Shown: piece by piece, positions 1 through 64,000 of the stretch | Layout: every line of letters begins with the position of its first letter | Numbering within the stretch: the stretch's first letter is position 1 | Assembly (NCBI GenBank): GCA_964036195.1 | Contig: OZ038454.1 | Span: 25,716,315 to 25,780,314, forward strand | DNA from: Sphaerolaimus hirsutus | Taxonomy: Eukaryota > Nematoda > Chromadorea > Monhysterida > Sphaerolaimidae | Direction of reading: 5' to 3' | DNA length: 64,000 nucleotides | The notes under the pieces: model-generated | What the model was told of the DNA's origin: nothing | The model's database searches: none | What the model saw: only the letters and a program-made list of their open reading frames with translations | Position numbers and translations under genes: made by a program

Positions 1-42
1 GCGATGGTCGTAACAGCTAATTAATCAGCTAATTAATCAATT

Positions 43-2802
43 TTAGTCGTCGCCGTATAATTCACTGTAAGAAGGGGGAATTAAATATTCACTGGTTGCC
101 TTGCAACAGTCTGCATGAACTACATAAATTTTCTTATTAATATTGTTGAATAAAGTCACTAATGGGTGGGCATAATCAATGCACTCATACGGGCCGATAA
201 AGCGAGGCGCGAATTTCTTACTGGGGCCTGTCAACTGAGTAATGCGCGGCGTGTATACGCGTACTGCTTGCCCGCGTTGCACATTCAATCGGCGCGCACG
301 GCGATTGGCGTAAAATTGCTCCTTTTGCTGCGCCTTTGCTAAAGCGGTGTGCGCTGCTTCGCGTGCGGTGGTCAGACGCGCGCCTAATTCATTTATAAGA
401 GCGCGCTTATGCGGCAATGAGGGCAATGCCTCAGTGTCGGGGGGAGGCTCGATCATACGCTCCCACATAGACGCAGCAGGCTTGCCAAATAGCAACGCAT
501 AGGGGGTGGTTTGCAAGGAAGGGTGTTTTGACGTATTGTACGCATGTACAGCGGCGCCTAAATGTATGTCCCAATCGTCATGTGTACGATTTACGTAGTG
601 AGATACTATTTCCATCAGAACACCATTCCTACGTTCCACCATTCCGTTGCTCTTGGGGGTGTACGCAAATGATGTATGTTGGGTCGCGTTCAAATATTGT
701 AAAAGCTTGGCAAAAGTGCCCTCGGTAAAGCTAGGGGCGTTATCACTGAGTATAATGGCCGGCACACTAAATATAGGCAAAATGTGCAACAAAAATGCAA
801 ATGATACTGTGTCTTGTTTTATGTCGGGAACGGGCACGGCAATTCCAAAACGTGTGCACTGATCAACAAATACTAACACATGTTGGTTTCTGCGTTTCGT
901 GGTTAGTAAAGGCCCTATTGCGTCTACTGCTATCACATCACCTGGCCTTTTGGCTACCTGGCGGCACACCATTTGAGTTCGCATTGCCGCTCTGAGACCT
1001 TTCTTGGCGTTGCACGAAGGGCAGGTGGCAACCCAGCGCGCACTTTCTGGCCGCATTCCTGGGAACCACGCGAATTCCTGTAATCTTTCAAATGTTTTTA
1101 TTATTCCTAAATGGCCCGCCGTGGGGTGATTGTGCGCTAATTCTAATACGAATGGGACTAATTCCGATGGGATACATACGGGGTCGTATAACTGTATACC
1201 TGGTATCTGGGACGTTCCCGCTTGGCGACGTAACAAACCGTATTGGTCAATAAAATACGGCGCGGCGCTGTAAAAATTATCTGCGCGACACACTTCTATA
1301 GTTGTGGCTATGTATGGTTCTTCTGCTTGTAGTCGCTTCAATTTGTCAACCGAAGTCATTGGAGGTAGTGCCATGATTGTACTGCGCTTAGTTGCACCCG
1401 TTAAACCCGAAACAACTCCATTTCCGGCGCCTGAACCACCAGCCATTGTTCCAGTTCCAGGTGCTTCCGCATTCCGCTGCCGCTCTCGCAGCCCGGGTGA
1501 CTCCGCCTCTTTTCGCCCGCGCGTTCGGTCGCTGATTGGTCGCAGTAACTCCGCCTCCTCGTTTACGCCGCTTCGTTCGCTGATTGGCTGAAACGCTGCC
1601 CTGCTCGCCGCAGCTACCGTAACCTGCTTATCGTGCGGGATAGCGATTTCACGGCACGTAACTTGTGCAAACTGCTCAAAAGCCTCATCCAGGTCCTTTT
1701 TCTCGTCGAATACCACTGGCGCGTCTTGTCTTCTAGATAATGCATCTGCCAATTCGTTACTTTTTCCCCTCAAGTGTTTGAACGTGATTTGGTACGGCGT
1801 AATTGCTAGAGCAAACTTGTGTAACATGGCGTGCGGGGTAGTCTCTAAATTAGGATTCTTTACCCACGAAATACTCTTGGCGTCAGTCCAAACTTCAAAG
1901 GGCCGTCCCGCCAGATAACAATGCCAGTTACGTATACTTTCGTAGATTGCACACGCTTCCAGTGAAATTGCTGGCCATTTGCTTTGGGTTGCGCCTAATT
2001 TCCGGCTGTAAAAGGCACATGCATGTAGTATTTTCTCGTCCTCTGCTCGTTGTGCCAGTACGCCTGCAACGGCAATTTTAGAGGCGTCTGTGATAATTAT
2101 GAACATGCGTTTAGGGTCGGGAAATTGCAAACATGGGCTTCCTAGCAATGCTTCCTTGAGCTTATGAAAAGCCTCCAGTGCCTTGGGTTTCGATGTCAAA
2201 TCTACTGGGGTGTCGCTATTATAATTTTCTCGTGGTCCCGTACGCGTGAGATTTGACAAAGGTACAGCTAATTCTGCACATCTGTGAATCATGCGTCTGA
2301 AAAAACCGATAGCTCCCAGAAAACCCTTGACCTCTTTTACGGTAGTGGGTACCGGCCAGTCCTGAATTATGTGTCGTTTGTCGTCCGGTACGCACACGCC
2401 GTCACGCCCAATCATAAATCCTAGAAAGCGTACAGCTGTGACGCGTGCGAAAAAACACTTTTTTGGACTAATTTTGAAATTATTTCTAATTAATCTTTCT
2501 AACACCTGTCCTATGTCATATAAATGGGTTTCCCAGGTTGCACTATAAATTAGTAAATCGTCGATGTATAGTAACACATTTCGATGTATCAGACCGGCCA
2601 TAGCTAATTCAAAACAGCGTTGCGCTAAGCTAGGTGAGCATTTTAATCCCATGGGTAAACGTTTCAGCTGAAATTGTCCAAAAACATTTCTAAATGACGT
2701 GATGTGTCGATCGTCTGGATGCAAAGCAATGTTATAGAAAGCTTGATTTATATCGGCACTGCTAAAAATACTTGCAGCTACATAAAGATTCAACTGTTTC
2801 AT
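43..2802 (-). CDS. pol: Pol C-terminal part: reverse transcriptase (palm onward), RNase H, integrase
   Basis: This 919-residue frame holds the second half of Pol. The RT active site YIDD is at residues 79-82 and the first RT catalytic Asp is near 17. RNase H spans about 235-355 with D239, E282, D307 and D353 in the usual contexts (TDAS, LEAC, WTDAKS, ELADALSRR). Integrase follows: an HHCC zinc domain (H559/H564, C594/C597), a DDE core with D627, D687 and E723 (D-35-E spacing), and a C-terminal GPY-like module near 'FIGPYECIDY'. A Ser/Glu/Arg-rich linker of about 120 residues separates RNase H from integrase. The first 13 or so residues are only a continuation upstream of the frameshift, not a real N-terminus; the true start is in the overlapping upstream frame. 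It stops at 43-45. Confidence 0.93.
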   Translation of the reverse strand: MKQLNLYVAASIFSSADINQAFYNIALHPDDRHITSFRNVFGQFQLKRLPMGLKCSPSLAQRCFELAMAGLIHRNVLLYIDDLLIYSATWETHLYDIGQVLERLIRNNFKISPKKCFFARVTAVRFLGFMIGRDGVCVPDDKRHIIQDWPVPTTVKEVKGFLGAIGFFRRMIHRCAELAVPLSNLTRTGPRENYNSDTPVDLTSKPKALEAFHKLKEALLGSPCLQFPDPKRMFIIITDASKIAVAGVLAQRAEDEKILHACAFYSRKLGATQSKWPAISLEACAIYESIRNWHCYLAGRPFEVWTDAKSISWVKNPNLETTPHAMLHKFALAITPYQITFKHLRGKSNELADALSRRQDAPVVFDEKKDLDEAFEQFAQVTCREIAIPHDKQVTVAAASRAAFQPISERSGVNEEAELLRPISDRTRGRKEAESPGLRERQRNAEAPGTGTMAGGSGAGNGVVSGLTGATKRSTIMALPPMTSVDKLKRLQAEEPYIATTIEVCRADNFYSAAPYFIDQYGLLRRQAGTSQIPGIQLYDPVCIPSELVPFVLELAHNHPTAGHLGIIKTFERLQEFAWFPGMRPESARWVATCPSCNAKKGLRAAMRTQMVCRQVAKRPGDVIAVDAIGPLLTTKRRNQHVLVFVDQCTRFGIAVPVPDIKQDTVSFAFLLHILPIFSVPAIILSDNAPSFTEGTFAKLLQYLNATQHTSFAYTPKSNGMVERRNGVLMEIVSHYVNRTHDDWDIHLGAAVHAYNTSKHPSLQTTPYALLFGKPAASMWERMIEPPPDTEALPSLPHKRALINELGARLTTAREAAHTALAKAQQKEQFYANRRARRLNVQRGQAVRVYTPRITQLTGPSKKFAPRFIGPYECIDYAHPLVTLFNNINKKIYVVHADCCKATSEYLIPPSYSELYGDD

Positions 2803-5800
2803 CTAAGCGGGGTAACGGGAATTGGGGAGCGTGCAAAACAGCGTTCAGGCGTCTGTAATCAATTACCATCCGCTTCGATCCATCCGGTTTGGATACCACC
2901 AACGTGGGGGCACAATACGGGCTCGTACTGGGTTCCACAATGTCGTGCTCGATGAGGCATCTCAAATGATTTTCTAAGTATTGCTGATCATCCAGACTCA
3001 ACCGGTACATTCTGCATGCAATTGGTTTTTTGTCCACTAATTGCAACCGGTAGTCCACTAATTCGCTGTAGCCGATGTCATACTTATGTCGGGCAAAAGC
3101 TTCTTTGTACTGCAAAATCACCTTTTTCAGTTCCTCTCTGCGTTCGTCCGTCAAAGTTTCTGGCACGGTGAATTCCATCACGTGTCCATCTGGACATGCA
3201 ACTTGCAGTGGGGGTCCTAATTTGTCTTCGGCTACTTTGGGGGGAGGTTCAGTCGCTTGAACCTGTCGACATACATCTCTGTCATAGCACTGCTTCACCC
3301 ATTCAGCGGGGGGGTCTCCGGGTTTCACCTTCAGCACGCAATCCACTGGTTCGACCACCGCAATGCGCTGTCCTACCTGTAGCACTACGGGCTGATTTTG
3401 TACATTTGCACATCTCACCTGAAACACGGGGGCACTGGTTTCATACGCCGCTGAAGCAGCCATAACTCCACAGCGTTCGCCTACCGTATCCAATCCCATG
3501 ACCGTAAATAACTTTTCATCCATGGGGGCAGATAATTTCGCCGTCACTAGCGCTTCATGTCTAGCCAGAATTTCTATTTTTTCATTCACAATAGCGTAAA
3601 TTCTGCGCTGCTGCACTTCCGGGTCTGGGTTATCAAAGGGAATGATCGCATTAGCCGTAGGGATTCGTAATTCCCTTGCAGGTAGGTCTACTACCATGTG
3701 CCGTAAGACATCTGCACCAATTAGAATTTCACCAGCTAATCCGTTCACTGCCTGAAACACAATCCCGAAGGTGTGGTTTCCCATGGTTACCGGTACTTCC
3801 ATTTGTCCCAATACCAAAAGTTTCGAGTCTGCTGCACACCTAAGGGCTCCAATAGGTGAAACTTCGTCATGCTTAGTAGCCTTTTCCTTGTGTCGCATCA
3901 GCACGTCTCTGTTGCATAATGAACGCATGGCGCCTGTGTCCAGTAGACATCTTCGATATTCTCTCCCATCGATGGTTATGGTAATGGATGGGCTGTAATA
4001 CACATGCACGATCTCTTCACGTCGATTGGCTACTTGATGTATGTTATCCCTTTCTTCCGTCGAGAAAGTGATCATGCATACTGATTCTTCTTCCAGATCG
4101 CATTTTCTGTTGATACTGTATTGTATAGCGGGAAAACGACGCGCGCCCGTGAGTGCGGGCATGCCACTTGGCATTCCCACGCACGGGTTAATCACCGTCC
4201 TTACCTTTACCTGTTTGCTAGGGCGGTCCTCAGCCAATTCGACAATGATATTGGACTTTTCTTCTGTCTTTGGTCGCCTTTTGATTTTTTCCTTTGCCCT
4301 GTTCACCAAGGTCACGGCCGTTTCCGGCGCTGCAGCCATGAGCGCGGCTAGTAAATACTGCATGGTGACCAGTGCACATATCAGATAAATCCATACTTGT
4401 AGCCAGGTGCGCCAGGTGTCAAAATCCCACCATCCCAGCGCTAATACCGATTTTGCCAAGGTTCGATGTCTTTGCATGTGTGATTCCACTCTCGGCTCCG
4501 CCCCCTGCGTAATTTGCCGCACGATTGAATATGCATGCCATACGTCATTCAGGGTGGTCGTCGGCAATAATTCTGACAAGTTGTACATGGTCGTGGCGGC
4601 AAAAATCTGATGATGCACATCCTTGACCTTTTCCTGTTGCCATTTCTGTGGGAAACTGTGTGTGTTATACATAGGTAAATGTTCCAGGCCGCCTACTTCC
4701 GGTAGATATTTGTACCACTGTCCATTTAACATTACCACACGATTGTGAGCATTGGTGCATGATCCCGGGATCGCTTGAAAGTGCAAAATGTTTGTCAGCC
4801 TATTCATGTGCAACGTCACATTTTGCCCGTGTACACTAACTTGCACAGGTACTGTTTCATAGCATTCTGGAGACTTTTCCTCTTTCATTATCTCGTACGT
4901 TTTTACCGCAAAACATTTGTGAACTAAAAATCCATCCGGCGCAGGTTTGGCAATTAATTCATTATCATTCATGTACCAGCGGGCTGTCGTAGTGGCGTGT
5001 TCACTCATAGCCAGGCGCACAAATTCTTGGAAATGTTGCACATTCTTGCAGGTGGCTACGGCCTGTGCACGCATGGTTTGTTCTGCTGTTTCGTATACCG
5101 CCTGCATGCTGGCTGCTAATTGGCCTGCGCTCACTATTCCCAGCATGGGTCGACCTTGCGCTCGTTTTTGTCTGACGCTTCGAATCACTGCCTTTTCAAA
5201 TGGGGCCACTACTATATCCTGATCCGATTTCCACAGTTTGATGCCGCATGATTCAACCTCTTCATGTGCTCTGAAAGACAGTGATAGTGTATGATCATCG
5301 GCTAACCAGATATCCTGTCTAATGCGTCCATACATTTCGCGCCATTTTTCATACGGGCATTCCGCCTTCGGGTTCGGTTTCCATGTTAATTGGCTGCCGT
5401 CTTCCAGCGTGCATGCACCCATTTCATAATTGCACTTGCTAACCTCACCCAGCGTGCTTTGCATGGTGTTGGCTCCATATCTCATTCGTACTTCCCCTCG
5501 GAACAGCCCACAGTGTGGCGTCGTTTCACTCACCCATTTGCAGCAGTACAATCCATGTCCTGAGTAACTAACATTGGTGGGGTATTGGGTGTCCCATGCG
5601 TTGTCCAGATCACTCACAGGGGTCATGGGCCCATCGTTGCATTTGTGATATTTAATCATGCCTTCGCACTCGGCGGCGCCCACAGATCGGGGGTTAGAAT
5701 CAAACTTTTCCAGCGTGACGTCGCCCCAGAAGTTCTGATACGTCCTTGCCGTTCTGATAGAGGCCACACACCTGTGCGCTGCCGCACGATATTCTACCAT

Positions 5801-5950
5801 ATTTCGCTTGTATATTGTCAGTGTCAATTTTCGTGGCCGTTCTAATGACGCCGTAGTGTCAACAATAGCCGTGCAATTTGGTAGGGGGGGGTACGTATAT
5901 AAATCGTAGTGATCCGTCAAGTCGCTGCAGAGCAGTGGAAACGGGGGCAT
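2762..5950 (-). CDS. Env-like glycoprotein region, aspartic protease and N-terminal RT in one frame
   Basis: This 1062-residue frame has three parts. Residues 1 to about 515 are a Cys-rich, extracellular-looking region with possible N-glycosylation sites (N25, N126, N377, N457), a furin-type R-Q-K-R at 260-263, and a hydrophobic membrane span at about 516-540 followed by basic residues. The protease follows: LLDTGA at 669-674 and the flap-side ILIGADVLR at 742-750. RT begins near 940 ('VIDYRRLN', 'FPLPRLDE') and runs into the frameshift. The Met at 5,950 is probably not a true start. The 3.3 kb transposon lies just upstream, and across it the Gag frame leads directly into this one. I do not recognise the glycoprotein family; calling it env-like rests on topology, cysteines and the cleavage site. 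Confidence 0.85.
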   Translation of the reverse strand: MPPFPLLCSDLTDHYDLYTYPPLPNCTAIVDTTASLERPRKLTLTIYKRNMVEYRAAAHRCVASIRTARTYQNFWGDVTLEKFDSNPRSVGAAECEGMIKYHKCNDGPMTPVSDLDNAWDTQYPTNVSYSGHGLYCCKWVSETTPHCGLFRGEVRMRYGANTMQSTLGEVSKCNYEMGACTLEDGSQLTWKPNPKAECPYEKWREMYGRIRQDIWLADDHTLSLSFRAHEEVESCGIKLWKSDQDIVVAPFEKAVIRSVRQKRAQGRPMLGIVSAGQLAASMQAVYETAEQTMRAQAVATCKNVQHFQEFVRLAMSEHATTTARWYMNDNELIAKPAPDGFLVHKCFAVKTYEIMKEEKSPECYETVPVQVSVHGQNVTLHMNRLTNILHFQAIPGSCTNAHNRVVMLNGQWYKYLPEVGGLEHLPMYNTHSFPQKWQQEKVKDVHHQIFAATTMYNLSELLPTTTLNDVWHAYSIVRQITQGAEPRVESHMQRHRTLAKSVLALGWWDFDTWRTWLQVWIYLICALVTMQYLLAALMAAAPETAVTLVNRAKEKIKRRPKTEEKSNIIVELAEDRPSKQVKVRTVINPCVGMPSGMPALTGARRFPAIQYSINRKCDLEEESVCMITFSTEERDNIHQVANRREEIVHVYYSPSITITIDGREYRRCLLDTGAMRSLCNRDVLMRHKEKATKHDEVSPIGALRCAADSKLLVLGQMEVPVTMGNHTFGIVFQAVNGLAGEILIGADVLRHMVVDLPARELRIPTANAIIPFDNPDPEVQQRRIYAIVNEKIEILARHEALVTAKLSAPMDEKLFTVMGLDTVGERCGVMAASAAYETSAPVFQVRCANVQNQPVVLQVGQRIAVVEPVDCVLKVKPGDPPAEWVKQCYDRDVCRQVQATEPPPKVAEDKLGPPLQVACPDGHVMEFTVPETLTDERREELKKVILQYKEAFARHKYDIGYSELVDYRLQLVDKKPIACRMYRLSLDDQQYLENHLRCLIEHDIVEPSTSPYCAPTLVVSKPDGSKRMVIDYRRLNAVLHAPQFPLPRLDETVESLCSCKYF
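2764..2768 (-). other. Frameshift in reverse transcriptase at a homopolymer
   Basis: The RT reading frame moves by one base here. The upstream frame ends in a stop immediately after the conserved K-Y-F of RT, and the motif continues in the +1 frame with the catalytic-Asp block. The shift falls at a run of five A on the plus strand (five T on the coding strand). One extra base in this run explains it, either as a mutation or as a homopolymer error in the assembly. A programmed +1 shift in mid-RT is unlikely, since no element family I know places one there. Confidence 0.85.
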
Positions 5951-5960
5951 GGTAATCGCG

Positions 5961-5966
5961 CTCGCG
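5961..5966 (+). repeat. Left target-site duplication CTCGCG of the 3.3 kb TIR element
   Basis: CTCGCG directly abuts the left terminal inverted repeat and is repeated exactly at 9,298-9,303, directly after the right terminal repeat. Confidence 0.85.
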
Positions 5967-5984
5967 CCAGGCTGTCCGGGAGGG

Positions 5985-6295
5985 GCACATACCTATGTGC
6001 CCCTGCATGTGCCCGCTATGTATGTTCCCCATATTTGGGCACATGCACTCGATAAAAAGAATGTATGTGCCCCCCTTGGGGCACATACAACTTTTGAAAA
6101 TGATGCATGTGCCCGCGCTTGGAAACATACACGCATGTATGTTCCCCATGATTTGGGGCACATACATTTCAGAAAAATGTGTATGTGCCCAGCTTTGGAA
6201 ACATACATGCTTTAAAAAAATTGTATGTGCCCGCCTTTGGAAACATACACGGAAAAATAATGATGCATGTTTCCACATTTGGGCACATACATAAA
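5985..6295. repeat. Left subterminal repeat array (TGTATGTGCCC / GGGCACATACA)
   Basis: There are about eight alternating copies of an 11-bp motif and its complement, spaced 15-40 bp. The right end of the element carries the mirror-image array. The regular inverted copies look like protein-binding sites and create spurious reading frames on both strands. Confidence 0.8.
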
Positions 6296-6299
6296 ATAA

Positions 6300-7625
6300 A
6301 TTTATTGTTTGCGGCGTGTAATTTGCACATTTCTAGGTTTTTATTTTTGAATAGGTAGTTATGAATTGATTCCAATAGGTATATTCAAAAAGGATAAAGA
6401 GCATTCAGTCACAGATAGAACAAGATGCACAAAACGAAAATATAGTCTATTATACAATGTGTAATATCCCATTGCAATGAAATCTGCCATTTCATTGGTT
6501 TGGTTTCATCATTATCTCATTAAATGGTTTCATTAAAATTAGTTTTTCGTAGTCGGAGTTCCGACATAATCTGCTATTTAAATCAGTAAAACGATTATTG
6601 ATTGAAAATGAAGCACACGTTTTTGAGCGGCACTATTCATTTATCGAATCCACACTGTGTGCTGCCAGCTCAAAAAGTCTAAACTCAAAAAATCACTGTT
6701 TTGGTTACAGGGTGACCAGGAAATGCATTTTCAAAAAAAGTATTTTCAAAACATGGTTTTCTTGTAGATTTCCCAGGTTTTTTCTTATTTATATGAGAAT
6801 CTGCATTCCAAAAATGGGTGTTTTTCAGAAAATATAATTGAATATAATTTCAAAAATTTTCTGACTAAAAAATAATTAAATCGTTCTGGGAAATTTTAGA
6901 GAAAATACAAATGAGATCATATTTTATTTTCTTCTCATAAAAATACTAAAATAATTCAATCTCTCCAGCAATAAAAAATGCAATTAAAGCCCATGCAAAC
7001 TAATAATAGCATTATTGGACCACCCTGCAATAATGAAGAATATGGCGCCCATGTATCACATGTGTGTTAAATAAATACCTATACACATACCTAGGTATAC
7101 TGATTTCAAAAACGCCTGGACTTAACTCCATTTGTTGCACTACGACTAGGGTTGGGAATTTCAATTCAATGGGGGTTGGGATTCCGATTCTTAAAAATTC
7201 AGTCATAGCTTATTTTTTCACAAATGAACACTCAGATTATCAAATAACATGAAGAGTACATTTCTATTGTCAGATTATGTATATGTATTGGCATTTCAAA
7301 ATGGTAATTTCATGCAAGTGTTTGCATTTTTGGGGTACCGGAAATCTGATTCAGTGTATAGATAATCTGACAACAGTGTGAAATCTTCACGTTGTTCTGG
7401 TCACAATATAATTGGGACCACAGTTTGATTCAGTTTGGGTCGGTTTTGTCTTCCCAACCCTAGCTGTGATATGTACCACATTTTTATCTTGGCTTTACCC
7501 TTCTTATCTAGCCGCTATCCGCGGCGGTGAGCATTTTTTGGTGCATTATTTCTGACCTACTTATCGATTTTGCAGTGGTTTTTCACTTTTGCAGTGGTTT
7601 GACTTTGCAAATTACAGTGATGTCA
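6300..7625. other. AT-rich interior of the TIR transposon, nothing recognised
   Basis: No frame of usable length or recognisable similarity is present. I see only AT-rich sequence with short direct repeats, and no transposase remnant. Confidence 0.6.
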
Positions 7626-7629
7626 AAAG

Positions 7630-7909
7630 TAGTGATGGAAAAAGCGCCAGAACTTTGGCGCCAAGCGCCAAAAGCGCCATGGCGCTTTTTGCTTTGGCGC
7701 TAGCGCCAAGCGCCAGCGCCAGGCATTTTGTTCCTGGCGCCACAGAAAAATAGCGCCAAGCGACAAAAGCGCCATGGCGCTTTTCATGGGTGCGGCGCCA
7801 AGCGCCAATGGCGCCACAGCAAAATAGCGCCAAGCGCCAAAAGCGCCATGGCGCTTTTTGCTTTGGCGCTAGAGCAAGGCGCCAGCGCCATGGCGCTTTT
7901 CCATCACTA
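7630..7909. mobile_element. hAT-like non-autonomous element, GGCGCC family (copy 1)
   Basis: The ends are TAGTGATGGAAAA and its complement TTTTCCATCACTA, flanked by a 7/8-matching 8-bp duplication (GTCAAAAG / GTAAAAAG). The interior is made almost entirely of GGCGCCAAGCGCC and GCGCCATGGCGC words. The 8-bp duplication and TAGTG ends are typical of hAT elements. It has no coding capacity. Confidence 0.85.
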
Positions 7910-7948
7910 GTAAAAAGTGCCGAGCTATTTTGTTTCAATTGTCCATAT

Positions 7949-8052
7949 TGCGCGTGCGCACACTAGTTTACTGCCAGATTTAGGTAAACTCATAATTTGG
8001 CTGATTTATGAGTTTACCAAAATGTGTGCGCGGCTAGTGTGCGCAGCGCCAT
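7949..8052. mobile_element. Palindromic MITE, GTTTACTAGTGTGC family
   Basis: Near-palindromic unit with ends of the form GCGCACACTAGTTTACTG and its complement, and GTAAACTC/GAGTTTAC inner arms. Many related copies occur further on. Confidence 0.6.
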
Positions 8053-8344
8053 TGATTTATCGATGCATTGATCGATATATCTATTTATCCGCAGTGCTCT
8101 CACTTTTTATGGTGGGGCAACATGCGATTTGGGGCGATTTGGTGGCAATTATGTAATTAATTGCCAGCCGCAAACTGCCGGCGCAAGAATCAATTGAATC
8201 AATCAATTGACGATTATGGGGGGGGGGTGGTAATAATCCTATAATCGTGTACACGTACCACTTGTAATGGCACGTGAATTGCAGACAGCTCTGAAACTGC
8301 TTTGAACTGCCTACATCTAGTTACTACATAATTTATTCTTCTGG

Positions 8345-8630
8345 TGCCAACCAAAACCCTGTAAACTGATGTCAAATTGATCGTTTCTTTTCACTTACAA
8401 CTCTACTGGACATATCACATGTAATTGTCTTTCAATTGCACACAAACGACATTTTTAGCCACAAAAACTGAAGTCGTTTGTGTGCAATTGCAAGACAATT
8501 ACATGTGATATGTCCAGTAGAGTTGTAAGTGAAAAAAACACACGATAAATTTGACATCTTTCAGGGCATTTTACATGACTTTTGACACTTTGCATGGCAT
8601 TGGTTTTTCACAGGGCGTCTGAAAGTGATC
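8345..8630. mobile_element. Diverged CCWGG-family (introner-like) copy with internal hairpin
   Basis: The left end reads CTGG then TGCCAACC and CCCTGTAAA; the right end has TTTTTCACAGGGCGTC. A hairpin with arms of roughly 65 bases at about 8,392-8,532 fills the middle. The target duplication is not clear, so assignment rests on the left end and the internal words. Confidence 0.5.
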
Positions 8631-8639
8631 TCAAGATTT

Positions 8640-9000
8640 CACGTTTCTAACTTCCAGAAACCATAAAAAGTAACTGTGAACATGGTGGGAAAACATGGTT
8701 TGAAACCTTGACTTGAGTTTTATGTTCATTTGACCTTCATTCGAGGGCTCCTCAGCAAGCTTTGGATAGGGATTGTGAACCAGTTAACATTTGCGGTGCT
8801 TGTGAATTAGCATGTATATGGCCATTTAGTTATATATACAAAGATATAATGACTGATTTTAAGTACCACAAAATGAAGCCACCTGGAATGTAAAAACATG
8901 CTGCTCCGCCTCCTTACTTATTTGTGAGTGTCTATCTAAGAAGTAAAATGCACGCAGCTGGTATTCCATCTTGTTATTTGACTTAAAAATTATTGTTTTT
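8640..9000. other. No recognisable feature
   Basis: AT-rich interior of the TIR transposon with no frame, RNA gene or repeat I can name. Confidence 0.5.
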
Positions 9001-9009
9001 AAATGTGTA

Positions 9010-9290
9010 AATATGTGCCCGCGTTGGGGACCATACAATCATCTCGGAATTTTGTATGTGCCCGGTATGGGGAACATACAGACGTCTAAAAAATTGTATG
9101 TGCCCGCATTCGGGAAACATACACGCGCATGTGCACATGCATGTGCCCAGCTGCGGGAACATACATACATGTATGTGCCCGATGGTTTGGGCACATACAA
9201 ACTGTAAAGAAAATGTATGTTTCCAAGTTTGGGCACATGCAAATTTGTATGTGCCCAGTGTACCTCAGTTTGTATGTGCCCCTCCCGGAC
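9010..9290. repeat. Right subterminal repeat array of the TIR transposon
   Basis: Mirror image of the array at 5,985-6,295, with about eight copies of TGTATGTGCCC or its complement. The Gag frame runs about 85 codons into this array before its stop, so the last residues of that frame are transposon-derived. Confidence 0.8.
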
Positions 9291-12200
9291 AGCCTGGCTC
9301 GCGCCCGGTAATAAAGCCAATCCCATTATAATTAACCCAATTGCCAACACAAAAAACAGCGACTGTGCGACCTGGGGCATGTAGGGGGGTTCTGAGTACG
9401 CGCGCGGCGCGGGGCGCACCCCTTCCTCAGTAGACAGAAAGCCCATATACCTGTCTATCTGGTTGCTGGAGCCAGTACGCGGCGGCAGAGCGGCCGGCGT
9501 GGCGTACAAAAACGGGTCCAGACTGATGTTCATGAGCACGTCCAAGGGCACCTCAGTCAGCGTGTCCGAGTGGTCGTCTGCGGGACAATTAGGCCACAAC
9601 GTACAGTCCGTTTCCTTCAAATCATGCATTCCGATCCTGCGCAAAAAGGCCAGCCAGGTAGTTCGAAACAGGTAACCTTTTTCAGTTCGCATGTATGCCC
9701 ACGGTTTGATCCAGAATTCCCGCTCCTGCGCGAGCACATGCATTCCAGTAGTGCGCTGCTGCTCTTCGGGTGACTCTGGAACCAGTTCGTCAGGTTCCTC
9801 ATCCTCTAATTCCAAGCCTTGCATCACAGGGATTAATTTATTAACGGGACGTATCATCATGCAGCGATCATCTTCGCGCACATGCATGGTCATTCTGGTC
9901 GTACTGGACACTCGCGTGGGGTTCAGCGACTCTACGTGGGGGTTACTTACCTGTACCGGTTGCATGTTATATTGTTGCATGCGCCCATCCGGTCCCATAG
10001 CCATCCAGTTAGCTGGCGGCGTTTGATAAGCCATCATTTGCGGTTGCATGTTCATATCGCCAGCCCTCTGTACCGTCTGCGCTGGTTGTACAGGCATCGG
10101 CTGCGCTGGTTGCCACTGCGGATATGCGTATTGCATGGGCACCATACCTGGCTGCATCGCTTGGGCTTGATTATTTCCCTGATAGCCACCACGTTGTCCT
10201 CCGCCGCGCCCACGTCCATTTCCTCTGGATGCTCCGCCGCCGCGGCTCCTTTTGAAATACTGTTCCCTTTGTTCTGGGGTTAGTTTGGGGCACTCATATC
10301 TGATGTGCTCTTCAGAGCCACATTCCCAACATCCTTTGTCAAATTTTCGTGGGGGCAATTTAGGGGGGTCCCTGTTCAATCCCAAAAGTTTACCTTCCAA
10401 CGCGCCCAGTTGCGCTAATTTCTTCGCTATCTCTTGGTGCACAGAGTCAAATTTGGCAACACTCTCAGTCATTTTCTGTTCCATTGTCTCTAACGTCTTG
10501 TCGGCCTGGGACGGCAGTCCAGCCATGGCGGGCATGTTTAGCGCCATCAACCTGTCCATTACCTTGTCTGTAGCGCTGGCAACCACATCCTGTTTGGATT
10601 TTTCTCCCTTATTCTGGCTCTGTTCTGCTTCCAGAAAGCTCTCTTGTGCGCGTGCGTTGTCAACCATCTCTTTCCAAGTGATAGACGCTGTGACAGGTAC
10701 ATTGCGCCGAATTTCATTTCTCAGTCCTCCATGAAATTTTATCATGCATGTGTCACCTCGTTTTTCATGACCCATGCCTGGGTAGGCGCGTTTTATCAAT
10801 TTTTCCAAACGTACCGCCCATTCCAGTACCGACTCATCTGCGCCCTGTCGCGTCTCAAAAATCTCTCTCTGTGCATGATGTTTGTCATTTGGGTTTTCAT
10901 AGAACTTCTCCAGTGCCTGCATCATGTCCTTGTAATTCAGGTCACGCAATTCCCTGTATCGAGTGTTGAAAATGGCTCTGGCACTGCCTTTCAAAAACAA
11001 TTTTACCAGCGGCTTCCGCTCCTGTAATTTTATGCGCAGCGCATCACATACCGTATCCCAGCTCCTTCTCCAGTCCCTGAAACCCTCATTTGGTTTGCCG
11101 CGAAAATATCCACATTGTTGTGCTAGGGCTGTAATGACCGCCGCATTGCTTTGTTCTAATTGCCAATTTTGTCCCGGGTCCGTGGGCCGCGCCACTTCAG
11201 ATGTAGCTGACGAGCTCCTGGAGGATGCTGGCGAACGGGATCGAGCGCGCCGCTGCGTAACAGTTCTCACTTGGTTCGTTCCAGCTGCCGACGGGGGCGC
11301 CGCTGGTGCCGTTGATGACTGTAAGGGCGCTGCTTGACCATTGGTCAGCACTATCGGCTGCTGGCCACTGGCCGGTGAATTTCCTCCCAGCGTCGCATTC
11401 TGATTTTGTAAGGCTTGATTATGCTGCTGGTACGCAGTCGTCAGGTCAACTATATCGTCGCCATGTACGCTGTGGTGCGCTTCGAATTCCTGCAAAAAAT
11501 GTTCCACCCTAGGTACCTCGGCGACTGGGTCACTTCCCCATAAATTCATAGCAATTTTAATTAGTGTCACCATACGCAAGTCCCCTGGTTCACCATTCTG
11601 TGAGAATGCGCCAACTGGTCTCGCCTGACTCATCATGTTTGCCCATTTCTTTGCGGCTTCACATGCCTTTTTGGGTGTCCATTGTGCACAGGATGGCGTT
11701 GTTTGCACCGGGTCCAGGTCCATTATGGTAGCTTGGTAAATTAAATTCGCATTAGTGACCTTTGCGTATCTGTCTTCCAGCGCCGGAGCCGCCGTCTGGT
11801 TCGCGCCATTGTTTGTCATTCTGCTTGCGGGGCTGCTAATGATTATCACGGGGGGATTACTTGAAATTTCAGTCTTAATTAACTGGCGTCTAGCCTTTGC
11901 AGTTGCGCTCTGCGATCTCGACTGGTCGCTCGATAAGTTCCGACTGCTGTTGCCTGACACGTCTCTCGGCGTCGAAGTGCTCTTCGGTGGGCTTAACTGC
12001 AGCGCCGGGGAAGTGTCTCCACTCTGCGTCGCTGTCTCCAACAGTTCCGCTACGGTATTTTCAATCACAGGAAATTGATCTGCAGTAGCTCCAAGCTCGG
12101 CTGCAATCACAGGGTAATCACGTTGAATCGACGGCTGCCCTAGAGGCTCGCTGTCACCAACGTATCCGTCTGAACCGACTTCAGAACCCGATCGCACTCC

Positions 12201-12695
12201 AGGCGATATGGATGAGCTGCCCGCGCTCCAACCCAGTGTCCTCCGAAGCTTAGACCACTTACCTGTCTTTCCTGCTTCCTTTCCTGCAGCTTGTCTGCTT
12301 GTCCCAGGCGCTTCTTCAGCTTCTGCGCTGGACGTTAGCTGCCGCGCCGCTGCCGGTACAGCTGGCGTCTTCCACTGACTGAAACTGTCTGGTGCAGGCC
12401 CTGCACCTTCAACCGTTGATAACCTGATTACCGGGGTGTCCTCAGCTGTCTGTCCAGACCAGCGTTGACTTTCACTCTCCTCTAGCGCTTCCGGCGCTTC
12501 TGTTTCAGGGTTAACCGAATCGTTCGACTCACTGTCTCCTGCTTGACTCTCAGCTGCAGCAAGTTGTGCGTCCACTTCTTGCCCAGCCTTCTGTTGTCGC
12601 GCGCGCCTTCGTGCTTGTTTTTGCTTCTCCAACGCAGCGTGCCAAACTTGTTCTATGGTGTCCCCTTGTAAGCTTGCTGGCCCCCTCGATCTCAA
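9039..12695 (-). CDS. gag: Gag polyprotein (last ~85 codons are from the inserted transposon)
   Basis: The frame is 1218 residues long. Residues 1-290 are a Ser/Glu/Ala-rich low-complexity region. A capsid-like region spans about 510-690, with the retrotransposon-gag signature around 'LKGSARAIF' and 'ESVLEWAVRLEKLIKRAY'. A CCHC zinc knuckle (C-x2-C-x4-H-x4-C) lies at about 785-800, followed by an Arg/Gly-rich stretch and a Gln/Met/Pro-rich linker. A hydrophobic helix at about 1108-1128 would act as signal-anchor for the glycoprotein encoded next. Real Gag sequence ends at the transposon border (9,297). The first in-frame ATG is at residue 293 (11,819); the frame is open upstream to the primer-binding site without any ATG. 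Confidence 0.9.
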   Translation of the reverse strand: MRSRGPASLQGDTIEQVWHAALEKQKQARRRARQQKAGQEVDAQLAAAESQAGDSESNDSVNPETEAPEALEESESQRWSGQTAEDTPVIRLSTVEGAGPAPDSFSQWKTPAVPAAARQLTSSAEAEEAPGTSRQAAGKEAGKTGKWSKLRRTLGWSAGSSSISPGVRSGSEVGSDGYVGDSEPLGQPSIQRDYPVIAAELGATADQFPVIENTVAELLETATQSGDTSPALQLSPPKSTSTPRDVSGNSSRNLSSDQSRSQSATAKARRQLIKTEISSNPPVIIISSPASRMTNNGANQTAAPALEDRYAKVTNANLIYQATIMDLDPVQTTPSCAQWTPKKACEAAKKWANMMSQARPVGAFSQNGEPGDLRMVTLIKIAMNLWGSDPVAEVPRVEHFLQEFEAHHSVHGDDIVDLTTAYQQHNQALQNQNATLGGNSPASGQQPIVLTNGQAAPLQSSTAPAAPPSAAGTNQVRTVTQRRARSRSPASSRSSSATSEVARPTDPGQNWQLEQSNAAVITALAQQCGYFRGKPNEGFRDWRRSWDTVCDALRIKLQERKPLVKLFLKGSARAIFNTRYRELRDLNYKDMMQALEKFYENPNDKHHAQREIFETRQGADESVLEWAVRLEKLIKRAYPGMGHEKRGDTCMIKFHGGLRNEIRRNVPVTASITWKEMVDNARAQESFLEAEQSQNKGEKSKQDVVASATDKVMDRLMALNMPAMAGLPSQADKTLETMEQKMTESVAKFDSVHQEIAKKLAQLGALEGKLLGLNRDPPKLPPRKFDKGCWECGSEEHIRYECPKLTPEQREQYFKRSRGGGASRGNGRGRGGGQRGGYQGNNQAQAMQPGMVPMQYAYPQWQPAQPMPVQPAQTVQRAGDMNMQPQMMAYQTPPANWMAMGPDGRMQQYNMQPVQVSNPHVESLNPTRVSSTTRMTMHVREDDRCMMIRPVNKLIPVMQGLELEDEEPDELVPESPEEQQRTTGMHVLAQEREFWIKPWAYMRTEKGYLFRTTWLAFLRRIGMHDLKETDCTLWPNCPADDHSDTLTEVPLDVLMNISLDPFLYATPAALPPRTGSSNQIDRYMGFLSTEEGVRPAPRAYSEPPYMPQVAQSLFFVLAIGLIIMGLALLPGASQAVREGHIQTEVHWAHTNLHVPKLGNIHFLYSLYVPKPSGTYMYVCSRSWAHACAHARVCFPNAGTYNFLDVCMFPIPGTYKIPR
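9298..9303 (+). repeat. Right target-site duplication CTCGCG
   Basis: Exact copy of 5,961-5,966, directly after the right terminal inverted repeat. Confidence 0.85.
10283..10332 (-). other. CCHC zinc knuckle of Gag
   Basis: The encoded residues C-W-E-C, then H and C, have the exact C-x2-C-x4-H-x4-C spacing of a retroelement nucleocapsid knuckle. A Gly/Arg-rich RNA-binding tail follows. Confidence 0.95.
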
Positions 12696-12785
12696 TTCCC
12701 TTTGGGGTGACTCGTTATCCGTGAAGCCGTTTTTTGTAGAGGCGTTGATCAGGCGCCCCAGACAGAAAACTTTTATGGCTTGCTT

Positions 12786-12809
12786 AGGAAACCACTCGCT
12801 ACGCTACCA
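12786..12809 (-). promoter_or_regulatory. Primer-binding site resembling initiator-Met tRNA 3' end
   Basis: On the coding strand the site begins TGGTAGCGTAGCGAGTGG. The complement of the animal tRNA-iMet 3' end is TGGTAGCAGAGCAAGG, so the match is good but diverged. Ty3 and several insect elements prime from tRNA-iMet. It starts about 2 bases after a terminal CTGACA that would be the LTR 3' end. Confidence 0.65.
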
Positions 12810-12811
12810 GT

Positions 12812-14490
12812 TGTCAGATATTTTACGTTTTTACTAATTTTACTAGTTTCCGTTTTTACCAAAAAAATACGCCACTCGTCGAATTTTGCCGCGGCAGAGA
12901 ATTGTAAATTCCGGTCCCTTTGCGCTTCTAATTGCGTGCGTAATTAGATAAATAATTGGTTTTTATGGTACGGGGATTTTACACGCAAATCAGGAACGGC
13001 GCCAGTACCCCTTGGGGTCCTGACAGCTCCTGAGGACGGACACGGCAACTTACCAATCCCTTTCGTAACTGCTGCCGGCAGTTTACTTCGATTAATTGTT
13101 AAAAAGCCGTAATTAAAGTAAAGCCGGAATTAATAAAATTCAAATTCAAATTCAAGCAGTTAGTATGCTTCAGGGGGACCAAGTTGGTTTTCACGGGAAC
13201 TTTATTTAGCAGTATAGTCAGAGTCAATTTCACAATAGCTCAAGTGAGTCGTATAGCCTCTAGTGGGTGAAAAAATGTAAAATCAGCGCGTTTTATAATC
13301 ACCAAAATCTACCATAAAGGAAATGAATACTAAATCAAAGACACAACAATTAACCATAATAAGCGAATCAATAAGGCAATTTCAATGATCACTGGAAAAC
13401 CGTAAACATAGCGTACCAGGCACAAGTAATTTAATTAAATGCGGGAAAAATATCTAATTAAATAAAACGGGTACAAATATGAATTAAACCGAGCGTAAAG
13501 TAACGGTAATTACCATTGACGTAATTAAAACACAATTTATCTCGTAGGTGAGTGTCGGGAACCGGGTTTCTATTCAGAGGTTACGGTACAGTCGAGAGCA
13601 GGTGGTGTGACACGTGTTATCAACCTGCGCCCCTTTAGGTGAAAAATATTTTTATAGCACGCCCGACCAAGGCCACAGAAAGAACGCTCATTTGCGGGGG
13701 TTGTTCAAGGTTATTGCATTGCCGGGTAAGGGTTGGAAACTTCGGGCCTGAACACACGCCACAAGACACTAGCACTTGTGAGTTCACCAATCACCCTGGG
13801 TGATGGGAATAATTAATTGGCACTGCTGTGCTCTTCACTGTAAACTGTGCTCTGCATGTGCCTTGCAGTTGCGTGCCGACAATAATTGCCGTTTGCGACT
13901 TTTCCACCAATTACCTAGTCCTAAATGAAAATGCACTTGGTCGGGGAATTTTCTGAATGTTATCTATCGGGGCGGCTAAGCATTTAACAGAGTCAACACC
14001 TTTTAGCTTAGCTAGAAACATTAAAGCCTTTCTAACCCATTCCCAGACACTGCACCCTTTTGATTAAAATGTAAATTTGATAAAACCTAAAAATCATAAC
14101 ATTCGAAAGTACATATTGGGAAATGCAATTCAAAAAAAAACGAAAGAAATCACTTAATTAACTTAACTAAAAAATGCGGGTAACCTAATTAGCTCAATTA
14201 ACGAAACATGAAATGAAAAATTATCATCACACAGGAAATAATTATGCAATTAACGGAAAAGAAAATAATTAATAAATTCATGGCCGCAGTAGTGTCCATT
14301 CGGGCGTACCGTCCTGGGGCTGCGGCTTCGTTGGCAGATTTGCAGTGCACAGCGAACCGCACGTTCACTGTGACTTCCCTGTGCACCGCGGGTCGTCATT
14401 CGGTCGCACATGGTCATTCTCAAGTCGTCGGAGTGTCTGCGCAAAGTTGTTGTTACGTTTTTACGCATGATTAGTTAGCCATATTTCTAC
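12812..14490 (-). repeat. Probable 5' LTR and flanking sequence (outer border not determined)
   Basis: The inner LTR border is inferred at 12,812 from the terminal ...CTGACA next to the primer site. The rest is AT-rich with no coding potential. I cannot place the outer end because the partner LTR is outside the window; the stretch could include genomic sequence beyond the LTR. Confidence 0.4.
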
Positions 14491-14504
14491 CTACAATTAT
14501 ACAC

Positions 14505-14690
14505 TGTGGACATCACACTTAATATGGAAACCTACCATAACCGATCTGAATAGTGAACCAAAATTTTAACAATTCTTCACCTAATATTTTGTATTTACTA
14601 TGGAATAATTAATTACAAATTTATTACAAGATTTTATTCATAAATTATGGTAGGATTCTGCGCAAAGTATGCTCTCCGCTAGGTATACCT
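14505..14690. mobile_element. MITE with AAACCTACCATAA inverted repeats (copy 1)
   Basis: About 185 bp with subterminal inverted repeats AAACCTACCATAA and TTATGGTAGG, and outer ends resembling GACATCACACTT and GCTCTCCGCTAGGTATAC. Similar copies lie near 32,649-33,872 and 38,163-38,340. Confidence 0.6.
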
Positions 14691-14841
14691 ACATATTTTC
14701 AACTCATTCATTCAAGTCGCATTCAAAATTCACGTTCAAAACTCAATTTTCGAAATTCGTTTAAAACTCAACTTAAAATCGTAAAATGATAATTTATTTT
14801 TTTACATAAAGTAAGACATAAATATATGAGGCGACTGCGAG

Positions 14842-15656
14842 CAACGATGGGTAAGTTCTCCAAAAAAAACACTTTCTGTGTTTTGAGTTTTTCAAAAATG
14901 AATACCTGTGTTTTGAGTTTTATTATCAAAAAAAACTTGAGTAACTCTGTTTTTATTTCTGTGTTTTTTGTTAAAACTTGAGTTTTTGAGTTTTTTTTCT
15001 AAAAAACTCAAGTTTTTGTCCAAAAAACTTGAGTTTTCTCACCAAAAATTCTGATTTACAGCATTTTGATGTGGAAACAGCGGTTTTCTTATAAAATATT
15101 GGTTTTGCACATGTTTTAACCCCACATAACATATGTGTATTCATTCAAGTGTCGAAAAAGTCCATAAAAATGTCCTCAATGAGGACATCCACCCACATCA
15201 CATCACCAGCATCAACAAAATGCTCACAAACAACAATTTACGCAGTACTCCAAAATTCTTCAATGGAAATGCACTGTATGGAAGACTACAGAATTGATTT
15301 GAACTACAACTATATTTAAACATGTCCACCGGGAGATATGCATGCCATCTTTAATTTTTTTTTTGTTCCATCATAAAATATGAATACATTATGTACATAT
15401 TTACATGCTATACATGCATATCTTATCTTGTTTAGTTTAACTGAATTCATGTGCATTCTGAAAATGTGTTCAACCACTTCGCTGAAAAAAACTCAAAAAC
15501 TCAAAAAACTTTTCTGTGTTTCTGTGTTCTCCAAAAAAAAACTCATTTGAGTTTTGAGTTTTTCAAAATTTGTGAGTTTCCGTGTTTCTGTGTAAAACAA
15601 AAACACAGAAACTCATTGAGTTTCTGTGTTCAATTTCTGTGTTTTTTCCATCGTTG
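14842..15656. mobile_element. hAT-like non-autonomous element, AAACTCAAG family
   Basis: The ends are CAACGATGG and CCATCGTTG with a perfect 8-bp duplication ACTGCGAG (14,834-14,841 and 15,657-15,664). Both arms consist of variants of AACTCAAGTTTTTGAG and TTTCTGTGTTTT. The middle is unique AT-rich sequence without a transposase. Confidence 0.85.
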
Positions 15657-15752
15657 ACTGCGAGGCGGCACTTAGGTAGGGGGCGCCTTCATCTCTGATC
15701 TGAGTGGTTCATGAAATAAGACATCGCGCAAGAACGGGCTCAGCTGCAAGCA

Positions 15753-16104
15753 CAGCAAAAAATGGGGGTTTGATGCGTCATGAAGCGTCTTGAAGTGGCT
15801 TCACGGCAACACTTCCCGATGCTTCACGAAGCTGGTCGGCGCTTCCCGGCGCTTCACGAAGTTGAATGTGATGACACTTCACATCACAGACGTGTGTCAA
15901 CGATGCTGCACAATGTTTGTGAAGTGTCTTCACTGCGTCAGCATCGGGAAGCGCGCTTCACGAAATTTTGGCCATCGTGAAGCTAGGTGAAGTGTGTGGA
16001 AGAAAATCTGAACTTCACTGAAAATCTCGTGAAGCGTGTTGAAGCGTGTGGAAGTGTCTTCACAGAGGCCGCTTCACGACGCATCACATCCCCATTTTTT
16101 GCTG
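15753..16104. mobile_element. TIR element CAGCAAAAAATGGGG with GAAGTG/CACTTC words
   Basis: Inverted ends CAGCAAAAAATGGGG and CCCCATTTTTTGCTG enclose 350 bp made of GAAGCG, GAAGTG and CTTCAC words. The flanking 8-mers match only partly, so the insertion is probably old. A fragment of the same words is near 46,650-46,750. Confidence 0.6.
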
Positions 16105-16449
16105 TGAAGACAGCTGGAAGTCAGCTGGGAGGCTTTATCCGCTAGCGCAACCCAGTTCAAAGTTAATCCACTAGCGTCACCTGCCTTACGCGCTGGCACT
16201 CGTTTTCGTTTTGCATGTATGGTCGTGCTCACGCTAGTTGACAACGACGCCAAATGTCAACTGGTTCCAGTCCCAATTGAAAGTTCGCTGACCAGCCGAC
16301 GAACGACGTTCACACGCAAAAGTGTTTAATCATGTCGCAAATGAAGCTGTAGTGGTGAAAACGGTGATTGCCACATGTGCGACTACAATAATGCGTGGTG
16401 TAACTCGTCAGCAAGCTTTCAATCGGAATCGGAACCAATCGACATCTGG

Positions 16450-16670
16450 TGCCAATCCCAAGCCCTGTAAAGTGTAAAGTAAAGTGTCAAATGTAAAGTC
16501 AAATGCAAAGTAAAGTGTCAATCAAAACAAAAAAGAAAAGATTTTATTACTGAACTTTGCATGACAATTGACAGTTTACTTGACACTTTACTTTACATTT
16601 GACATTTGACTTGACACTTTACTTTACAGTTGACACTTTACTTTACACTTTACAGGGCTTGGGACTGCCC
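16450..16670. mobile_element. CCWGG-family (introner-like) element, tandem copy 1
   Basis: The left end is CTGG then TGCCAATCCCAAGCCCTGTA; the right end is TTTACAGGGCTTGGGACTGCCC then CCTGG. The interior is a palindrome-like run of TGTAAAGTGTCAAATG words. Its right CCTGG (16,671-16,675) is directly followed by the left end of a second copy. Confidence 0.75.
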
Positions 16671-17113
16671 CCTGGTGGCAATCCTAAGCCCTGTAAAGTG
16701 TAAAGTAAAGTGTCAAATATAAAGTCAAATGCCAAGTAAACTGTCAAGTGTAAAGTCAAATGCAAAGTAAAGTGTCAAATGCAAAGTAAAGTGTCAAATG
16801 TAAAGTCAAATGCAAAGTAAAGTGTCAAATGTAAAGTCAAATGCAAAGTAAAGTGTCAAATGTAAAGTAAAGTGTCAATTGTGTATCCAAATCGAATTTT
16901 TTGGTATCCAAATCTTTTGTTTTTGTATCCAAATCTTACTTTTTGACATGAAGTTTGGATACAAAAACAAAAAATTTGGATACCAAAAATAAGATTCACA
17001 ATTGACACTTTACTTTACATTTGACAGTTTACTTTACATTTGACACTTTACTTTACATTTGACACTTTACTTTACGTTTGACACTTTACTTTACACTTTA
17101 CATGGCTTGGGAC

Positions 17114-19099
17114 TAGGGTGTCAAATTTCCGTTTCCGTTTTCCGCTTCCGCCTTTCCGCAAGAAAATTTTTTACCTTTCCGTTTTCCGTTTTCCGGCAGC
17201 TGAAAAATTTTTACCTTTCCGTTTTCCGTTTTCCAGCAGCCGAAAAAATTTTACCTTTCCATTTTCCGTTTTCCGTCAGCTGAAAATTTTTTACCCTCCT
17301 GTTTCCGTTTTCCGGCCCATTTTTCCGTTTTCCGGCTGAAAAATTTTTACCTTTCCGTTTCCGTTTTACCAGGCAATTTTTCTATTTTCTGGCTCGATTT
17401 TCAGTTTTCAGGCATGTTTCCATTGTTTTTCCAATCTGTATTTATCTTCAATTGGCTCATCCCATTGTGTTGTTTTTGTCTCTTGGAGCAGCATTGACAA
17501 CTGAGATTTCAGGGTCAGTGAAACAGGTGCTATGAACCCAATTGGGTCATATGCTGACATCAATAATTTATTCAATTTTTGTCTGGTTGGTGTTGTGATG
17601 CTGTCAATTTGCAATTTTGGTGTTGATATTGCCAGCATGTCCGTTCAGTGATTTTATTTCATGCCCATTACTGTGACAATTTGATTCACCTTTGGACTCC
17701 TGTCATTTTCTGCTATTTCATTCATGACTGATCTTGAGTTTGACAGCCATTCCCTCATGTTCATAGAACATTGGTTAAATAAAGCTTTGAGATTGTAATA
17801 TAGTTCTAAAGCTTCAACTTCATTCGTGACACTCATGATGAAGTTATCGACATAAATGTTGTTTATTATCATCGCCAACTGGTTTCGTTCCCCTTCATTT
17901 TCTTCATATTCATTCATGTTGTTTATTGTCACATTTAAATGGTATTTTATGACTGCTCCCAAAATTGCTGGGCTGCAGACAAGTCCAAACAGTACGCGTT
18001 TAAAACGAAGTACTATTAAGTTATTTCCAGTTACTGGTTTTGAGGCATCTTTCAGCCAGAAAAATTGTGTGTAGTCTCTAGCTTGGTCATGCAATCCTAT
18101 TTGCAAACATGCCTTTTCAATATTGGCAATTAATGCTAGATTGCCTGCCCTGAACCTCAGGAGTAGGCCCAGTGCTAATGGTGTTGTAATTGGTCCTCTA
18201 AAAAGGCACTCGTTGAAACTGGGCTTACCTGCCGACCCATCGTACACGATTCTGCATGATGTCAATTTGCCTGGCATGATTACTGGCTGGTGTGGCAGGT
18301 AATGAATCCCCTTGTTGTCTGTTTTGTCGTCACAGATCTCAATTATTCCCTTTTCTAGTTGGTCGTCCAAAACTTTCCGGTATTGTTCGAATAAGTTTGG
18401 ATCTTTGTTGAATCTTCTTATCAGTGATTTAAACTGCACCAAGGCTTCTGCTTTTCCCGTGGGCAGGTCACTGATACTCTCTTTATACAGCCAGTCAATA
18501 TAGTATTGTTTGTTGTTGTCATTGAATTTTATGCTATTTTTTATCATTTCCTCTGCAATGTTGTCATCAATTGCATAGGGGTCATCAGTGATTCCCACTG
18601 CTTCTAGACAGTGAAATGTCGTAGTGTTTCCTTTCCTATGGCCACTATGGCTACTTTTTGATGATTTTTTGTTGGTTCAGTTAAGCTTGAACTACAAGTG
18701 AAGTTAAAGGCATGATCAATAGTTGCAGAATGTACAGCTACCACAATCAAAGCCAAACAGGCAAACCTGCATGTAGGTTTTCCTTCTGCAAATTTGTCTA
18801 TTACCGTGCTAATTTCACTTTATTTTTTTCCGTTTCCGTGAAAATTTTGCTTTCCGTTTTCCGGCATTTCATTTTTTCTGCATTTCATTTTTCATTTTTC
18901 ATTTTTCATTTTTTTCGTTTTCTGTTTTCCGGCCAACAATTTTTTTTACCTTTCCGTTTTCCGTTTTCCGCTGAGTGAAATTTTTTTACCTTTCCGTTTT
19001 CCGGCAGAAATTTTTTTTTACCTTTCCGTTTTCCGTTTTCCGTAAAGTTAAAAAATTTTACCTTACCGTTTTCCGTAAAAAAATTTTTTTGACACCCTA
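17114..19099. mobile_element. hAT-like element, CCGTTTTCC family, carrying a BEL/Pao fragment
   Basis: The ends are TAGGGTGTCAA and TTGACACCCTA with a perfect 8-bp duplication CTTGGGAC (17,106-17,113 and 19,100-19,107). Both arms are runs of TTTCCGTTTTCCG separated by AAATTTTTTACC. Between the arms sits a fragment of BEL/Pao reverse transcriptase (17,408-18,598). Confidence 0.88.
17408..18598 (-). pseudogene. BEL/Pao-type reverse transcriptase fragment with nonsense codons
   Basis: The minus-strand frame reads as BEL/Pao RT. Typical blocks are 'CRIVYDGSAGKPSFNECL', 'LLLRFRAGNLALIANIEKA', an active site of the family form 'NIYVDNFI', 'NMREWLSNSR', then the downstream 'SAYDPIGFIAPVSL' block. 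The same frame is interrupted by two stop codons near 17,640-17,655, and both ends of Pol are missing, as are Gag and LTRs. It cannot make a working enzyme. It lies inside a hAT-like element, either by later insertion or by capture. Confidence 0.85.
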
Positions 19100-19144
19100 C
19101 TTGGGACTGCCCCCTGTGCTGTCCTTGTCAACCAGCGCGTGCAG

Positions 19145-19405
19145 GGCCCAACGCCCACGGATCCACAACCGATTTCCCGCGCCGCAGAGTTCGCACTCGC
19201 TGCGGTCGAACAAGATCGACGCGGGCGGCAACGGCGCCGGCACGGGCACCGGCGGCACGCTGTCGCCCGAGCCCGACGGCGGGCAGCAGCAGCAGCAGCC
19301 GCTCAAGAAGCGCCCGTCGCTCAGACTGCACCTGCAAAATGCACTGGCAGCTAGCTTCAGGATTAAACGGGGCAAATCAAAGAAGTACAAGCAGAGGGAG
19401 TTTAG
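19145..19405 (+). CDS. wake: wake exon (N-terminal region, first one recognised)
   Basis: It encodes a Gly/Pro/Gln-rich segment with a basic end ('KKRPSLRLHLQNAL', 'RGKSKKYKQREF'). The donor TTTAG|GTGCG at 19,405/19,406 leaves phase 2, which fits the next exon. The acceptor is uncertain: AG at 19,135, 19,144 or 19,190 are all in frame with the body. A repeat of five CAG-type Gln codons is present. No start codon is evident, so earlier exons should exist. Confidence 0.7.
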
Positions 19406-19929
19406 GTGCGCTAATGGGCTGTCCGGTGACTTTACTTATATTTACTGGCTACAAGTGCTAGTTTACGTCGATTTTGAAAAACTTGCAATTTTCATTATTC
19501 ACCCTTTGAACGCATTTGATTTTTATGGGTCGGTTGAGTCGTTGGACACCCCATTCCAGCCAGTTAGAATGAAGGGTCGAAAATTGTTTCATTCACCCCG
19601 CCCACATTTTTTGCATTTTCATTTTCACATTTTTTGTTCAGATCCGCATCGCTGGGTCGCGTTCGTTTCCGCATCGACCGCACCGAAGATGTCGACCCGC
19701 GTCAGTTCAATTTAGCTTTTAGAAAACTTTAGAAATTCAGAAAACTCTGTTATTTAGCAATTTAGAAGACTCTGTTGAAAGGGAACTATTTAGTAGAACG
19801 GACGCCGGCAATTAATTGGTATTACTCTGATTAGGCTGGCTTCCGATCCGATCCGATCTAAATTTGGCTAATTGCCATGGACTTTTTCCAAAAGACGACG
19901 TTGATATTGACAACGTTGCGATTAATTGT

Positions 19930-20175
19930 TTCTTTTCCATTTTATGAACAAATTCCATTAAATTTGTGTGGAAATCGATCATTACAAGGGTTAATTTGCA
20001 TTTTTCAACGTCTGCGTACGTTACAGACGTCAATTTAGCACTGGAATTTCAAAAAATTTCTGGCGAAATAATAAGCCCCCCCCCTCGAAATACCCCCTCG
20101 TTTAAACCCCCCTCAAAATTCTCACTCTTAAACAGTCACCCTCCCGGGGGTATTTCGAGGAAATACGGTAATGGC
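19930..20175. mobile_element. Truncated TA-MITE (CCGTATTTCCTCG family)
   Basis: Right end GGGGGTATTTCGAGGAAATACGG followed by TA; the left end is missing. The internal GACGT/TTTCGCCAGAAATTT words match fuller copies. Confidence 0.6.
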
Positions 20176-20392
20176 GCTGCACACACTAGTTTACTAACAG
20201 AAGTAAGCTCAGTTTTGGGTGCTCATAAATCAGCTTTGAACGCATTTGAGTTTACCAAAATAAGATATCTGTAAACTACAGTTGTCGAGGATCTAAAAAA
20301 ACGTATTCTGGTAAACTCAAATACGTTCACAGCTGATTTATGGGCACCCAAATTGAGTTTGCTTGTGTTAGTAAACTAGTGTGTGCAGCCAC
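20173..20392. mobile_element. Palindromic MITE, GTTTACTAGTGTGC family
   Basis: Ends GGCGCTGCACACACTAGTTT and its near complement; inner arms AACGCATTTGAGTTTACC and its complement. The whole 220-bp unit can fold on itself. Confidence 0.75.
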
Positions 20393-20521
20393 AATAAAAT
20401 CTGGGGCCTGCTGTTGTCAAATTAGGTTCTTGTAAAAAAATGAAGCAGTCACTATAACGAGACTACGTTGAGAATGAAATATGTAAATAGGTACGTATAA
20501 TATGCATCACATAACAATTTG

Positions 20522-20752
20522 TGGCACTGCCGCTGCACACACTAGTTTACTAACGGAAAACTAAGAATTTGGTAAACTCATTTATTAGTTTCCTAGCGCC
20601 TCTGAGTTTACCGGAATGTGTTATTTTCAATCTCATTCAACTGTAGTTGACGAACGGCTCATTTCGGTCAACTCAGATGCGCTCAGAAGCCGAAAAATGA
20701 GTTTACAAAATTCTTACGTTACTGTTAGTTAACTAGTGTGTGCAGCGCCATT
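20522..20752. mobile_element. Palindromic MITE, GTTTACTAGTGTGC family
   Basis: Same inverted ends (CTGCACACACTAGTTTACTA and complement) as the copy at 20,173, with a diverged interior. Confidence 0.7.
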
Positions 20753-21660
20753 GTCCCATGGTATCGGTCGCAGAAACTTCGCGTCTACTCGCGTGGGCCA
20801 GCTCGTCGCCCAGGCTGCACGCTAGAACAAAGTGCGTCTTGTTTTTTTTTGTCGATTCGGTTCCAGATATCTTTGTAGGGCGTAAGGCGCAGGTAAGGTG
20901 CTCGACAGCGGAAAATCATGCGCCTTATGTCCTAATTGGATCTGGCCCCAGGCTCTAGATTTAATTGGCTTGAAATGGATGGAACCAGTTTGGCATGGGC
21001 CGAATTTGAAGCGAGCGCAGTTCGCGTTGGCAGTGGGCCCAACATTATTAACACATGCGACTATTGTAAATTGACAGACAGTGTTGACGTTGAAACGTTT
21101 TACGTTTTCACAACAACGGAGTTTCTGTTACATTACAATTATAGCACGCGTTAGCTACGCTGGCACACTGCCAAAGTGAGACATAGGTAAATATGTGATG
21201 ATGATGGTAAACTGTTCGGTCTGTGGAGTATACCAATAAATATAGGTAAACACTAATGGGACATTTCAATGACCAATTAAATTTTGGGCGCGGTTTGCTC
21301 CTACAACTATAATAATTGATCAGTTGTCGTATATAATTCTTCAATTTCGATATGTTGGCGTTTTTTTACAGCGAATGGAATGCTAGGTAATACACTGGAT
21401 TATTTTCTTTTTGCGTTTTGCATTTAATGATACCAGATTATTGTTTTATCAATTTTTGTTTCATTGTTTTAGAATAGGTTCTATTCCGTTCGAACTTTTC
21501 GGCCCGCTTTCTACACATTTTGCTTGATCTGTGCTTAATTTTAATTGGGAGGGAATGGGTTAAACAACTTACAACGGCACAACGCGACAAAGTTCAGAGA
21601 GGCAATTCAAATAGATCTCCATTATTTATTTTCAGATCTCAACTCCATAAATTCATTGTA
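20753..21660. other. Intron sequence without clear content
   Basis: A short GC-richer patch (20,755-20,850) has a 70-codon frame, but splice sites and phase do not fit the gene. A fragment of the GTATACTC MITE may lie near 21,150-21,240. Nothing else recognised. Confidence 0.4.
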
Positions 21661-21662
21661 CC

Positions 21663-23480
21663 GTAAACTGGTGGCACATATAAATGAGAAACCAGGTACC
21701 TCGTTTTTCACAACAACCTCACAGGGAAACGTGCAGCCCAATATGGCTGCCATTTTTTCTGGGGGTGCCCACAACATTTGTCTACATATATGCCAAGTGG
21801 CACCCCATGGCACCCCCTGTTCTTCTGCTACAGATTGATGAAGTTTTTTTGCCAATTTTTTCCCGGAAAATATAAATGAGAATTTTCAAAAACCCAAACA
21901 AAATATAGCTGAGGTAAAGTGAGCAGCAATTTTTTGGTGTGCTGACAACACAAGGGATGATGACACTTGTGTTGGTGCTTTTTCAAAAAATAAAAATTCC
22001 TTGTGGCTTGCCAAAAGCCATATTTTGACCCGCTGGTCATTTGTGGGTATATTTTGACCCCCATTCCACTACCCCCAATTAAAAATGGCCCCAATATGCA
22101 GACATGTGCTATGAAGCCATCTCAACAACTTTTTTGAACCTTGTCCTAATCCAAATTGTGATTGTAATTGAAAGCATGATTTTCAACTTTCTGGACATGA
22201 CATAGTTTTTTGTCTGGCCCATTAAAACTAGATACATAGCACATTGCCCATTGGCCCCATTAGATTTTTTACAGATAATTAGTGCCCACATTGAATGGGC
22301 ACAATTATTTTGTGATTTGTGCTGTGACATTGCAGGCGTCGGACACGCTGTCACGCAAGTGCCCTCTTTACACAGGGCTAGGGTGTCAACAAAAACTTTT
22401 TGGCGGAAAACGGAAACGGAAACGGAAAAAATTTTGCACTTGCCGGAAAACGGAAACGGAAACAGAAAAAATTTTCCACCTGCCGGAAAACGGTAAACGG
22501 AAAAATGAAAGCCCGGAAAACGGAAACGGAAACGGAAAAATTTGCTGAAATTATGCCGGAAACGGAAAAAATTTGCTGAAAATTTTGCCGGAAACGGAAA
22601 AAAATTGCAGAAATTTATCCAGAAATCAAAAAATTTGCAGAAATCTTGCTAGAAATAGAAACAATTCACATAATTGAAAACCTGCATGCATGTCTACCAG
22701 TTTGGCTGAAACAGAAAACAAAGAATTGAGCCAGAAAATAAAAAAAAGTTGGAAAAACAGACAATTGAGCCGGAAAATGGAAAAAAGGCGGAAAAACTGA
22801 AATTTTAGCCGGAAAACGGAAAATGAGCCGGAAAAACGGAAACGGAAACTGAAAAAAAAATTAGCAGCCGGAAAACGGAAACGGAAAAAAATTTGCCTGC
22901 GGAAAGCGGAAACGGAAAACAGAAAGTTGACACCCTACACAGGGCCATTTTTATCATTTGCTATAAAAAATATTTGAGTGCAAAAACGAGGCCCAGGAGC
23001 AGCCATATGTTGCCCCTGACACTGAACAAGCCAATTCTGGCCCCCATGTGCTCCATGAATAGCTTGGGATAGTGGATTGTCCACTTTCTAAAACCTATGT
23101 TTTTCTCAAAAAAAAATGTTTCAGTTTGATCAACAATGCCATCATTGTGTGGGGGTTCTGGGTACTCTGAGGGGGTAAAAAAGTTGTACATACTTTGAAT
23201 CTACCAATGTTAAAAAAACTTTTTGGTCTCAAAATTATTTAAAATTTTAATTTCATTGGGAACAAAAATTTGTATGGAATTCTCATTTATATTTTCCAGA
23301 AAAAAATGTGAAATTTTTTTTTGCTGCACCATAGGTGGCCTGAGGGAGGTGCCCCCTAGGGTATATATAGTAAATACTTGGGGGCACCCTCACACAAGAT
23401 GAAAGCCTAACAGCTTGCACGTGGGATTTGTAAAATACAATTAAGTGATTTTCTCATTTATATTTTCCACCAGTTTAGTT
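21663..23480. mobile_element. Possible 1.8 kb inverted-repeat element (AAACTGGTGG ends)
   Basis: TAAACTGGTGG with ATATAAATGAGAA near 21,663-21,690 is mirrored by TTCTCATTTATATTTTCCAC and CAGTTTA near 23,456-23,480, with two more inverted copies of the AAATGAGAA word inside. No coding capacity seen. The hAT-like element 22,379-22,937 is nested in it. The borders are tentative. Confidence 0.4.
22379..22937. mobile_element. hAT-like element, CCGTTTTCC family (copy 2)
   Basis: Ends TAGGGTGTCAA and TTGACACCCTA with a perfect 8-bp duplication CACAGGGC (22,371-22,378 and 22,938-22,945). The interior is GGAAAACGGAAACGG words, the complement of copy 1. Confidence 0.88.
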
Positions 23481-23627
23481 CCTCGAAATACCCCCAGGGG
23501 GTCTTTTTAGACATTTTATTTGACATTTGACACTTGACATGGCTATTTAACAGGTTCTGGAAGTGGCCCCTGACCCTGATTTGACTTCCCAATTAGATTT
23601 GACGTAGATAGGTAGCTACACCAACTA

Positions 23628-23889
23628 CCGTATTTCCTTGAAATACCCCCCCCCCCTCTAAATACCCCCCTCAAAATGGACACTATGAATTTGTGGTCCG
23701 GGAAATGCATAACAGACGTTCAAAACACTTACTGTGTTACGTTAGAACATCGTTTATATAATACCATCTACATCCTTATGTAAGGCTGTAAAAACTTATA
23801 AATGCTGGTTACTGTTGCATTTTTCACGTTTCTCTCTCAAAATTTTAACTCTGAAAAAATAAACCGCCAGGTAATCCGAGGAAATACGG
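23628..23889. mobile_element. TA-MITE, CCGTATTTCCTCG family
   Basis: Inverted ends CCGTATTTCCTTGAAATACCCC and GAGGAAATACGG, flanked by TA on both sides. The interior is nearly the same as the copy at 35,715. Confidence 0.85.
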
Positions 23890-23969
23890 TAGTCATGTGT
23901 AGCTGCAATGCAAATTAGCAGTTATAAATACATCATGTATTTACATTGCCTACATGATGTAAATCATTC

Positions 23970-24076
23970 CGGAGGGGGTATTTCGAGGGGGTTATTATTT
24001 CCCGTGCCCATTTTGAGGAGGGGGGGGTCATTCGAAGGGGGGTTAATTCAAGGGATAATTCGAGGTAATACGGTAG
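23970..24076. mobile_element. TA-MITE fragment (GAGGTAATACGG end)
   Basis: G-rich TTCGAGGGGGTTA words and a right end CGAGGTAATACGG followed by TA; the left end is lost. Confidence 0.6.
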
Positions 24077-24750
24077 GTATCTTATACCAATGGCGCATCC
24101 AGTCAATTCCATACCTTTTTAGGGGGGCATACAGCTTGCCGAAGAATTAACGTTGAAACGACAAATTCAGTCTCGATAATTTACATATAAAAGAACGCTT
24201 AGAGATATGAATTAAGATTTCATTAATTAAGAATACCTACATAAAGATTTGAACATGAATTTCGGATAAAAACACGAGAATAATGCATGTTTCGTGGACT
24301 TTTTATCTGCCGTTTCAACTTTTATTCGTCGTCATGCTGTCCCGCTTTAATCGGAGTACACATTTTCGAGAAAGATTTCAAGTTTTCAAGTTTAAAGTTA
24401 GATAAAGTTTTCAATGTTCAATCAAAGCAAATATTTAGGTATGTCTTTACAACGTATAATTTTAAGATGCCCTCCAAACATTTAGCTAAAACACCTAGAT
24501 TCATCATGCCTCGCGACGGAGCATTTGAAATTAAATGTGAACTTTGTCATTTGAACTGAGTGCGAGATTGTTGTCTGTAGAACAATTTTTTATTCGCGCT
24601 TTTATTTTAATTGCTTTTAATTGATTTTATTGCTCGCAGTGTAGTTGCAATTAAATCCACTCAATGCCTGTCCATCTTTCATTTCCACCTTAATCTCAAT
24701 CAATTCCAAACCGACTACACTATGAGCCAACCATTATTTTCACACGCCAA
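24077..24750. other. AT-rich intron sequence, nothing recognised
   Basis: No exon with matching phase, RNA gene or clear repeat seen. A 90-codon frame at 24,287-24,559 has no recognisable similarity. Confidence 0.4.
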
Positions 24751-24754
24751 CATA

Positions 24755-24853
24755 CCGTATTTACTCGGAATACCCCCTCGAAATACCCCCCTCGTTTACC
24801 CCCTCCCACTCAGAAAAAATACCCCCCCGCGGGGGTAATTCGAGGAAATACGG
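24755..24853. mobile_element. Minimal 99-bp TA-MITE
   Basis: Ends CCGTATTTACTCGGAATA and TTCGAGGAAATACGG are flanked by TA. It ends 38 bp before a wake exon, so it overlaps the acceptor region of that intron. Confidence 0.8.
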
Positions 24854-24891
24854 TAAATATCACATTCAATTACCCCCGAACCCCATTCCAG

Positions 24892-25097
24892 GCGGTCGCA
24901 GTCGAACGCCTCCCACCATTCCACATTCAACTCGCTGTGCACCGAGGACAGTTTCATCGACGAGGACACCTTCCTGGACGGGTACAATGACGCCGAGTGC
25001 GGCGCGCCGGACACGGACAGCCCCATGGTGTCGGCCACGGCGATCTTGGCGCACAGGGCCAACATGGTCGGCAGGAAGAGACGCGCTTTTAAGACCG
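24892..25097 (+). CDS. wake: wake exon (acidic/Ser-rich N-terminal region)
   Basis: Acceptor CATTCCAG|G and donor ACCG|GTTTGT. It encodes 'RRSQSNASHHSTFNSL', an acidic patch 'EDSFIDEDTFLDGYNDAE', and a basic end 'MVGRKRRAFKT'. It starts in phase 2 and ends in phase 1, matching the exons on both sides. Its short neighbours are TA-MITEs on both flanks, 38 and 11 bp away. Confidence 0.88.
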
Positions 25098-25108
25098 GTT
25101 TGTGGTTA

Positions 25109-25523
25109 CCGTATTACCTCGAAATACCCCCAGGGGGTTTATTATTTCGCCAGCAAAATTTGAGGGGGGATAATTCGAGGGGGGGGGGGTTATTCGAGGG
25201 GGGGGTCTATTATTTCGCCAGAAATTTTCGGAAATTCCCCATACGCAGACGTAGAAAAATCGAACAATCACATAGATTTATATGTGTTTATAGGCATATA
25301 TTACTGTATATACACAAAAACCCTTCCCTAACGTCACTTAATCACCAGTTTTAACGTGTGTTCTGCATAGTACAGATCACAATCTGCGGTATTTGTCATG
25401 TACGTTCTAGTTACACTCAATTTTAGGGGGGGGGTTATTATTTCCTCAGCCGAAATTTAGGGGGGGGGTATTTCGAGGGGGGGTTAATTCGAGGGGGGGG
25501 GGGGATAATTCGAGGTAATACGG
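25109..25523. mobile_element. TA-MITE, CCGTATTACCTCG subtype
   Basis: Inverted ends CCGTATTACCTCGAAATACC and GAGGTAATACGG between TA dinucleotides, with G-run interior. It starts only 11 bases after the exon donor. Confidence 0.85.
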
Positions 25524-25545
25524 TATTCTTGTAAATTTTGGATAC

Positions 25546-25635
25546 AGTATTTACTCGAATAATTCCCCCGGGGAAGATTATTTCGTCAGACTTTTTGAGG
25601 AATTGTTCGAGGGGGAATTATTCAAGCAAATACGG
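25546..25635. mobile_element. Minimal 90-bp TA-MITE
   Basis: CAGTATTTACTCGAATAA to TTCAAGCAAATACGG between TA dinucleotides. Confidence 0.7.
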
Positions 25636-25639
25636 TATT

Positions 25640-26930
25640 CGGTTTAGGTTTATGCGGGGATTTTTCGACTGTTCTGATCAGGGTTTTTTTAGATATTTAT
25701 GGAACGCTAGCATCGATACCCTTTACAAAAATTTTCTGTGCGTATTTGTTACCAATTTTATATTTTATATAATGTAAGAATGCCTGCGCACTAGTTTTCA
25801 ACCGAAATTTCGAACACTCATATACCAGCTTTTCCAGAATTTCTAGAGTTTTCTCGAAATATACGTCCTTCAACTACAGTTGACGGAGATTGAGAATGAC
25901 TCAATTCAATTTTAATCTTGTGCTAGAACACTGAAATGTGTTCAAAGCTGATTTATGAGTCTTCAAAAAGTTGTTTTAGAAACAATACAACATATTTACC
26001 TAGGTACATTTAAAACAAAAATACAAATTAACATTGTGGCTTGTTTCATTGGTCTTGTAGCATTTTTGGTCAAAGTTTCCATTTCTATTGGTTTCCATGT
26101 CAAAGTAGTGCTAGTGTGAACTGAGTGGTCCCCGTTAACTTTTCCCATAGCGGAACAGGCACCAGTCCCCGTGAAAACTACCTATGTAGGTAACGATTAA
26201 GAACGCACTCAAAGGCTGAGGACCCCCCCCCCCCCGTTCACTGTGCCTCGTAAAAACAGCCCCCCCCCCACTCAAAAATCCAGGATACGTCTCTGTTACA
26301 ATATTTGAAGGTTAAACCAACGTGCTTCCATACGTTTTTAGAGTATGAAATGTCAGCCTGAATGAATTCACCTTCTATTCTAAGCTTAAATTTATTACCA
26401 CCCTTAGGCGTATTTGGAGAACAAATTTTTACGTTGAAAAAAACGTTGCTTTCTAACAATTTGTGCCCTTTTGCATTTCGCTTGGATGCCGTCAGGGGGA
26501 TTCAATGAAATATTTCCAATAAATATGAAAAATACTTTTATTATATCCACGCGGAAATAGCTAAATGCATTCTGCATGTATGGAACAAATTCTATTTGTT
26601 CACCGGTATTATTGTATTGTTTGGAAATGTAGGTAGGTATTTGCATTTACCAGTAAGTAATGTTTGCTCATTTGTGATTGCGATTTGTGAATAAGCAAAG
26701 TTCTGTATGGTTTTGAAAACCTAGTTACATTTGGTAAGGTTATTTTTACACGGTTTTTCTAATTACATTGTTAAACAAAAATGCCCTTACCACAGTATTG
26801 TGCGTTACAATTTTGATAAATTTTAATTTATCACTTAATTTTTTAATTTAATTTACTACCTTTGACCAATGGATACAATTTTGTGCATATAACTCAATTG
26901 AATTTAGGTATATTCAGAAAATGCGTCACG
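25640..26930. other. Intron sequence with only repeat fragments
   Basis: A GTTTACTAGTGTGC-type fragment lies near 25,780-25,990, and a fragment ending CTCAAAAATCCAGGATACG (the CAGGGNCGTATCCAG family) near 26,225-26,300. No coding exon seen. Confidence 0.4.
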
Positions 26931-26951
26931 GAAGAAATACAGTATCTCCAA

Positions 26952-27000
26952 GTAATGATGGAAAAGCGCCAGCAAAAATGGCGCCAGGCGCCAAAATGAC
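26952..27000. mobile_element. Degenerate GGCGCC-family fragment
   Basis: TAATGATGGAAAAGCGCCAG plus GGCGCCAGGCGCC. The opposite half may be the short GGCGCC patch near 27,410. Confidence 0.5.
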
Positions 27001-27445
27001 GGGAGGGCTACAATTGAATTTTACTATTTCAGCATACAGCACAGCTATACAGCAACAGTGTTATCATGACGATTTTTTTATGGCGAAAGCCAAATACTCT
27101 GTATCATAAAAAGATACCTATTCAAAAAAAATGTTGATTAGATTTTTATTGTTTACCGTATTTTATTTTTTATCATATTTGCATTCAGGTGCACTTTTTC
27201 AGATGCAGGTATTTCAAGGGGGAATTAAATTTTGTCAGAATTTTCGAGTCACGACAAGTCACTTGTCGGACTTGAAACATGACATGACTGTCATGAGATG
27301 ACATGACTGTCATGAGATGACATGAAACATGACAGGGGGAGTTGTCAGACAAGAAACATGATCAACTAACAGTATATAATAATTACTCAGAAGTGTTCAA
27401 AACTTTGGCGCCAGCAAAAGCCTCCAAGAACTGTTCACTGATGGA

Positions 27446-29044
27446 CAGGGTTGGCAAAATCTCAGGAAAAAAAAAAAAAAATAAAATGGAAAATTGAAGA
27501 ATAAAATAAAATGAAATAAAATGGAAAATTTCAAGATAAAAATAAAATTTGTATAAAAATTCAAATTTTGTAAAATTAATGGGCTATTTACACAGGTCCC
27601 GGCCGGGGACCGGGACCCGGCAAAAAATATTTTTTTTCAAAAATGAAATATTGGTGTGTATGGATTGTTTGCATGTTAATTAGGTGAATTATCACCAAAT
27701 TAGCATGCACAAAATTTTTGCGAGACGGTGACATGCGCTGATGCAAATTTTTTTTTGGCGGTGTATAGTTTTTTTCGATTTGTCTGAATTTTGGCAGGTG
27801 TGTACTCCTTCGTTTACTGAGTACACATGCCAAATTTCAGCTCAGCACCGTTAACGTTTATCATTTTATTCACACTTCAATTTTTTTCGATCACTGTATT
27901 TTTGTATAGTGATCGAAAAAAATTGAAGTGTGAAAAAAATGATAAACGTTAATGGTGCTGAGCTGAAATTTGGCCCCAAAAAAAATTTGCATCAGCGCAT
28001 GTCACCGTCTCGCAAAAATTCTGTGCATGCTAATTTGGTGATAATTCACCTAATTAACATGCAAACAACCCATACACGCCAATTATTAATTTTTGAAAAA
28101 AATTATTTTTTGCTGGGTCCCGGTCCCCGGCCGGGACCTGTGTAAATAGCCAAATTAATGTAAAATTGTATAAAAATTCATATTTTTGTAAAATTGTATA
28201 AAAATTCATATTTTTTGTAAAAAAAAGTTATCTTGTTGCTTGAGTTTCTACCTGTTTATTTGTGGAACTGGGGGCAGTCCCAAGCTTTGTAAAGTGTTAA
28301 ATGTCATGTAAAATGTCATGCAAAGTGTCAATTGTCATGATGAATGTAAAGTTTAAGTGTCAATTGTCAAGCAAAATGTATCCAAATCTTATGTTTTGTG
28401 TCCAAATATTATGTTCTGTATCCAAATCTTGTTGTTTGATAATTCAAATCTTATGTGAACAATTGTATACAAAAATGAGATTTGAATACAAAATATAAGC
28501 TTTGGATACAAAACCATAAGATTTGGATACATAATTTACACTTTGCATGACATTTGTCATGACTATTTCCACTTTACTTGACATTTGACATGTCACTTGA
28601 CATTTTGCATGACAATTCACACTACTTTACATTTGTCAGGACAATTGAAACTTTGCATGACATTTTACAAATTCACCCAGCATGCTCCAGTAGTCCTTCT
28701 ACTGGAAATGCAAACCATTGTTATCAATAATTGTAAGTTTACACTTGCAGCTAGCTACTGCATGCAGCTTTTGTAAAGTAATTGAAAAATTTGTCACATG
28801 TTTTTCATGTAAAGGTATAATGATAACATTTTTCTGGCCTTGCATGTATGATTCCGATTTTTTGTAATTTTTTTGTAAAATTTCTGTAAAATTTTTGTAA
28901 AATGGTGTCATTTTATTTTATTAACGACTTTTGGGAATAAAAAAAATAAATAAAATGAAACAAGAATAAAATAAAAATAAAATACAATTTGTATACAATT
29001 TTTATACAATTTGTATACAAATAATTTTTATAAAAACAACCCTG
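27446..29044. mobile_element. hAT-like element, CAGGGTTGG / ATAAAAT family (copy 1)
   Basis: Ends CAGGGTTGGCAAAATCTCA and TTTATAAAAACAACCCTG with a perfect 8-bp duplication CTGATGGA (27,438-27,445 and 29,045-29,052). The arms are ATAAAATAAAAT and TGTATAAAAATTC words. The interior carries a CCWGG-family remnant (about 28,265-28,690) and a nested foldback element (27,582-28,151). Confidence 0.88.
27582..28151. mobile_element. 570-bp foldback element with 9-bp duplication
   Basis: An almost fully palindromic unit with arms of about 270 bases begins GGCTATTTACACAGGTCCCG and ends with the complement. It is flanked by AAATTAATG on both sides (27,573-27,581 and 28,152-28,160). A 9-bp duplication with long inverted arms suggests a Mutator-like or Foldback-type element. 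It is absent from the sister copy of its host element at 59,254. Confidence 0.8.
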
Positions 29045-29625
29045 CTGATGGAATATAAATACTGCAACAGCTTCCAACTTCCAAGCGTATTTTAATTTGG
29101 CGCGTATTTTAATTATTATCCAAGCGTATTTTAATTTAATTTTAACTCTGGCAGTCGATGTCTTAGTTGCTTAAGCTTTTAAAGCCGCTGCAGAAACAAA
29201 ATCATTCATTTTATTTTCATTCACTGTTGCGTTAGACAGCACTGTAGGTAAATATTTGCTCATGTAGTAAGTAGTAGGTAAATAAGATAGGTAAAATGTC
29301 AAGTGATGTACGTATTTTAATAGAATACCTTGACCGGTGCAAAATAGAGCCTTAGGTTTTAGCCTTGACTAAGGAACTTTCGAGAAAAAGATTTGTGTGC
29401 ACGTATAATTTATGCACCGCAAATGCACGTTAAGTAAATATCTGCTATTTTTGGGTTTACCAGGACGAGTTACCTATTTTAAATCTCCGACAACTGTACA
29501 CATTCCGGTAAACTCAAATGCATTCAAAGCCGATCTATGTTTACCGTTTATCAAAATCCGAATTGACTGGCAGTAAACTAGTGCGCGCAGCGCCATCACG
29601 AAGCCACACGTTTCCAAACTCGCAG

Positions 29626-29825
29626 TGCACTTCGCCGAGCTATCCAAGCCGTACTCCGTCCTGCACGAGTCGACCGAGACGCCGAGCGGCGGCGACGCGA
29701 CGCAAGCGACCCCTAGCGGCGGTTGCGCGCCGGCTCCGCCCACCCGGTGCACCCCGTCGGTGGCGGTGACCGTGTGCGACGAGCGCGGCGAGCCGACGAT
29801 CGTGCCGGCCGCCGACGGCGACCCG
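29626..29825 (+). CDS. wake: wake exon (N-terminal region)
   Basis: Acceptor AACTCGCAG|TG and donor GACCCG|GTGCCA. It encodes 'HFAELSKPYSVLHEST' followed by a Thr/Pro/Gly-rich segment ending 'AADGDP'. The entry phase matches the exon at 24,892 and the exit is phase 0. The donor GT is made of the last base of a CCCGG motif plus the first base of a CCWGG-family element that fills the next intron. Confidence 0.85.
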
Positions 29826-29826
29826 G

Positions 29827-31046
29827 TGCCAATCCCAGACCCTGTAAAAGACCCTGTAAACTGTCTAGTGATGGAAAAGCGCAAGAAAAAATGGCGCCGG
29901 GCGCCAAGGGCGCCATGGCGCCATTCGGAAAGTGGGCGCCAAGCGCCAAGGGCGCCACAGAAAAAGGGCGCCAAGGGCGCCATGGCGCCATTCAGAAAGT
30001 GGGCGCCAGGCGTCAGGGGCGCCACGGAAAGAGGGCGCCAAGCGCCAAGGGCGCCATGGCGCCATTTGGAAAATAGGGCGCCAGGCGCCAAGGGCGCCAG
30101 GATAAAAAAGTGCCTACAACACCATGCGTGTGCTAAAAATGTTTCTACAGCACCATTGTACGCACATTCACTTCTTAATTCGCGTTCCCCAGGATGTAAT
30201 GAACAAAAACAAGGCTAGCAACCAAAAATTTTTGAATAAAATCCACATGACGAATTCAAACGCAATGGAAATTGTCATTTGACAACAATCCATTCATTAC
30301 AAATAGACCTTTCCAAATAATGTTTCCTAATTGCAACGATTTAAATCCGTTTATTTATGATTTTGCAAGTTATACGGTCCATCATTCTTGTCTTCTGATC
30401 CGTCAGACAGATCTGATGAACCGCTGGACGAAAGATTTCCACCCACTCACACCACTCCGTCCATTTTTCTGGCGAATTTAGATCATCCACGGATGCGTTT
30501 TTCATATTTTTTTTCGTTTACACAGCACTCACCGTGAAACCCTGCTGGCGCCTTTTTGGCGCCCTTCTAAAGCAGGGCGCCAGGCGCCAAGGGCGCCACG
30601 GAAAAAGGGCGCCAAGCGCCAAGGGCGCCATGGCGCCTTTCAGAATGTGGGCGCCAGGCGCCAAGGGCGCCACAGAAAAAGGGCGCCAAGCGCCAATGGC
30701 GCCATGGCGCGGCGCCCTTTGGCGCCCTCAAATGGCGCCAGCGCCATGGCGCCATTCCATCACTAAAAGTGTCAAAGACCCTGTAACATGTCATGTGTCA
30801 TGTAAAAGACTGTGTAAAGTGTCATGTGTATCCAAATCTTTAGTTTAACATATCCAAATCGTATGTTTTTTGTATCCAAATCTTATGTCAAATAGTAAGA
30901 TTTGGATGCAAAAACATAAAATTTGGATATGATGAAATAAGATTTGGATACACATGACACTTTACAGGTTATTTTACATGATATAGATGACACTTTACAT
31001 GTCATTTGACGCTTTACAGGGTCTTTTACAGGGTCTGGGAGTGCCC
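29827..31046. mobile_element. CCWGG-family element forming a wake intron, with hAT insertion
   Basis: The left end TGCCAATCCCAGACCCTGTA and the right end TTTACAGGGTCTGGGAGTGCC... lie between CCCGG (29,822-29,826) and CCTGG (31,047-31,051). Both flanks are directly exonic. A GGCGCC-family hAT-like element (29,866-30,765) sits in its left arm; without it the element is about 310 bp. The element is the intron: the donor is at its left edge and the usable acceptor GGGAG| (31,041) lies inside its right end. Confidence 0.8.
29866..30765. mobile_element. hAT-like element, GGCGCC family (long form, copy 1)
   Basis: Ends TAGTGATGGAAAAGCGC and CATTCCATCACTA with a 7/8 duplication (AAACTGTC / AAAGTGTC). 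The GGCGCC-rich arms flank a unique AT-rich middle that is shared with the copy at 40,176. No transposase. Confidence 0.88.
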
Positions 31047-31178
31047 CCTGGACTACGAGCTGAACAACGCGGACAAGCTGTCGGTGGGCATGGCGGCGGC
31101 GCACAAGCGCCTGTTTAAGTCGAACGTCACCGACGCGGGCATGCTCAAGATCAAGTACGACCTGTGCTCGGGAGGAAG
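31042..31178 (+). CDS. wake: wake exon (start inside CCWGG-family element end)
   Basis: It encodes 'LDYELNNADKLSVGMAAAHK', 'RLFKSNVTDAGMLKIKYDL' and 'CSGG', with donor GGAAG|GTGCGT and exit phase 2. With the AG acceptor at 31,041 the exon begins with three extra codons (C-P-L) taken from the element end and target copy. If the TG of CCCCCTG served as acceptor it would start at 31,051. Both keep phase 0. Confidence 0.82.
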
Positions 31179-31494
31179 GTGCGTCGTTGAGATGGTCAGA
31201 AATGATGTTGCTATCACCCTGAAAAAGCCATGCATCATAAACGCAAGTAATTAATTGCCTGGATAAATATAACATAAGATTCAACGTGGTTCTGTTTTGT
31301 AAATAGAATGGGCGATTAATAGACCACATTGAATCCACAACCTTTGGAAATGTGCATCGTTAACTTGGTTTTGCTAAAAAGAAATCTTTCGGGCGGGTGA
31401 ACGTGGATTTGGTCCTGTCGCCGTACCGGCCATATCATGGCGTAAATACAACATAAACATCGCAAGATCACACTAGATCATCACATCACACTAT

Positions 31495-31677
31495 GGGGGC
31501 AGTAACAGACCCTGTAAAATATAAATTGTCATGTAAAAGACTCTATAAAAGACTCTATGACTGTAAAATTCTATGTAGGCATCATGTAAAAGACCCTGTA
31601 AATTAACATGTGTATCCAAATCTTATAGTATTGTATAGGGTCTGGGACTTTTACAGGGTCTAGGACTAGGACTGCCA
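31495..31677. mobile_element. Diverged CCWGG-family element in intron
   Basis: GGGGGCAGTAACAGACCCTG at left and TTTACAGGGTCTAGGACTAG with ACTGCCACC at right, with TGTAAAAGACCCTG words inside. It ends about 20 bases before the next exon's acceptor. Confidence 0.55.
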
Positions 31678-31699
31678 CCGTACTATTTACACACCGCAG

Positions 31700-31913
31700 G
31701 TTAGCCCGTTCCCTGATCGCCCGCCGCCAGAGCATGAAAGAAGACTGGATGCTGCATGGCATCGGCCCCCCGTCGGGCACCAGTCCCTCGCTGCCCAACT
31801 GCGACGAGGGGCAGGTCGTCGATGGCGCCGGCGATGCCGAACCCGACGACGGTGCCCATGTTGGACTGGAGGCGAAAACGCCCGACGACACGGTCACGCT
31901 GCCGGCTATCACT
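31700..31913 (+). CDS. wake: wake exon (N-terminal region before ankyrin repeats)
   Basis: Acceptor ACACCGCAG|G and donor ATCACT|GTGAGC. It encodes 'LARSLIARRQSMKEDWMLHG', then an acidic low-complexity stretch ending 'DDTVTLPAIT'. It enters in phase 2 and leaves in phase 0. Confidence 0.88.
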
Positions 31914-32059
31914 GTGAGCATGGCTAAGAGGAAGTCGACGGCTGCGCCGTCGCTTTATGGGTTGGTCGATTTTTTGGGGTTGTTCTACATTTGGTCAGTT
32001 GACCAGCGGCGAACTGAATTAATTTGGCTATGTGTGATTTTTTTACTGGTGAAAATATA

Positions 32060-32310
32060 GGATATACTCGGCGTACATGATACCCTGCCCTCGTACTGAT
32101 TTATGTCTCGTGTTGGAAGCGTGCCAATGATTATAAAATCATGCGATTTCCATAAAAAGATTTAAAAAATTCATCGATGTGAATATGTTAATGAATAACA
32201 TTATAACAACAATCAATTTTATTATCTTTTTTGAAACTCGCACGCGTGAACCATCGTTGGCACACATCCAGCGGGAACCACGCGTGCAAGGTGAAAAGTA
32301 ACCGGAGTAT
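32060..32310. mobile_element. MITE with GTATACTC ends (copy 1, reversed)
   Basis: The ends ATACTCGGCGTACATGATAC and AAGTAACCGGAGTATACC, plus an inner CACGCGTGCAAGG block, match copies at about 41,352-41,612 and 45,615-45,876. Confidence 0.6.
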
Positions 32311-32454
32311 ACCTACATATTTTGGTATTTTCAGATATCTAAAAGTATATAAAAATTTCCCGAGATTTTTTTCAATGTAATTTGTAGTAAAAGTGTAAAC
32401 ATTCGTTGCAAAACAGTGAGCAAAAGTGTTCGACAAACTTCTGCTGTTTACTAG

Positions 32455-32648
32455 TGTGCGATTGACACTTAGGAGTGTGCTACCTTGCACATACAAGCAC
32501 ATATCACAGTATGTCTCCCTGCACATGCCGCAGTGCTCATATCACAGTTTGTCTCCCTGCACATGCCCGAGGGCGCAGATCACATGTCGCTGTGCTCATT
32601 GCACATACACGCGGGGCGGTGTTGTCGAAATGCGTGTGCGCGCGTGAA
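32455..32648 (+). repeat. Inverted-repeat arm with TGTCTCCCTGCACATGCC units
   Basis: About 195 bp containing tandem TGTCTCCCTGCACATGCC units. A nearly identical copy in opposite orientation lies at 34,240-34,445. The two may be the long inverted ends of one 2-kb element. Confidence 0.7.
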
Positions 32649-33872
32649 GTATACTTGGCTGACAGCACACCTACCTAGTTTGAAAACCTACCATAATTTA
32701 ATGAATAAAATCTTGTGATAAATTTTGTAATTGATTATTCCATAGTAAAAACGAAATATTATGATAAAAAAACTGTATAAGTTTGGGTTCATTATTCAGG
32801 TGCGTTATGGTAGGTTTTCATATTAAGTGTGATGTCCGCTGAGTAGTGATGGAAAAAGCGCCAGGCTTTCGGCGCAAAGCGCCAAAAGCGCCATGGCGCT
32901 TTTCTGACCCCGGCGTTAAGCGCCAATGGCGCCAGAGCAAAATGGCGCCAAGCGCCAAAAGCGCCATTTTGCCCCGCTGTCTCAGTTGTCTGGACCTCAG
33001 CGCCAAGCGCCAATGGCGCCAGAGGGTAATGGCGCCAGGCGCCAATAGCGCCAGCGCCAAAAAAAATTGTTCTACATTTTGACGGTAGAAAAATGAGTGC
33101 ATAACTGTGAGTGACGTACCGCTGAAGTCATAGTAGTCTATTGAACTTTTTTGCCCATTCAAACAACCACTAAGTCGGGGCAAAATTTCTCAAATAATTG
33201 AACTGGAGAGATACATATCTGGTCGATTTGGGGTGGGGGGTGGGGGGCTCGAGGGATAGTAGCCTAAAATTTAGCCTCAGGTGAGATAGATAGCTGAGCG
33301 GCCCGGGAATAGATAGATAGCTGGAGCATTTGTTGGGGGGGGGGGGGTAACCCCCCCCCCCTCCAACCCCCGCTAGACTAAACCCCTGATTGCAGGGGCA
33401 AGACTGCAAGAAAGAATTAGGAGCAAAGCACAAAAGGGGATGTATCATGTACCGCGATTTTAACACCTCTGCTTTTATTCAATGTATGCATCTATTTATA
33501 TAAAGTCTACCCAAATATTAATCAATATTTATTCAGTTGCCTCAAAATTGATCACCATATTATAACCAAAATTATAACTCAATTAATAATTCAAAAGTGT
33601 CGATTTCACCGTATTATAACAATTTTTTATTATCATGGTTGGCGCTTTTTTGGCGCCATTTAAAATGCCGGCGCCAGGCGCCAATAGCGCCACCAGAAAA
33701 TGGCGCCAAGCGCCAAAAGCGCCATGGCGCTTTCTCAGACCCCAGCGCCAAGCGCCAATGGCGCCAGAGCGTTTTAGCGCCAAGCGCCAAAGGCGCCATG
33801 GCGCTTTTTGAGTTGGCGCTAGCGCCAGGCGCCAGCGCCATGGCGCTTTTCCATCACTACCGCTGAGTATAC
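32649..33872. mobile_element. MITE with CCTACCATAA repeats, split by a hAT-like insertion
   Basis: The outer ends GTATACTTGGCTGACAG and GTCCGCTGAGTATAC, inner GAAAACCTACCATAA and TTATGGTAGGTTTTC, match the copies at 14,505 and 38,163. The GGCGCC element 32,844-33,859 sits in its right end and duplicates CCGCTGAG. Confidence 0.75.
32844..33859. mobile_element. hAT-like element, GGCGCC family (copy 3)
   Basis: Ends TAGTGATGGAAAAAGCG and CTTTTCCATCACTA with a perfect 8-bp duplication CCGCTGAG (32,836-32,843 and 33,860-33,867). GGCGCC arms flank about 560 bp of unrelated sequence, including G/C runs near 33,335-33,365. No coding capacity. Confidence 0.88.
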
Positions 33873-34239
33873 ATGTATTTATCAATTATGGTCTGTTATC
33901 AGTCCCTGAAACATCAACATTCATAGAGTCTGCGTTGAATAGCGCATGCATTAAAAATCCAGTTGTTAACAAGTTTTTGTTCAAATTGTAATTTGCATGA
34001 GTCACGTTTTAATAAGTTTATGGAAAAACCTCCATATTAATGTAAGATATGTTAAGTCCACCCCACCGTACTCCAACTAAGTAATGACAACAACAAAAAT
34101 TTTATTGTAGCAGTTTAATAGTATGTGACACATTAACAAATGTACAGCACATTGACATATACAGACAAACAAATATACAGCCATTACCAAATATCAAAAA
34201 ATGAAATCAATAGAGTTTTTGTATAATGTATAGAGATAA

Positions 34240-34445
34240 AGACATGTACTTCACTCGCGCACACGCATTTCGACAACACCGCCCCGCGTGTATGTGCAAT
34301 GAGCACAGCGACATGTGATCTGTGCCCTCGGGCATGTGCAGGGAGACAAACTGTGATATGAGCACTGCGGCATGTGCAGGGAGACATACTGTGATATGTG
34401 CTTGTATGTTAAATGTGATCCACCCGACACTTAGTGTGCGTGCCG
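34240..34445 (-). repeat. Inverted-repeat arm, reverse copy of 32,455-32,648
   Basis: GGCATGTGCAGGGAGACA units in the opposite orientation, nearly identical to the first arm. Confidence 0.7.
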
Positions 34446-34449
34446 CATT

Positions 34450-34900
34450 ACATACTTTTCACGTTACTGCTGGACAACTACCAACTAGGTAATTAACTTA
34501 CTTGATTTCAATAATTCGCAATTATTTTTCACACCTACAAAATCAATAAGTGCATCATCATTCAACACTTTTAACGACAAAAACTCGATTAATTTGTAAC
34601 ATTCAATTTTCGATTTCATTTGTTCATTTTACGCCAGTTGTCAAAAAATTTCAGTCCCTCACACTGAAGCTCTAAAAGAATTGATTTGAATTCAGCAGGG
34701 GGCCGTGTGTCGCGTCACGCCCCTATCATCAATATTTTCACTTCCTGTTCAATGTTTTTTCTTCTTTTCAAATTTAGATACACATTCCCGATTTTGAATT
34801 TTGCCCAGTTTTATTTTGACATGAAGGTAGGTATTTATTTGTCTACCACTGGTTTGGAGGGATTGAGGCCACGCTCATGCGTATATTCTTCAATACACCT
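34450..34900. other. Intron sequence, nothing recognised
   Basis: AT-rich with no frame, exon or named repeat. Confidence 0.4.
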
Positions 34901-34911
34901 ACCGTATTTCC

Positions 34912-35309
34912 TCGAAACACCCCCTCCCCCCTTGAAGTAACCCCCTTCGAAATACCCCCAGGTGTTTTCGAGCTGGGGAAAAAATACCCCCCTCTTCGAA
35001 ATAACCCCGTCTGGAAGAAGGTACATCATGTAAATATATGATATACATGATGTATAAATTGGGACCAATTCGCATCGCTGGTACACACAGACTGGTTCGT
35101 CTAGCGATACACGTTGATACGGTTGATGACCAGTTTGGGGTATGAAATAGAGCATTCTTTAGTACGACCCGTCTCGAAAATTTCTGGCGAAAAAATGACC
35201 CCCCCCCCCCCCTCGGATATACCCCCCAACTCTAAATACACCCCCCCCCCCCGTCAAAATTTCCACTCTGAAAAAATAAACCCCCTGGGGGTATTTCGAG
35301 GAAATACGG
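34912..35309. mobile_element. TA-MITE, CCGTATTTCCTCG family
   Basis: Inverted ends CCGTATTTCCTCGAAACACC and TTTCGAGGAAATACGG between TA dinucleotides; C-run interior and TTTCTGGCGAAAAAATGACC word. Confidence 0.82.
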
Positions 35310-35714
35310 TAGGTAATCGATGATATATTGCGGCCGCGCGGCGGTGACATCCATTTTTCTGCTGCTATTTGTGGAAATCGGCTGACGAAAATGATTGCCT
35401 CGTTCGCGCAGACATCTGCAGATGATTTTTCAGATTGTTTTTTTGGTCTATTATAGGTTTTTACATCACTTTAAATGACCAAGTGTCCGGGGGGTAATTG
35501 CTGAAAATTGACATTTGACATTTACTGCAGTACAGCAAAATATAAAATGAGCTTTTTGTCGGCATATAAAATGCATGTCTAGGATAAAATGCATGTCTAA
35601 AAAGCAAAATGCATGCATTTAAAGTAGTTTCACCTGCACCATTTCAACGGAGGGGCTATTTAAGTCCTAAAATAGGGAGCTCCATTAGGTGGCATTTTAT
35701 GCGGTAGTTAAATA

Positions 35715-35973
35715 CCGTATTTCCTCGAAATACCCCCTCCCTCGAAATACCCCCCCTCAAAATGGGCACTATGAATTTGTGGTCCGGGAAATGCATAACA
35801 GACGTTCAAAACACTTACTGTGTTACGTTAGAACATCGTTTATACCATCTACATCCTTATACAAGGCTGTACAAACTTATAAATGGTGGTTATTGTTTCA
35901 ATTTTCACGTTTTTCTCTCAAAATTTTCACTCTGAAAAAATAAACCCCCGGGGGGTAATTCGAGGAAATACGG
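35715..35973. mobile_element. TA-MITE, CCGTATTTCCTCG family
   Basis: Ends CCGTATTTCCTCGAAATACC and TTCGAGGAAATACGG between TA dinucleotides. The interior is close to that of the copy at 23,628. Confidence 0.85.
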
Positions 35974-35984
35974 TAGGTAGGTGG

Positions 35985-36740
35985 CATTATTTTGCCCTGT
36001 GGGTTCGGCTAGTGGATACCAAACACCTGGAATAACAGGTATACACTAGGTAGATACCGTAATTCTTCAAATAGAATGACATACCTACAATACAAGGGCG
36101 TGTTGGGGCTTGGGGTTTAGGTAGTTCAAGGATTTTTAACAAGCAACGAATATTTTTATTTCAATGGGTTGAATGCTTAGGCATTGGCTATCCTTTTTTT
36201 TCTACTTTATCTCGCGCTTTTTACATCACTCGTTAAATATCAAGACAATTCTGTTTTTTTTGAGTTCGAAACGTACAAAATTGTACACCCAGTTCCAGTA
36301 ATTGCAGCTGGTGCGGCAAATGTCGTAAATATCTTCGTTGCGAGAAAAAAACTTGAAAAAGGTGCGATCATTTTAGGATCACTTTGCATTAAGTTGTTGC
36401 GCGGCCGATTCCCACCATTGTGACATCTGGCACCAATCCCACGTCCTGTCAGAAATCGGGTTCAGTCGGACAAACTTGACATTGACAAGTGACACATTTC
36501 ACAGGGGATTTCAAGTGATCACTTCCTTGCCAAGGGAAGTGAAATTTCTTATCAAGGGAAAGGATGATTCAAAAGATCATATACTTACATAAACAATTGA
36601 GGCAAAATTAACCTTAAAATAGTGTGTTTTTTGACAGAACATTTGAAACTATACCTGAATATATTCACCTGACGTTCCAAACAAAACTTTGTCTTATATT
36701 CGCTGTCATTTGACAGCATCTGATTTATTCTCATGCCCAT
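35985..36740. other. Intron sequence with a possible old CCWGG-family end
   Basis: CTGG followed by CACCAATCCCACGTCCTG near 36,427 resembles a left end of the CCWGG family, but no matching right end is clear. Nothing else recognised. Confidence 0.35.
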
Positions 36741-36754
36741 CCGAAATAATCTGG

Positions 36755-36943
36755 TGCCAGTTCCGCAAAATGAGAAGTGAGAAGTGAAATGGCAAAGGCG
36801 AAGAAAAAACGCAAAAGCGAAGTGAAATGGCAAGTGAATTGGCAAGTGAAATGGCAAAAGCGAAGAGTAATTATGTTTTATTTTTATTTTTTTACTTCGC
36901 TTTTGCCGTTTCACTTCTCACTTCTCATTTTGCGGAACTGGCC
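36755..36943. mobile_element. CCWGG-family element, TTCCGCAAAATGAGAAGTG subtype
   Basis: The ends TGCCAGTTCCGCAAAATGAG and CATTTTGCGGAACTGGCC mirror each other almost exactly; the interior is GAAGTGAAATGGCAA words. The left neighbour is CTGG and the right is CCAGA. Confidence 0.7.
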
Positions 36944-37387
36944 CCAGAGTTGTAGTTCCTGAAGTTCGCAATTCATCTATTCACAATTTTCGTCATGGAA
37001 ATTTGCGTGGGTACTATTTTCAGCCGTTCCGCTGTCCATTTATGAACGTAACCTAAAGTGACATCAGTGGGATATGACGTAGGGAGACATTTTGTCATAT
37101 TTACAAATGTCTGTCTCTCTTCATTTCATCTCAGTTCATTGTATAACAAAATGTGGTGTAACTCCACCAGCGGGCTGCGGTTTTCTGAATGAAACACTTC
37201 ATAATGACGTCATAATTGATAAAACAAAAGTTGTTCCAAAAAAAATTTAAAAAACGTTTCATGATAGAACATGTTGTTTGTCTTTTTCAATATTCATCTT
37301 TTTGTGTGAATTTTTTGAGTGAATGTGGGTTTACGCCACAGTTGTTAGAATGTATGTACATTTACTCAAAAAATACGTGTACGCGAG

Positions 37388-37725
37388 CAGGGTTGGCAAA
37401 ATCTCAGAAAAAAATAAAAATAAAATAAAAGTAAAATAGAAAGTTAAAGAATAAAATAAAAATAAAATAGAAAATTGAAGAATAAAATAAAAATAAAATA
37501 CAATTTAAAAAAAAATAAAATACAATTTTAGTAAAAAGAATTTTACTTAAATCAATACTGGTCACGAACTAAAATAAAAAATAAAAATAAAATAAAAATA
37601 ATATGAAAAATTGAAGAATAAAAATAAAATAAAATGGAATATTGAAAAAAAAAAAAAATAAAAATACAATTTTAATTTAAAAAAATACAATTTTAGTAAA
37701 AAGAATTTTACTAAAACCAACCCTG
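37388..37725. mobile_element. hAT-like element, CAGGGTTGG / ATAAAAT family (copy 2, short)
   Basis: Ends CAGGGTTGGCAAAATCTCAG and CTAAAACCAACCCTG with a perfect 8-bp duplication TACGCGAG (37,380-37,387 and 37,726-37,733). It is nothing but ATAAAATAAAA words. Confidence 0.9.
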
Positions 37726-37733
37726 TACGCGAG

Positions 37734-38160
37734 TACGCGGTAAAATACATTTACATATACTTTGAAAAAAGTAATGTACTCACTTTTATGCGTACATTTT
37801 AAAAGTACACACGCGTACAGAGAAAATGTATTTTTGTTGCTAAAATAAGAAAATTTAGAAGAAATCATATCATTTTTCTAAAACACACTATATGAGCGTA
37901 AAAAACAACATCTATTATGCCTTTCAGAGTAAAGGTGACACTCTCACATGTAAAAAGTAGTAGCTTTTACATTTTCCAGGGGAAAAGTACTTGCTTTTAC
38001 ATTTTCCTGGGAGAAAAATATTTTACTCACATTTACGAATGAGTACAAGTAAAAAAACGTATTTTACATTTTCTATACTTTATGGTGCGTAAAAATACTT
38101 ACATTTACATATACTTTTGCAAAAAGTACAGTATTTCTAACAACTCTGGTCTACGACATC
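37734..38160. other. ACATTTAC/GTAAAAGT word-rich intron sequence
   Basis: Repeated TTTACATTT, AAAAGTA and ACTTTT words suggest another low-complexity MITE, but I could not fix its ends. Confidence 0.35.
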
Positions 38161-38162
38161 AC

Positions 38163-38340
38163 ACCTACCAGGACATAGTATGAAAACCTACCATAACCCA
38201 TCAGAATAATGAACCAACAACTATACAGTTTTTTCATCATAATATTACTGTGGAATATTTAATTACAAAATTTATCACAAGATTTTATTCATTAAATTAT
38301 AGTAGGTTTTCATACTAGGTGTGCTGTCCGCCGGGTATAG
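38163..38340. mobile_element. MITE with AAACCTACCATAA inverted repeats (copy 3)
   Basis: TATGAAAACCTACCATAACC at left, TAGTAGGTTTTCATACTAGG at right, outer GTCCGCCGGGTATAG. An intact counterpart of the split copy at 32,649. Confidence 0.7.
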
Positions 38341-38525
38341 GCACATAACTTCCACATTGGTGCCTGATGTGTAAGAGCAAACTGTGCTCTCCATTGAGTA
38401 TACCAGAGTTTATATTTAACCGAGCAATTTTCTTTGCTGTTATGAAGAACTGAGAAGAACTCAACTTATTTGAACTGTATTCTTGAAGTTGTCACTCCTT
38501 TTGAGAATATGGGGTCTGTCCTCAA

Positions 38526-38936
38526 CAGGGCCGTATCCAGGGGGGGGCGGGGGGGGCTGCAGCCCCCCCCTCCCGGGGCGAGACCAGAAAGTGACCAGAA
38601 AATGCGACTTTTTCAACGTCAGCGTAAAAAATTTTGCGCGCAAGCGTGCATTCTTCACCACATATAAGGTATTATCATCAGATTTGCTCCATGCGGCCGC
38701 AAATCATTAAAAATGTTGTGCTTTTTGCTGTTTTGTATGTTTATTTACATACATATACAGCATTCCATGGCGCTGACGCCAACGCCAATGGCGCCATGGT
38801 GTGGCGCCTACTAATGGCGCCAGCGCCATTCCGCCACTATGTAGCTAAAATTTTAGGGGGGGGGGCTGAGCCCCCCCCCCTCGCCGGGCTCCGTAAACAA
38901 GCAGCCCCCCGCTCAAAAATCCTGGATACGTCCCTG
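38526..38936. mobile_element. hAT-like element, CAGGGNCGTATCCAG family
   Basis: Ends CAGGGCCGTATCCAGG and CCTGGATACGTCCCTG with a perfect 8-bp duplication GTCCTCAA (38,518-38,525 and 38,937-38,944). G/C-run arms (GCTGCAGCCCCCC type); a GGCGCC-family remnant is inside at about 38,757-38,845. Confidence 0.88.
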
Positions 38937-38944
38937 GTCCTCAA

Positions 38945-39960
38945 TTTGCTATAACTGTTTCAATGACATACTTTGTGTAAATAAAAATGTCAGTATTTAG
39001 TTCTGTGAATCAGCTGATTAGCACTGAAAAAAATAAGAATAAAAGTGATGCATGCTTTTGAATACCTATGTTTCTATAAAAAATTGGTTTCATCCACACT
39101 CACACTATTCATAACATTTCAATGTTTGTAAAGAATGCTCAAAACGACAATGCCCACTGATGTCACTGTATACACAAAACCTGATGTATTTACCTGCATG
39201 TGTAAATGTGTATTTTCGTCAATGCGTGAAATTGCAAACAATGGGGGAGGGGGCGCGTGTCTCCTCAGTGGTTTGAGCCAATTCTAGTGGTGGGAACATG
39301 ATTTTCCAGACAGATTTGTATGACAAAAAATACTCCAGTGCTTCAAAATGGCGCTATACACACAAGTTGACCAACCGAAAATTACAAAGCTGATAAATAT
39401 CTTTCAAACGTAGTTGATTTTACCGGAATGAGGGGTTCGTCAACTACTGTTGACTAAGATAAAAATTATTTTCAAAAATTTGTTCAAAAGAGATTTATTG
39501 GTTTCGGAAATTTCAGCTGTCAACTAGTGTGCATGGCCACAATGTCAAAGTGATGTCAGTCAGTGGCAGTAAGTTGTACAAGCATTAACTTGAAGTTTAT
39601 ACGGTTTTTCAGGACTTCTTTCAAGTTCTTTGATTTCTCAATTTTTTTCACAAAATAGTTGTAAATTTGCTATGTTTTGTTCGATTCGAATTCTATGCTA
39701 AAGGTATAACTGCACAGCGGTACGGAAAATTGGGAAAGTATTCTTGAAATTTAAAATTTTATTTATTTCCCATCACTACTCAATCAATGGGCGAGTGATT
39801 TGTGTTGCTTGGCACCGCACTTCCGTTCACTCAGTGCATTATTATGCTTGACATTTAAATACATAATATTGTCGTGTTGGAATGGAACTGATGTATGTTT
39901 GAGTTACCTGCATTTGAAGAAAAAAATTTTCGATTATTTTTTCGGATAAAATTCCGCGGT
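38945..39960. other. Intron sequence with one palindromic MITE
   Basis: A diverged GTTTACTAGTGTGC-type palindrome lies at about 39,350-39,540 (GGCGCTATACACACAAGTTG to CAACTAGTGTGCATGGCC). Nothing else recognised. Confidence 0.4.
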
Positions 39961-39970
39961 TAGCATCTGG

Positions 39971-40114
39971 ATCCAATTCCACGTCACAAAAAGTTACAGG
40001 TGCCAAGAAAATTGCTGTGAGTAAAAAATCACTTTTCTTAAGATGGTTTTTTCAGGTAACTTTTTCTGACGTCCCATCGAATCATATTCCCACTATACAC
40101 CGGCAGAATTGCCC
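39971..40114. mobile_element. Diverged CCWGG-family element
   Basis: CTGG then ATCCAATTCCACGTCA at left and CAGAATTGCCC then CCTGG at right. The stretch after it is GC-rich and exon-like (see next entry). Confidence 0.45.
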
Positions 40115-40175
40115 CCTGGTGCGCCGGGACGCCGTGAACAAGACATCAGCGGGCATTTGCGTTTTTACTACGCAC
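40107..40175 (+). CDS. Possible wake exon or exon fragment, interrupted by a transposon
   Basis: After CCGGCAG| a GC-rich frame reads 'CPLVRRDAVNKTSAGICVF' in phase 0, as the preceding exon requires, and runs straight into the TAG of a GGCGCC hAT-like element. Beyond that element and its duplicated CTACGCAC the frame stays open to about 41,145, where a GT could leave phase 2, as the following exon requires. I do not recognise the residues, so this may be chance. Confidence 0.28.
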
Positions 40176-41099
40176 TAGTGATGGAAAAGCGCCAGAAAAA
40201 ATGGCGCCAGGCGCCAAGGGCGCCATGGCGCCAATCAGAAAGTGGGCGCCAAGCGCCGAGGGCGCCACAGAAAAAGGGCGCCAGGCGCCAAGGGCGCCAT
40301 GGCGCCATTCGGAAAGTGGGCGCCAGGCGCCAGGGGCGCCACGGATAGAGGGCGCCAAGCGCCAAGGGCGCCATGGCGCCATTAGGAAAATAGGGCGCCA
40401 GGCGCCAAGGGCGCCAGGAAAAATAAGTGCCTACAACACCTTGCTTGTGCTAAAAATGTTGCTACTGCACTGTGGTACACGCATTCACGTCTTAATTCGC
40501 GTTCTTCAGGATGTAATGAACAAAAACACATCTGGCAGCAAAAAAATTTTCAATAAAATCCACATGACGAATTCAAACACAATGGAAATTGTCATTTGAT
40601 AACAATCCATTCACTTCAAATAGGCTTTTCCAATCAATATTTCCCTGAAATGGACAAAAACGGAATTGCAACGATTTGAATCCTTTTTTTTATAATTTTG
40701 CAAGTTCGACGGTCCATCACTCTTGTCGTCTGATCCGTCAGACACATCTGATGAAACGTTGGACGAAAGATTTCCACCGACTCACACCACTTCGTCCATT
40801 TTTCTGACGAATTTAGATCATCCACAGATGCATTTTTCATTTTTTTTTCGTTTACACAGCACTCACCTTGAAACCCTGCTGGCGCCTTTTTGGCGCCCTT
40901 TAAAAGCAGGGCGCCAGGCGCCAAGGGCGCCACGGAAAAAGGGCGCCAAGCGCCAAGGGCGCCATGGCGCCTTTCAGAATGTGGGCGCCAGGCGCCAAGG
41001 GCGCCACAGAAAAAGGGCGCCAAGCGCCAATGGCGCCATGGCGCGGCGCCCTTTGGCGCCCTCAAATGGCGCCAGCGCCATGGCGCCATTCCATCACTA
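40176..41099. mobile_element. hAT-like element, GGCGCC family (long form, copy 2)
   Basis: Ends TAGTGATGGAAAAGCGCC and GCGCCATTCCATCACTA with a perfect 8-bp duplication CTACGCAC (40,168-40,175 and 41,100-41,107). It shares arms and the unique middle with the copy at 29,866. Confidence 0.92.
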
Positions 41100-41107
41100 C
41101 TACGCAC

Positions 41108-41345
41108 CTGTGTTTCCCCTCGCCTCTCCGTGAGGCTCCCAGTGCGTGGGAGAGTGTCACTGTGTACACTGGCGCCGCGTCAGTAGGATTACCTACCCAC
41201 ATTTGCAGCCGGACCGTGTGTCCGTTAGACATCTGACCGCTAGACATCTTGTGATCGCGGTGAAAAGTGGACGTGTGATTTGATGCGCTGTGAACCATCG
41301 TGAATTAAATGTCTTGATGCGCGAACGTCCCGCGCTTCACGAGAA
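41108..41345 (+). other. GC-richer segment of unknown role
   Basis: A moderately GC-rich stretch with an open frame to about 41,235. It could contain the rest of the disputed exon or an alternative promoter region. No similarity recognised. Confidence 0.3.
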
Positions 41346-41351
41346 TTGCAA

Positions 41352-41612
41352 CTATACTCCAGTTACTTTACGCCCTGCACGCGTGGTATCGCTGGAAACG
41401 TGCCAACAAGATTATTTCGCATGCTATTTTCTTTCAAAGTTGAGAAAAGTCATCGCTGTTATAACCCTGTACGTTAACTTACTCACAACTATGATTTTTT
41501 CATCTTTTATACAAAAATCGCATGCTTTATCATCATTGGCACGCTGCCAACGTGAGACACAAATGAGTGCGACGGCAGAGTATCATGTCCACCAAGTATA
41601 CTTTATGTTGTT
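41352..41612. mobile_element. MITE with GTATACTC ends (copy 2)
   Basis: TATACTCCAGTTACTTTACG at left and ATCATGTCCACCAAGTATAC at right, with GGCACGCTGCCAACGTGAGA inside. Closely related to 45,615-45,876. Confidence 0.7.
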
Positions 41613-43020
41613 GTAGTAGCACCCAGTCCACTTTTGAAAAAATCATTGTCGATGTCTGCCGCGGCGACGTCGATTCACAGGTCGCCTTTTTGACGTTTGT
41701 GCCGCCGCTGCGGTTAAGGTGCAATACCTGCCAGGTAAAATATTACGCCGCGTGTATTTAAATACGCGTGTAGATCCTGCGTACGTGTGTAGAGTGCGCG
41801 CGCGCGCGTTCACAAGACATCTTTATGTATTATCAAAGTGATTTCAGCCTGTATGGCGCTAAAACATGTGTTGTTGTGTAGTATTACGCCGCCAGTCTAC
41901 TACCATCGCTGTTGTACATTTTCTTTGATGTGTAGGTACATCATGGTTTTTGTTTATTTACATTTTTCCGCTCTGTCCGACAGTGTATAATTTTTCTTTT
42001 TTTATTCCTCGCCACTTGCCAGCCAGTACATTTTTGAAAAGTCTGCGCACTTTTCAAGGCCAATTGAATGCCGATATCTCATCTCACCGCATTCAAAATG
42101 CTGTATGTATAATTATTTGAGATTTAATTATTTGAATTTGCCTAGCCGAATCGTCCAAATATTTGCATTTTTCGTCTACCTGCGTTGCCTTTCATTTTTT
42201 TAAATTTATATTTGAAATGTTATCATTTTTTGCTTACTTTGTGGCGGTCTCACTGTGTCAATATTTAATCGTGCATAATCCTATTTATAATATAATACCT
42301 ATATAAACATAGAGAGAGCAGCCCTTTATTTTTAGAACTGTTAAAGTTTTATTGCAAGTAATTTTTTAACAGTGTCATTGAGGTCTCATTACTGATGGCT
42401 ATGCTTGGTTTATTTATCATCACCTGCGCGGATAAAAATATTTAAATAAATAGCAACAAAGTGACCTCAATTAAATTTTAACGCCGGCACGCCCGCAAAA
42501 TAAATACATAAATAATAATTATTTACTTTGTCTAACGCACTCAACGGCGAAATCTGCACTACATTATATGTATTTAAAAAGTTTCTAAATATTTATGTAC
42601 AGCATATTCATCAATAAGCCCTACTCGGACAGGTCTCCCTTGAATAACTCCCCCATTATAAAGACTTTAGCCATAAATCACCCACCCCAATTGAATTACT
42701 TTTCAGTTCGCAATAGGCATGGTGTTCTCGATGCAAGTAATGCAATTAATTTGCAAGTAATTCTCTCTTGGCTTGATGTGTCGCGCTTTTACGGTGTGGA
42801 AAAAGTGTGCCAAGCTTTCATCTCACGTCATTCTAGGCTGCGCCGCCAGAAGTTTTTTTTTTGTAAATTGCATAAAAATCGAGAAAACAAATCGTTGTAG
42901 CGAATAAACCTGCAAGCGAAATCTGCCATCTCCCTAGGTCTACACGTTTCACTTTTCAATACGCTTTTCAACCTTTCTCTAATAAATACAACTACGGTGA
43001 ATACTCTATTATTACGACCC
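41613..43020. other. Intron sequence, nothing recognised
   Basis: AT-rich. A short in-frame window at 41,620-41,690 with plausible splice signals was considered and not accepted. No RNA gene or named repeat. Confidence 0.4.
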
Positions 43021-43400
43021 CCCTCCACTAAAGCGAACCCCCCCCCCCCCCAATACTGCGACCCTTTTGGCACGTCGTGGGAGTATTTATATTGCGATTG
43101 CGACCACCTCCAATAGTGCGACCCCCGACCTCAAAATCACGTCTTGAACTGCCTATTTTCAGCTATTTTTAGTAAAATACGTTCTTTTTTCCTTGTTTTG
43201 AGCTATTTTTCGCTTACTTATAGCGATTTAACCCCCCTTTCTTCCTTCTACACCTTGAAAAAAACCTTTACAATGTCACGCGCACCCCCATTAATGCGAC
43301 CCCTCCAATAGTGTGATGTGACCCCTAAAAATGTGCTGAAAACAATACTGCTACAGTCGCATTAATACAGTATTTACAGTACACATTTACTTATTACATT
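43020..43400. repeat. Low-complexity repeat with GCGACCCC words
   Basis: Several TAxTGCGACCCC units and C runs, with ends resembling AATACTCTATTATTACGACC and GTCGCATTAATACAGTATT. Probably another MITE of the same style. Confidence 0.4.
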
Positions 43401-43452
43401 TCCCTTTTTCCAAAAAACTCCATCAAAATCATCGGCGCACCCCCCTGTGCAG

Positions 43453-43523
43453 GAATCTGTTGAGCGACGACGAGCCGGGCGAACATGAACGACGACAGCG
43501 ATCGGCCCGCAAAACTTCCATGT
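43453..43523 (+). CDS. wake: wake short exon
   Basis: Acceptor CCCTGTGCAG|G, donor CATGT|GTGAGTG. It encodes 'NLLSDDEPGEHERRQRSARK' and 'TSM'. It enters in phase 2 and leaves in phase 1, and the exit fits the exon at 46,153. It cannot follow the exon ending at 31,913 directly, because that one leaves in phase 0. Confidence 0.8.
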
Positions 43524-43675
43524 GTGAGTGGGGGGGGGGGGTACCCAAAACCCCGAAAGTGGGGTAGTAAGTGTTGCGAATGGATGTGTTTTTTATGTGT
43601 TTCCTCGAATTACCAACTCCTTGAATTGATCTCCTCCCCCCCCCCCCCGTCGAAATACCTCAAGGTCAGACCTGG

Positions 43676-43884
43676 TGCCAGTTCCGCAAAATGAGAAGTG
43701 AAATAGCAGAGGCCAAGTAAAAGCGCAAAGGCGAAGTGAAATGGCAAGTGAATTGGCAAGTGAAATGGCGAAAGCGACGAGAAATTACTTTTTTTATATT
43801 TTTTTTATTTCGCTTTTGCAAATTCACTTGCCGTTTCACTTCGCCTTTGCGTTTCACTTCACTTCTCATTTTGCGGAACTGGCC
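43676..43884. mobile_element. CCWGG-family element, TTCCGCAAAATGAGAAGTG subtype (copy 2)
   Basis: CCTGG then TGCCAGTTCCGCAAAATGAG at left; TTGCGGAACTGGCC then CCTGC at right. The interior is GAAGTGAAATGGCAAGTG words. Confidence 0.75.
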
Positions 43885-43989
43885 CCTGCGGAAATGATAA
43901 CCCACCCACCCCCTTGTGATGCACCCAGGTCAGACCTGTGGTACCCCCTGGCAATACGCCTACCCGAATTTCGTGCGAAGAGTATATAA

Positions 43990-44530
43990 ATGCCAAAACT
44001 GCAGTTGGTTTACCATGTGAAACAGAACACATGTTAAAAGCAATGATTCAGTTTTATTAGGACATGTATTACAGCGTCTGACAAAATATTATTTATTATT
44101 TTGATTTTTTCTCTTTGTCCCACATCAAAATTTCGGCAACAAATTGCGGATGTATATGATCCGTTCCGTGTGTCGCTATCGATACTAGTTTCAAAAATGT
44201 CCGATGATTTTTGCCGCAGAACCACCGCACCTCCCCGCCCCCGAGTTGTGCAAAATAAAAAAGAAACTTGCCGCAATTCATTCAAATGGTCGCCGGTGCG
44301 ACGTGTTCCATGCATTTGTGATCACGGCGGCGCGCCGCGCGCGCGGTTGCCTCACGCGATGGCAAGTAAATTGGAATTTTTGACGTTTGAAATTTTAATC
44401 TAAAAAGTTTGATCTGTAGAAAATCCAAAAGTTATTTTAGAATTTTTACAATTATAGAAATGTTTAGAAAACGTTAGATGCACAGTTTTGTGTTTCTTCC
44501 ATGGGTTACCGCATTTTAATCATTGTCATA
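43990..44530. other. Intron sequence, nothing recognised
   Basis: Contains a GC-rich CpG patch at 44,320-44,350 (GGCGGCGCGCCGCGCGCGCG) but no exon with fitting phase. Confidence 0.35.
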
Positions 44531-44532
44531 TA

Positions 44533-44919
44533 CCGTATTACCTCGAAATACCCCGATGGGGGTTTATTATTTCGCCAGCAAAATTTGAGGGGGGGGGGGG
44601 TTTATTCGGGGGGGGGGGTTATTATTTCGCCAGAAAATTTCGTGGAATTCGTAGTAAAGAATACGCTATTTCTTACACAAAAACGGTAATAAATGTGAGA
44701 ATATAGGTTATATTGGGGCTATAGATGTACATCTGTACACAAATGAGCGTATAAGAGTAGCTGCGATGCAAATAAGTAGCAATAATTACATAATGTACAT
44801 TGCAACAATGATGTGCATCATTCCGGAGGGGGGTATTTCGAGGGGGGGGGGGTTAATTATTTCCCCAGCCCATTTTGAGGGGGGTTAATTCGAGGGGGGG
44901 TTAATTCGAGGTAATACGG
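44533..44919. mobile_element. TA-MITE, CCGTATTACCTCG subtype
   Basis: Ends CCGTATTACCTCGAAATACC and GAGGTAATACGG between TA dinucleotides, with G-run interior. Confidence 0.85.
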
Positions 44920-44924
44920 TAGGT

Positions 44925-45610
44925 ATATTGTGAGAATTAAAGAAAACATAAAGCAACTTCCTCTGAAGAAGGTGCTAAATACAAAGCACAATCATCAAAA
45001 TGCCGCCAGTAAAATTGAAAGAAAGAGAATATTTAATTATTAATACCTTTCAAAAATATTAAAAAATATTTTTCCAAATATTTCAAAATAAAAAAATAGC
45101 ATTGAAAACGTTTTTGGTCCGAAAAACGAAAAGTATTGAACAGAGTGTCATCCTTGAATAACCCCTCTGAAATTCAATATAAATATCACATCACGTGATT
45201 TACCATCACCAAGTTGTCTAGCATTCCACCGAATGTGATCATTTCCACTGCGCACAATTGATGCCGGGCCCATCCCAAGACAACGCGTGTGAACTTTTTC
45301 ATGTCTACATTTTCATGGAATTTATTTTTATATTTTGATAATCAAGTTGTGATAATTTTAATCCGAAAGTGGCCCGTGTTTGATAAGGGAAACCGGACAG
45401 ATAATCTGATTTTATCGGGTCTGATTCTGAAGCGGATTACCTTTTCGGCTGGGTCAAGATTTTTATCCCTGGGCTGCGTGCCGTTTTTGACCTGCGTTTG
45501 TCTGGTAAATGTTAATTTATTTCAAATTTGGGCCGCTGAAAGAATATTCTTGAACAAACCAGCTTGTCGAGGTCGAATAACCCCCAGTACAATTTAGGTG
45601 CGAAAAAGAA
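44925..45610. other. AT-rich intron sequence, nothing recognised
   Basis: No exon, RNA gene or repeat I can name. A 100-codon frame at 45,289-45,597 has no family resemblance. Confidence 0.4.
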
Positions 45611-45614
45611 TATC

Positions 45615-45876
45615 CCATGTATACTCCAGTTACTTTACACCCTGCACGCGTGGTTCCCGCTGGAAGTGTGCCAACGATTTTTTATGCATGCGGTTTTCAC
45701 AAAAAAGTTGAAAAAGTCATCGCTGTTATCACGCTATACGTTAACTCATTCACAACAATCATTTTTTCCTTTTTTACACAAAAATCACATGCTTTTATCA
45801 TCATTGGCACAGTTCCAACGTGAGACATAAATGAGTGCGATGGCAGAGTATCATGTCCGCCGAGTATAACATGAAA
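45615..45876. mobile_element. MITE with GTATACTC ends (copy 3)
   Basis: GTATACTCCAGTTACTTTAC at left, TCATGTCCGCCGAGTATAAC at right. Confidence 0.7.
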
Positions 45877-46152
45877 ATGAGATGCATACACAGAGCCGTT
45901 ACCGGGATAAACAACATTTTTTTAAATGGCCCAAAATTTACAAAATTATGAGACTTCCCCACAAATCTGTTTCCGCGAGCCCCCGTTTCTCAGCCACCTA
46001 AAAATTTACCCTTCAGCAACCCCCCCCCCTCCAATATCCGACAACCACCCCCCCCCCCCTCCAATCCACCGACAACCAACCCCCCTCGAATCCACCGACA
46101 AACAACCCCCTCCAATCCATCGACAACCCACCCCCAACCCCCCCACCCCCAG

Positions 46153-46341
46153 GGCCGGGCGACCGGGCGAACATCGTGCCGCTGAGCGGCGACGAGTTGT
46201 CATCGCAGCGGCAATTGGACGACGTCGACGCGCACCATCTGGCAGCCATGGGGCCGCCGCAGTTGGCCGCCGCGTTAGCGACCAAGTCGCACAAGAAGAG
46301 CGTCGAGCGTTCGGTCAGGGAGAATGTCAAGACGCTGCTGC
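46153..46341 (+). CDS. wake: wake exon preceding the ankyrin repeats
   Basis: Acceptor after a C-rich tract (CCCCCAG|GG). It encodes 'PGDRANIVPLSGDELSSQ', 'RQLDDVDAHHLAAMG' and a basic helix 'KSHKKSVERSVRENVKTLL'. The exit donor is ambiguous. C|GTTGGT at 46,341 keeps the frame into the next exon; TTG|GTGGGG at 46,345 would create a stop with the next exon. I prefer 46,341. Confidence 0.85.
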
Positions 46342-46359
46342 GTTGGTGGGGGGGGGGTA

Positions 46360-46590
46360 CTCGCAGGACATGTAAAATGCCTTGTGACATGTCAAGTGGC
46401 ATGCAGTTTCAAAAGCCATGTAAAATGTCAAAGGATCGTTTTCCATTTTATCTGGAATTTTACACGGGTTTTGGCACTTTATGACAATAGATTTTTTTCC
46501 AGGGCATTTTACGTGGCTTTTGACACTTTACAAAACATTTTGACACTTTACATCACATTTTGAAATTTTACAGGGCATTTGACATTTTAC
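46360..46590. mobile_element. Diverged CCWGG-family words (TGTAAAATGTC) at intron start
   Basis: GTACTCGCAGGACATGTAAA followed by TGTAAAATGTCAAAG and TTTTACATGGCTTTTGACAC words. The family's ends are not intact. Confidence 0.35.
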
Positions 46591-46789
46591 AGTACATTTT
46601 CATGTGTCTGAGAATGCACTCGAGTTTACCAGAACTAGAAATAAAAAATCTGAATTTCGTGAAGTGCGTTGAAGTGCCTCTGTGCATCAGCATGAAGGCA
46701 CTTCACCACAGATCACGGCAGATCACCAGCAGATTTTTTCTGTGACACGTGATGCACGTAATCTCAGTCAACTGGTTTTCTAATCGCAG

Positions 46790-46868
46790 AGCTGTTCACG
46801 GCGGTGGAGCAGGATGACATCGGCACGGTGCGCGCGCTGGTGCAGCGACGCGCCATCGACGTCAACGC
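46790..46868 (+). CDS. wake: wake exon: first ankyrin repeat
   Basis: Acceptor TAATCGCAG|AG, donor AACGC|GTATGT. It encodes 'LFTAVEQDDIGTVRALVQRR' and 'AIDVN', the helix pair of an ankyrin repeat. It leaves in phase 2 into a 64-nt intron. Confidence 0.92.
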
Positions 46869-46932
46869 GTATGTGCAACCTTTTCGAAGCCTCATTTGCA
46901 GCCATCAAAATCAAAATAATTGACAAACGTAG

Positions 46933-47036
46933 GGAAAACCTGGACGACTTGACGCCGCTCGACGTGTCCGTGATGCTGCGGCACGCGGCCATCGCCCAGG
47001 TGCTGCTCGCCGGCGGCGCGCACGAGAGCCCCAAAT
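46933..47036 (+). CDS. wake: wake exon: second ankyrin repeat
   Basis: Acceptor AAACGTAG|G, donor CCAAAT|GTACGT. It encodes 'ENLDDLTPLDVSVMLRHAAI' and 'AQVLLAGGAHESPK', with the ankyrin TPL and the second helix. The intron before it (46,869-46,932) is only 64 nt. Confidence 0.92.
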
Positions 47037-47068
47037 GTACGTGTCGCTGTCTGTTATTTTTTTATTTA

Positions 47069-47179
47069 CCGTATTTCCTCGAAATACCCCCGGAGGTTAT
47101 TTTTTCAGAGTGAGATTTTCAGGGGTGTTAAACGGGGTGAGGCTATTTCGAGGGGGGTATTTCGAGCCGGTAAATATGG
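47069..47179. mobile_element. Short TA-MITE in intron
   Basis: CCGTATTTCCTCGAAATACC to GGTAAATATGG between TA dinucleotides. It makes up nearly half of the 249-nt intron. Confidence 0.75.
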
Positions 47180-47285
47180 TAACTTTGGAGTTTCCCCACC
47201 AGCGGTAAATAAATATTTGGAGTGGAACTTTTGAGCGGCACCGCCAATGCAATATACATTTACGACCGATGTTTTGCATTTGCAG

Positions 47286-47395
47286 TGTTGTCGTTGTCGG
47301 CGCGCGAGCACAAAGTGAAGGGGCTGGCGGACGCGGCGCAGCGCCGCCTCACCGAGTGCCAACTGCGCGCCGCCGCCGCCAGCAAGGATGCAAAG
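47286..47395 (+). CDS. wake: wake exon: post-ankyrin helical region
   Basis: Acceptor CATTTGCAG|TG, donor GCAAAG|GTACGA. It encodes 'LSLSAREHKVKGLADAAQRR' and 'LTECQLRAAAASKDAK', a helical linker. Enters phase 1, leaves phase 0. Confidence 0.92.
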
Positions 47396-47531
47396 GTACG
47401 ATTTGGTTTTTCTTTCATTTTTTATTTTTTTTCGTGAATATTTTTCGATATATCTGTATGTTTTTATCTGATATTGGGTCTCAAAAACAATCGTTTTTCC
47501 CAATTTTCCCCACATTCAACCTTCCCCTTAG

Positions 47532-47730
47532 GACGTGGAGCGCCAGGTGCGCTACTGGGACTCTCGCGTGCACCTGTACAACAAGATGGCCAAGGGGCTG
47601 TCCGAACTGGCCGCCCCCACCGCGCTGCTGCGGCCGCCCGCGCTCGGCTGCACCGGCGACAACAACCTGACCGTGTGCATCGAGCCCAACTTGCCGCAGC
47701 AGAGTCCGCAGATTGTTACGAAGTATAGAG
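47532..47730 (+). CDS. wake: wake exon: linker and start of FN3 domain
   Basis: Acceptor TTCCCCTTAG|G, donor ATAGAG|GTGTGG. It encodes 'DVERQVRYWDSRVHLYNKMA' and the first strands of the FN3 domain, ending '...PQIVTKYR'. Enters phase 0, leaves phase 1. Confidence 0.93.
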
Positions 47731-47999
47731 GTGTGGTCGTGCTTGAGTGATGAGTGTAGGAGCTATCAAGTGTCAAGTGCTCTGTGAAGTGCCATATAAG
47801 CTGACAAGTGAAGTGGCCCAGTCAACATTTTACCAAAAATTTGATACTTGAGCTCAGCCTGAAATTTGGCTTAAAAATGTGATTTAAAATGTATTTAATT
47901 CGAATAATCCCCCTTGAGTCAACCCCACCTGGGGCTCAAAATGGGCTGGGGAAATAATATACCCCCTCGAAATAACCCCCCTCCGGGATGATGTACATC

Positions 48000-49192
48000 T
48001 AACGATGGCAAAAAAAGATTCGAAAATTCGAAAACATTTTCGAATTTTCGAATTTTTTCGGAATTTTCGAATTTTTATTTCGCCCCTAGAAAAAACACTT
48101 AAAAATCGATTTATTTTTCAAAAAATTCGAAAATTCGAAAATTCAAAAATTCGAAAATAGTTTTCGAATTTTTCAGCCAATTCAAGGCAACAAAACGCAC
48201 TCTTAAGTTCAACGTGCTATATAAATCGACAATTGATACAGGGCGCGTATGAAAAAGCAAAACGAAACAAAAAAAACGTTGAAATGTCATCTGCGGTGGA
48301 AGAGGCGGACATCAACACATCCGTTTTTTGTACCGTATTTCCTGGAAATACCCCCCTCAAAATTTACACTATGAATTGATAAACCCCCCTCGAAACCCCC
48401 CCCCCTCCCCAATTTGGTGTGTAGAGAACGGAATGTGGTTTGTGATCTTGGAAACACAGAACACATGCCAAAAACACTGACTGTGTTGTTTTACAACAGG
48501 TGTGTGCGTGTGTTAGTCTATAGAGTCTTATAAATGGCAGTTTTTGTTGCATTTTTTGACATCTGTGTTACTTACAAACAACAATTTAGTACTGGGATTT
48601 TGAAAAATTTCTGGCAAAATAAAAACCCCCCCTCGAAATACCCACCCTCGTTTACCCCCCCCAAGTTTCCACTCTGAAAAAAAACACGGGGGGGGGCAGC
48701 CAGCAGGGGGGTTAATTCAAGGAAATACAGTATTTGATACCAATTTTTTTAAGCTGAATTTTTATTTGATGCCAATTTTTCAATTGTTCTTTTTATTGCC
48801 TTCGCTGTGTTGGTGAATAAAATGTGCCAATGTGTTAATTAAATGAAGAAGCAGCACACTGGTATGCATAACTCCTTCCACCATCTTTAATGCTAAATTA
48901 TGGTAAAAATAAGGTTATAAAAACTGAGCAGAACATGAAGACAGTCCAAATTCTGTGTTTTAAGCTTAAGATTCAATATTTTGCCAAAAAGATTCAAAAA
49001 TTATTTGAAAAAATTCAAAAACTAGCCAAAAAAATTCGAAAATTGACAAAAAAGATTCGAAAATTCGAAATTCGAAAATTAAATTCGAAATTCGAAAATT
49101 ATTTTGAAGAAAAATTCGAAAATTCGAAAATTCATTTAAGAAAAAACACTTAAAAATTTAAATACTTTTTTTTCGACCGTTTGCCATCGTTA
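48000..49192. mobile_element. hAT-like element, TTCGAAAATTCG family
   Basis: Ends TAACGATGGCAAA and TTTGCCATCGTTA with a perfect 8-bp duplication TGTACATC (47,992-47,999 and 49,193-49,200). Both arms consist of AAAATTCGAAAATTCG words. A fragment of the same family is near 60,527-60,620. Confidence 0.88.
48333..48730. mobile_element. TA-MITE nested inside the TTCGAAAATTCG element
   Basis: CCGTATTTCCTGGAAATACC to TTCAAGGAAATACAG between TA dinucleotides. Confidence 0.78.
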
Positions 49193-49615
49193 TGTACATC
49201 ATGTATGCAATGTACATGATGTATTTATTACTGCTAATTTTCATTGCAGCTACACAAAAAGTAGTTTGTGTAGCTATTTACGTTTTTTATGTCCAAATAT
49301 ATCCGGTTTGGACACATTTATAACCTGTTTTGGGTACGCAAATGCCTACTATTTACTATGATCCTTACGAAAATTTCTGACGAAATAATGACCCCCCCTC
49401 GAATAAGCACCCCTCGAATTACCCCCCTCAAATTTTGCTGGCAAATAATAAACCCCTATGGGGGTATTTCGAGGTAATATGGTACATTGAAGATTTCTGT
49501 AAACAAATCAACCTGTCCAATTTAAAAAAGTTATCAAAATGGTCAAAAATCATACCATACAATTTAATCCATTCAACCCGACCGTTCAATAAAAACCCAA
49601 CCCCCCCCCCCCCAG

Positions 49616-49804
49616 TGGACTGGACGGAGGGGGACGACTTCACGCACCTGACGGGCAGTTGCACGTTGAAGGACCTGCGCCGGCTGTCGGTGCCCCTGTG
49701 CAACTTGCAGGCGGGCCTCGCTTACCGGGTGCGCGTGGTGCCCGGCAACTGCGTCGGCTGGGGACCCCCCGTGCACACGGAACCCCCGCTCGCGTGCCCC
49801 TCGT
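49616..49804 (+). CDS. wake: wake exon: FN3 domain
   Basis: Acceptor after a run of 14 C (CCCCCCAG|TG), donor CCTCGT|GTATGT. It encodes the body of the FN3 domain: 'DWTEGDDFTHLTG', 'LSVPLCNLQAGLAYRVRVVP' and the family hallmark 'GNCVGWGPPVHTEPPLACPS'. Enters and leaves in phase 1. Confidence 0.95.
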
Positions 49805-49827
49805 GTATGTTGGGATTAAATGGGTAT

Positions 49828-50100
49828 AGTGTATTTGCTGGAATAATTCCCCCTTCGATACCCCCATTGATGACCCCCCTTGAATAACCACCTTGAATAA
49901 TCCCCTTGAATAATCCCCCTTGAATAATCACCATGAAAAATCCCAATTGAATGACCCCACCTTGAATAATCCCCCTTGATAATCCTCCTTGAATAATCCC
50001 CCCCTGAATAACCCCCTTGAATTATTCCCGGTGAATAATTCCTCTTGAATGGTTCCCCTTCAATAATGTCTGACGGCAAAAATTATTCCCCGGGGGGATT
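49828..50100. mobile_element. Degenerate TA-MITE-like array
   Basis: Ten or so TTGAATAATCCCCC units and an end ATTATTCCCCGGGGGGATT, related in words to the TA-MITE family. Confidence 0.5.
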
Positions 50101-50212
50101 GCTTTGGGATTCCCCGAGAATTTCTTAATTTATTTTGCACCTAGCAAAGATTACCGCAAGACACGTTTCCCGGCACCCTGTAACCCATAAAGTTCCACAA
50201 ATCGTTTTTCAG

Positions 50213-50341
50213 CCTGGCGCGAAGTGACGTCGGTGGTGAGCAGCCGACGCAGCGCCGACCACTTGCAGAGCGTCAACGACCTGTACCACGAGGTGCGCGC
50301 GCTGCGGCAGACGCCCGCTTGGAAATCCAGTTGGTTCGAGG
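50213..50341 (+). CDS. wake: wake exon: post-FN3 region
   Basis: Acceptor CGTTTTTCAG|CC, donor TCGAGG|GT... at 50,342. It encodes 'SWREVTSVVSSRRSADHLQS' and 'VNDLYHEVRALRQTPAWKS'. Enters and leaves in phase 1. Confidence 0.92.
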
Positions 50342-50491
50342 GTGTGCACATGGAGTTTACTTTATAGTAGACAACCCTAGGCCCTGAAAAGTGTCAATTC
50401 GAGTGTCAAATGTCATGACAAATGTCAATCAACATTTGACATTTGACCTGACTTTACACTTTGCAGAGGTCAGGACTGGCGGGTCTCCAGG

Positions 50492-50957
50492 TGCCAGTTC
50501 CGCAAGTGGAAAAGTTAAGAGTTAAAAGTTAAGGGTTGAGTAAAATGACAGATGGCAAGTTAAGAGTAAAGTTAAATGATGAGTTAAGAGACAAGAGTAA
50601 AGTTAAATGACAAATGATTAGTTAAGAGATAAGAGTAAAGTTAAGAGTTAAGCAAGTGTATCCAAATCTTATTTTTTCGTATCCAGATCTTATGTCTTTG
50701 TATCCAAATTTTATGAGAGAACATAAGATTTGGATACAAAAACATAAGATCTGGAAAATAAGATTTGGCTACACTTGCTTGACTCTTAACTTTACTTTTA
50801 TCTCTTAACTAATCATTTGTCATTTAACTTTACTCTTAAATTTACTCTTGTCTCTTTACTCATCATTTATCATTTAACTTTACTCTTAACTTGCCATTTG
50901 TCATTTTACTCAACTCTTAACTTATCACTCTTAACTTTTCCACTTGCGGAACTGGCC
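50492..50957. mobile_element. CCWGG-family element with CCAGG duplication inside a wake intron
   Basis: CCAGG (50,487-50,491) then TGCCAGTTCCGCAAGTGG; right end CCACTTGCGGAACTGGCC then CCAGG (50,958-50,962). The interior is GTTAAGAGTAAAGTTAAATG words with a central AAATCTTATG palindrome. By itself it could be spliced out as CCAG|GTGCC...CCCCAG|G. Confidence 0.85.
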
Positions 50958-51419
50958 CCAGGGCGGGTAGGGGGAGGCGCGGAAATCCAAGGTCGAACCC
51001 CCAGAAAGATGTTGCTGGGGTAATTTTAAGTGGGAAAAAAATAACTATACGGTGATGGAAATTTTTTGCCCTGTTCATTTCAGCGCTTTGCAAGTGTATA
51101 CAGAGTTGTGGAAGGAGTGTATTTACTAGAAACTATTGTCAATACCCACTTTGAGCACACACACAGTAGTTGATATCGCAAATTCGTGTCAACTGAATGT
51201 CAATGGAATAACGCAAAAATTCTTTAAAGAACCACACTTATAAAAGAAAGCAAAAATAGCGTAATACAAAATTAATTAGGTAAAAATACGCTCTATCACA
51301 TAGGAAAGTTGAAGTCACACAATTAACCAAATTTAGTTGAACTAAGTTGCGTTGTAGTTGAACTAAGCTGAAATTTCTACGTCAACTAGTGTGCAAACTC
51401 ATTCTCCCCCCCCCCCCAG

Positions 51420-51658
51420 TGTTCCCCTCGGACCCGGCGGGCATGGGCCTGCGCAAGTCCAAGTCGGGTCTGCGCAACTTCTTCCGGATCTCGTCGAACA
51501 AGTTCATCAAGAGCGTCAAGAAGGGCCTGTACCTGGCGTCAGTGCTGTACAACGGCGAGCGCGTGGTGACCACCGTGGACGACGTGCTGCCCATGGTGCT
51601 CGTGGACGACAACGAGCCCACTTCGAGCCTCACTGCAGAGTTGAATTGGTTTATGAAG
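51420..51658 (+). CDS. wake: wake exon: family-specific conserved block
   Basis: Acceptor after a C run (CCCCCCCAG|TG), donor ATGAAG|GTGGGG. It encodes the strongest ANKFN1 signature: 'GLRKSKSGLRNFFRISSNKF', 'IKSVKKGLYLASVLYNGERV' and '...LVDDNEPTSSLTAELNWFMK'. Enters phase 1, leaves phase 0. Confidence 0.96.
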
Positions 51659-51671
51659 GTGGGGTTGTGGG

Positions 51672-53026
51672 TAGTGATGTAAAGGCACCGGGGCACCGGT
51701 GCCCCGGTGCTGGGCACCGAAGGGCACCAGCACCGGTGCTGGTGCGGTGCCATTGCAATCTTCAGGGGTGCCATGCCGGTCCCGGTGCCATTTTTTCAGA
51801 ATAGCACCGGTGCCGGTGCGGTGCGGTGCCATTTTTTTGCCGGTGCCAAAGGTGCTAGCACCAGGGCAAAGTAAAAGGCACCGGGAAAGGCACCGGCCAA
51901 GGCTTCATGTGCTGTGCAATTTTGTGCATAGTATGTGCTTATTCATATTTCAAAAAACAGCGATATATTTACCCAACCGTTTTTGCCTATTTTGTAAACC
52001 TCCCGATCAAATAAATATACCTACTGTGAAATCTATTATACCCGATACGTGATCTGATGAGCGAATCTAAAATTTTGTTGAATTTTAAATCATTTTTATA
52101 TTTTATATTTATCTTACTTGTTTGTTCAAAATTTGTTGTCAGTTTATGACAGAGATACCGTATTTCCTCGAAATACCCCCGGGGGGTTTATTGTTTCAGA
52201 GTGAGAATTTTGAGGGGGGGTTAAACGAGGGGGGGGGGTATTTCGAGGGGGGGGTTTATTATTTCGCCAGAAATTTTTTGAAATCCCAGTACTCAAATGT
52301 CGTCTGAAACGTACGCAGACGTCGAAAAATGCAACAAAAATCGCCATTTATAAGACTCTAAAGACATTTATAAGTGTGTAGACGTACAAACACTGTTCTC
52401 ACATAACAGAGTCATCGTTTTTAACGTTTGTTCTGCATTGTCGGGATGACAAACCGCAGCCTTTGTCATTTACGTTCTCTATACACTAAATTTGGGGCGG
52501 GGGTATTTCGAGGGGGGGGGGTTTATAAGTTCATAGTGTCCATTTTGAGGGGGGGTATTTCGAGGAAATACGGTAGTTCCATTCTCTGTACAGCAACGAC
52601 TCCGATCAGTAGACAATAGTGGCTATGGACATTGTAGTGAATTAAATATTTTATCTTTTTTTTTGTAATCATTGTAATTGCTTCATAAAAGTGATTGCCA
52701 CATCATTCTGATCATTTTAAGTGCTCAACCATCAAAATCGGGTGAAAATTCATGGAAATATGCACTTCCAAAGGTGAGACCACTGAGAAACTGCCCGATA
52801 TTTACTTCAGAAATTCCAGCCCGGTGCGGTGCCTTTCGGTGCTAGCACCGGCAACCCGCCGGTGCCCTTCGGTGCCGGTGCCATTTTTTCCAAAAGGCAC
52901 CGGTGCCGGTGCGGTGCGGTGCCATTTTCTGGCCGGTGCCCCAGGGTGCCAGGTGCCCTTTTCATGCGTTGGCAAAGGTGCCGGTGCGGTGCGGTGCCAT
53001 TTTTCCCGGTGCCTTTAACATCACTA
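51672..53026. mobile_element. hAT-like element, GGCACCGG family (copy 1)
   Basis: Ends TAGTGATGTAAAGGCACCGG and GTGCCTTTAACATCACTA with a perfect 8-bp duplication GTTGTGGG (51,664-51,671 and 53,027-53,034). GGTGCCGGTGCGGTGCGGTG words fill both arms. It starts 13 bases after the exon donor and holds a TA-MITE that the sister copy lacks. Confidence 0.92.
52158..52573. mobile_element. TA-MITE with a sequence-proven empty site
   Basis: CCGTATTTCCTCGAAATACC to TTTCGAGGAAATACGG between TA (52,156-52,157 and 52,574-52,575). The sister element at 53,674 has GACAGAGATAGTTCC uninterrupted, showing that a single TA was duplicated on insertion. Confidence 0.95.
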
Positions 53027-53154
53027 GTTGTGGGTTTGGCATTTCATCGGGAATTTCGCACCGAGCGTTCTAATAATTTACGGGAGATTTATATTTTTTT
53101 TAAACAAGAAAAAAATTATACTTTTTCCAGGGTTTTTTTCTGGGGAGATAATTA

Positions 53155-53300
53155 TAGCGTATATCCTCGAATAAGTCACCCCCCTCGAATAATCCCCCCT
53201 CGAATAACCCACCCCTCCTCGAATACGCCCCCCCCCCGAATAACTCTTTCTGTTGTGAGCGTGAGTAAAAAAATACCACCCTCGAATAACTCCCCCTCTA
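53155..53300. mobile_element. TA-MITE-like fragment
   Basis: GTATATCCTCGAATAAGTCA followed by CTCGAATAACCC and C-run words. The right end is unclear. Confidence 0.45.
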
Positions 53301-53439
53301 AAATCGATGCCACAAAAAAACGTGAAAATATTTGACAAGATTATCCGACATTTTACATTACACATGCAGCGGTACACGCCACTTAAATCTTCCATCCAAC
53401 ATCCAAAACCCCACTTCAACCTCACCCCTCCCCTCCCAG

Positions 53440-53640
53440 CTCTCATGCACGTGGGACGACAGCAACTGGTTGGGCGGCGAGTCGCGTCGCGGCGCCGGCG
53501 CCCAGTCGGACTCGTCGCAGTCGGGCGGCGCGGCGGCAGGCGACATGGACGCCAGCTGCAGCGTGCAGGCGGACGCCGTCGGCGCCAGTCCAGCGTTGGC
53601 GCTCAGACGGCGACTGCTTGATGCTGCTGGGCATATGCAG
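53440..53640 (+). CDS. wake: wake exon: conserved 'CTWDDSNWL' block and Ser-rich insert
   Basis: Acceptor CCCTCCCAG|C, donor ATGCAG|GTGGGT. It encodes 'LSCTWDDSNWLGGESRRGAG', a Ser/Gly/Ala-rich insert, then 'LALRRRLLDAAGHMQ'. Phase 0 at both ends. Confidence 0.94.
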
Positions 53641-53673
53641 GTGGGTGGGGGGGGGGGGAATGTGGATGGTGAC

Positions 53674-54569
53674 TAGTGATGTAAAGGCACCGGGGCACCG
53701 GTGCCCCGGTGCTGGGCATGCTTGCAATCTTCAGGGGTGCCATGCCGGTGCCGGTGCCATTTTTTTCAGAATAGCACCGGTGCCGGTGCGGTGCGGTGCC
53801 ATTTTTTTGCCGGTGCCAAAGGTGCTAGCACCAGGGCAAAGTAAAAGGCACCGGGAAAGGCACCGGCCAAGGCTTCATGTGCTGTGCAATTTTGTCCATA
53901 GTATGTGGTTATTCATATTTCAAAAAACAGCGATACATTTACCCAACCGTTTTTGCCTATTTTGTAAACCTCCCATCAAATAAATATACCTACTGTGAAA
54001 TCCATTATACCCGATACGTGATCTGATGAGCGAATCTAAAATTTTGTTGAATTTTAAATGATTTTTATATTTTATATTTATCTTACTATTGTGTAAAATT
54101 TGTTGTCAGTTTATGACAGAGATAGTTCCATTCTCTGTACAGCAACGACTCCGATCAGTAGACAATAGTGGCTATGGACATTGTAATGAATTCAATATTT
54201 TGTCTTTCATGTGTAATCATTATAATTGCTTCATAAAAGTGATTGCCACATCATTCTGATCATTTAAAGTGCTCAACCATCAAAATCGGTTGAAAATTCA
54301 TGGAAATATGCGCTTCCAAAGGTGAGACCACTGAGAAACTGCCCGATATTTACTTCAGAAAATCCAGCCCGGTGCGGTGCCTTTCGGTGCTAGCACCGGC
54401 AACCCGCCGGTGCCCTTCGGTGCCGGTGCCATTTTTTCCAAAAGGCACCGGTGCCGGTGCGGTGCCATTTTCTGGCCGGTGCCCCAGGGTGCCAGGTGCC
54501 CTTTTCATGCGTTGGCAAAGGTGCCGGTGCGGTGCGGTGCCATTTTTCCCGGTGCCTTTAACATCACTA
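53674..54569. mobile_element. hAT-like element, GGCACCGG family (copy 2)
   Basis: The same ends as copy 1, with a perfect 8-bp duplication ATGGTGAC (53,666-53,673 and 54,570-54,577). Nearly identical to copy 1 apart from the missing TA-MITE and a short deletion, so both insertions are recent. Confidence 0.93.
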
Positions 54570-54576
54570 ATGGTGA

Positions 54577-54815
54577 CACACAGGTTGGATGTCAACTGGA
54601 TTCGTGTCAACTGAATTTGTGTCAACTGAATTTGTGAATTATGTGATTTCATCTCTCCTATCTGATGGAGCGTACCTAGTTGATTTTTCACTATGATACT
54701 TAATTTTCAGTGGTTCAGTTGAGTGTGATGCTCACAAATTTTTTTTGTGTTTTTAGTTGACATTGATACGAATTTCGTTGACACGAATTTGCGATGTCAA
54801 CTAGCGCGTGTGGGC
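54577..54815. mobile_element. Palindromic MITE (GTCAACTAGTGTG type)
   Basis: TGTCAACTGAATTTGTG arms and a GATGTCAACTAGCGCGTGTG end resemble the GTTTACTAGTGTGC family. Confidence 0.45.
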
Positions 54816-54960
54816 CCACCAATGCGTGAAATCTCCAGATGTCTCCTTCTATAAATTGAAGTTTTTTCCTATGATTACTCACCAACTTGTTCAGAGCCGT
54901 AAACATTTAACCATTGCACCAGTAACTGTGGTAGAGGTACGAACAATAATCACTGTACAG

Positions 54961-55095
54961 TGCATACCCAACATGCAGGCGGGCCTGGGCTACGTGGACA
55001 TCGGCCGGCTGCACTGCCGCCCCGTGGCGCACAGGGAGACGGGCGCGTGCATCCTCGTCACCGTCCAGTACGTGCCCGACTCCAAGGCCGTCCAG
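54961..55095 (+). CDS. wake: wake exon: conserved middle region
   Basis: It encodes 'AGLGYVDIGRLHCRPVAHRE' and 'TGACILVTVQYVPDSKAVQ', with donor GTCCAG|GTACGC. Two acceptors fit: CTGTACAG| at 54,960 or ACATGCAG| at 54,978, both phase 0, giving six more or fewer residues. Family comparison favours 54,978. Confidence 0.92.
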
Positions 55096-55124
55096 GTACG
55101 CGTGCAACTGTGCTGGTTCGGGGG

Positions 55125-56510
55125 TAGTGATGGAAAAGCGCCATGGCGCTGGCGCCTGGCGCTAGCGCCAAAGCACAAAGCGCCATGGCGCTTTTGGCGC
55201 TTGGCGCTAAAATGCTCTGGCGCCATTGGCGCTTGGCGCCGGGATCTGAGAAAGCGCCATGGCGCTTTTGGCGCTTGGCGCCATTTTCTGGTGGCGCTAT
55301 TGGCGCTTGGCGCCAGCATTTTAAATGGCGCCAAAAAAGCGCCAACCATAATCATACAAAATCCAAAAAGAAGTCCAGTAAACAAGTGGACTTAACTATT
55401 TCTTGCACCTGACAAATTTTTGTTCCCAAGCCCTGTTAAATTTGCATTTGATCACTGTGAGTACCCTAAAAACATCGAAATGTTGCATAGGTAGGTTGTC
55501 CAAAATTGCTCCTCATTTACTCACAATTCCAGCTACCGTATATCCTCGAATAAGACCCCAGTGAGTTATCATTTCGTCAGTAAGTTTTGGAGGGGAAGTT
55601 ATTCAAGGGGGTCTTATTCGAGTGGGTGTTATTCAAGGTGGGTCTTTTTCAATTTACCCCCTCGAAATTTACCACCTCGTATTTACCCCTTGAAATTCAC
55701 CTAGGTCTGAGTGAGCTGGAGAAATAATACTCTCCCCTTGAGATGCACCCACCCAATCTAACCCCCTTTATTTTAACTCTAGATACTCTGGGTAGATACC
55801 GTATTTCCTCGAAATACTTCCCCCGGGGGGTGATTGTTTCAGAGTGAGAATTTTGAGGGGGGATTAAACGAGGGGGGAGGGGGGGGCTTATTATTTCGCC
55901 AGAAATTTTTTTAAATCCCGGTACAAATTTGTCCTTTGTAATGTACGCAGACGTCGAAAAATACACCAATAAACACCATGTAATAGAGTCTATACACTTA
56001 CATAAGTATTTATGTAGATGGTATAAAAAGGTTCTAACGTTACACAGTGGTTCTTTTTAACGTCTGTTCTGCATTGCCCGGATCACAAACCACAGCTTTA
56101 ATAATCTATGTGCCCTTTACATACAATTAGGGGGTATTTCGAGGGGGTGGGTAAAAATTTCATAGTGTCCATTTTAAGGGGGGGGGGTATTTCGAGACGG
56201 GGGTATTTCGAGGGGGGTATTTCGATTAAATACGGTAGCTGGAAAAAAATTTTCCAGGGGGGGCTGTTTGGGACGTCGTGCTGCATAATAAGAAGTGTTT
56301 TCACTTTGGCGCTGGCGCCATTGGCGCTTGGCGCTATAGCTTCCTGGCGCCATTGGCGCTTGGCGCCGTGGTCCAAAAAAGCGCCATGGCGCTTTTGGCG
56401 CTTGGCGCTAAAACGCTCTGGCGCCATTGGCGCTTGGCGCCGTGGACCGGAAAAGCGCCATGGCGCTTTTGGCGCTTGGCGCTAAAAGAATGGCGCTTTT
56501 TCCATCACTA
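55125..56510. mobile_element. hAT-like element, GGCGCC family (copy 4, with nested MITEs)
   Basis: Ends TAGTGATGGAAAAGCGCC and GCTTTTTCCATCACTA lie 1.4 kb apart, joined by a perfect 8-bp duplication TTCGGGGG (55,117-55,124 and 56,511-56,518). GGCGCC arms flank unrelated sequence that includes at least one TA-MITE (55,799-56,235). Confidence 0.9.
55799..56235. mobile_element. TA-MITE nested in the GGCGCC element
   Basis: CCGTATTTCCTCGAAATACT to TTCGATTAAATACGG between TA dinucleotides. Confidence 0.78.
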
Positions 56511-56523
56511 TTCGGGGGAATTC

Positions 56524-56925
56524 AAAACCCTGTAAAATATATACATTGTAAAGTGTGAAAGACATTGAAAATGTCACGTGTCATGTAAAAGACCCTGTAA
56601 AATGTAAATGAACCTGTAAAATGTCAGATGTATTCAAATTTTATTTTATCGTATCCAGATCTTTTGTTTTTGTGTCCAAATCTTACTTTTGGACAATTTA
56701 TTATATCGGTTCCAAGTCTTACAAGATTTGAATACAAAAAAAAGAGTTGGGTATGATACAATCAGATTTGGATAGACATGACACTTTACAGGGACTGTCA
56801 CAAGACACCTGACATGTTACAGGGTTTTTTACATGACACCTGACAGTTTGCACGGTCTTTTACATGACGCATGACATTTTACAAGGTCTTTTACAGTTGC
56901 TGGATGTGGCACCTGGTGAAAAAGT
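56524..56925. mobile_element. Diverged CCWGG-family element upstream of a wake exon
   Basis: AACCCTGTAAAATATATACA and TTTTACAGTTGCTGGATGTG flank TGTAAAAGACCCTG words. Its left end is cut by the hAT-like insertion at 55,125-56,510. Confidence 0.5.
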
Positions 56926-56952
56926 AATTCCATGCACACTCTATACACGCAG

Positions 56953-57159
56953 GGCCTATCCATCCGGTGGACCCAGTTAGACAAGTTCCTGCGGCGGCAC
57001 AAGACCAAATCGCTGGGCGACCAGTCGAACGCGTACGACCTGCTCACGTCCAGCCTGATCGACATGCTCAACTTCTACGAGTCGAGCTACGTGCCGCTCG
57101 ACCGCGGCCTGTACCTGTGCTACATGAAGCTGCACGCGTCGCTGACCGACATCAGCCTG
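56953..57159 (+). CDS. wake: wake exon: conserved helical region
   Basis: Acceptor ACACGCAG|G. It encodes 'GLSIRWTQLDKFLRRHKTKS', 'AYDLLTSSLIDMLNFYESSY' and 'RGLYLCYMKLHASLTDISL'. The donor AGCCTG|GTGCCA lies exactly at the edge of a CCWGG-family element. Leaves in phase 0. Confidence 0.93.
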
Positions 57160-57160
57160 G

Positions 57161-57647
57161 TGCCAGTCTCGGGGCCTGTAAAATGTCCTGGAAAATGTCA
57201 TGTGTCATGTAAAGTGTCTAAAGTCATGGAAAATGCCCTGCGAAATGGCGGATCCGTGCCGGCACACATCTAAACCCATTACACATCTAGACAGAGTCTG
57301 CGGATAAACAGCGATTATCTAAATACATGTTGGATCGATGAACGTCAATCATTCAATAAAACATTGCTCATTATTCAGCGGTGCTGGCAGCGTGCATTGT
57401 TTCCATCATAAGCGGGTCCAAATTTGGATGCATGATAGTAATATTAGAGGACACGCCCGCTAGAATCAGATGAGTGACGTGTTTAGATGTGTAATGGGTT
57501 TAGATGTGCAATGGGTTTAGATGTGTACTAAACCTCAGTCCAAAATGGCATCTCGGTTGCCATTTCGCAGGGCATTTTACATGACTTTTGACACTTTACA
57601 TGACACATAACATTTTACAGGGCAATTTACAGGGTTCGGGACTGCCC
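57161..57647. mobile_element. CCWGG-family element forming a wake intron (CCTGG duplication)
   Basis: CCTGG (57,156-57,160) then TGCCAGTCTCGGGGCCTGTA; right end TTTACAGGGTTCGGGACTGCCC then CCTGG (57,648-57,652). Exon sequence abuts both sides. The interior has TGTAAAATG words plus a repeated TTTAGATGTGTAATGGG unit around 57,480-57,530. Confidence 0.88.
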
Positions 57648-57651
57648 CCTG

Positions 57652-57837
57652 GTGGTGCCAGAGAACCTGCCCTCGGTGCTGCCCTTTGTGTACATCCGCG
57701 AGAACCCGCACGTGTCCAAGGAGGAGTGGGACTGGCTCAAGCGACTGGCTGATGATAGTGACCAAACGGATAAGCCTAGTGATGTGCAGCTGGCTTTTCA
57801 TTGGTCCATTGTGTCTGCGGCCAGGATTTTGCTGCAG
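57652..57837 (+). CDS. wake: wake exon: conserved 'PENLPSVLPF' region
   Basis: It encodes 'VVPENLPSVLPFVYIRENPH' and 'VSKEEWDWLKRLADD', with donor CTGCAG|GTACCT (phase 0). The protein continues cleanly from the previous exon if one CCTGG copy is removed, but the base pair before the exon is TG, not AG. No AG in the vicinity keeps the frame, so the 5' border is inferred from the protein. Confidence 0.85.
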
Positions 57838-58273
57838 GTACCTACCTATTTATATCCATTTTGTTTTGTGTGGAGGTCTCAAATTAGGGGCTGGGGGTGG
57901 GAGGTATCGATTTGCTATCTATCCAGCCAAGGTGAAGGGTCATAATCATAGAGACCCCTGGTTTTGAGCCCTGTCAGTTTTTGAGTGCGTTGAATTCAGG
58001 TCAAAAGTTGCAGATGAAGTTGTCATTTTACTGTGTAAAAGTATTATATCTGGAGCCCTGTCGGTGACGAGATGGTGAACATTTTTTATGAAATGTGGAA
58101 CTTGAAAATATTCTAGTGTATAAATAAAGCTAGACGATATTGATGTCTGGGGCGTTCCCATTACATCATATTTACAATCCTTTTTTCTACAGTAATTCTC
58201 AAGTGATTTCCTAAAAACTCTTCAAATCGTTGAAAGATATAAATCCATGAAAATATCCCCCCCCCCCCCGCAG

Positions 58274-58526
58274 GACTTGGACGTGGCCGACGACGACGAG
58301 ATGGGGCTGCACCGTCTGTTCCGCTACGAAATCATCGAACCCCACGCGGACGTGAGCTTCGTGCTGGTGGTGCCGCCGGCGGCGCAGGTGTGCTCGGCGC
58401 CGTCGAACGTGACCCTGCCGCACGCGATCAGCACCAGCGCGCTCGGCTCCATGGCCATGTCTGCCAAGACCACCGTGGAGGGCAGGCGCGGCTGCCTGTC
58501 GCTGCCCGTGCCCGTGTTTGAAATGA
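58274..58526 (+). CDS. wake: wake exon: conserved C-terminal domain part
   Basis: Acceptor after a C run (CCCCGCAG|G), donor AAATGA|GTCCGT. It encodes 'DLDVADDDEMGLHRLFRYEI', 'DVSFVLVVPPAAQVCSAPSN' and 'GCLSLPVPVFEM'. Enters phase 0, leaves phase 1. Confidence 0.92.
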
Positions 58527-58689
58527 GTCCGTTTTTTAGATGGGATTTTTTGGCTTTTGGAATGTTACATGTATTTACCTATTTACCATGGAAGCGTCCA
58601 TCTACAAAATCTTGACCTAATTCTCTCACAAAAAACTCCCTCTTGCTGTTGCTGTTTCGCGGCTTCACAACTAAACATTAATCGTTTAA

Positions 58690-58805
58690 CAGGGGGAATT
58701 CAAAAGGGGGGAATTATTCAGGAGCGGAAGTATTCAGTAGGGGAATTATTCAAGAGGAGGAAATTATGCAAGAGGGGGAATTATTCAAGAGGGGGATTAT
58801 TCTAG
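58690..58805. repeat. GGGGGAATTATTCAAGAG tandem words
   Basis: Seven imperfect units of about 17 bp, similar in wording to the TA-MITE interior. Confidence 0.5.
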
Positions 58806-59012
58806 TAGATAGTAAATGCTTTCAAAAACTGACGGCATATTTTGTGCAACCCCGTATAATATTTAGGTATGCATTTTTCTCCTTGTAAAAACACACATCA
58901 AATAATTCAAAGCCACTTCGAACAGAATAATTAGAACATTAGCTTCTAGCAAACAAAAAGTGTCCACCTTTTTCACTCTGAATTCAACATCTTTTCGCAC
59001 CCTTGTTCGCAG

Positions 59013-59208
59013 TCCACCTGTGCACGTACCAGCCGGACTTCATCGCGCTGTACTGCCGGCTGTCCACGTTCGTCGAGTACTACACGCTGGCGCTGCAGCA
59101 CCTACTGCGCATCTCGCTGCACGACCACGCCGCCGGCGCCTACAGGGGCCAGCTGGCCACGTTGACTGCATGCCAGCACAGATTGGATGCTATTTGGAAG
59201 GCTGCCAG
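59013..59208 (+). CDS. wake: wake exon: conserved 'HLCTYQPDFIALYCRLS' region
   Basis: Acceptor TTGTTCGCAG|TC, donor GCCAG|GTGGGT. It encodes 'HLCTYQPDFIALYCRLSTFV' and 'LTACQHRLDAIWKAA'. Enters phase 1, leaves phase 2. A strong family match. Confidence 0.95.
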
Positions 59209-59253
59209 GTGGGTTGGGGTTGGGGGGGGGGGGTGCGGTTGATGCGGTGGGGT

Positions 59254-60317
59254 CAGGGTTGGCAAAATCTCAGAAAAAAATAAAAATAAAATAAAAATAA
59301 AATGGAATATTCAAGAATAAAATAAAATAAAATAAAATGGAAAATATAAGAATAAAAATAAAAATTGTATAAAAATTCGAATTTTTGTAAAATTTTTGTA
59401 AAATTGTATAAAAATTCGTATTTTTGTAAAATTGTATAAAAATTCGTATTTTTTGTAAAATTTTATCTCGTTGCTTGAGTTTCTACCTGTTTATTCATGG
59501 ATCTGGGAGCAGTCCCAAGTGTAAAGTGTCCAATGTCATGTAAAATGTCATGCAGTGTCAATTGTCATGACAAATGTAAGGTCAAGTGTAAATTGTCATG
59601 ACATGTAAAAAATAAAGTATCAATTGTCAAGTAAATTGTGTCCAAATCTTATGTTTTATATCTAAATCTTATGTTTTGTATCCAAATTATGTTGTTGTTG
59701 TATCCAAATCTTATGTGAACATTTGGATACAAAAACATAAGGTTTGGATACAAAACATACTATGGATACAAAAACACAAGATTTGGATACACAATTTACA
59801 CTTTGCATGACATTTGTCATGACAATTGCCACTTTGCTTGAAATTTGACATGACACTTGACATTTTGCATGAGAATTGACACTTTACTTTATATTTGTCA
59901 GGACAATTGACAAATTGCATTACATTTTACAAATGTGCCCAGCACACTCCACTAGTCCTTCTACTGAAAATGCAAACCATTCTTATCAATAATTGTAACT
60001 TTACACTTGCAGCTAGCTAACAATACATACTGCATGCAACTTTTGAAAAGTAAGGGAAAAATTTGTCACAGGTTTTTCATGTATAGGTCTAATTATAACA
60101 TTTTTTTGGCCTTGCATGCATGATTCTGATTTTTTGTAAAATTTTTGTACAATTTTTGTAAAATTTTTGTAAAATGTGTCATTTTATTTTATTAATGACT
60201 TTTGGGAATAAAATAAAATAAAATACAATGAAACAAGAATAAAATAAAAATAAAATAAAATTTTTATACAATTTTTATACAATTTTACTAAAATGAATTT
60301 TTATAAAACCAACCCTG
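59254..60317. mobile_element. hAT-like element, CAGGGTTGG / ATAAAAT family (copy 3)
   Basis: Ends CAGGGTTGGCAAAATCTCAG and TATAAAACCAACCCTG with a perfect 8-bp duplication GGTGGGGT (59,246-59,253 and 60,318-60,325). It shares the interior CCWGG-type remnant with the copy at 27,446 but lacks the foldback insertion. Confidence 0.93.
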
Positions 60318-60342
60318 GGTGGGGTATAGTGCGGCGATATTT

Positions 60343-60364
60343 ATGTGTGTGTGTGTGTGTGCGT
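60343..60364. repeat. (GT)n microsatellite
   Basis: TGTGTGTGTGTGTGTG run of about ten units. Confidence 0.85.
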
Positions 60365-60665
60365 GGGTGCCAGTGTTGCAAAAACGTATTTACGTTTACC
60401 CGAAATACCCATGTATTTTGGTATTTATATTTACGTTTAAGTTTGTTTTCAAAAAATGCCATCACGTTTTGTTACGCTTTCCTGGCCACTTTCCTGGCCT
60501 GGCTTTCAAGAATATGCTATATACATAACAATGGCAAAAAAAAATACGAAAATAATTTTTACTTTTAAATTTTTTGTTGGATTTTTCGAATTTTTATTTC
60601 CCCACAAAAACACTTCAAAATTCATTTGATGCGCATCGCTTTCACACAAATCTACTGTTGCGCAG

Positions 60666-60936
60666 ATGGATCAGCAGCGTGGCCAGTCTGGCGCGCGACA
60701 AGTCCATCGAGGCGGGCGCGTGCGCGCTCGCCCTGGCCGACCTCTTCCAGTACACGCCCGCCGCCCTGCCCGCCGGGTCGGGCATCGTGCCCGACACGGA
60801 CAGACCGTCGGGCAAGCGGAACTTGGCGCCCACGCGCAGCCTGGTGCCCGACAGACCGGACTTGGTCGATGGCGCCGCGCCTGCGCCCGTTGCCGTGATC
60901 GACGCAAATCCACCCGCCGCTCCCGTCAGAGACAGG
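60666..60936 (+). CDS. wake: wake exon: end of conserved domain and Pro-rich tail
   Basis: Acceptor TTGCGCAG|A, donor GACAGG|GTGCGT. It encodes 'WISSVASLARDKSIEAGACA', then a Pro/Asp-rich stretch ending 'PAAPVRDR'. Enters phase 2, leaves phase 0. Confidence 0.9.
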
Positions 60937-60984
60937 GTGCGTGTTTATGTGCGCGTTATTTTCTTTTTTTCGCGGGTGAGTAGT

Positions 60985-61110
60985 ATTTATTGGGCCAGTT
61001 ACACATTCTATAAAATGACATGTAAAATGAGCCCAGTCAATTATTATTTTACATGGTCTTTGACACTTTGCATGACATTTCACATTTTACAGGGCATTTT
61101 ACATGCCCAC
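60985..61110. mobile_element. Diverged CCWGG-family element in a short intron
   Basis: GGGCCAGTTACACATTCTAT at left and TTTTACAGGGCATTTTACAT at right, with TGTAAAATGA words. It makes up much of the 202-nt intron. Ends too diverged for certainty. Confidence 0.4.
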
Positions 61111-61138
61111 AGGACGTGACCACAATTCAATAACGCAG

Positions 61139-61395
61139 GACGAGGAGAACAACTCCGACGACGTGGGCTACCACTCCGACCACTCAGCCAACACCAACGG
61201 CAACGGCGACAAGAAGCGCGCTGCGGGTGCCGCTCCAGCCCCGTCGCGGGCAGCGGCGACACTTGAAGTTGCCGCCGCCGCGCCACTGCAGCAGTCGGGC
61301 CCTGTCCCAATTGCAGCCGAGGAGGGTACAGTGGAGGGTGCCCAGTCGCTGTCTGTGCCGCCGGCGGCTATGGTCAAAGCGATTAGCAACCCTGG
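61139..61395 (+). CDS. wake: wake exon: Asp/Asn-rich and Ala-rich tail region
   Basis: Acceptor TAACGCAG|G (an earlier AG would bring in a stop), donor CCTGG|GTATGC. It encodes 'DEENNSDDVGYHSDHSANTN', an Ala/Pro-rich stretch and 'MVKAISNPG'. Enters phase 0, leaves phase 2. Confidence 0.87.
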
Positions 61396-61981
61396 GTATG
61401 CGTGGTTTGAATGCGACGAGCCAACTCCGCCCATTCAAGAGCCATTGCGCAGGCAGAACGACACGTTTGTTCAGATTTACTTTGAAAATAGAAACGTTGT
61501 TTATCAACTTTATTCTTTTGTTGGTCTGCAAAGTGCAAAGTGCAAAACATTTTTACTGCGCAGACGAATTTTTACCACAGAGATTTACACAGACATTTAA
61601 ACACAGACATTTAAAAAATTGTAAATTCAAAAATCAGCCTTGAACACCATTTAGTTTACTGGAATGGGTGATTTTTACTCTGCGTCTACTGTATTCCAGT
61701 AAACTCAAGTGCCATTCAAAGTTGATATAACAGTTTTTACCAAAACCATCAGTAAAAAGTGTGTGCACCGCAAATGATGAAAAATGTTCATCATAAATAC
61801 ATAACACCATTCAAATAGATATTACCTAAATCATAAATAAATCGGAGTTTTTGTGAAGAAAAATATCAAATACTTTTGGATTTAAAATCATATTTTGAAT
61901 AATTCTTAGGAAAAAATCAGCCTGTGTATGAATCATTTTCCATTCATTTTCCCTCATTCAACTCCAATTAAAATTCCATAG

Positions 61982-62272
61982 CCGCCGTTCGCACCAGTAC
62001 GCCAACGTGGCGTCGACCAGCGACGAGCCGTGCGCGTGCAGTTCGCTAGCCGACACTACAACCGACCCGCCCACATCGGACTCGCCAACGCACTCGCTGC
62101 AGCGCTACGACAGCTTCCTGCACGCGCCGCGGCACCACCGACGGTTCGCGTCGCCGGCGGCGGGTACCCGACGGGCGCCCGTGCCGCCGCCGCGGCTCTC
62201 CTGCGCCGAGTCGACCGACTCTGACCGGGTCGACGTCGAGTCATCCTCTGCTGAGTCGAGTAGTTTGGCCAG
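61982..62272 (+). CDS. wake: wake exon: Ser/Thr/Pro-rich tail region
   Basis: Acceptor TTCCATAG|C, donor GGCCAG|GTGCCA. It encodes 'RRSHQYANVASTSDEPCACS', 'HSLQRYDSFLHAPRHHRRFA' and 'SCAESTDSDRVDVESSSAES'. Enters phase 2, leaves phase 2. Its last CCAG plus the next G is the CCAGG target of the introner that forms the following intron. Confidence 0.9.
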
Positions 62273-62463
62273 GTGCCAGTTCCGGACACTGTAAAGCGGC
62301 ATGTAAAATGTCAAATGTCACGCAAAGTGTCAAAAGTCATGGAAAATGCCCTGCAAAATGGCAACCGAGTTGCCATTTTGCAGGGCATTTGACATGACTT
62401 TTGACACTTTGCGTGACATTTTACATTTTACAGGGCATTTTACAGGGTCCGGGACTGCCCCAG
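62273..62463 (+). other. Intron made entirely of a transposable element (introner)
   Basis: This 191-nt intron is the CCWGG-family element 62,274-62,459 plus parts of its duplicated CCAGG. The donor CCAG|GTGCC uses the last G of the left copy and the first T of the element. The acceptor CCCCAG|G is the right copy. Removal restores the uninterrupted exon with one CCAGG. Confidence 0.9.
62274..62459. mobile_element. CCWGG-family element forming an exact intron (CCAGG duplication)
   Basis: The left end TGCCAGTTCCGGACACTGTA mirrors the right end TACAGGGTCCGGGACTGCC. Flanks are CCAGG (62,269-62,273 and 62,460-62,464). The interior is a near-perfect palindrome of TGTAAAATGTCAAATGTCAC words around GGCAACCGAGTTGCC. 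Confidence 0.9.
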
Positions 62464-62607
62464 GCCGCGCGGCAGCACGTCGAATGTGGGCGCCGGCCGC
62501 GCTCGTCTGTTGTCGTCGGCGCCGCCGCCGCCCAACTCGACCGTGTCGGATTCGGAGGCGTCCAAGTTGGCCGCGGGCAGCTCGGCGCCGGCGAACTTCA
62601 ACCGCAG
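62464..62607 (+). CDS. wake: wake exon: Ser/Ala/Pro-rich tail region
   Basis: Starts exactly at the introner border. It encodes 'PRGSTSNVGAGRARLLSSAP' and 'NSTVSDSEASKLAAGSSAPA', with donor CCGCAG|GTGGGT. Enters and leaves in phase 2. Confidence 0.9.
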
Positions 62608-62976
62608 GTGGGTTGCCACTTGACGTTATACACCTTGCGTGGTTCACATTGGAAGCGTGCCAACGACTTACAGTTTAAGTTTTTACATAACACTTTACAT
62701 CAAAAGTGTTTTATGCATGTGACATGTTTCAACCACATCAAGGAGGGTGGGGGTTGTTTGAGGGTGCTTTTATGGTATGCAACGGTATTACTTTGTTACC
62801 AAAAAAAAACATGAAAATACAATAGCAAGTGATACACGTATTCAACGAATACAGAATAAAAATTAATGTAGAATAACAATGGTAAAAAAAATATTTCTCA
62901 AAAAATTCCCCATCACATAAACACCACCACCACTCACCCAATCACACAAAAACGAACCCCCCAAAAAACATCGCAG

Positions 62977-63257
62977 ACAGTCCCCAGCCGAAGACTTATC
63001 AGCGATCGACGAGCTGTACACGTCGACGCAGCGCAGCTCCATGGACGACATGTCGTCGCAGCAGCGACGCGGCGACAACGCGATCTCTGCCGCGCCGGTG
63101 CAGTTGGCTGCGCGTTTGCCGCTGGCGACGGCCAAAAGCGACGCGGGCGCCTTGTCCGAACTGCAGGAGGGCATCAAGAAGGAGGAGAGGGCCAAGTCGC
63201 CACCCAGATTGGGCATTCTGCGTGTCTATGCGGCCTATGACTGCGGGTTGCCTAGAG
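62977..63257 (+). CDS. wake: wake exon: tail and conserved C-terminal 'LRVYAAYDCGL' block
   Basis: Acceptor ACATCGCAG|A, donor CTAGAG|GTATGC. It encodes 'QSPAEDLSAIDELYTSTQRS', a coiled 'ELQEGIKKEERAKSP' and the conserved 'LGILRVYAAYDCGLPRG', which in the family opens a C-terminal ubiquitin/Ras-association-like segment. Enters phase 2, leaves phase 1, so the gene goes on beyond the window. Confidence 0.93.
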
Positions 63258-63280
63258 GTATGCTGGGTGGACTTGACGCT

Positions 63281-63482
63281 TTGGCGCTACGCACACTAGT
63301 TTACTGCCACATTTTGGTAAACTCGTAAATCGGGTTTGAAAGCATTTGAGTTTACCAGAATAAGGTATCTGTCAACTACAGTCGATGGGGGTTAAGAATG
63401 ACTATATTTCAGTAAACTCAAATGCGTTCAAAGTTGATTTATGAGTTTACCAAAATCTGGCAGTAAACTAGCGTGTGCACGC
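63281..63482. mobile_element. Palindromic MITE, GTTTACTAGTGTGC family
   Basis: GGCGCTACGCACACTAGTTT at left and GTAAACTAGCGTGTGCACGC at right, with ATTTGAGTTTACC arms. A more diverged relative follows at about 63,710-63,880. Confidence 0.72.
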
Positions 63483-63903
63483 GCTTTGTTACCGTATTTT
63501 GGCGAAAAAAGTCACGTGAAAGATCAAACATAAAATTCCGCCGAAGTGAGAACAATTAAATGTGATGAGAGAGTCATATTTTTTTTAATTTTTATTCAGA
63601 TTGGATCTGGTATGTTTCGAAATTCCCGACAGAATTCTTATGTGGATAGAGTTATTTGTCAACACTTTCATTTGAGTGATGTTCTCCAAAATATTCAGAT
63701 TTGTGCCTACCTACACACGTAGTTTTCAACTGAAATTTCGAAAACTCATAAATCTCATTTACAAGCATTTGGGTTTACTGAAATTAGTTATTTTTATACT
63801 CATAAACTGTATTTGACAGCCGCCTCATTTTGGACAACTGAAATGCGTCCAAAGTTGATTTTGAGTTGTCAAATTTTTGATTGAAACCAAGTGGGTGTGG
63901 ATC

Positions 63904-64000
63904 AGTGATTGAAAAGCGTCTGCAAAAATAGCCAGCCGCCATCCAGACAATCGGCGCCGGGCGCCAGCGAAAATGGCGCCAAGCGCCCATTAAAGGGCGC
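63904..64000. mobile_element. GGCGCC-family hAT-like element, cut by the window end
   Basis: CAGTGATTGAAAAGCG followed by GGCGCC words; the rest lies beyond the window. Confidence 0.65.

Follow-up and report, generated by a model that had tools for sequence, protein, structure and literature searches.

The window analyzed here is a stretch of 64,000 nucleotides (C6:25716315-25780314) from a genome of 348 Mb in 762 contigs, all of which was searched. Recognised exons of a wake/ANKFN1 gene lie on the + strand from about 24.9 kb to beyond the window end, and one of them is split by a palindrome of 188 bp (62273-62460), the arms of which (62277-62365 and 62369-62457) are 90% complementary over 89 nt and separated by a 3-nt spacer. 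This bears out the sequence-only reading, which had placed a palindromic element in a wake exon with CCAGG on both sides. Taking out the proposed intron, 62273-62463, leaves a single CCAGG and the uninterrupted frame GCC AG|G CCG CGC, as had also been claimed, and the borders are canonical GT-AG, with an AG acceptor in the register that preserves the product. The features of the window are as follows:

16449-16671, + strand: related copy of the element, CTG on both sides
29826-31050, + strand: probable third wake element-intron, exon assignment uncertain; CCG on the left (29823-29825), CTG on the right (31048-31050)
36754-36944, + strand: copy of a sister subfamily (GTGCCAGTTCCGC ends), CTG on the left and CAG on the right
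43675-43885, + strand: sister subfamily copy, CTG on both sides
50491-50958, + strand: sister subfamily copy, CAG on both sides
57160-57651, + strand: second wake element-intron, CTG on both sides (57157-57159 and 57649-57651), predicted GT-TG
61046-61103, + strand: decayed piece of the 3' arm (90% over 58 nt) in the short wake intron between the exons at 60936 and 61139
61983-62272, + strand: wake/ANKFN1 coding exon 5' of the element, open frame, start approximate
62270-62272, + strand: left CAG target copy, end of the upstream exon
62273-62463, + strand: proposed GT...AG intron, made of the palindromic element (62273-62460) and the right target copy
62461-62463, + strand: right CAG target copy, source of the AG acceptor
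62464-62607, + strand: wake/ANKFN1 coding exon 3' of the element, open frame, ending at AG|GTGGGT

A provisional wake protein was assembled from 19 joined exons, and residues 230-960 were scored in a protein search. Four matches were obtained, namely ANKFN1-type proteins from a nematode (the best match), a rodent and a fish, plus a weak fish fragment; the unjoined wake reading frames (n = 8) gave no Pfam match at 0.01. The host had been taken for an insect, a view contradicted by this best match and by the presence of a nematode cuticle collagen N-terminal domain and a nematode Srx receptor domain, from which the host is probably a nematode. Wake introns of the ordinary type have GT-AG borders by eye wherever these were read. 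The copy at 62273 sits in a poorly conserved part of wake and presents a second in-frame GT-AG option, which would add 12 codons. At the second element-intron (57160-57651), the flanks of the junction align without gaps to the nematode, rodent and fish ANKFN1-type proteins. Just beyond the window end, at the equivalent of about 64261-64454, a further copy with CTG on both sides (L040) splits a conserved wake exon as FCL^VAVVGARERRLRDDF, in agreement by eye with the nematode protein, and its predicted borders are again GT-TG; neither of these two CTG sister copies has an AG at the required acceptor. The element at 29826-31050 encloses other repeats, and the piece at 61046-61103 is possibly the remnant of an older introner.

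Other repeats occur in the window. On the - strand, 43-12803 contains long frames that resemble by eye a retrotransposon polyprotein, with stretches similar to reverse transcriptase and integrase. A second repeat family of CGAAATACCCCC-type sequence, found at 24780-25120, at 47070-47160 and in other intron stretches, sometimes starts no more than about 100 nt from a wake donor and could be another intron-associated element. GGTGCC-rich repeats are present between 51680 and 54560 in at least two wake introns (51782, 51840, 52875, 53751, 53810 and 54423).

Relatives of the 62273 element were found elsewhere in the window, as the sequence-only reading had stated, and also genome-wide, where the exact 14-mer CAGGTGCCAGTCCC (after CAG) occurs 1,706 times and exact CTGGTGCCAGTCCC (after CTG) 1,494 times, the corresponding reversed-pattern controls giving 3 and 0. 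The share of CAG among these exact starts is 53%, a significant excess (p = 2e-4), and the near-even split is what insertion into CWG without regard to orientation would be expected to give. A first genome pass yielded 2,109 element candidates, 40 of which were scored, and the ends were inspected at 39 places comprising 40 copies, with wake itself counted as one place with two copies. One end, here called 5', reads GTG in 40/40 copies and is preceded by CAG or CTG in 39 (by AAG in L044); the opposite end is ...CCC or CCCC in most copies, and in most the same triplet comes next. The left triplet is followed by G in 40/40, whereas other letters may follow the right one, for example in L017, L019, L025, L026, L031, L039 and L045. 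Because the base on the right varies but the one on the left is invariably G, only CWG is duplicated, and the G is part of the element. The element therefore brings its own donor, GT being its two initial bases, and all that the target copy contributes is the acceptor. Two details of the original proposal have to be revised in this light: the target duplication is not the source of both splice sites, and the flanks of the 40 copies define the target as the 3-bp CWG instead of CCWGG, the C before the left triplet being absent in L015, L016, L030, L031, L032, L037 and L039. The family thus bears the hallmarks of a transposon, inverted repeats and target duplication, and it is found, as introners are, at many separate genomic places with several coding exons among them. 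About eleven similar CAG/CTG copies at C9:24.96-25.76 Mb, C15:19473011, C16:15068230 and C591 resemble a single insertion that was multiplied when its host segment was duplicated.

The consensus of 39 copies, some of which are duplicates of one insertion, is 189 nt long (pairwise identity 85-100%, mean 94% to the consensus). Its arms agree at 87 of their first 90 positions, the breaks being position 2 (T vs G), position 4 (C vs G) and a mixed position 12. The 5' end is GTGC against GGGG at the 3' end, and the break at position 2 is the one that makes the donor; the 5' GT was forced by the choice of copies, and the informative part is that the opposite end is not GT, with the exception of L038, where both ends carry GT. 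In the divergence comparison, the mirror column for position 2 is likewise largely forced, in this case by the search pattern. By reading, the two ends of the copy at 50491-50958 have the same outer 19 nt apart from position 2 (T vs G). In L047, a pairing of 564 bp, with an end of the GT type on either side, was detected as well. The simplest reading of these ends is that one end of the element mutated from an ancestral GGG to GTG, which would have generated the donor and determined the strand on which the element can be spliced.

The NuwaI group of the PHIS superfamily is described as producing 5'-CWG-3' duplications, with ends usually beginning with GGG, in animal hosts (PMC4482050). CWG duplications were found at the inspected copies and at the genome-wide end pairs, and by sequence the CWG target and the GGG-type end would fit NuwaI (PIF/Harbinger-related) transposons, as would the animal host. 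Nonetheless, NuwaI elements are presented in that source as transposons and not as introns, one end of the element described here is GTG, and nematodes do not figure in the host list given there (PMC4482050). The genome contains at least 163 matches to DDE_Tnp_4, a domain of PIF/Harbinger-type transposases; among the matches listed, most share about four TGA stops within the matched span, which could be an intron of the transposase gene or a common defect.

Several of the interrupted exons belong to recognizable genes. When joined exons were compared with solved structures, the alignment was gap-free across the junction in 6 of 7 cases (Kir2.2, TARBP1, BCKDHA, cyclin Y, CNOT9 with E 1e-39, and Na/K-ATPase), and the remaining one, L032, had no PDB match; the name Talin for L032, a guess from the letters without homology support, was dropped. 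A Pfam domain above the cut-off spans the junction in 8 of 29 sense joins (RhoGAP, Ank_2, Col_cuticle_N, SpoU, Srx, Rcd1, Sugar_tr and Calpain_III) and in 0 of 11 antisense joins, no such spanning match being obtained for the other 21 sense joins. Below the cut-off, Ion_trans was detected in L042 and 7tm_1 in L084, and in L031 a ligand-binding domain starts at the junction. Calling the coding strand by codon usage was right for 34 of 41 segments when each exon was left out in turn; as it scored badly in the AT-rich L031 exon, which holds a real domain, we relied on homology. Among the 17 homology-supported copies (14 firm and 3 weaker), the GT end is on the 5' side of the gene in every case (17:0, p = 1.5e-5), as splicing requires, in a sample that was not blind, since the antisense joins tested were fewer and the sense ones had been picked partly by codon score. 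The frame, the homology at many sites, the target duplication and the orientation give good support to the earlier claim that the wake intron is a transposon-derived introner, its splicing being predicted from them.

The CTG copies pose a particular problem. Ten of the homology-supported copies, nine of them firm and one weak, are flanked by CTG left and right, namely those in Kir, TARBP1, BCKDHA, CNOT9, a sugar transporter, Srx, calpain, wake (two copies) and, weakly, a 7tm receptor. At the eight loci tested, and by reading at wake 57160, no product-preserving register offers an AG acceptor, and the sole such register with a GT donor is GT-TG. On these sequences, either TG acceptors are in use or several conserved genes are damaged; as the CTG copies occur in conserved genes, TG is probably used there. 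Two further copies, L014 and L107, have CTG on the left and right triplets that would give GT-CG if these copies are exonic.

The left and right triplets also appear to keep a record of change. Copies whose ends matched exactly at a spacing of 153-180 nt, from coding and non-coding places pooled, were distributed as CAG/CAG (177), CTG/CTG (108), CTG/CAG (52) and CAG/CTG (29); copies without a located right end were left out of every end-pair count. The CTG/CAG copies include those in conserved exons of cyclin Y and Na/K-ATPase. Changes that create AG exceed the reverse ones (i) in the raw counts (52 vs 29, p = 0.014), (ii) after duplicates were collapsed by eye from sequence prefixes (about 46 vs about 16, p = 2e-4), and (iii) as conditional rates (52/160 vs 29/206, Fisher p = 4e-5). 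These genome-wide gapped counts supersede an anchored local count of 66 copies, which had given CTG/CTG 27, CTG/CAG 8, CAG/CAG 13 and CAG/CTG 1, the other 17 falling into classes of 1 to 4, several of which are one-base length changes. Neutral correction of W:W mismatches in the hairpin, and not selection for AG acceptors, might also produce left/right mismatches, and would explain why these are common in both directions (52 T/A and 29 A/T), above the prediction from a divergence of about 6%. However, a neutral model predicts equal numbers, against the asymmetry observed in all three comparisons, and we regard this explanation as rather doubtful, even though neutral correction may act as well.

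Splicing of the CTG copies could instead use canonical GT-AG sites, either internal to the element or close by, with residues gained or lost and without any TG acceptor. Internal CCT|GTAAAA and TTTTACAG|GG sites are indeed present, and in-frame, stop-free GT-AG alternatives exist within 30 nt at 7 of the 8 CTG/CTG loci tested, as well as at wake 57160 (13 found) and at 62273. The calpain copy (L115) is not decisive, as its alternative adds just 3 foreign codons, but the cost is higher elsewhere: at least 17 foreign codons in Srx (L090) and at least 14 in TARBP1 (L045), a loss of 7 codons in Kir (L029), 5 in CNOT9 (L110) and 6 in the sugar transporter (L114), and both 8 codons lost and 6 foreign ones in the 7tm copy. 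Moreover, the codons that would vanish from Kir and CNOT9 align to known proteins, and BCKDHA (L093) has no in-frame, stop-free GT-AG alternative within 30 nt of the element. Following the register and 30-nt alternative searches, internal canonical sites were rejected as a general explanation, and we consider this possibility very unlikely. Even less credit can be given to the CTG insertions being recent, unspliced and gene- or allele-breaking: CTG/CTG pairs with exact ends are fewer than CAG/CAG pairs (108 vs 177, p = 5e-5), as such damage might lead one to expect, but many unrelated conserved genes have intact frames on either side of the insertion and the CTG/CTG copies are not young, their median divergence from the consensus being 8.8% (n = 16) vs 5.8% (n = 18) for CAG/CAG, in samples that were chosen differently. 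Finally, precise elimination of the elements from the DNA of body cells, and not from RNA, is scarcely credible, since exact excision between short direct repeats would fit it too but the one-orientation bias in genes (17:0) and the excess of AG-creating changes are expected of splicing and not of elimination.

Altogether, the wake intron is very likely an introner whose source was a NuwaI-like (PIF/Harbinger-related) miniature transposon of the non-autonomous kind, in a genome that is nematode-like. In the mechanism that we propose, a transposase would insert the element at a CAG in the wake exon, with duplication of these 3 bp; the 5' end of the element, GT where the ancestral end was probably GG, would serve as donor and the right-hand CAG as acceptor, and the spliceosome would remove the element together with one target copy, leaving the coding sequence unchanged. 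As CWG reads CAG or CTG depending on the orientation, nearly half of the copies are found at CTG, with TG as the only acceptor offered, and T-to-A changes creating AG would probably be favoured afterwards. A broader proposal, to which we would give an even chance, is that hundreds or more of these transposon-made GT-TG introns are spliced as ordinary constitutive introns, the long hairpin drawing the borders together so that TG suffices; that TG later becomes AG by a single T-to-A change, so that the birth of introns and their later improvement can be read from the sequence; and that the intron-maker arose when one arm of a NuwaI-type palindrome acquired one or two changes (GGG to GTG).

Introners, including those with target-derived splice sites, are already established: they are described as intron-generating, non-autonomous transposons that carry inverted repeats and are flanked by target duplications, with splice sites coming from the element, the target or both and with GC and GA donors as rare cases (Gozashti et al. 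2022, PMC9860276). The family reported here shares with them the inverted repeats, the target duplication and the creation of introns. However, the main text of that work refers to two animal groups only, with copepods named and nematodes unmentioned, and we found no mention there of GT-TG introns, a predicted feature of the Sphaerolaimus family. In the protist Amoebophrya, introners also have hairpin-forming inverted repeats and direct repeats at their borders, many of which are non-canonical (PMC7789003). As described there, the direct repeats are of 3-5 nt, the borders are varied and there is no family-specific inverted repeat, whereas the nematode element is one family with one target and a fixed GT donor. 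Many non-canonical introns have been described in tunicates and in the copepod Eurytemora affinis (PMC5714493), where introns with GA or GG donors resemble ours in their recent gain, the AG at the exon end and the non-canonical borders. In the copepod, however, it is the donor that is non-canonical, while the nematode element has a GT donor, neither GA nor GG, and a non-canonical acceptor. A reversed insertion would give GG-AG; for L032, the only such candidate looked at, homology gave no support. That TG can end an intron is documented by the TG 3' splice sites of human U2-type introns, reported as alternative sites in 36 human genes (PMC2374985), in contrast to the nematode TG, predicted to lie in the sole GT-containing register of many new introns. 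In the open-licence literature we found no CWG/NuwaI-like introner, no nematode host and no widespread GT-TG introns. A later survey of introners and horizontal transfer reportedly exists outside these papers, so that any priority for introners in nematodes is provisional.

If this interpretation is true, nematode-like animals would join the few animal hosts of introners, and very little would separate an ordinary miniature transposon from an intron-maker. The genome would also offer a natural experiment, in which the same element is found at CAG and at CTG and differs mainly in one acceptor base, so that one could measure, within a single genome, what a TG acceptor costs and how it is repaired. 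In such genomes, gene models that demand GT-AG borders would break many genes.
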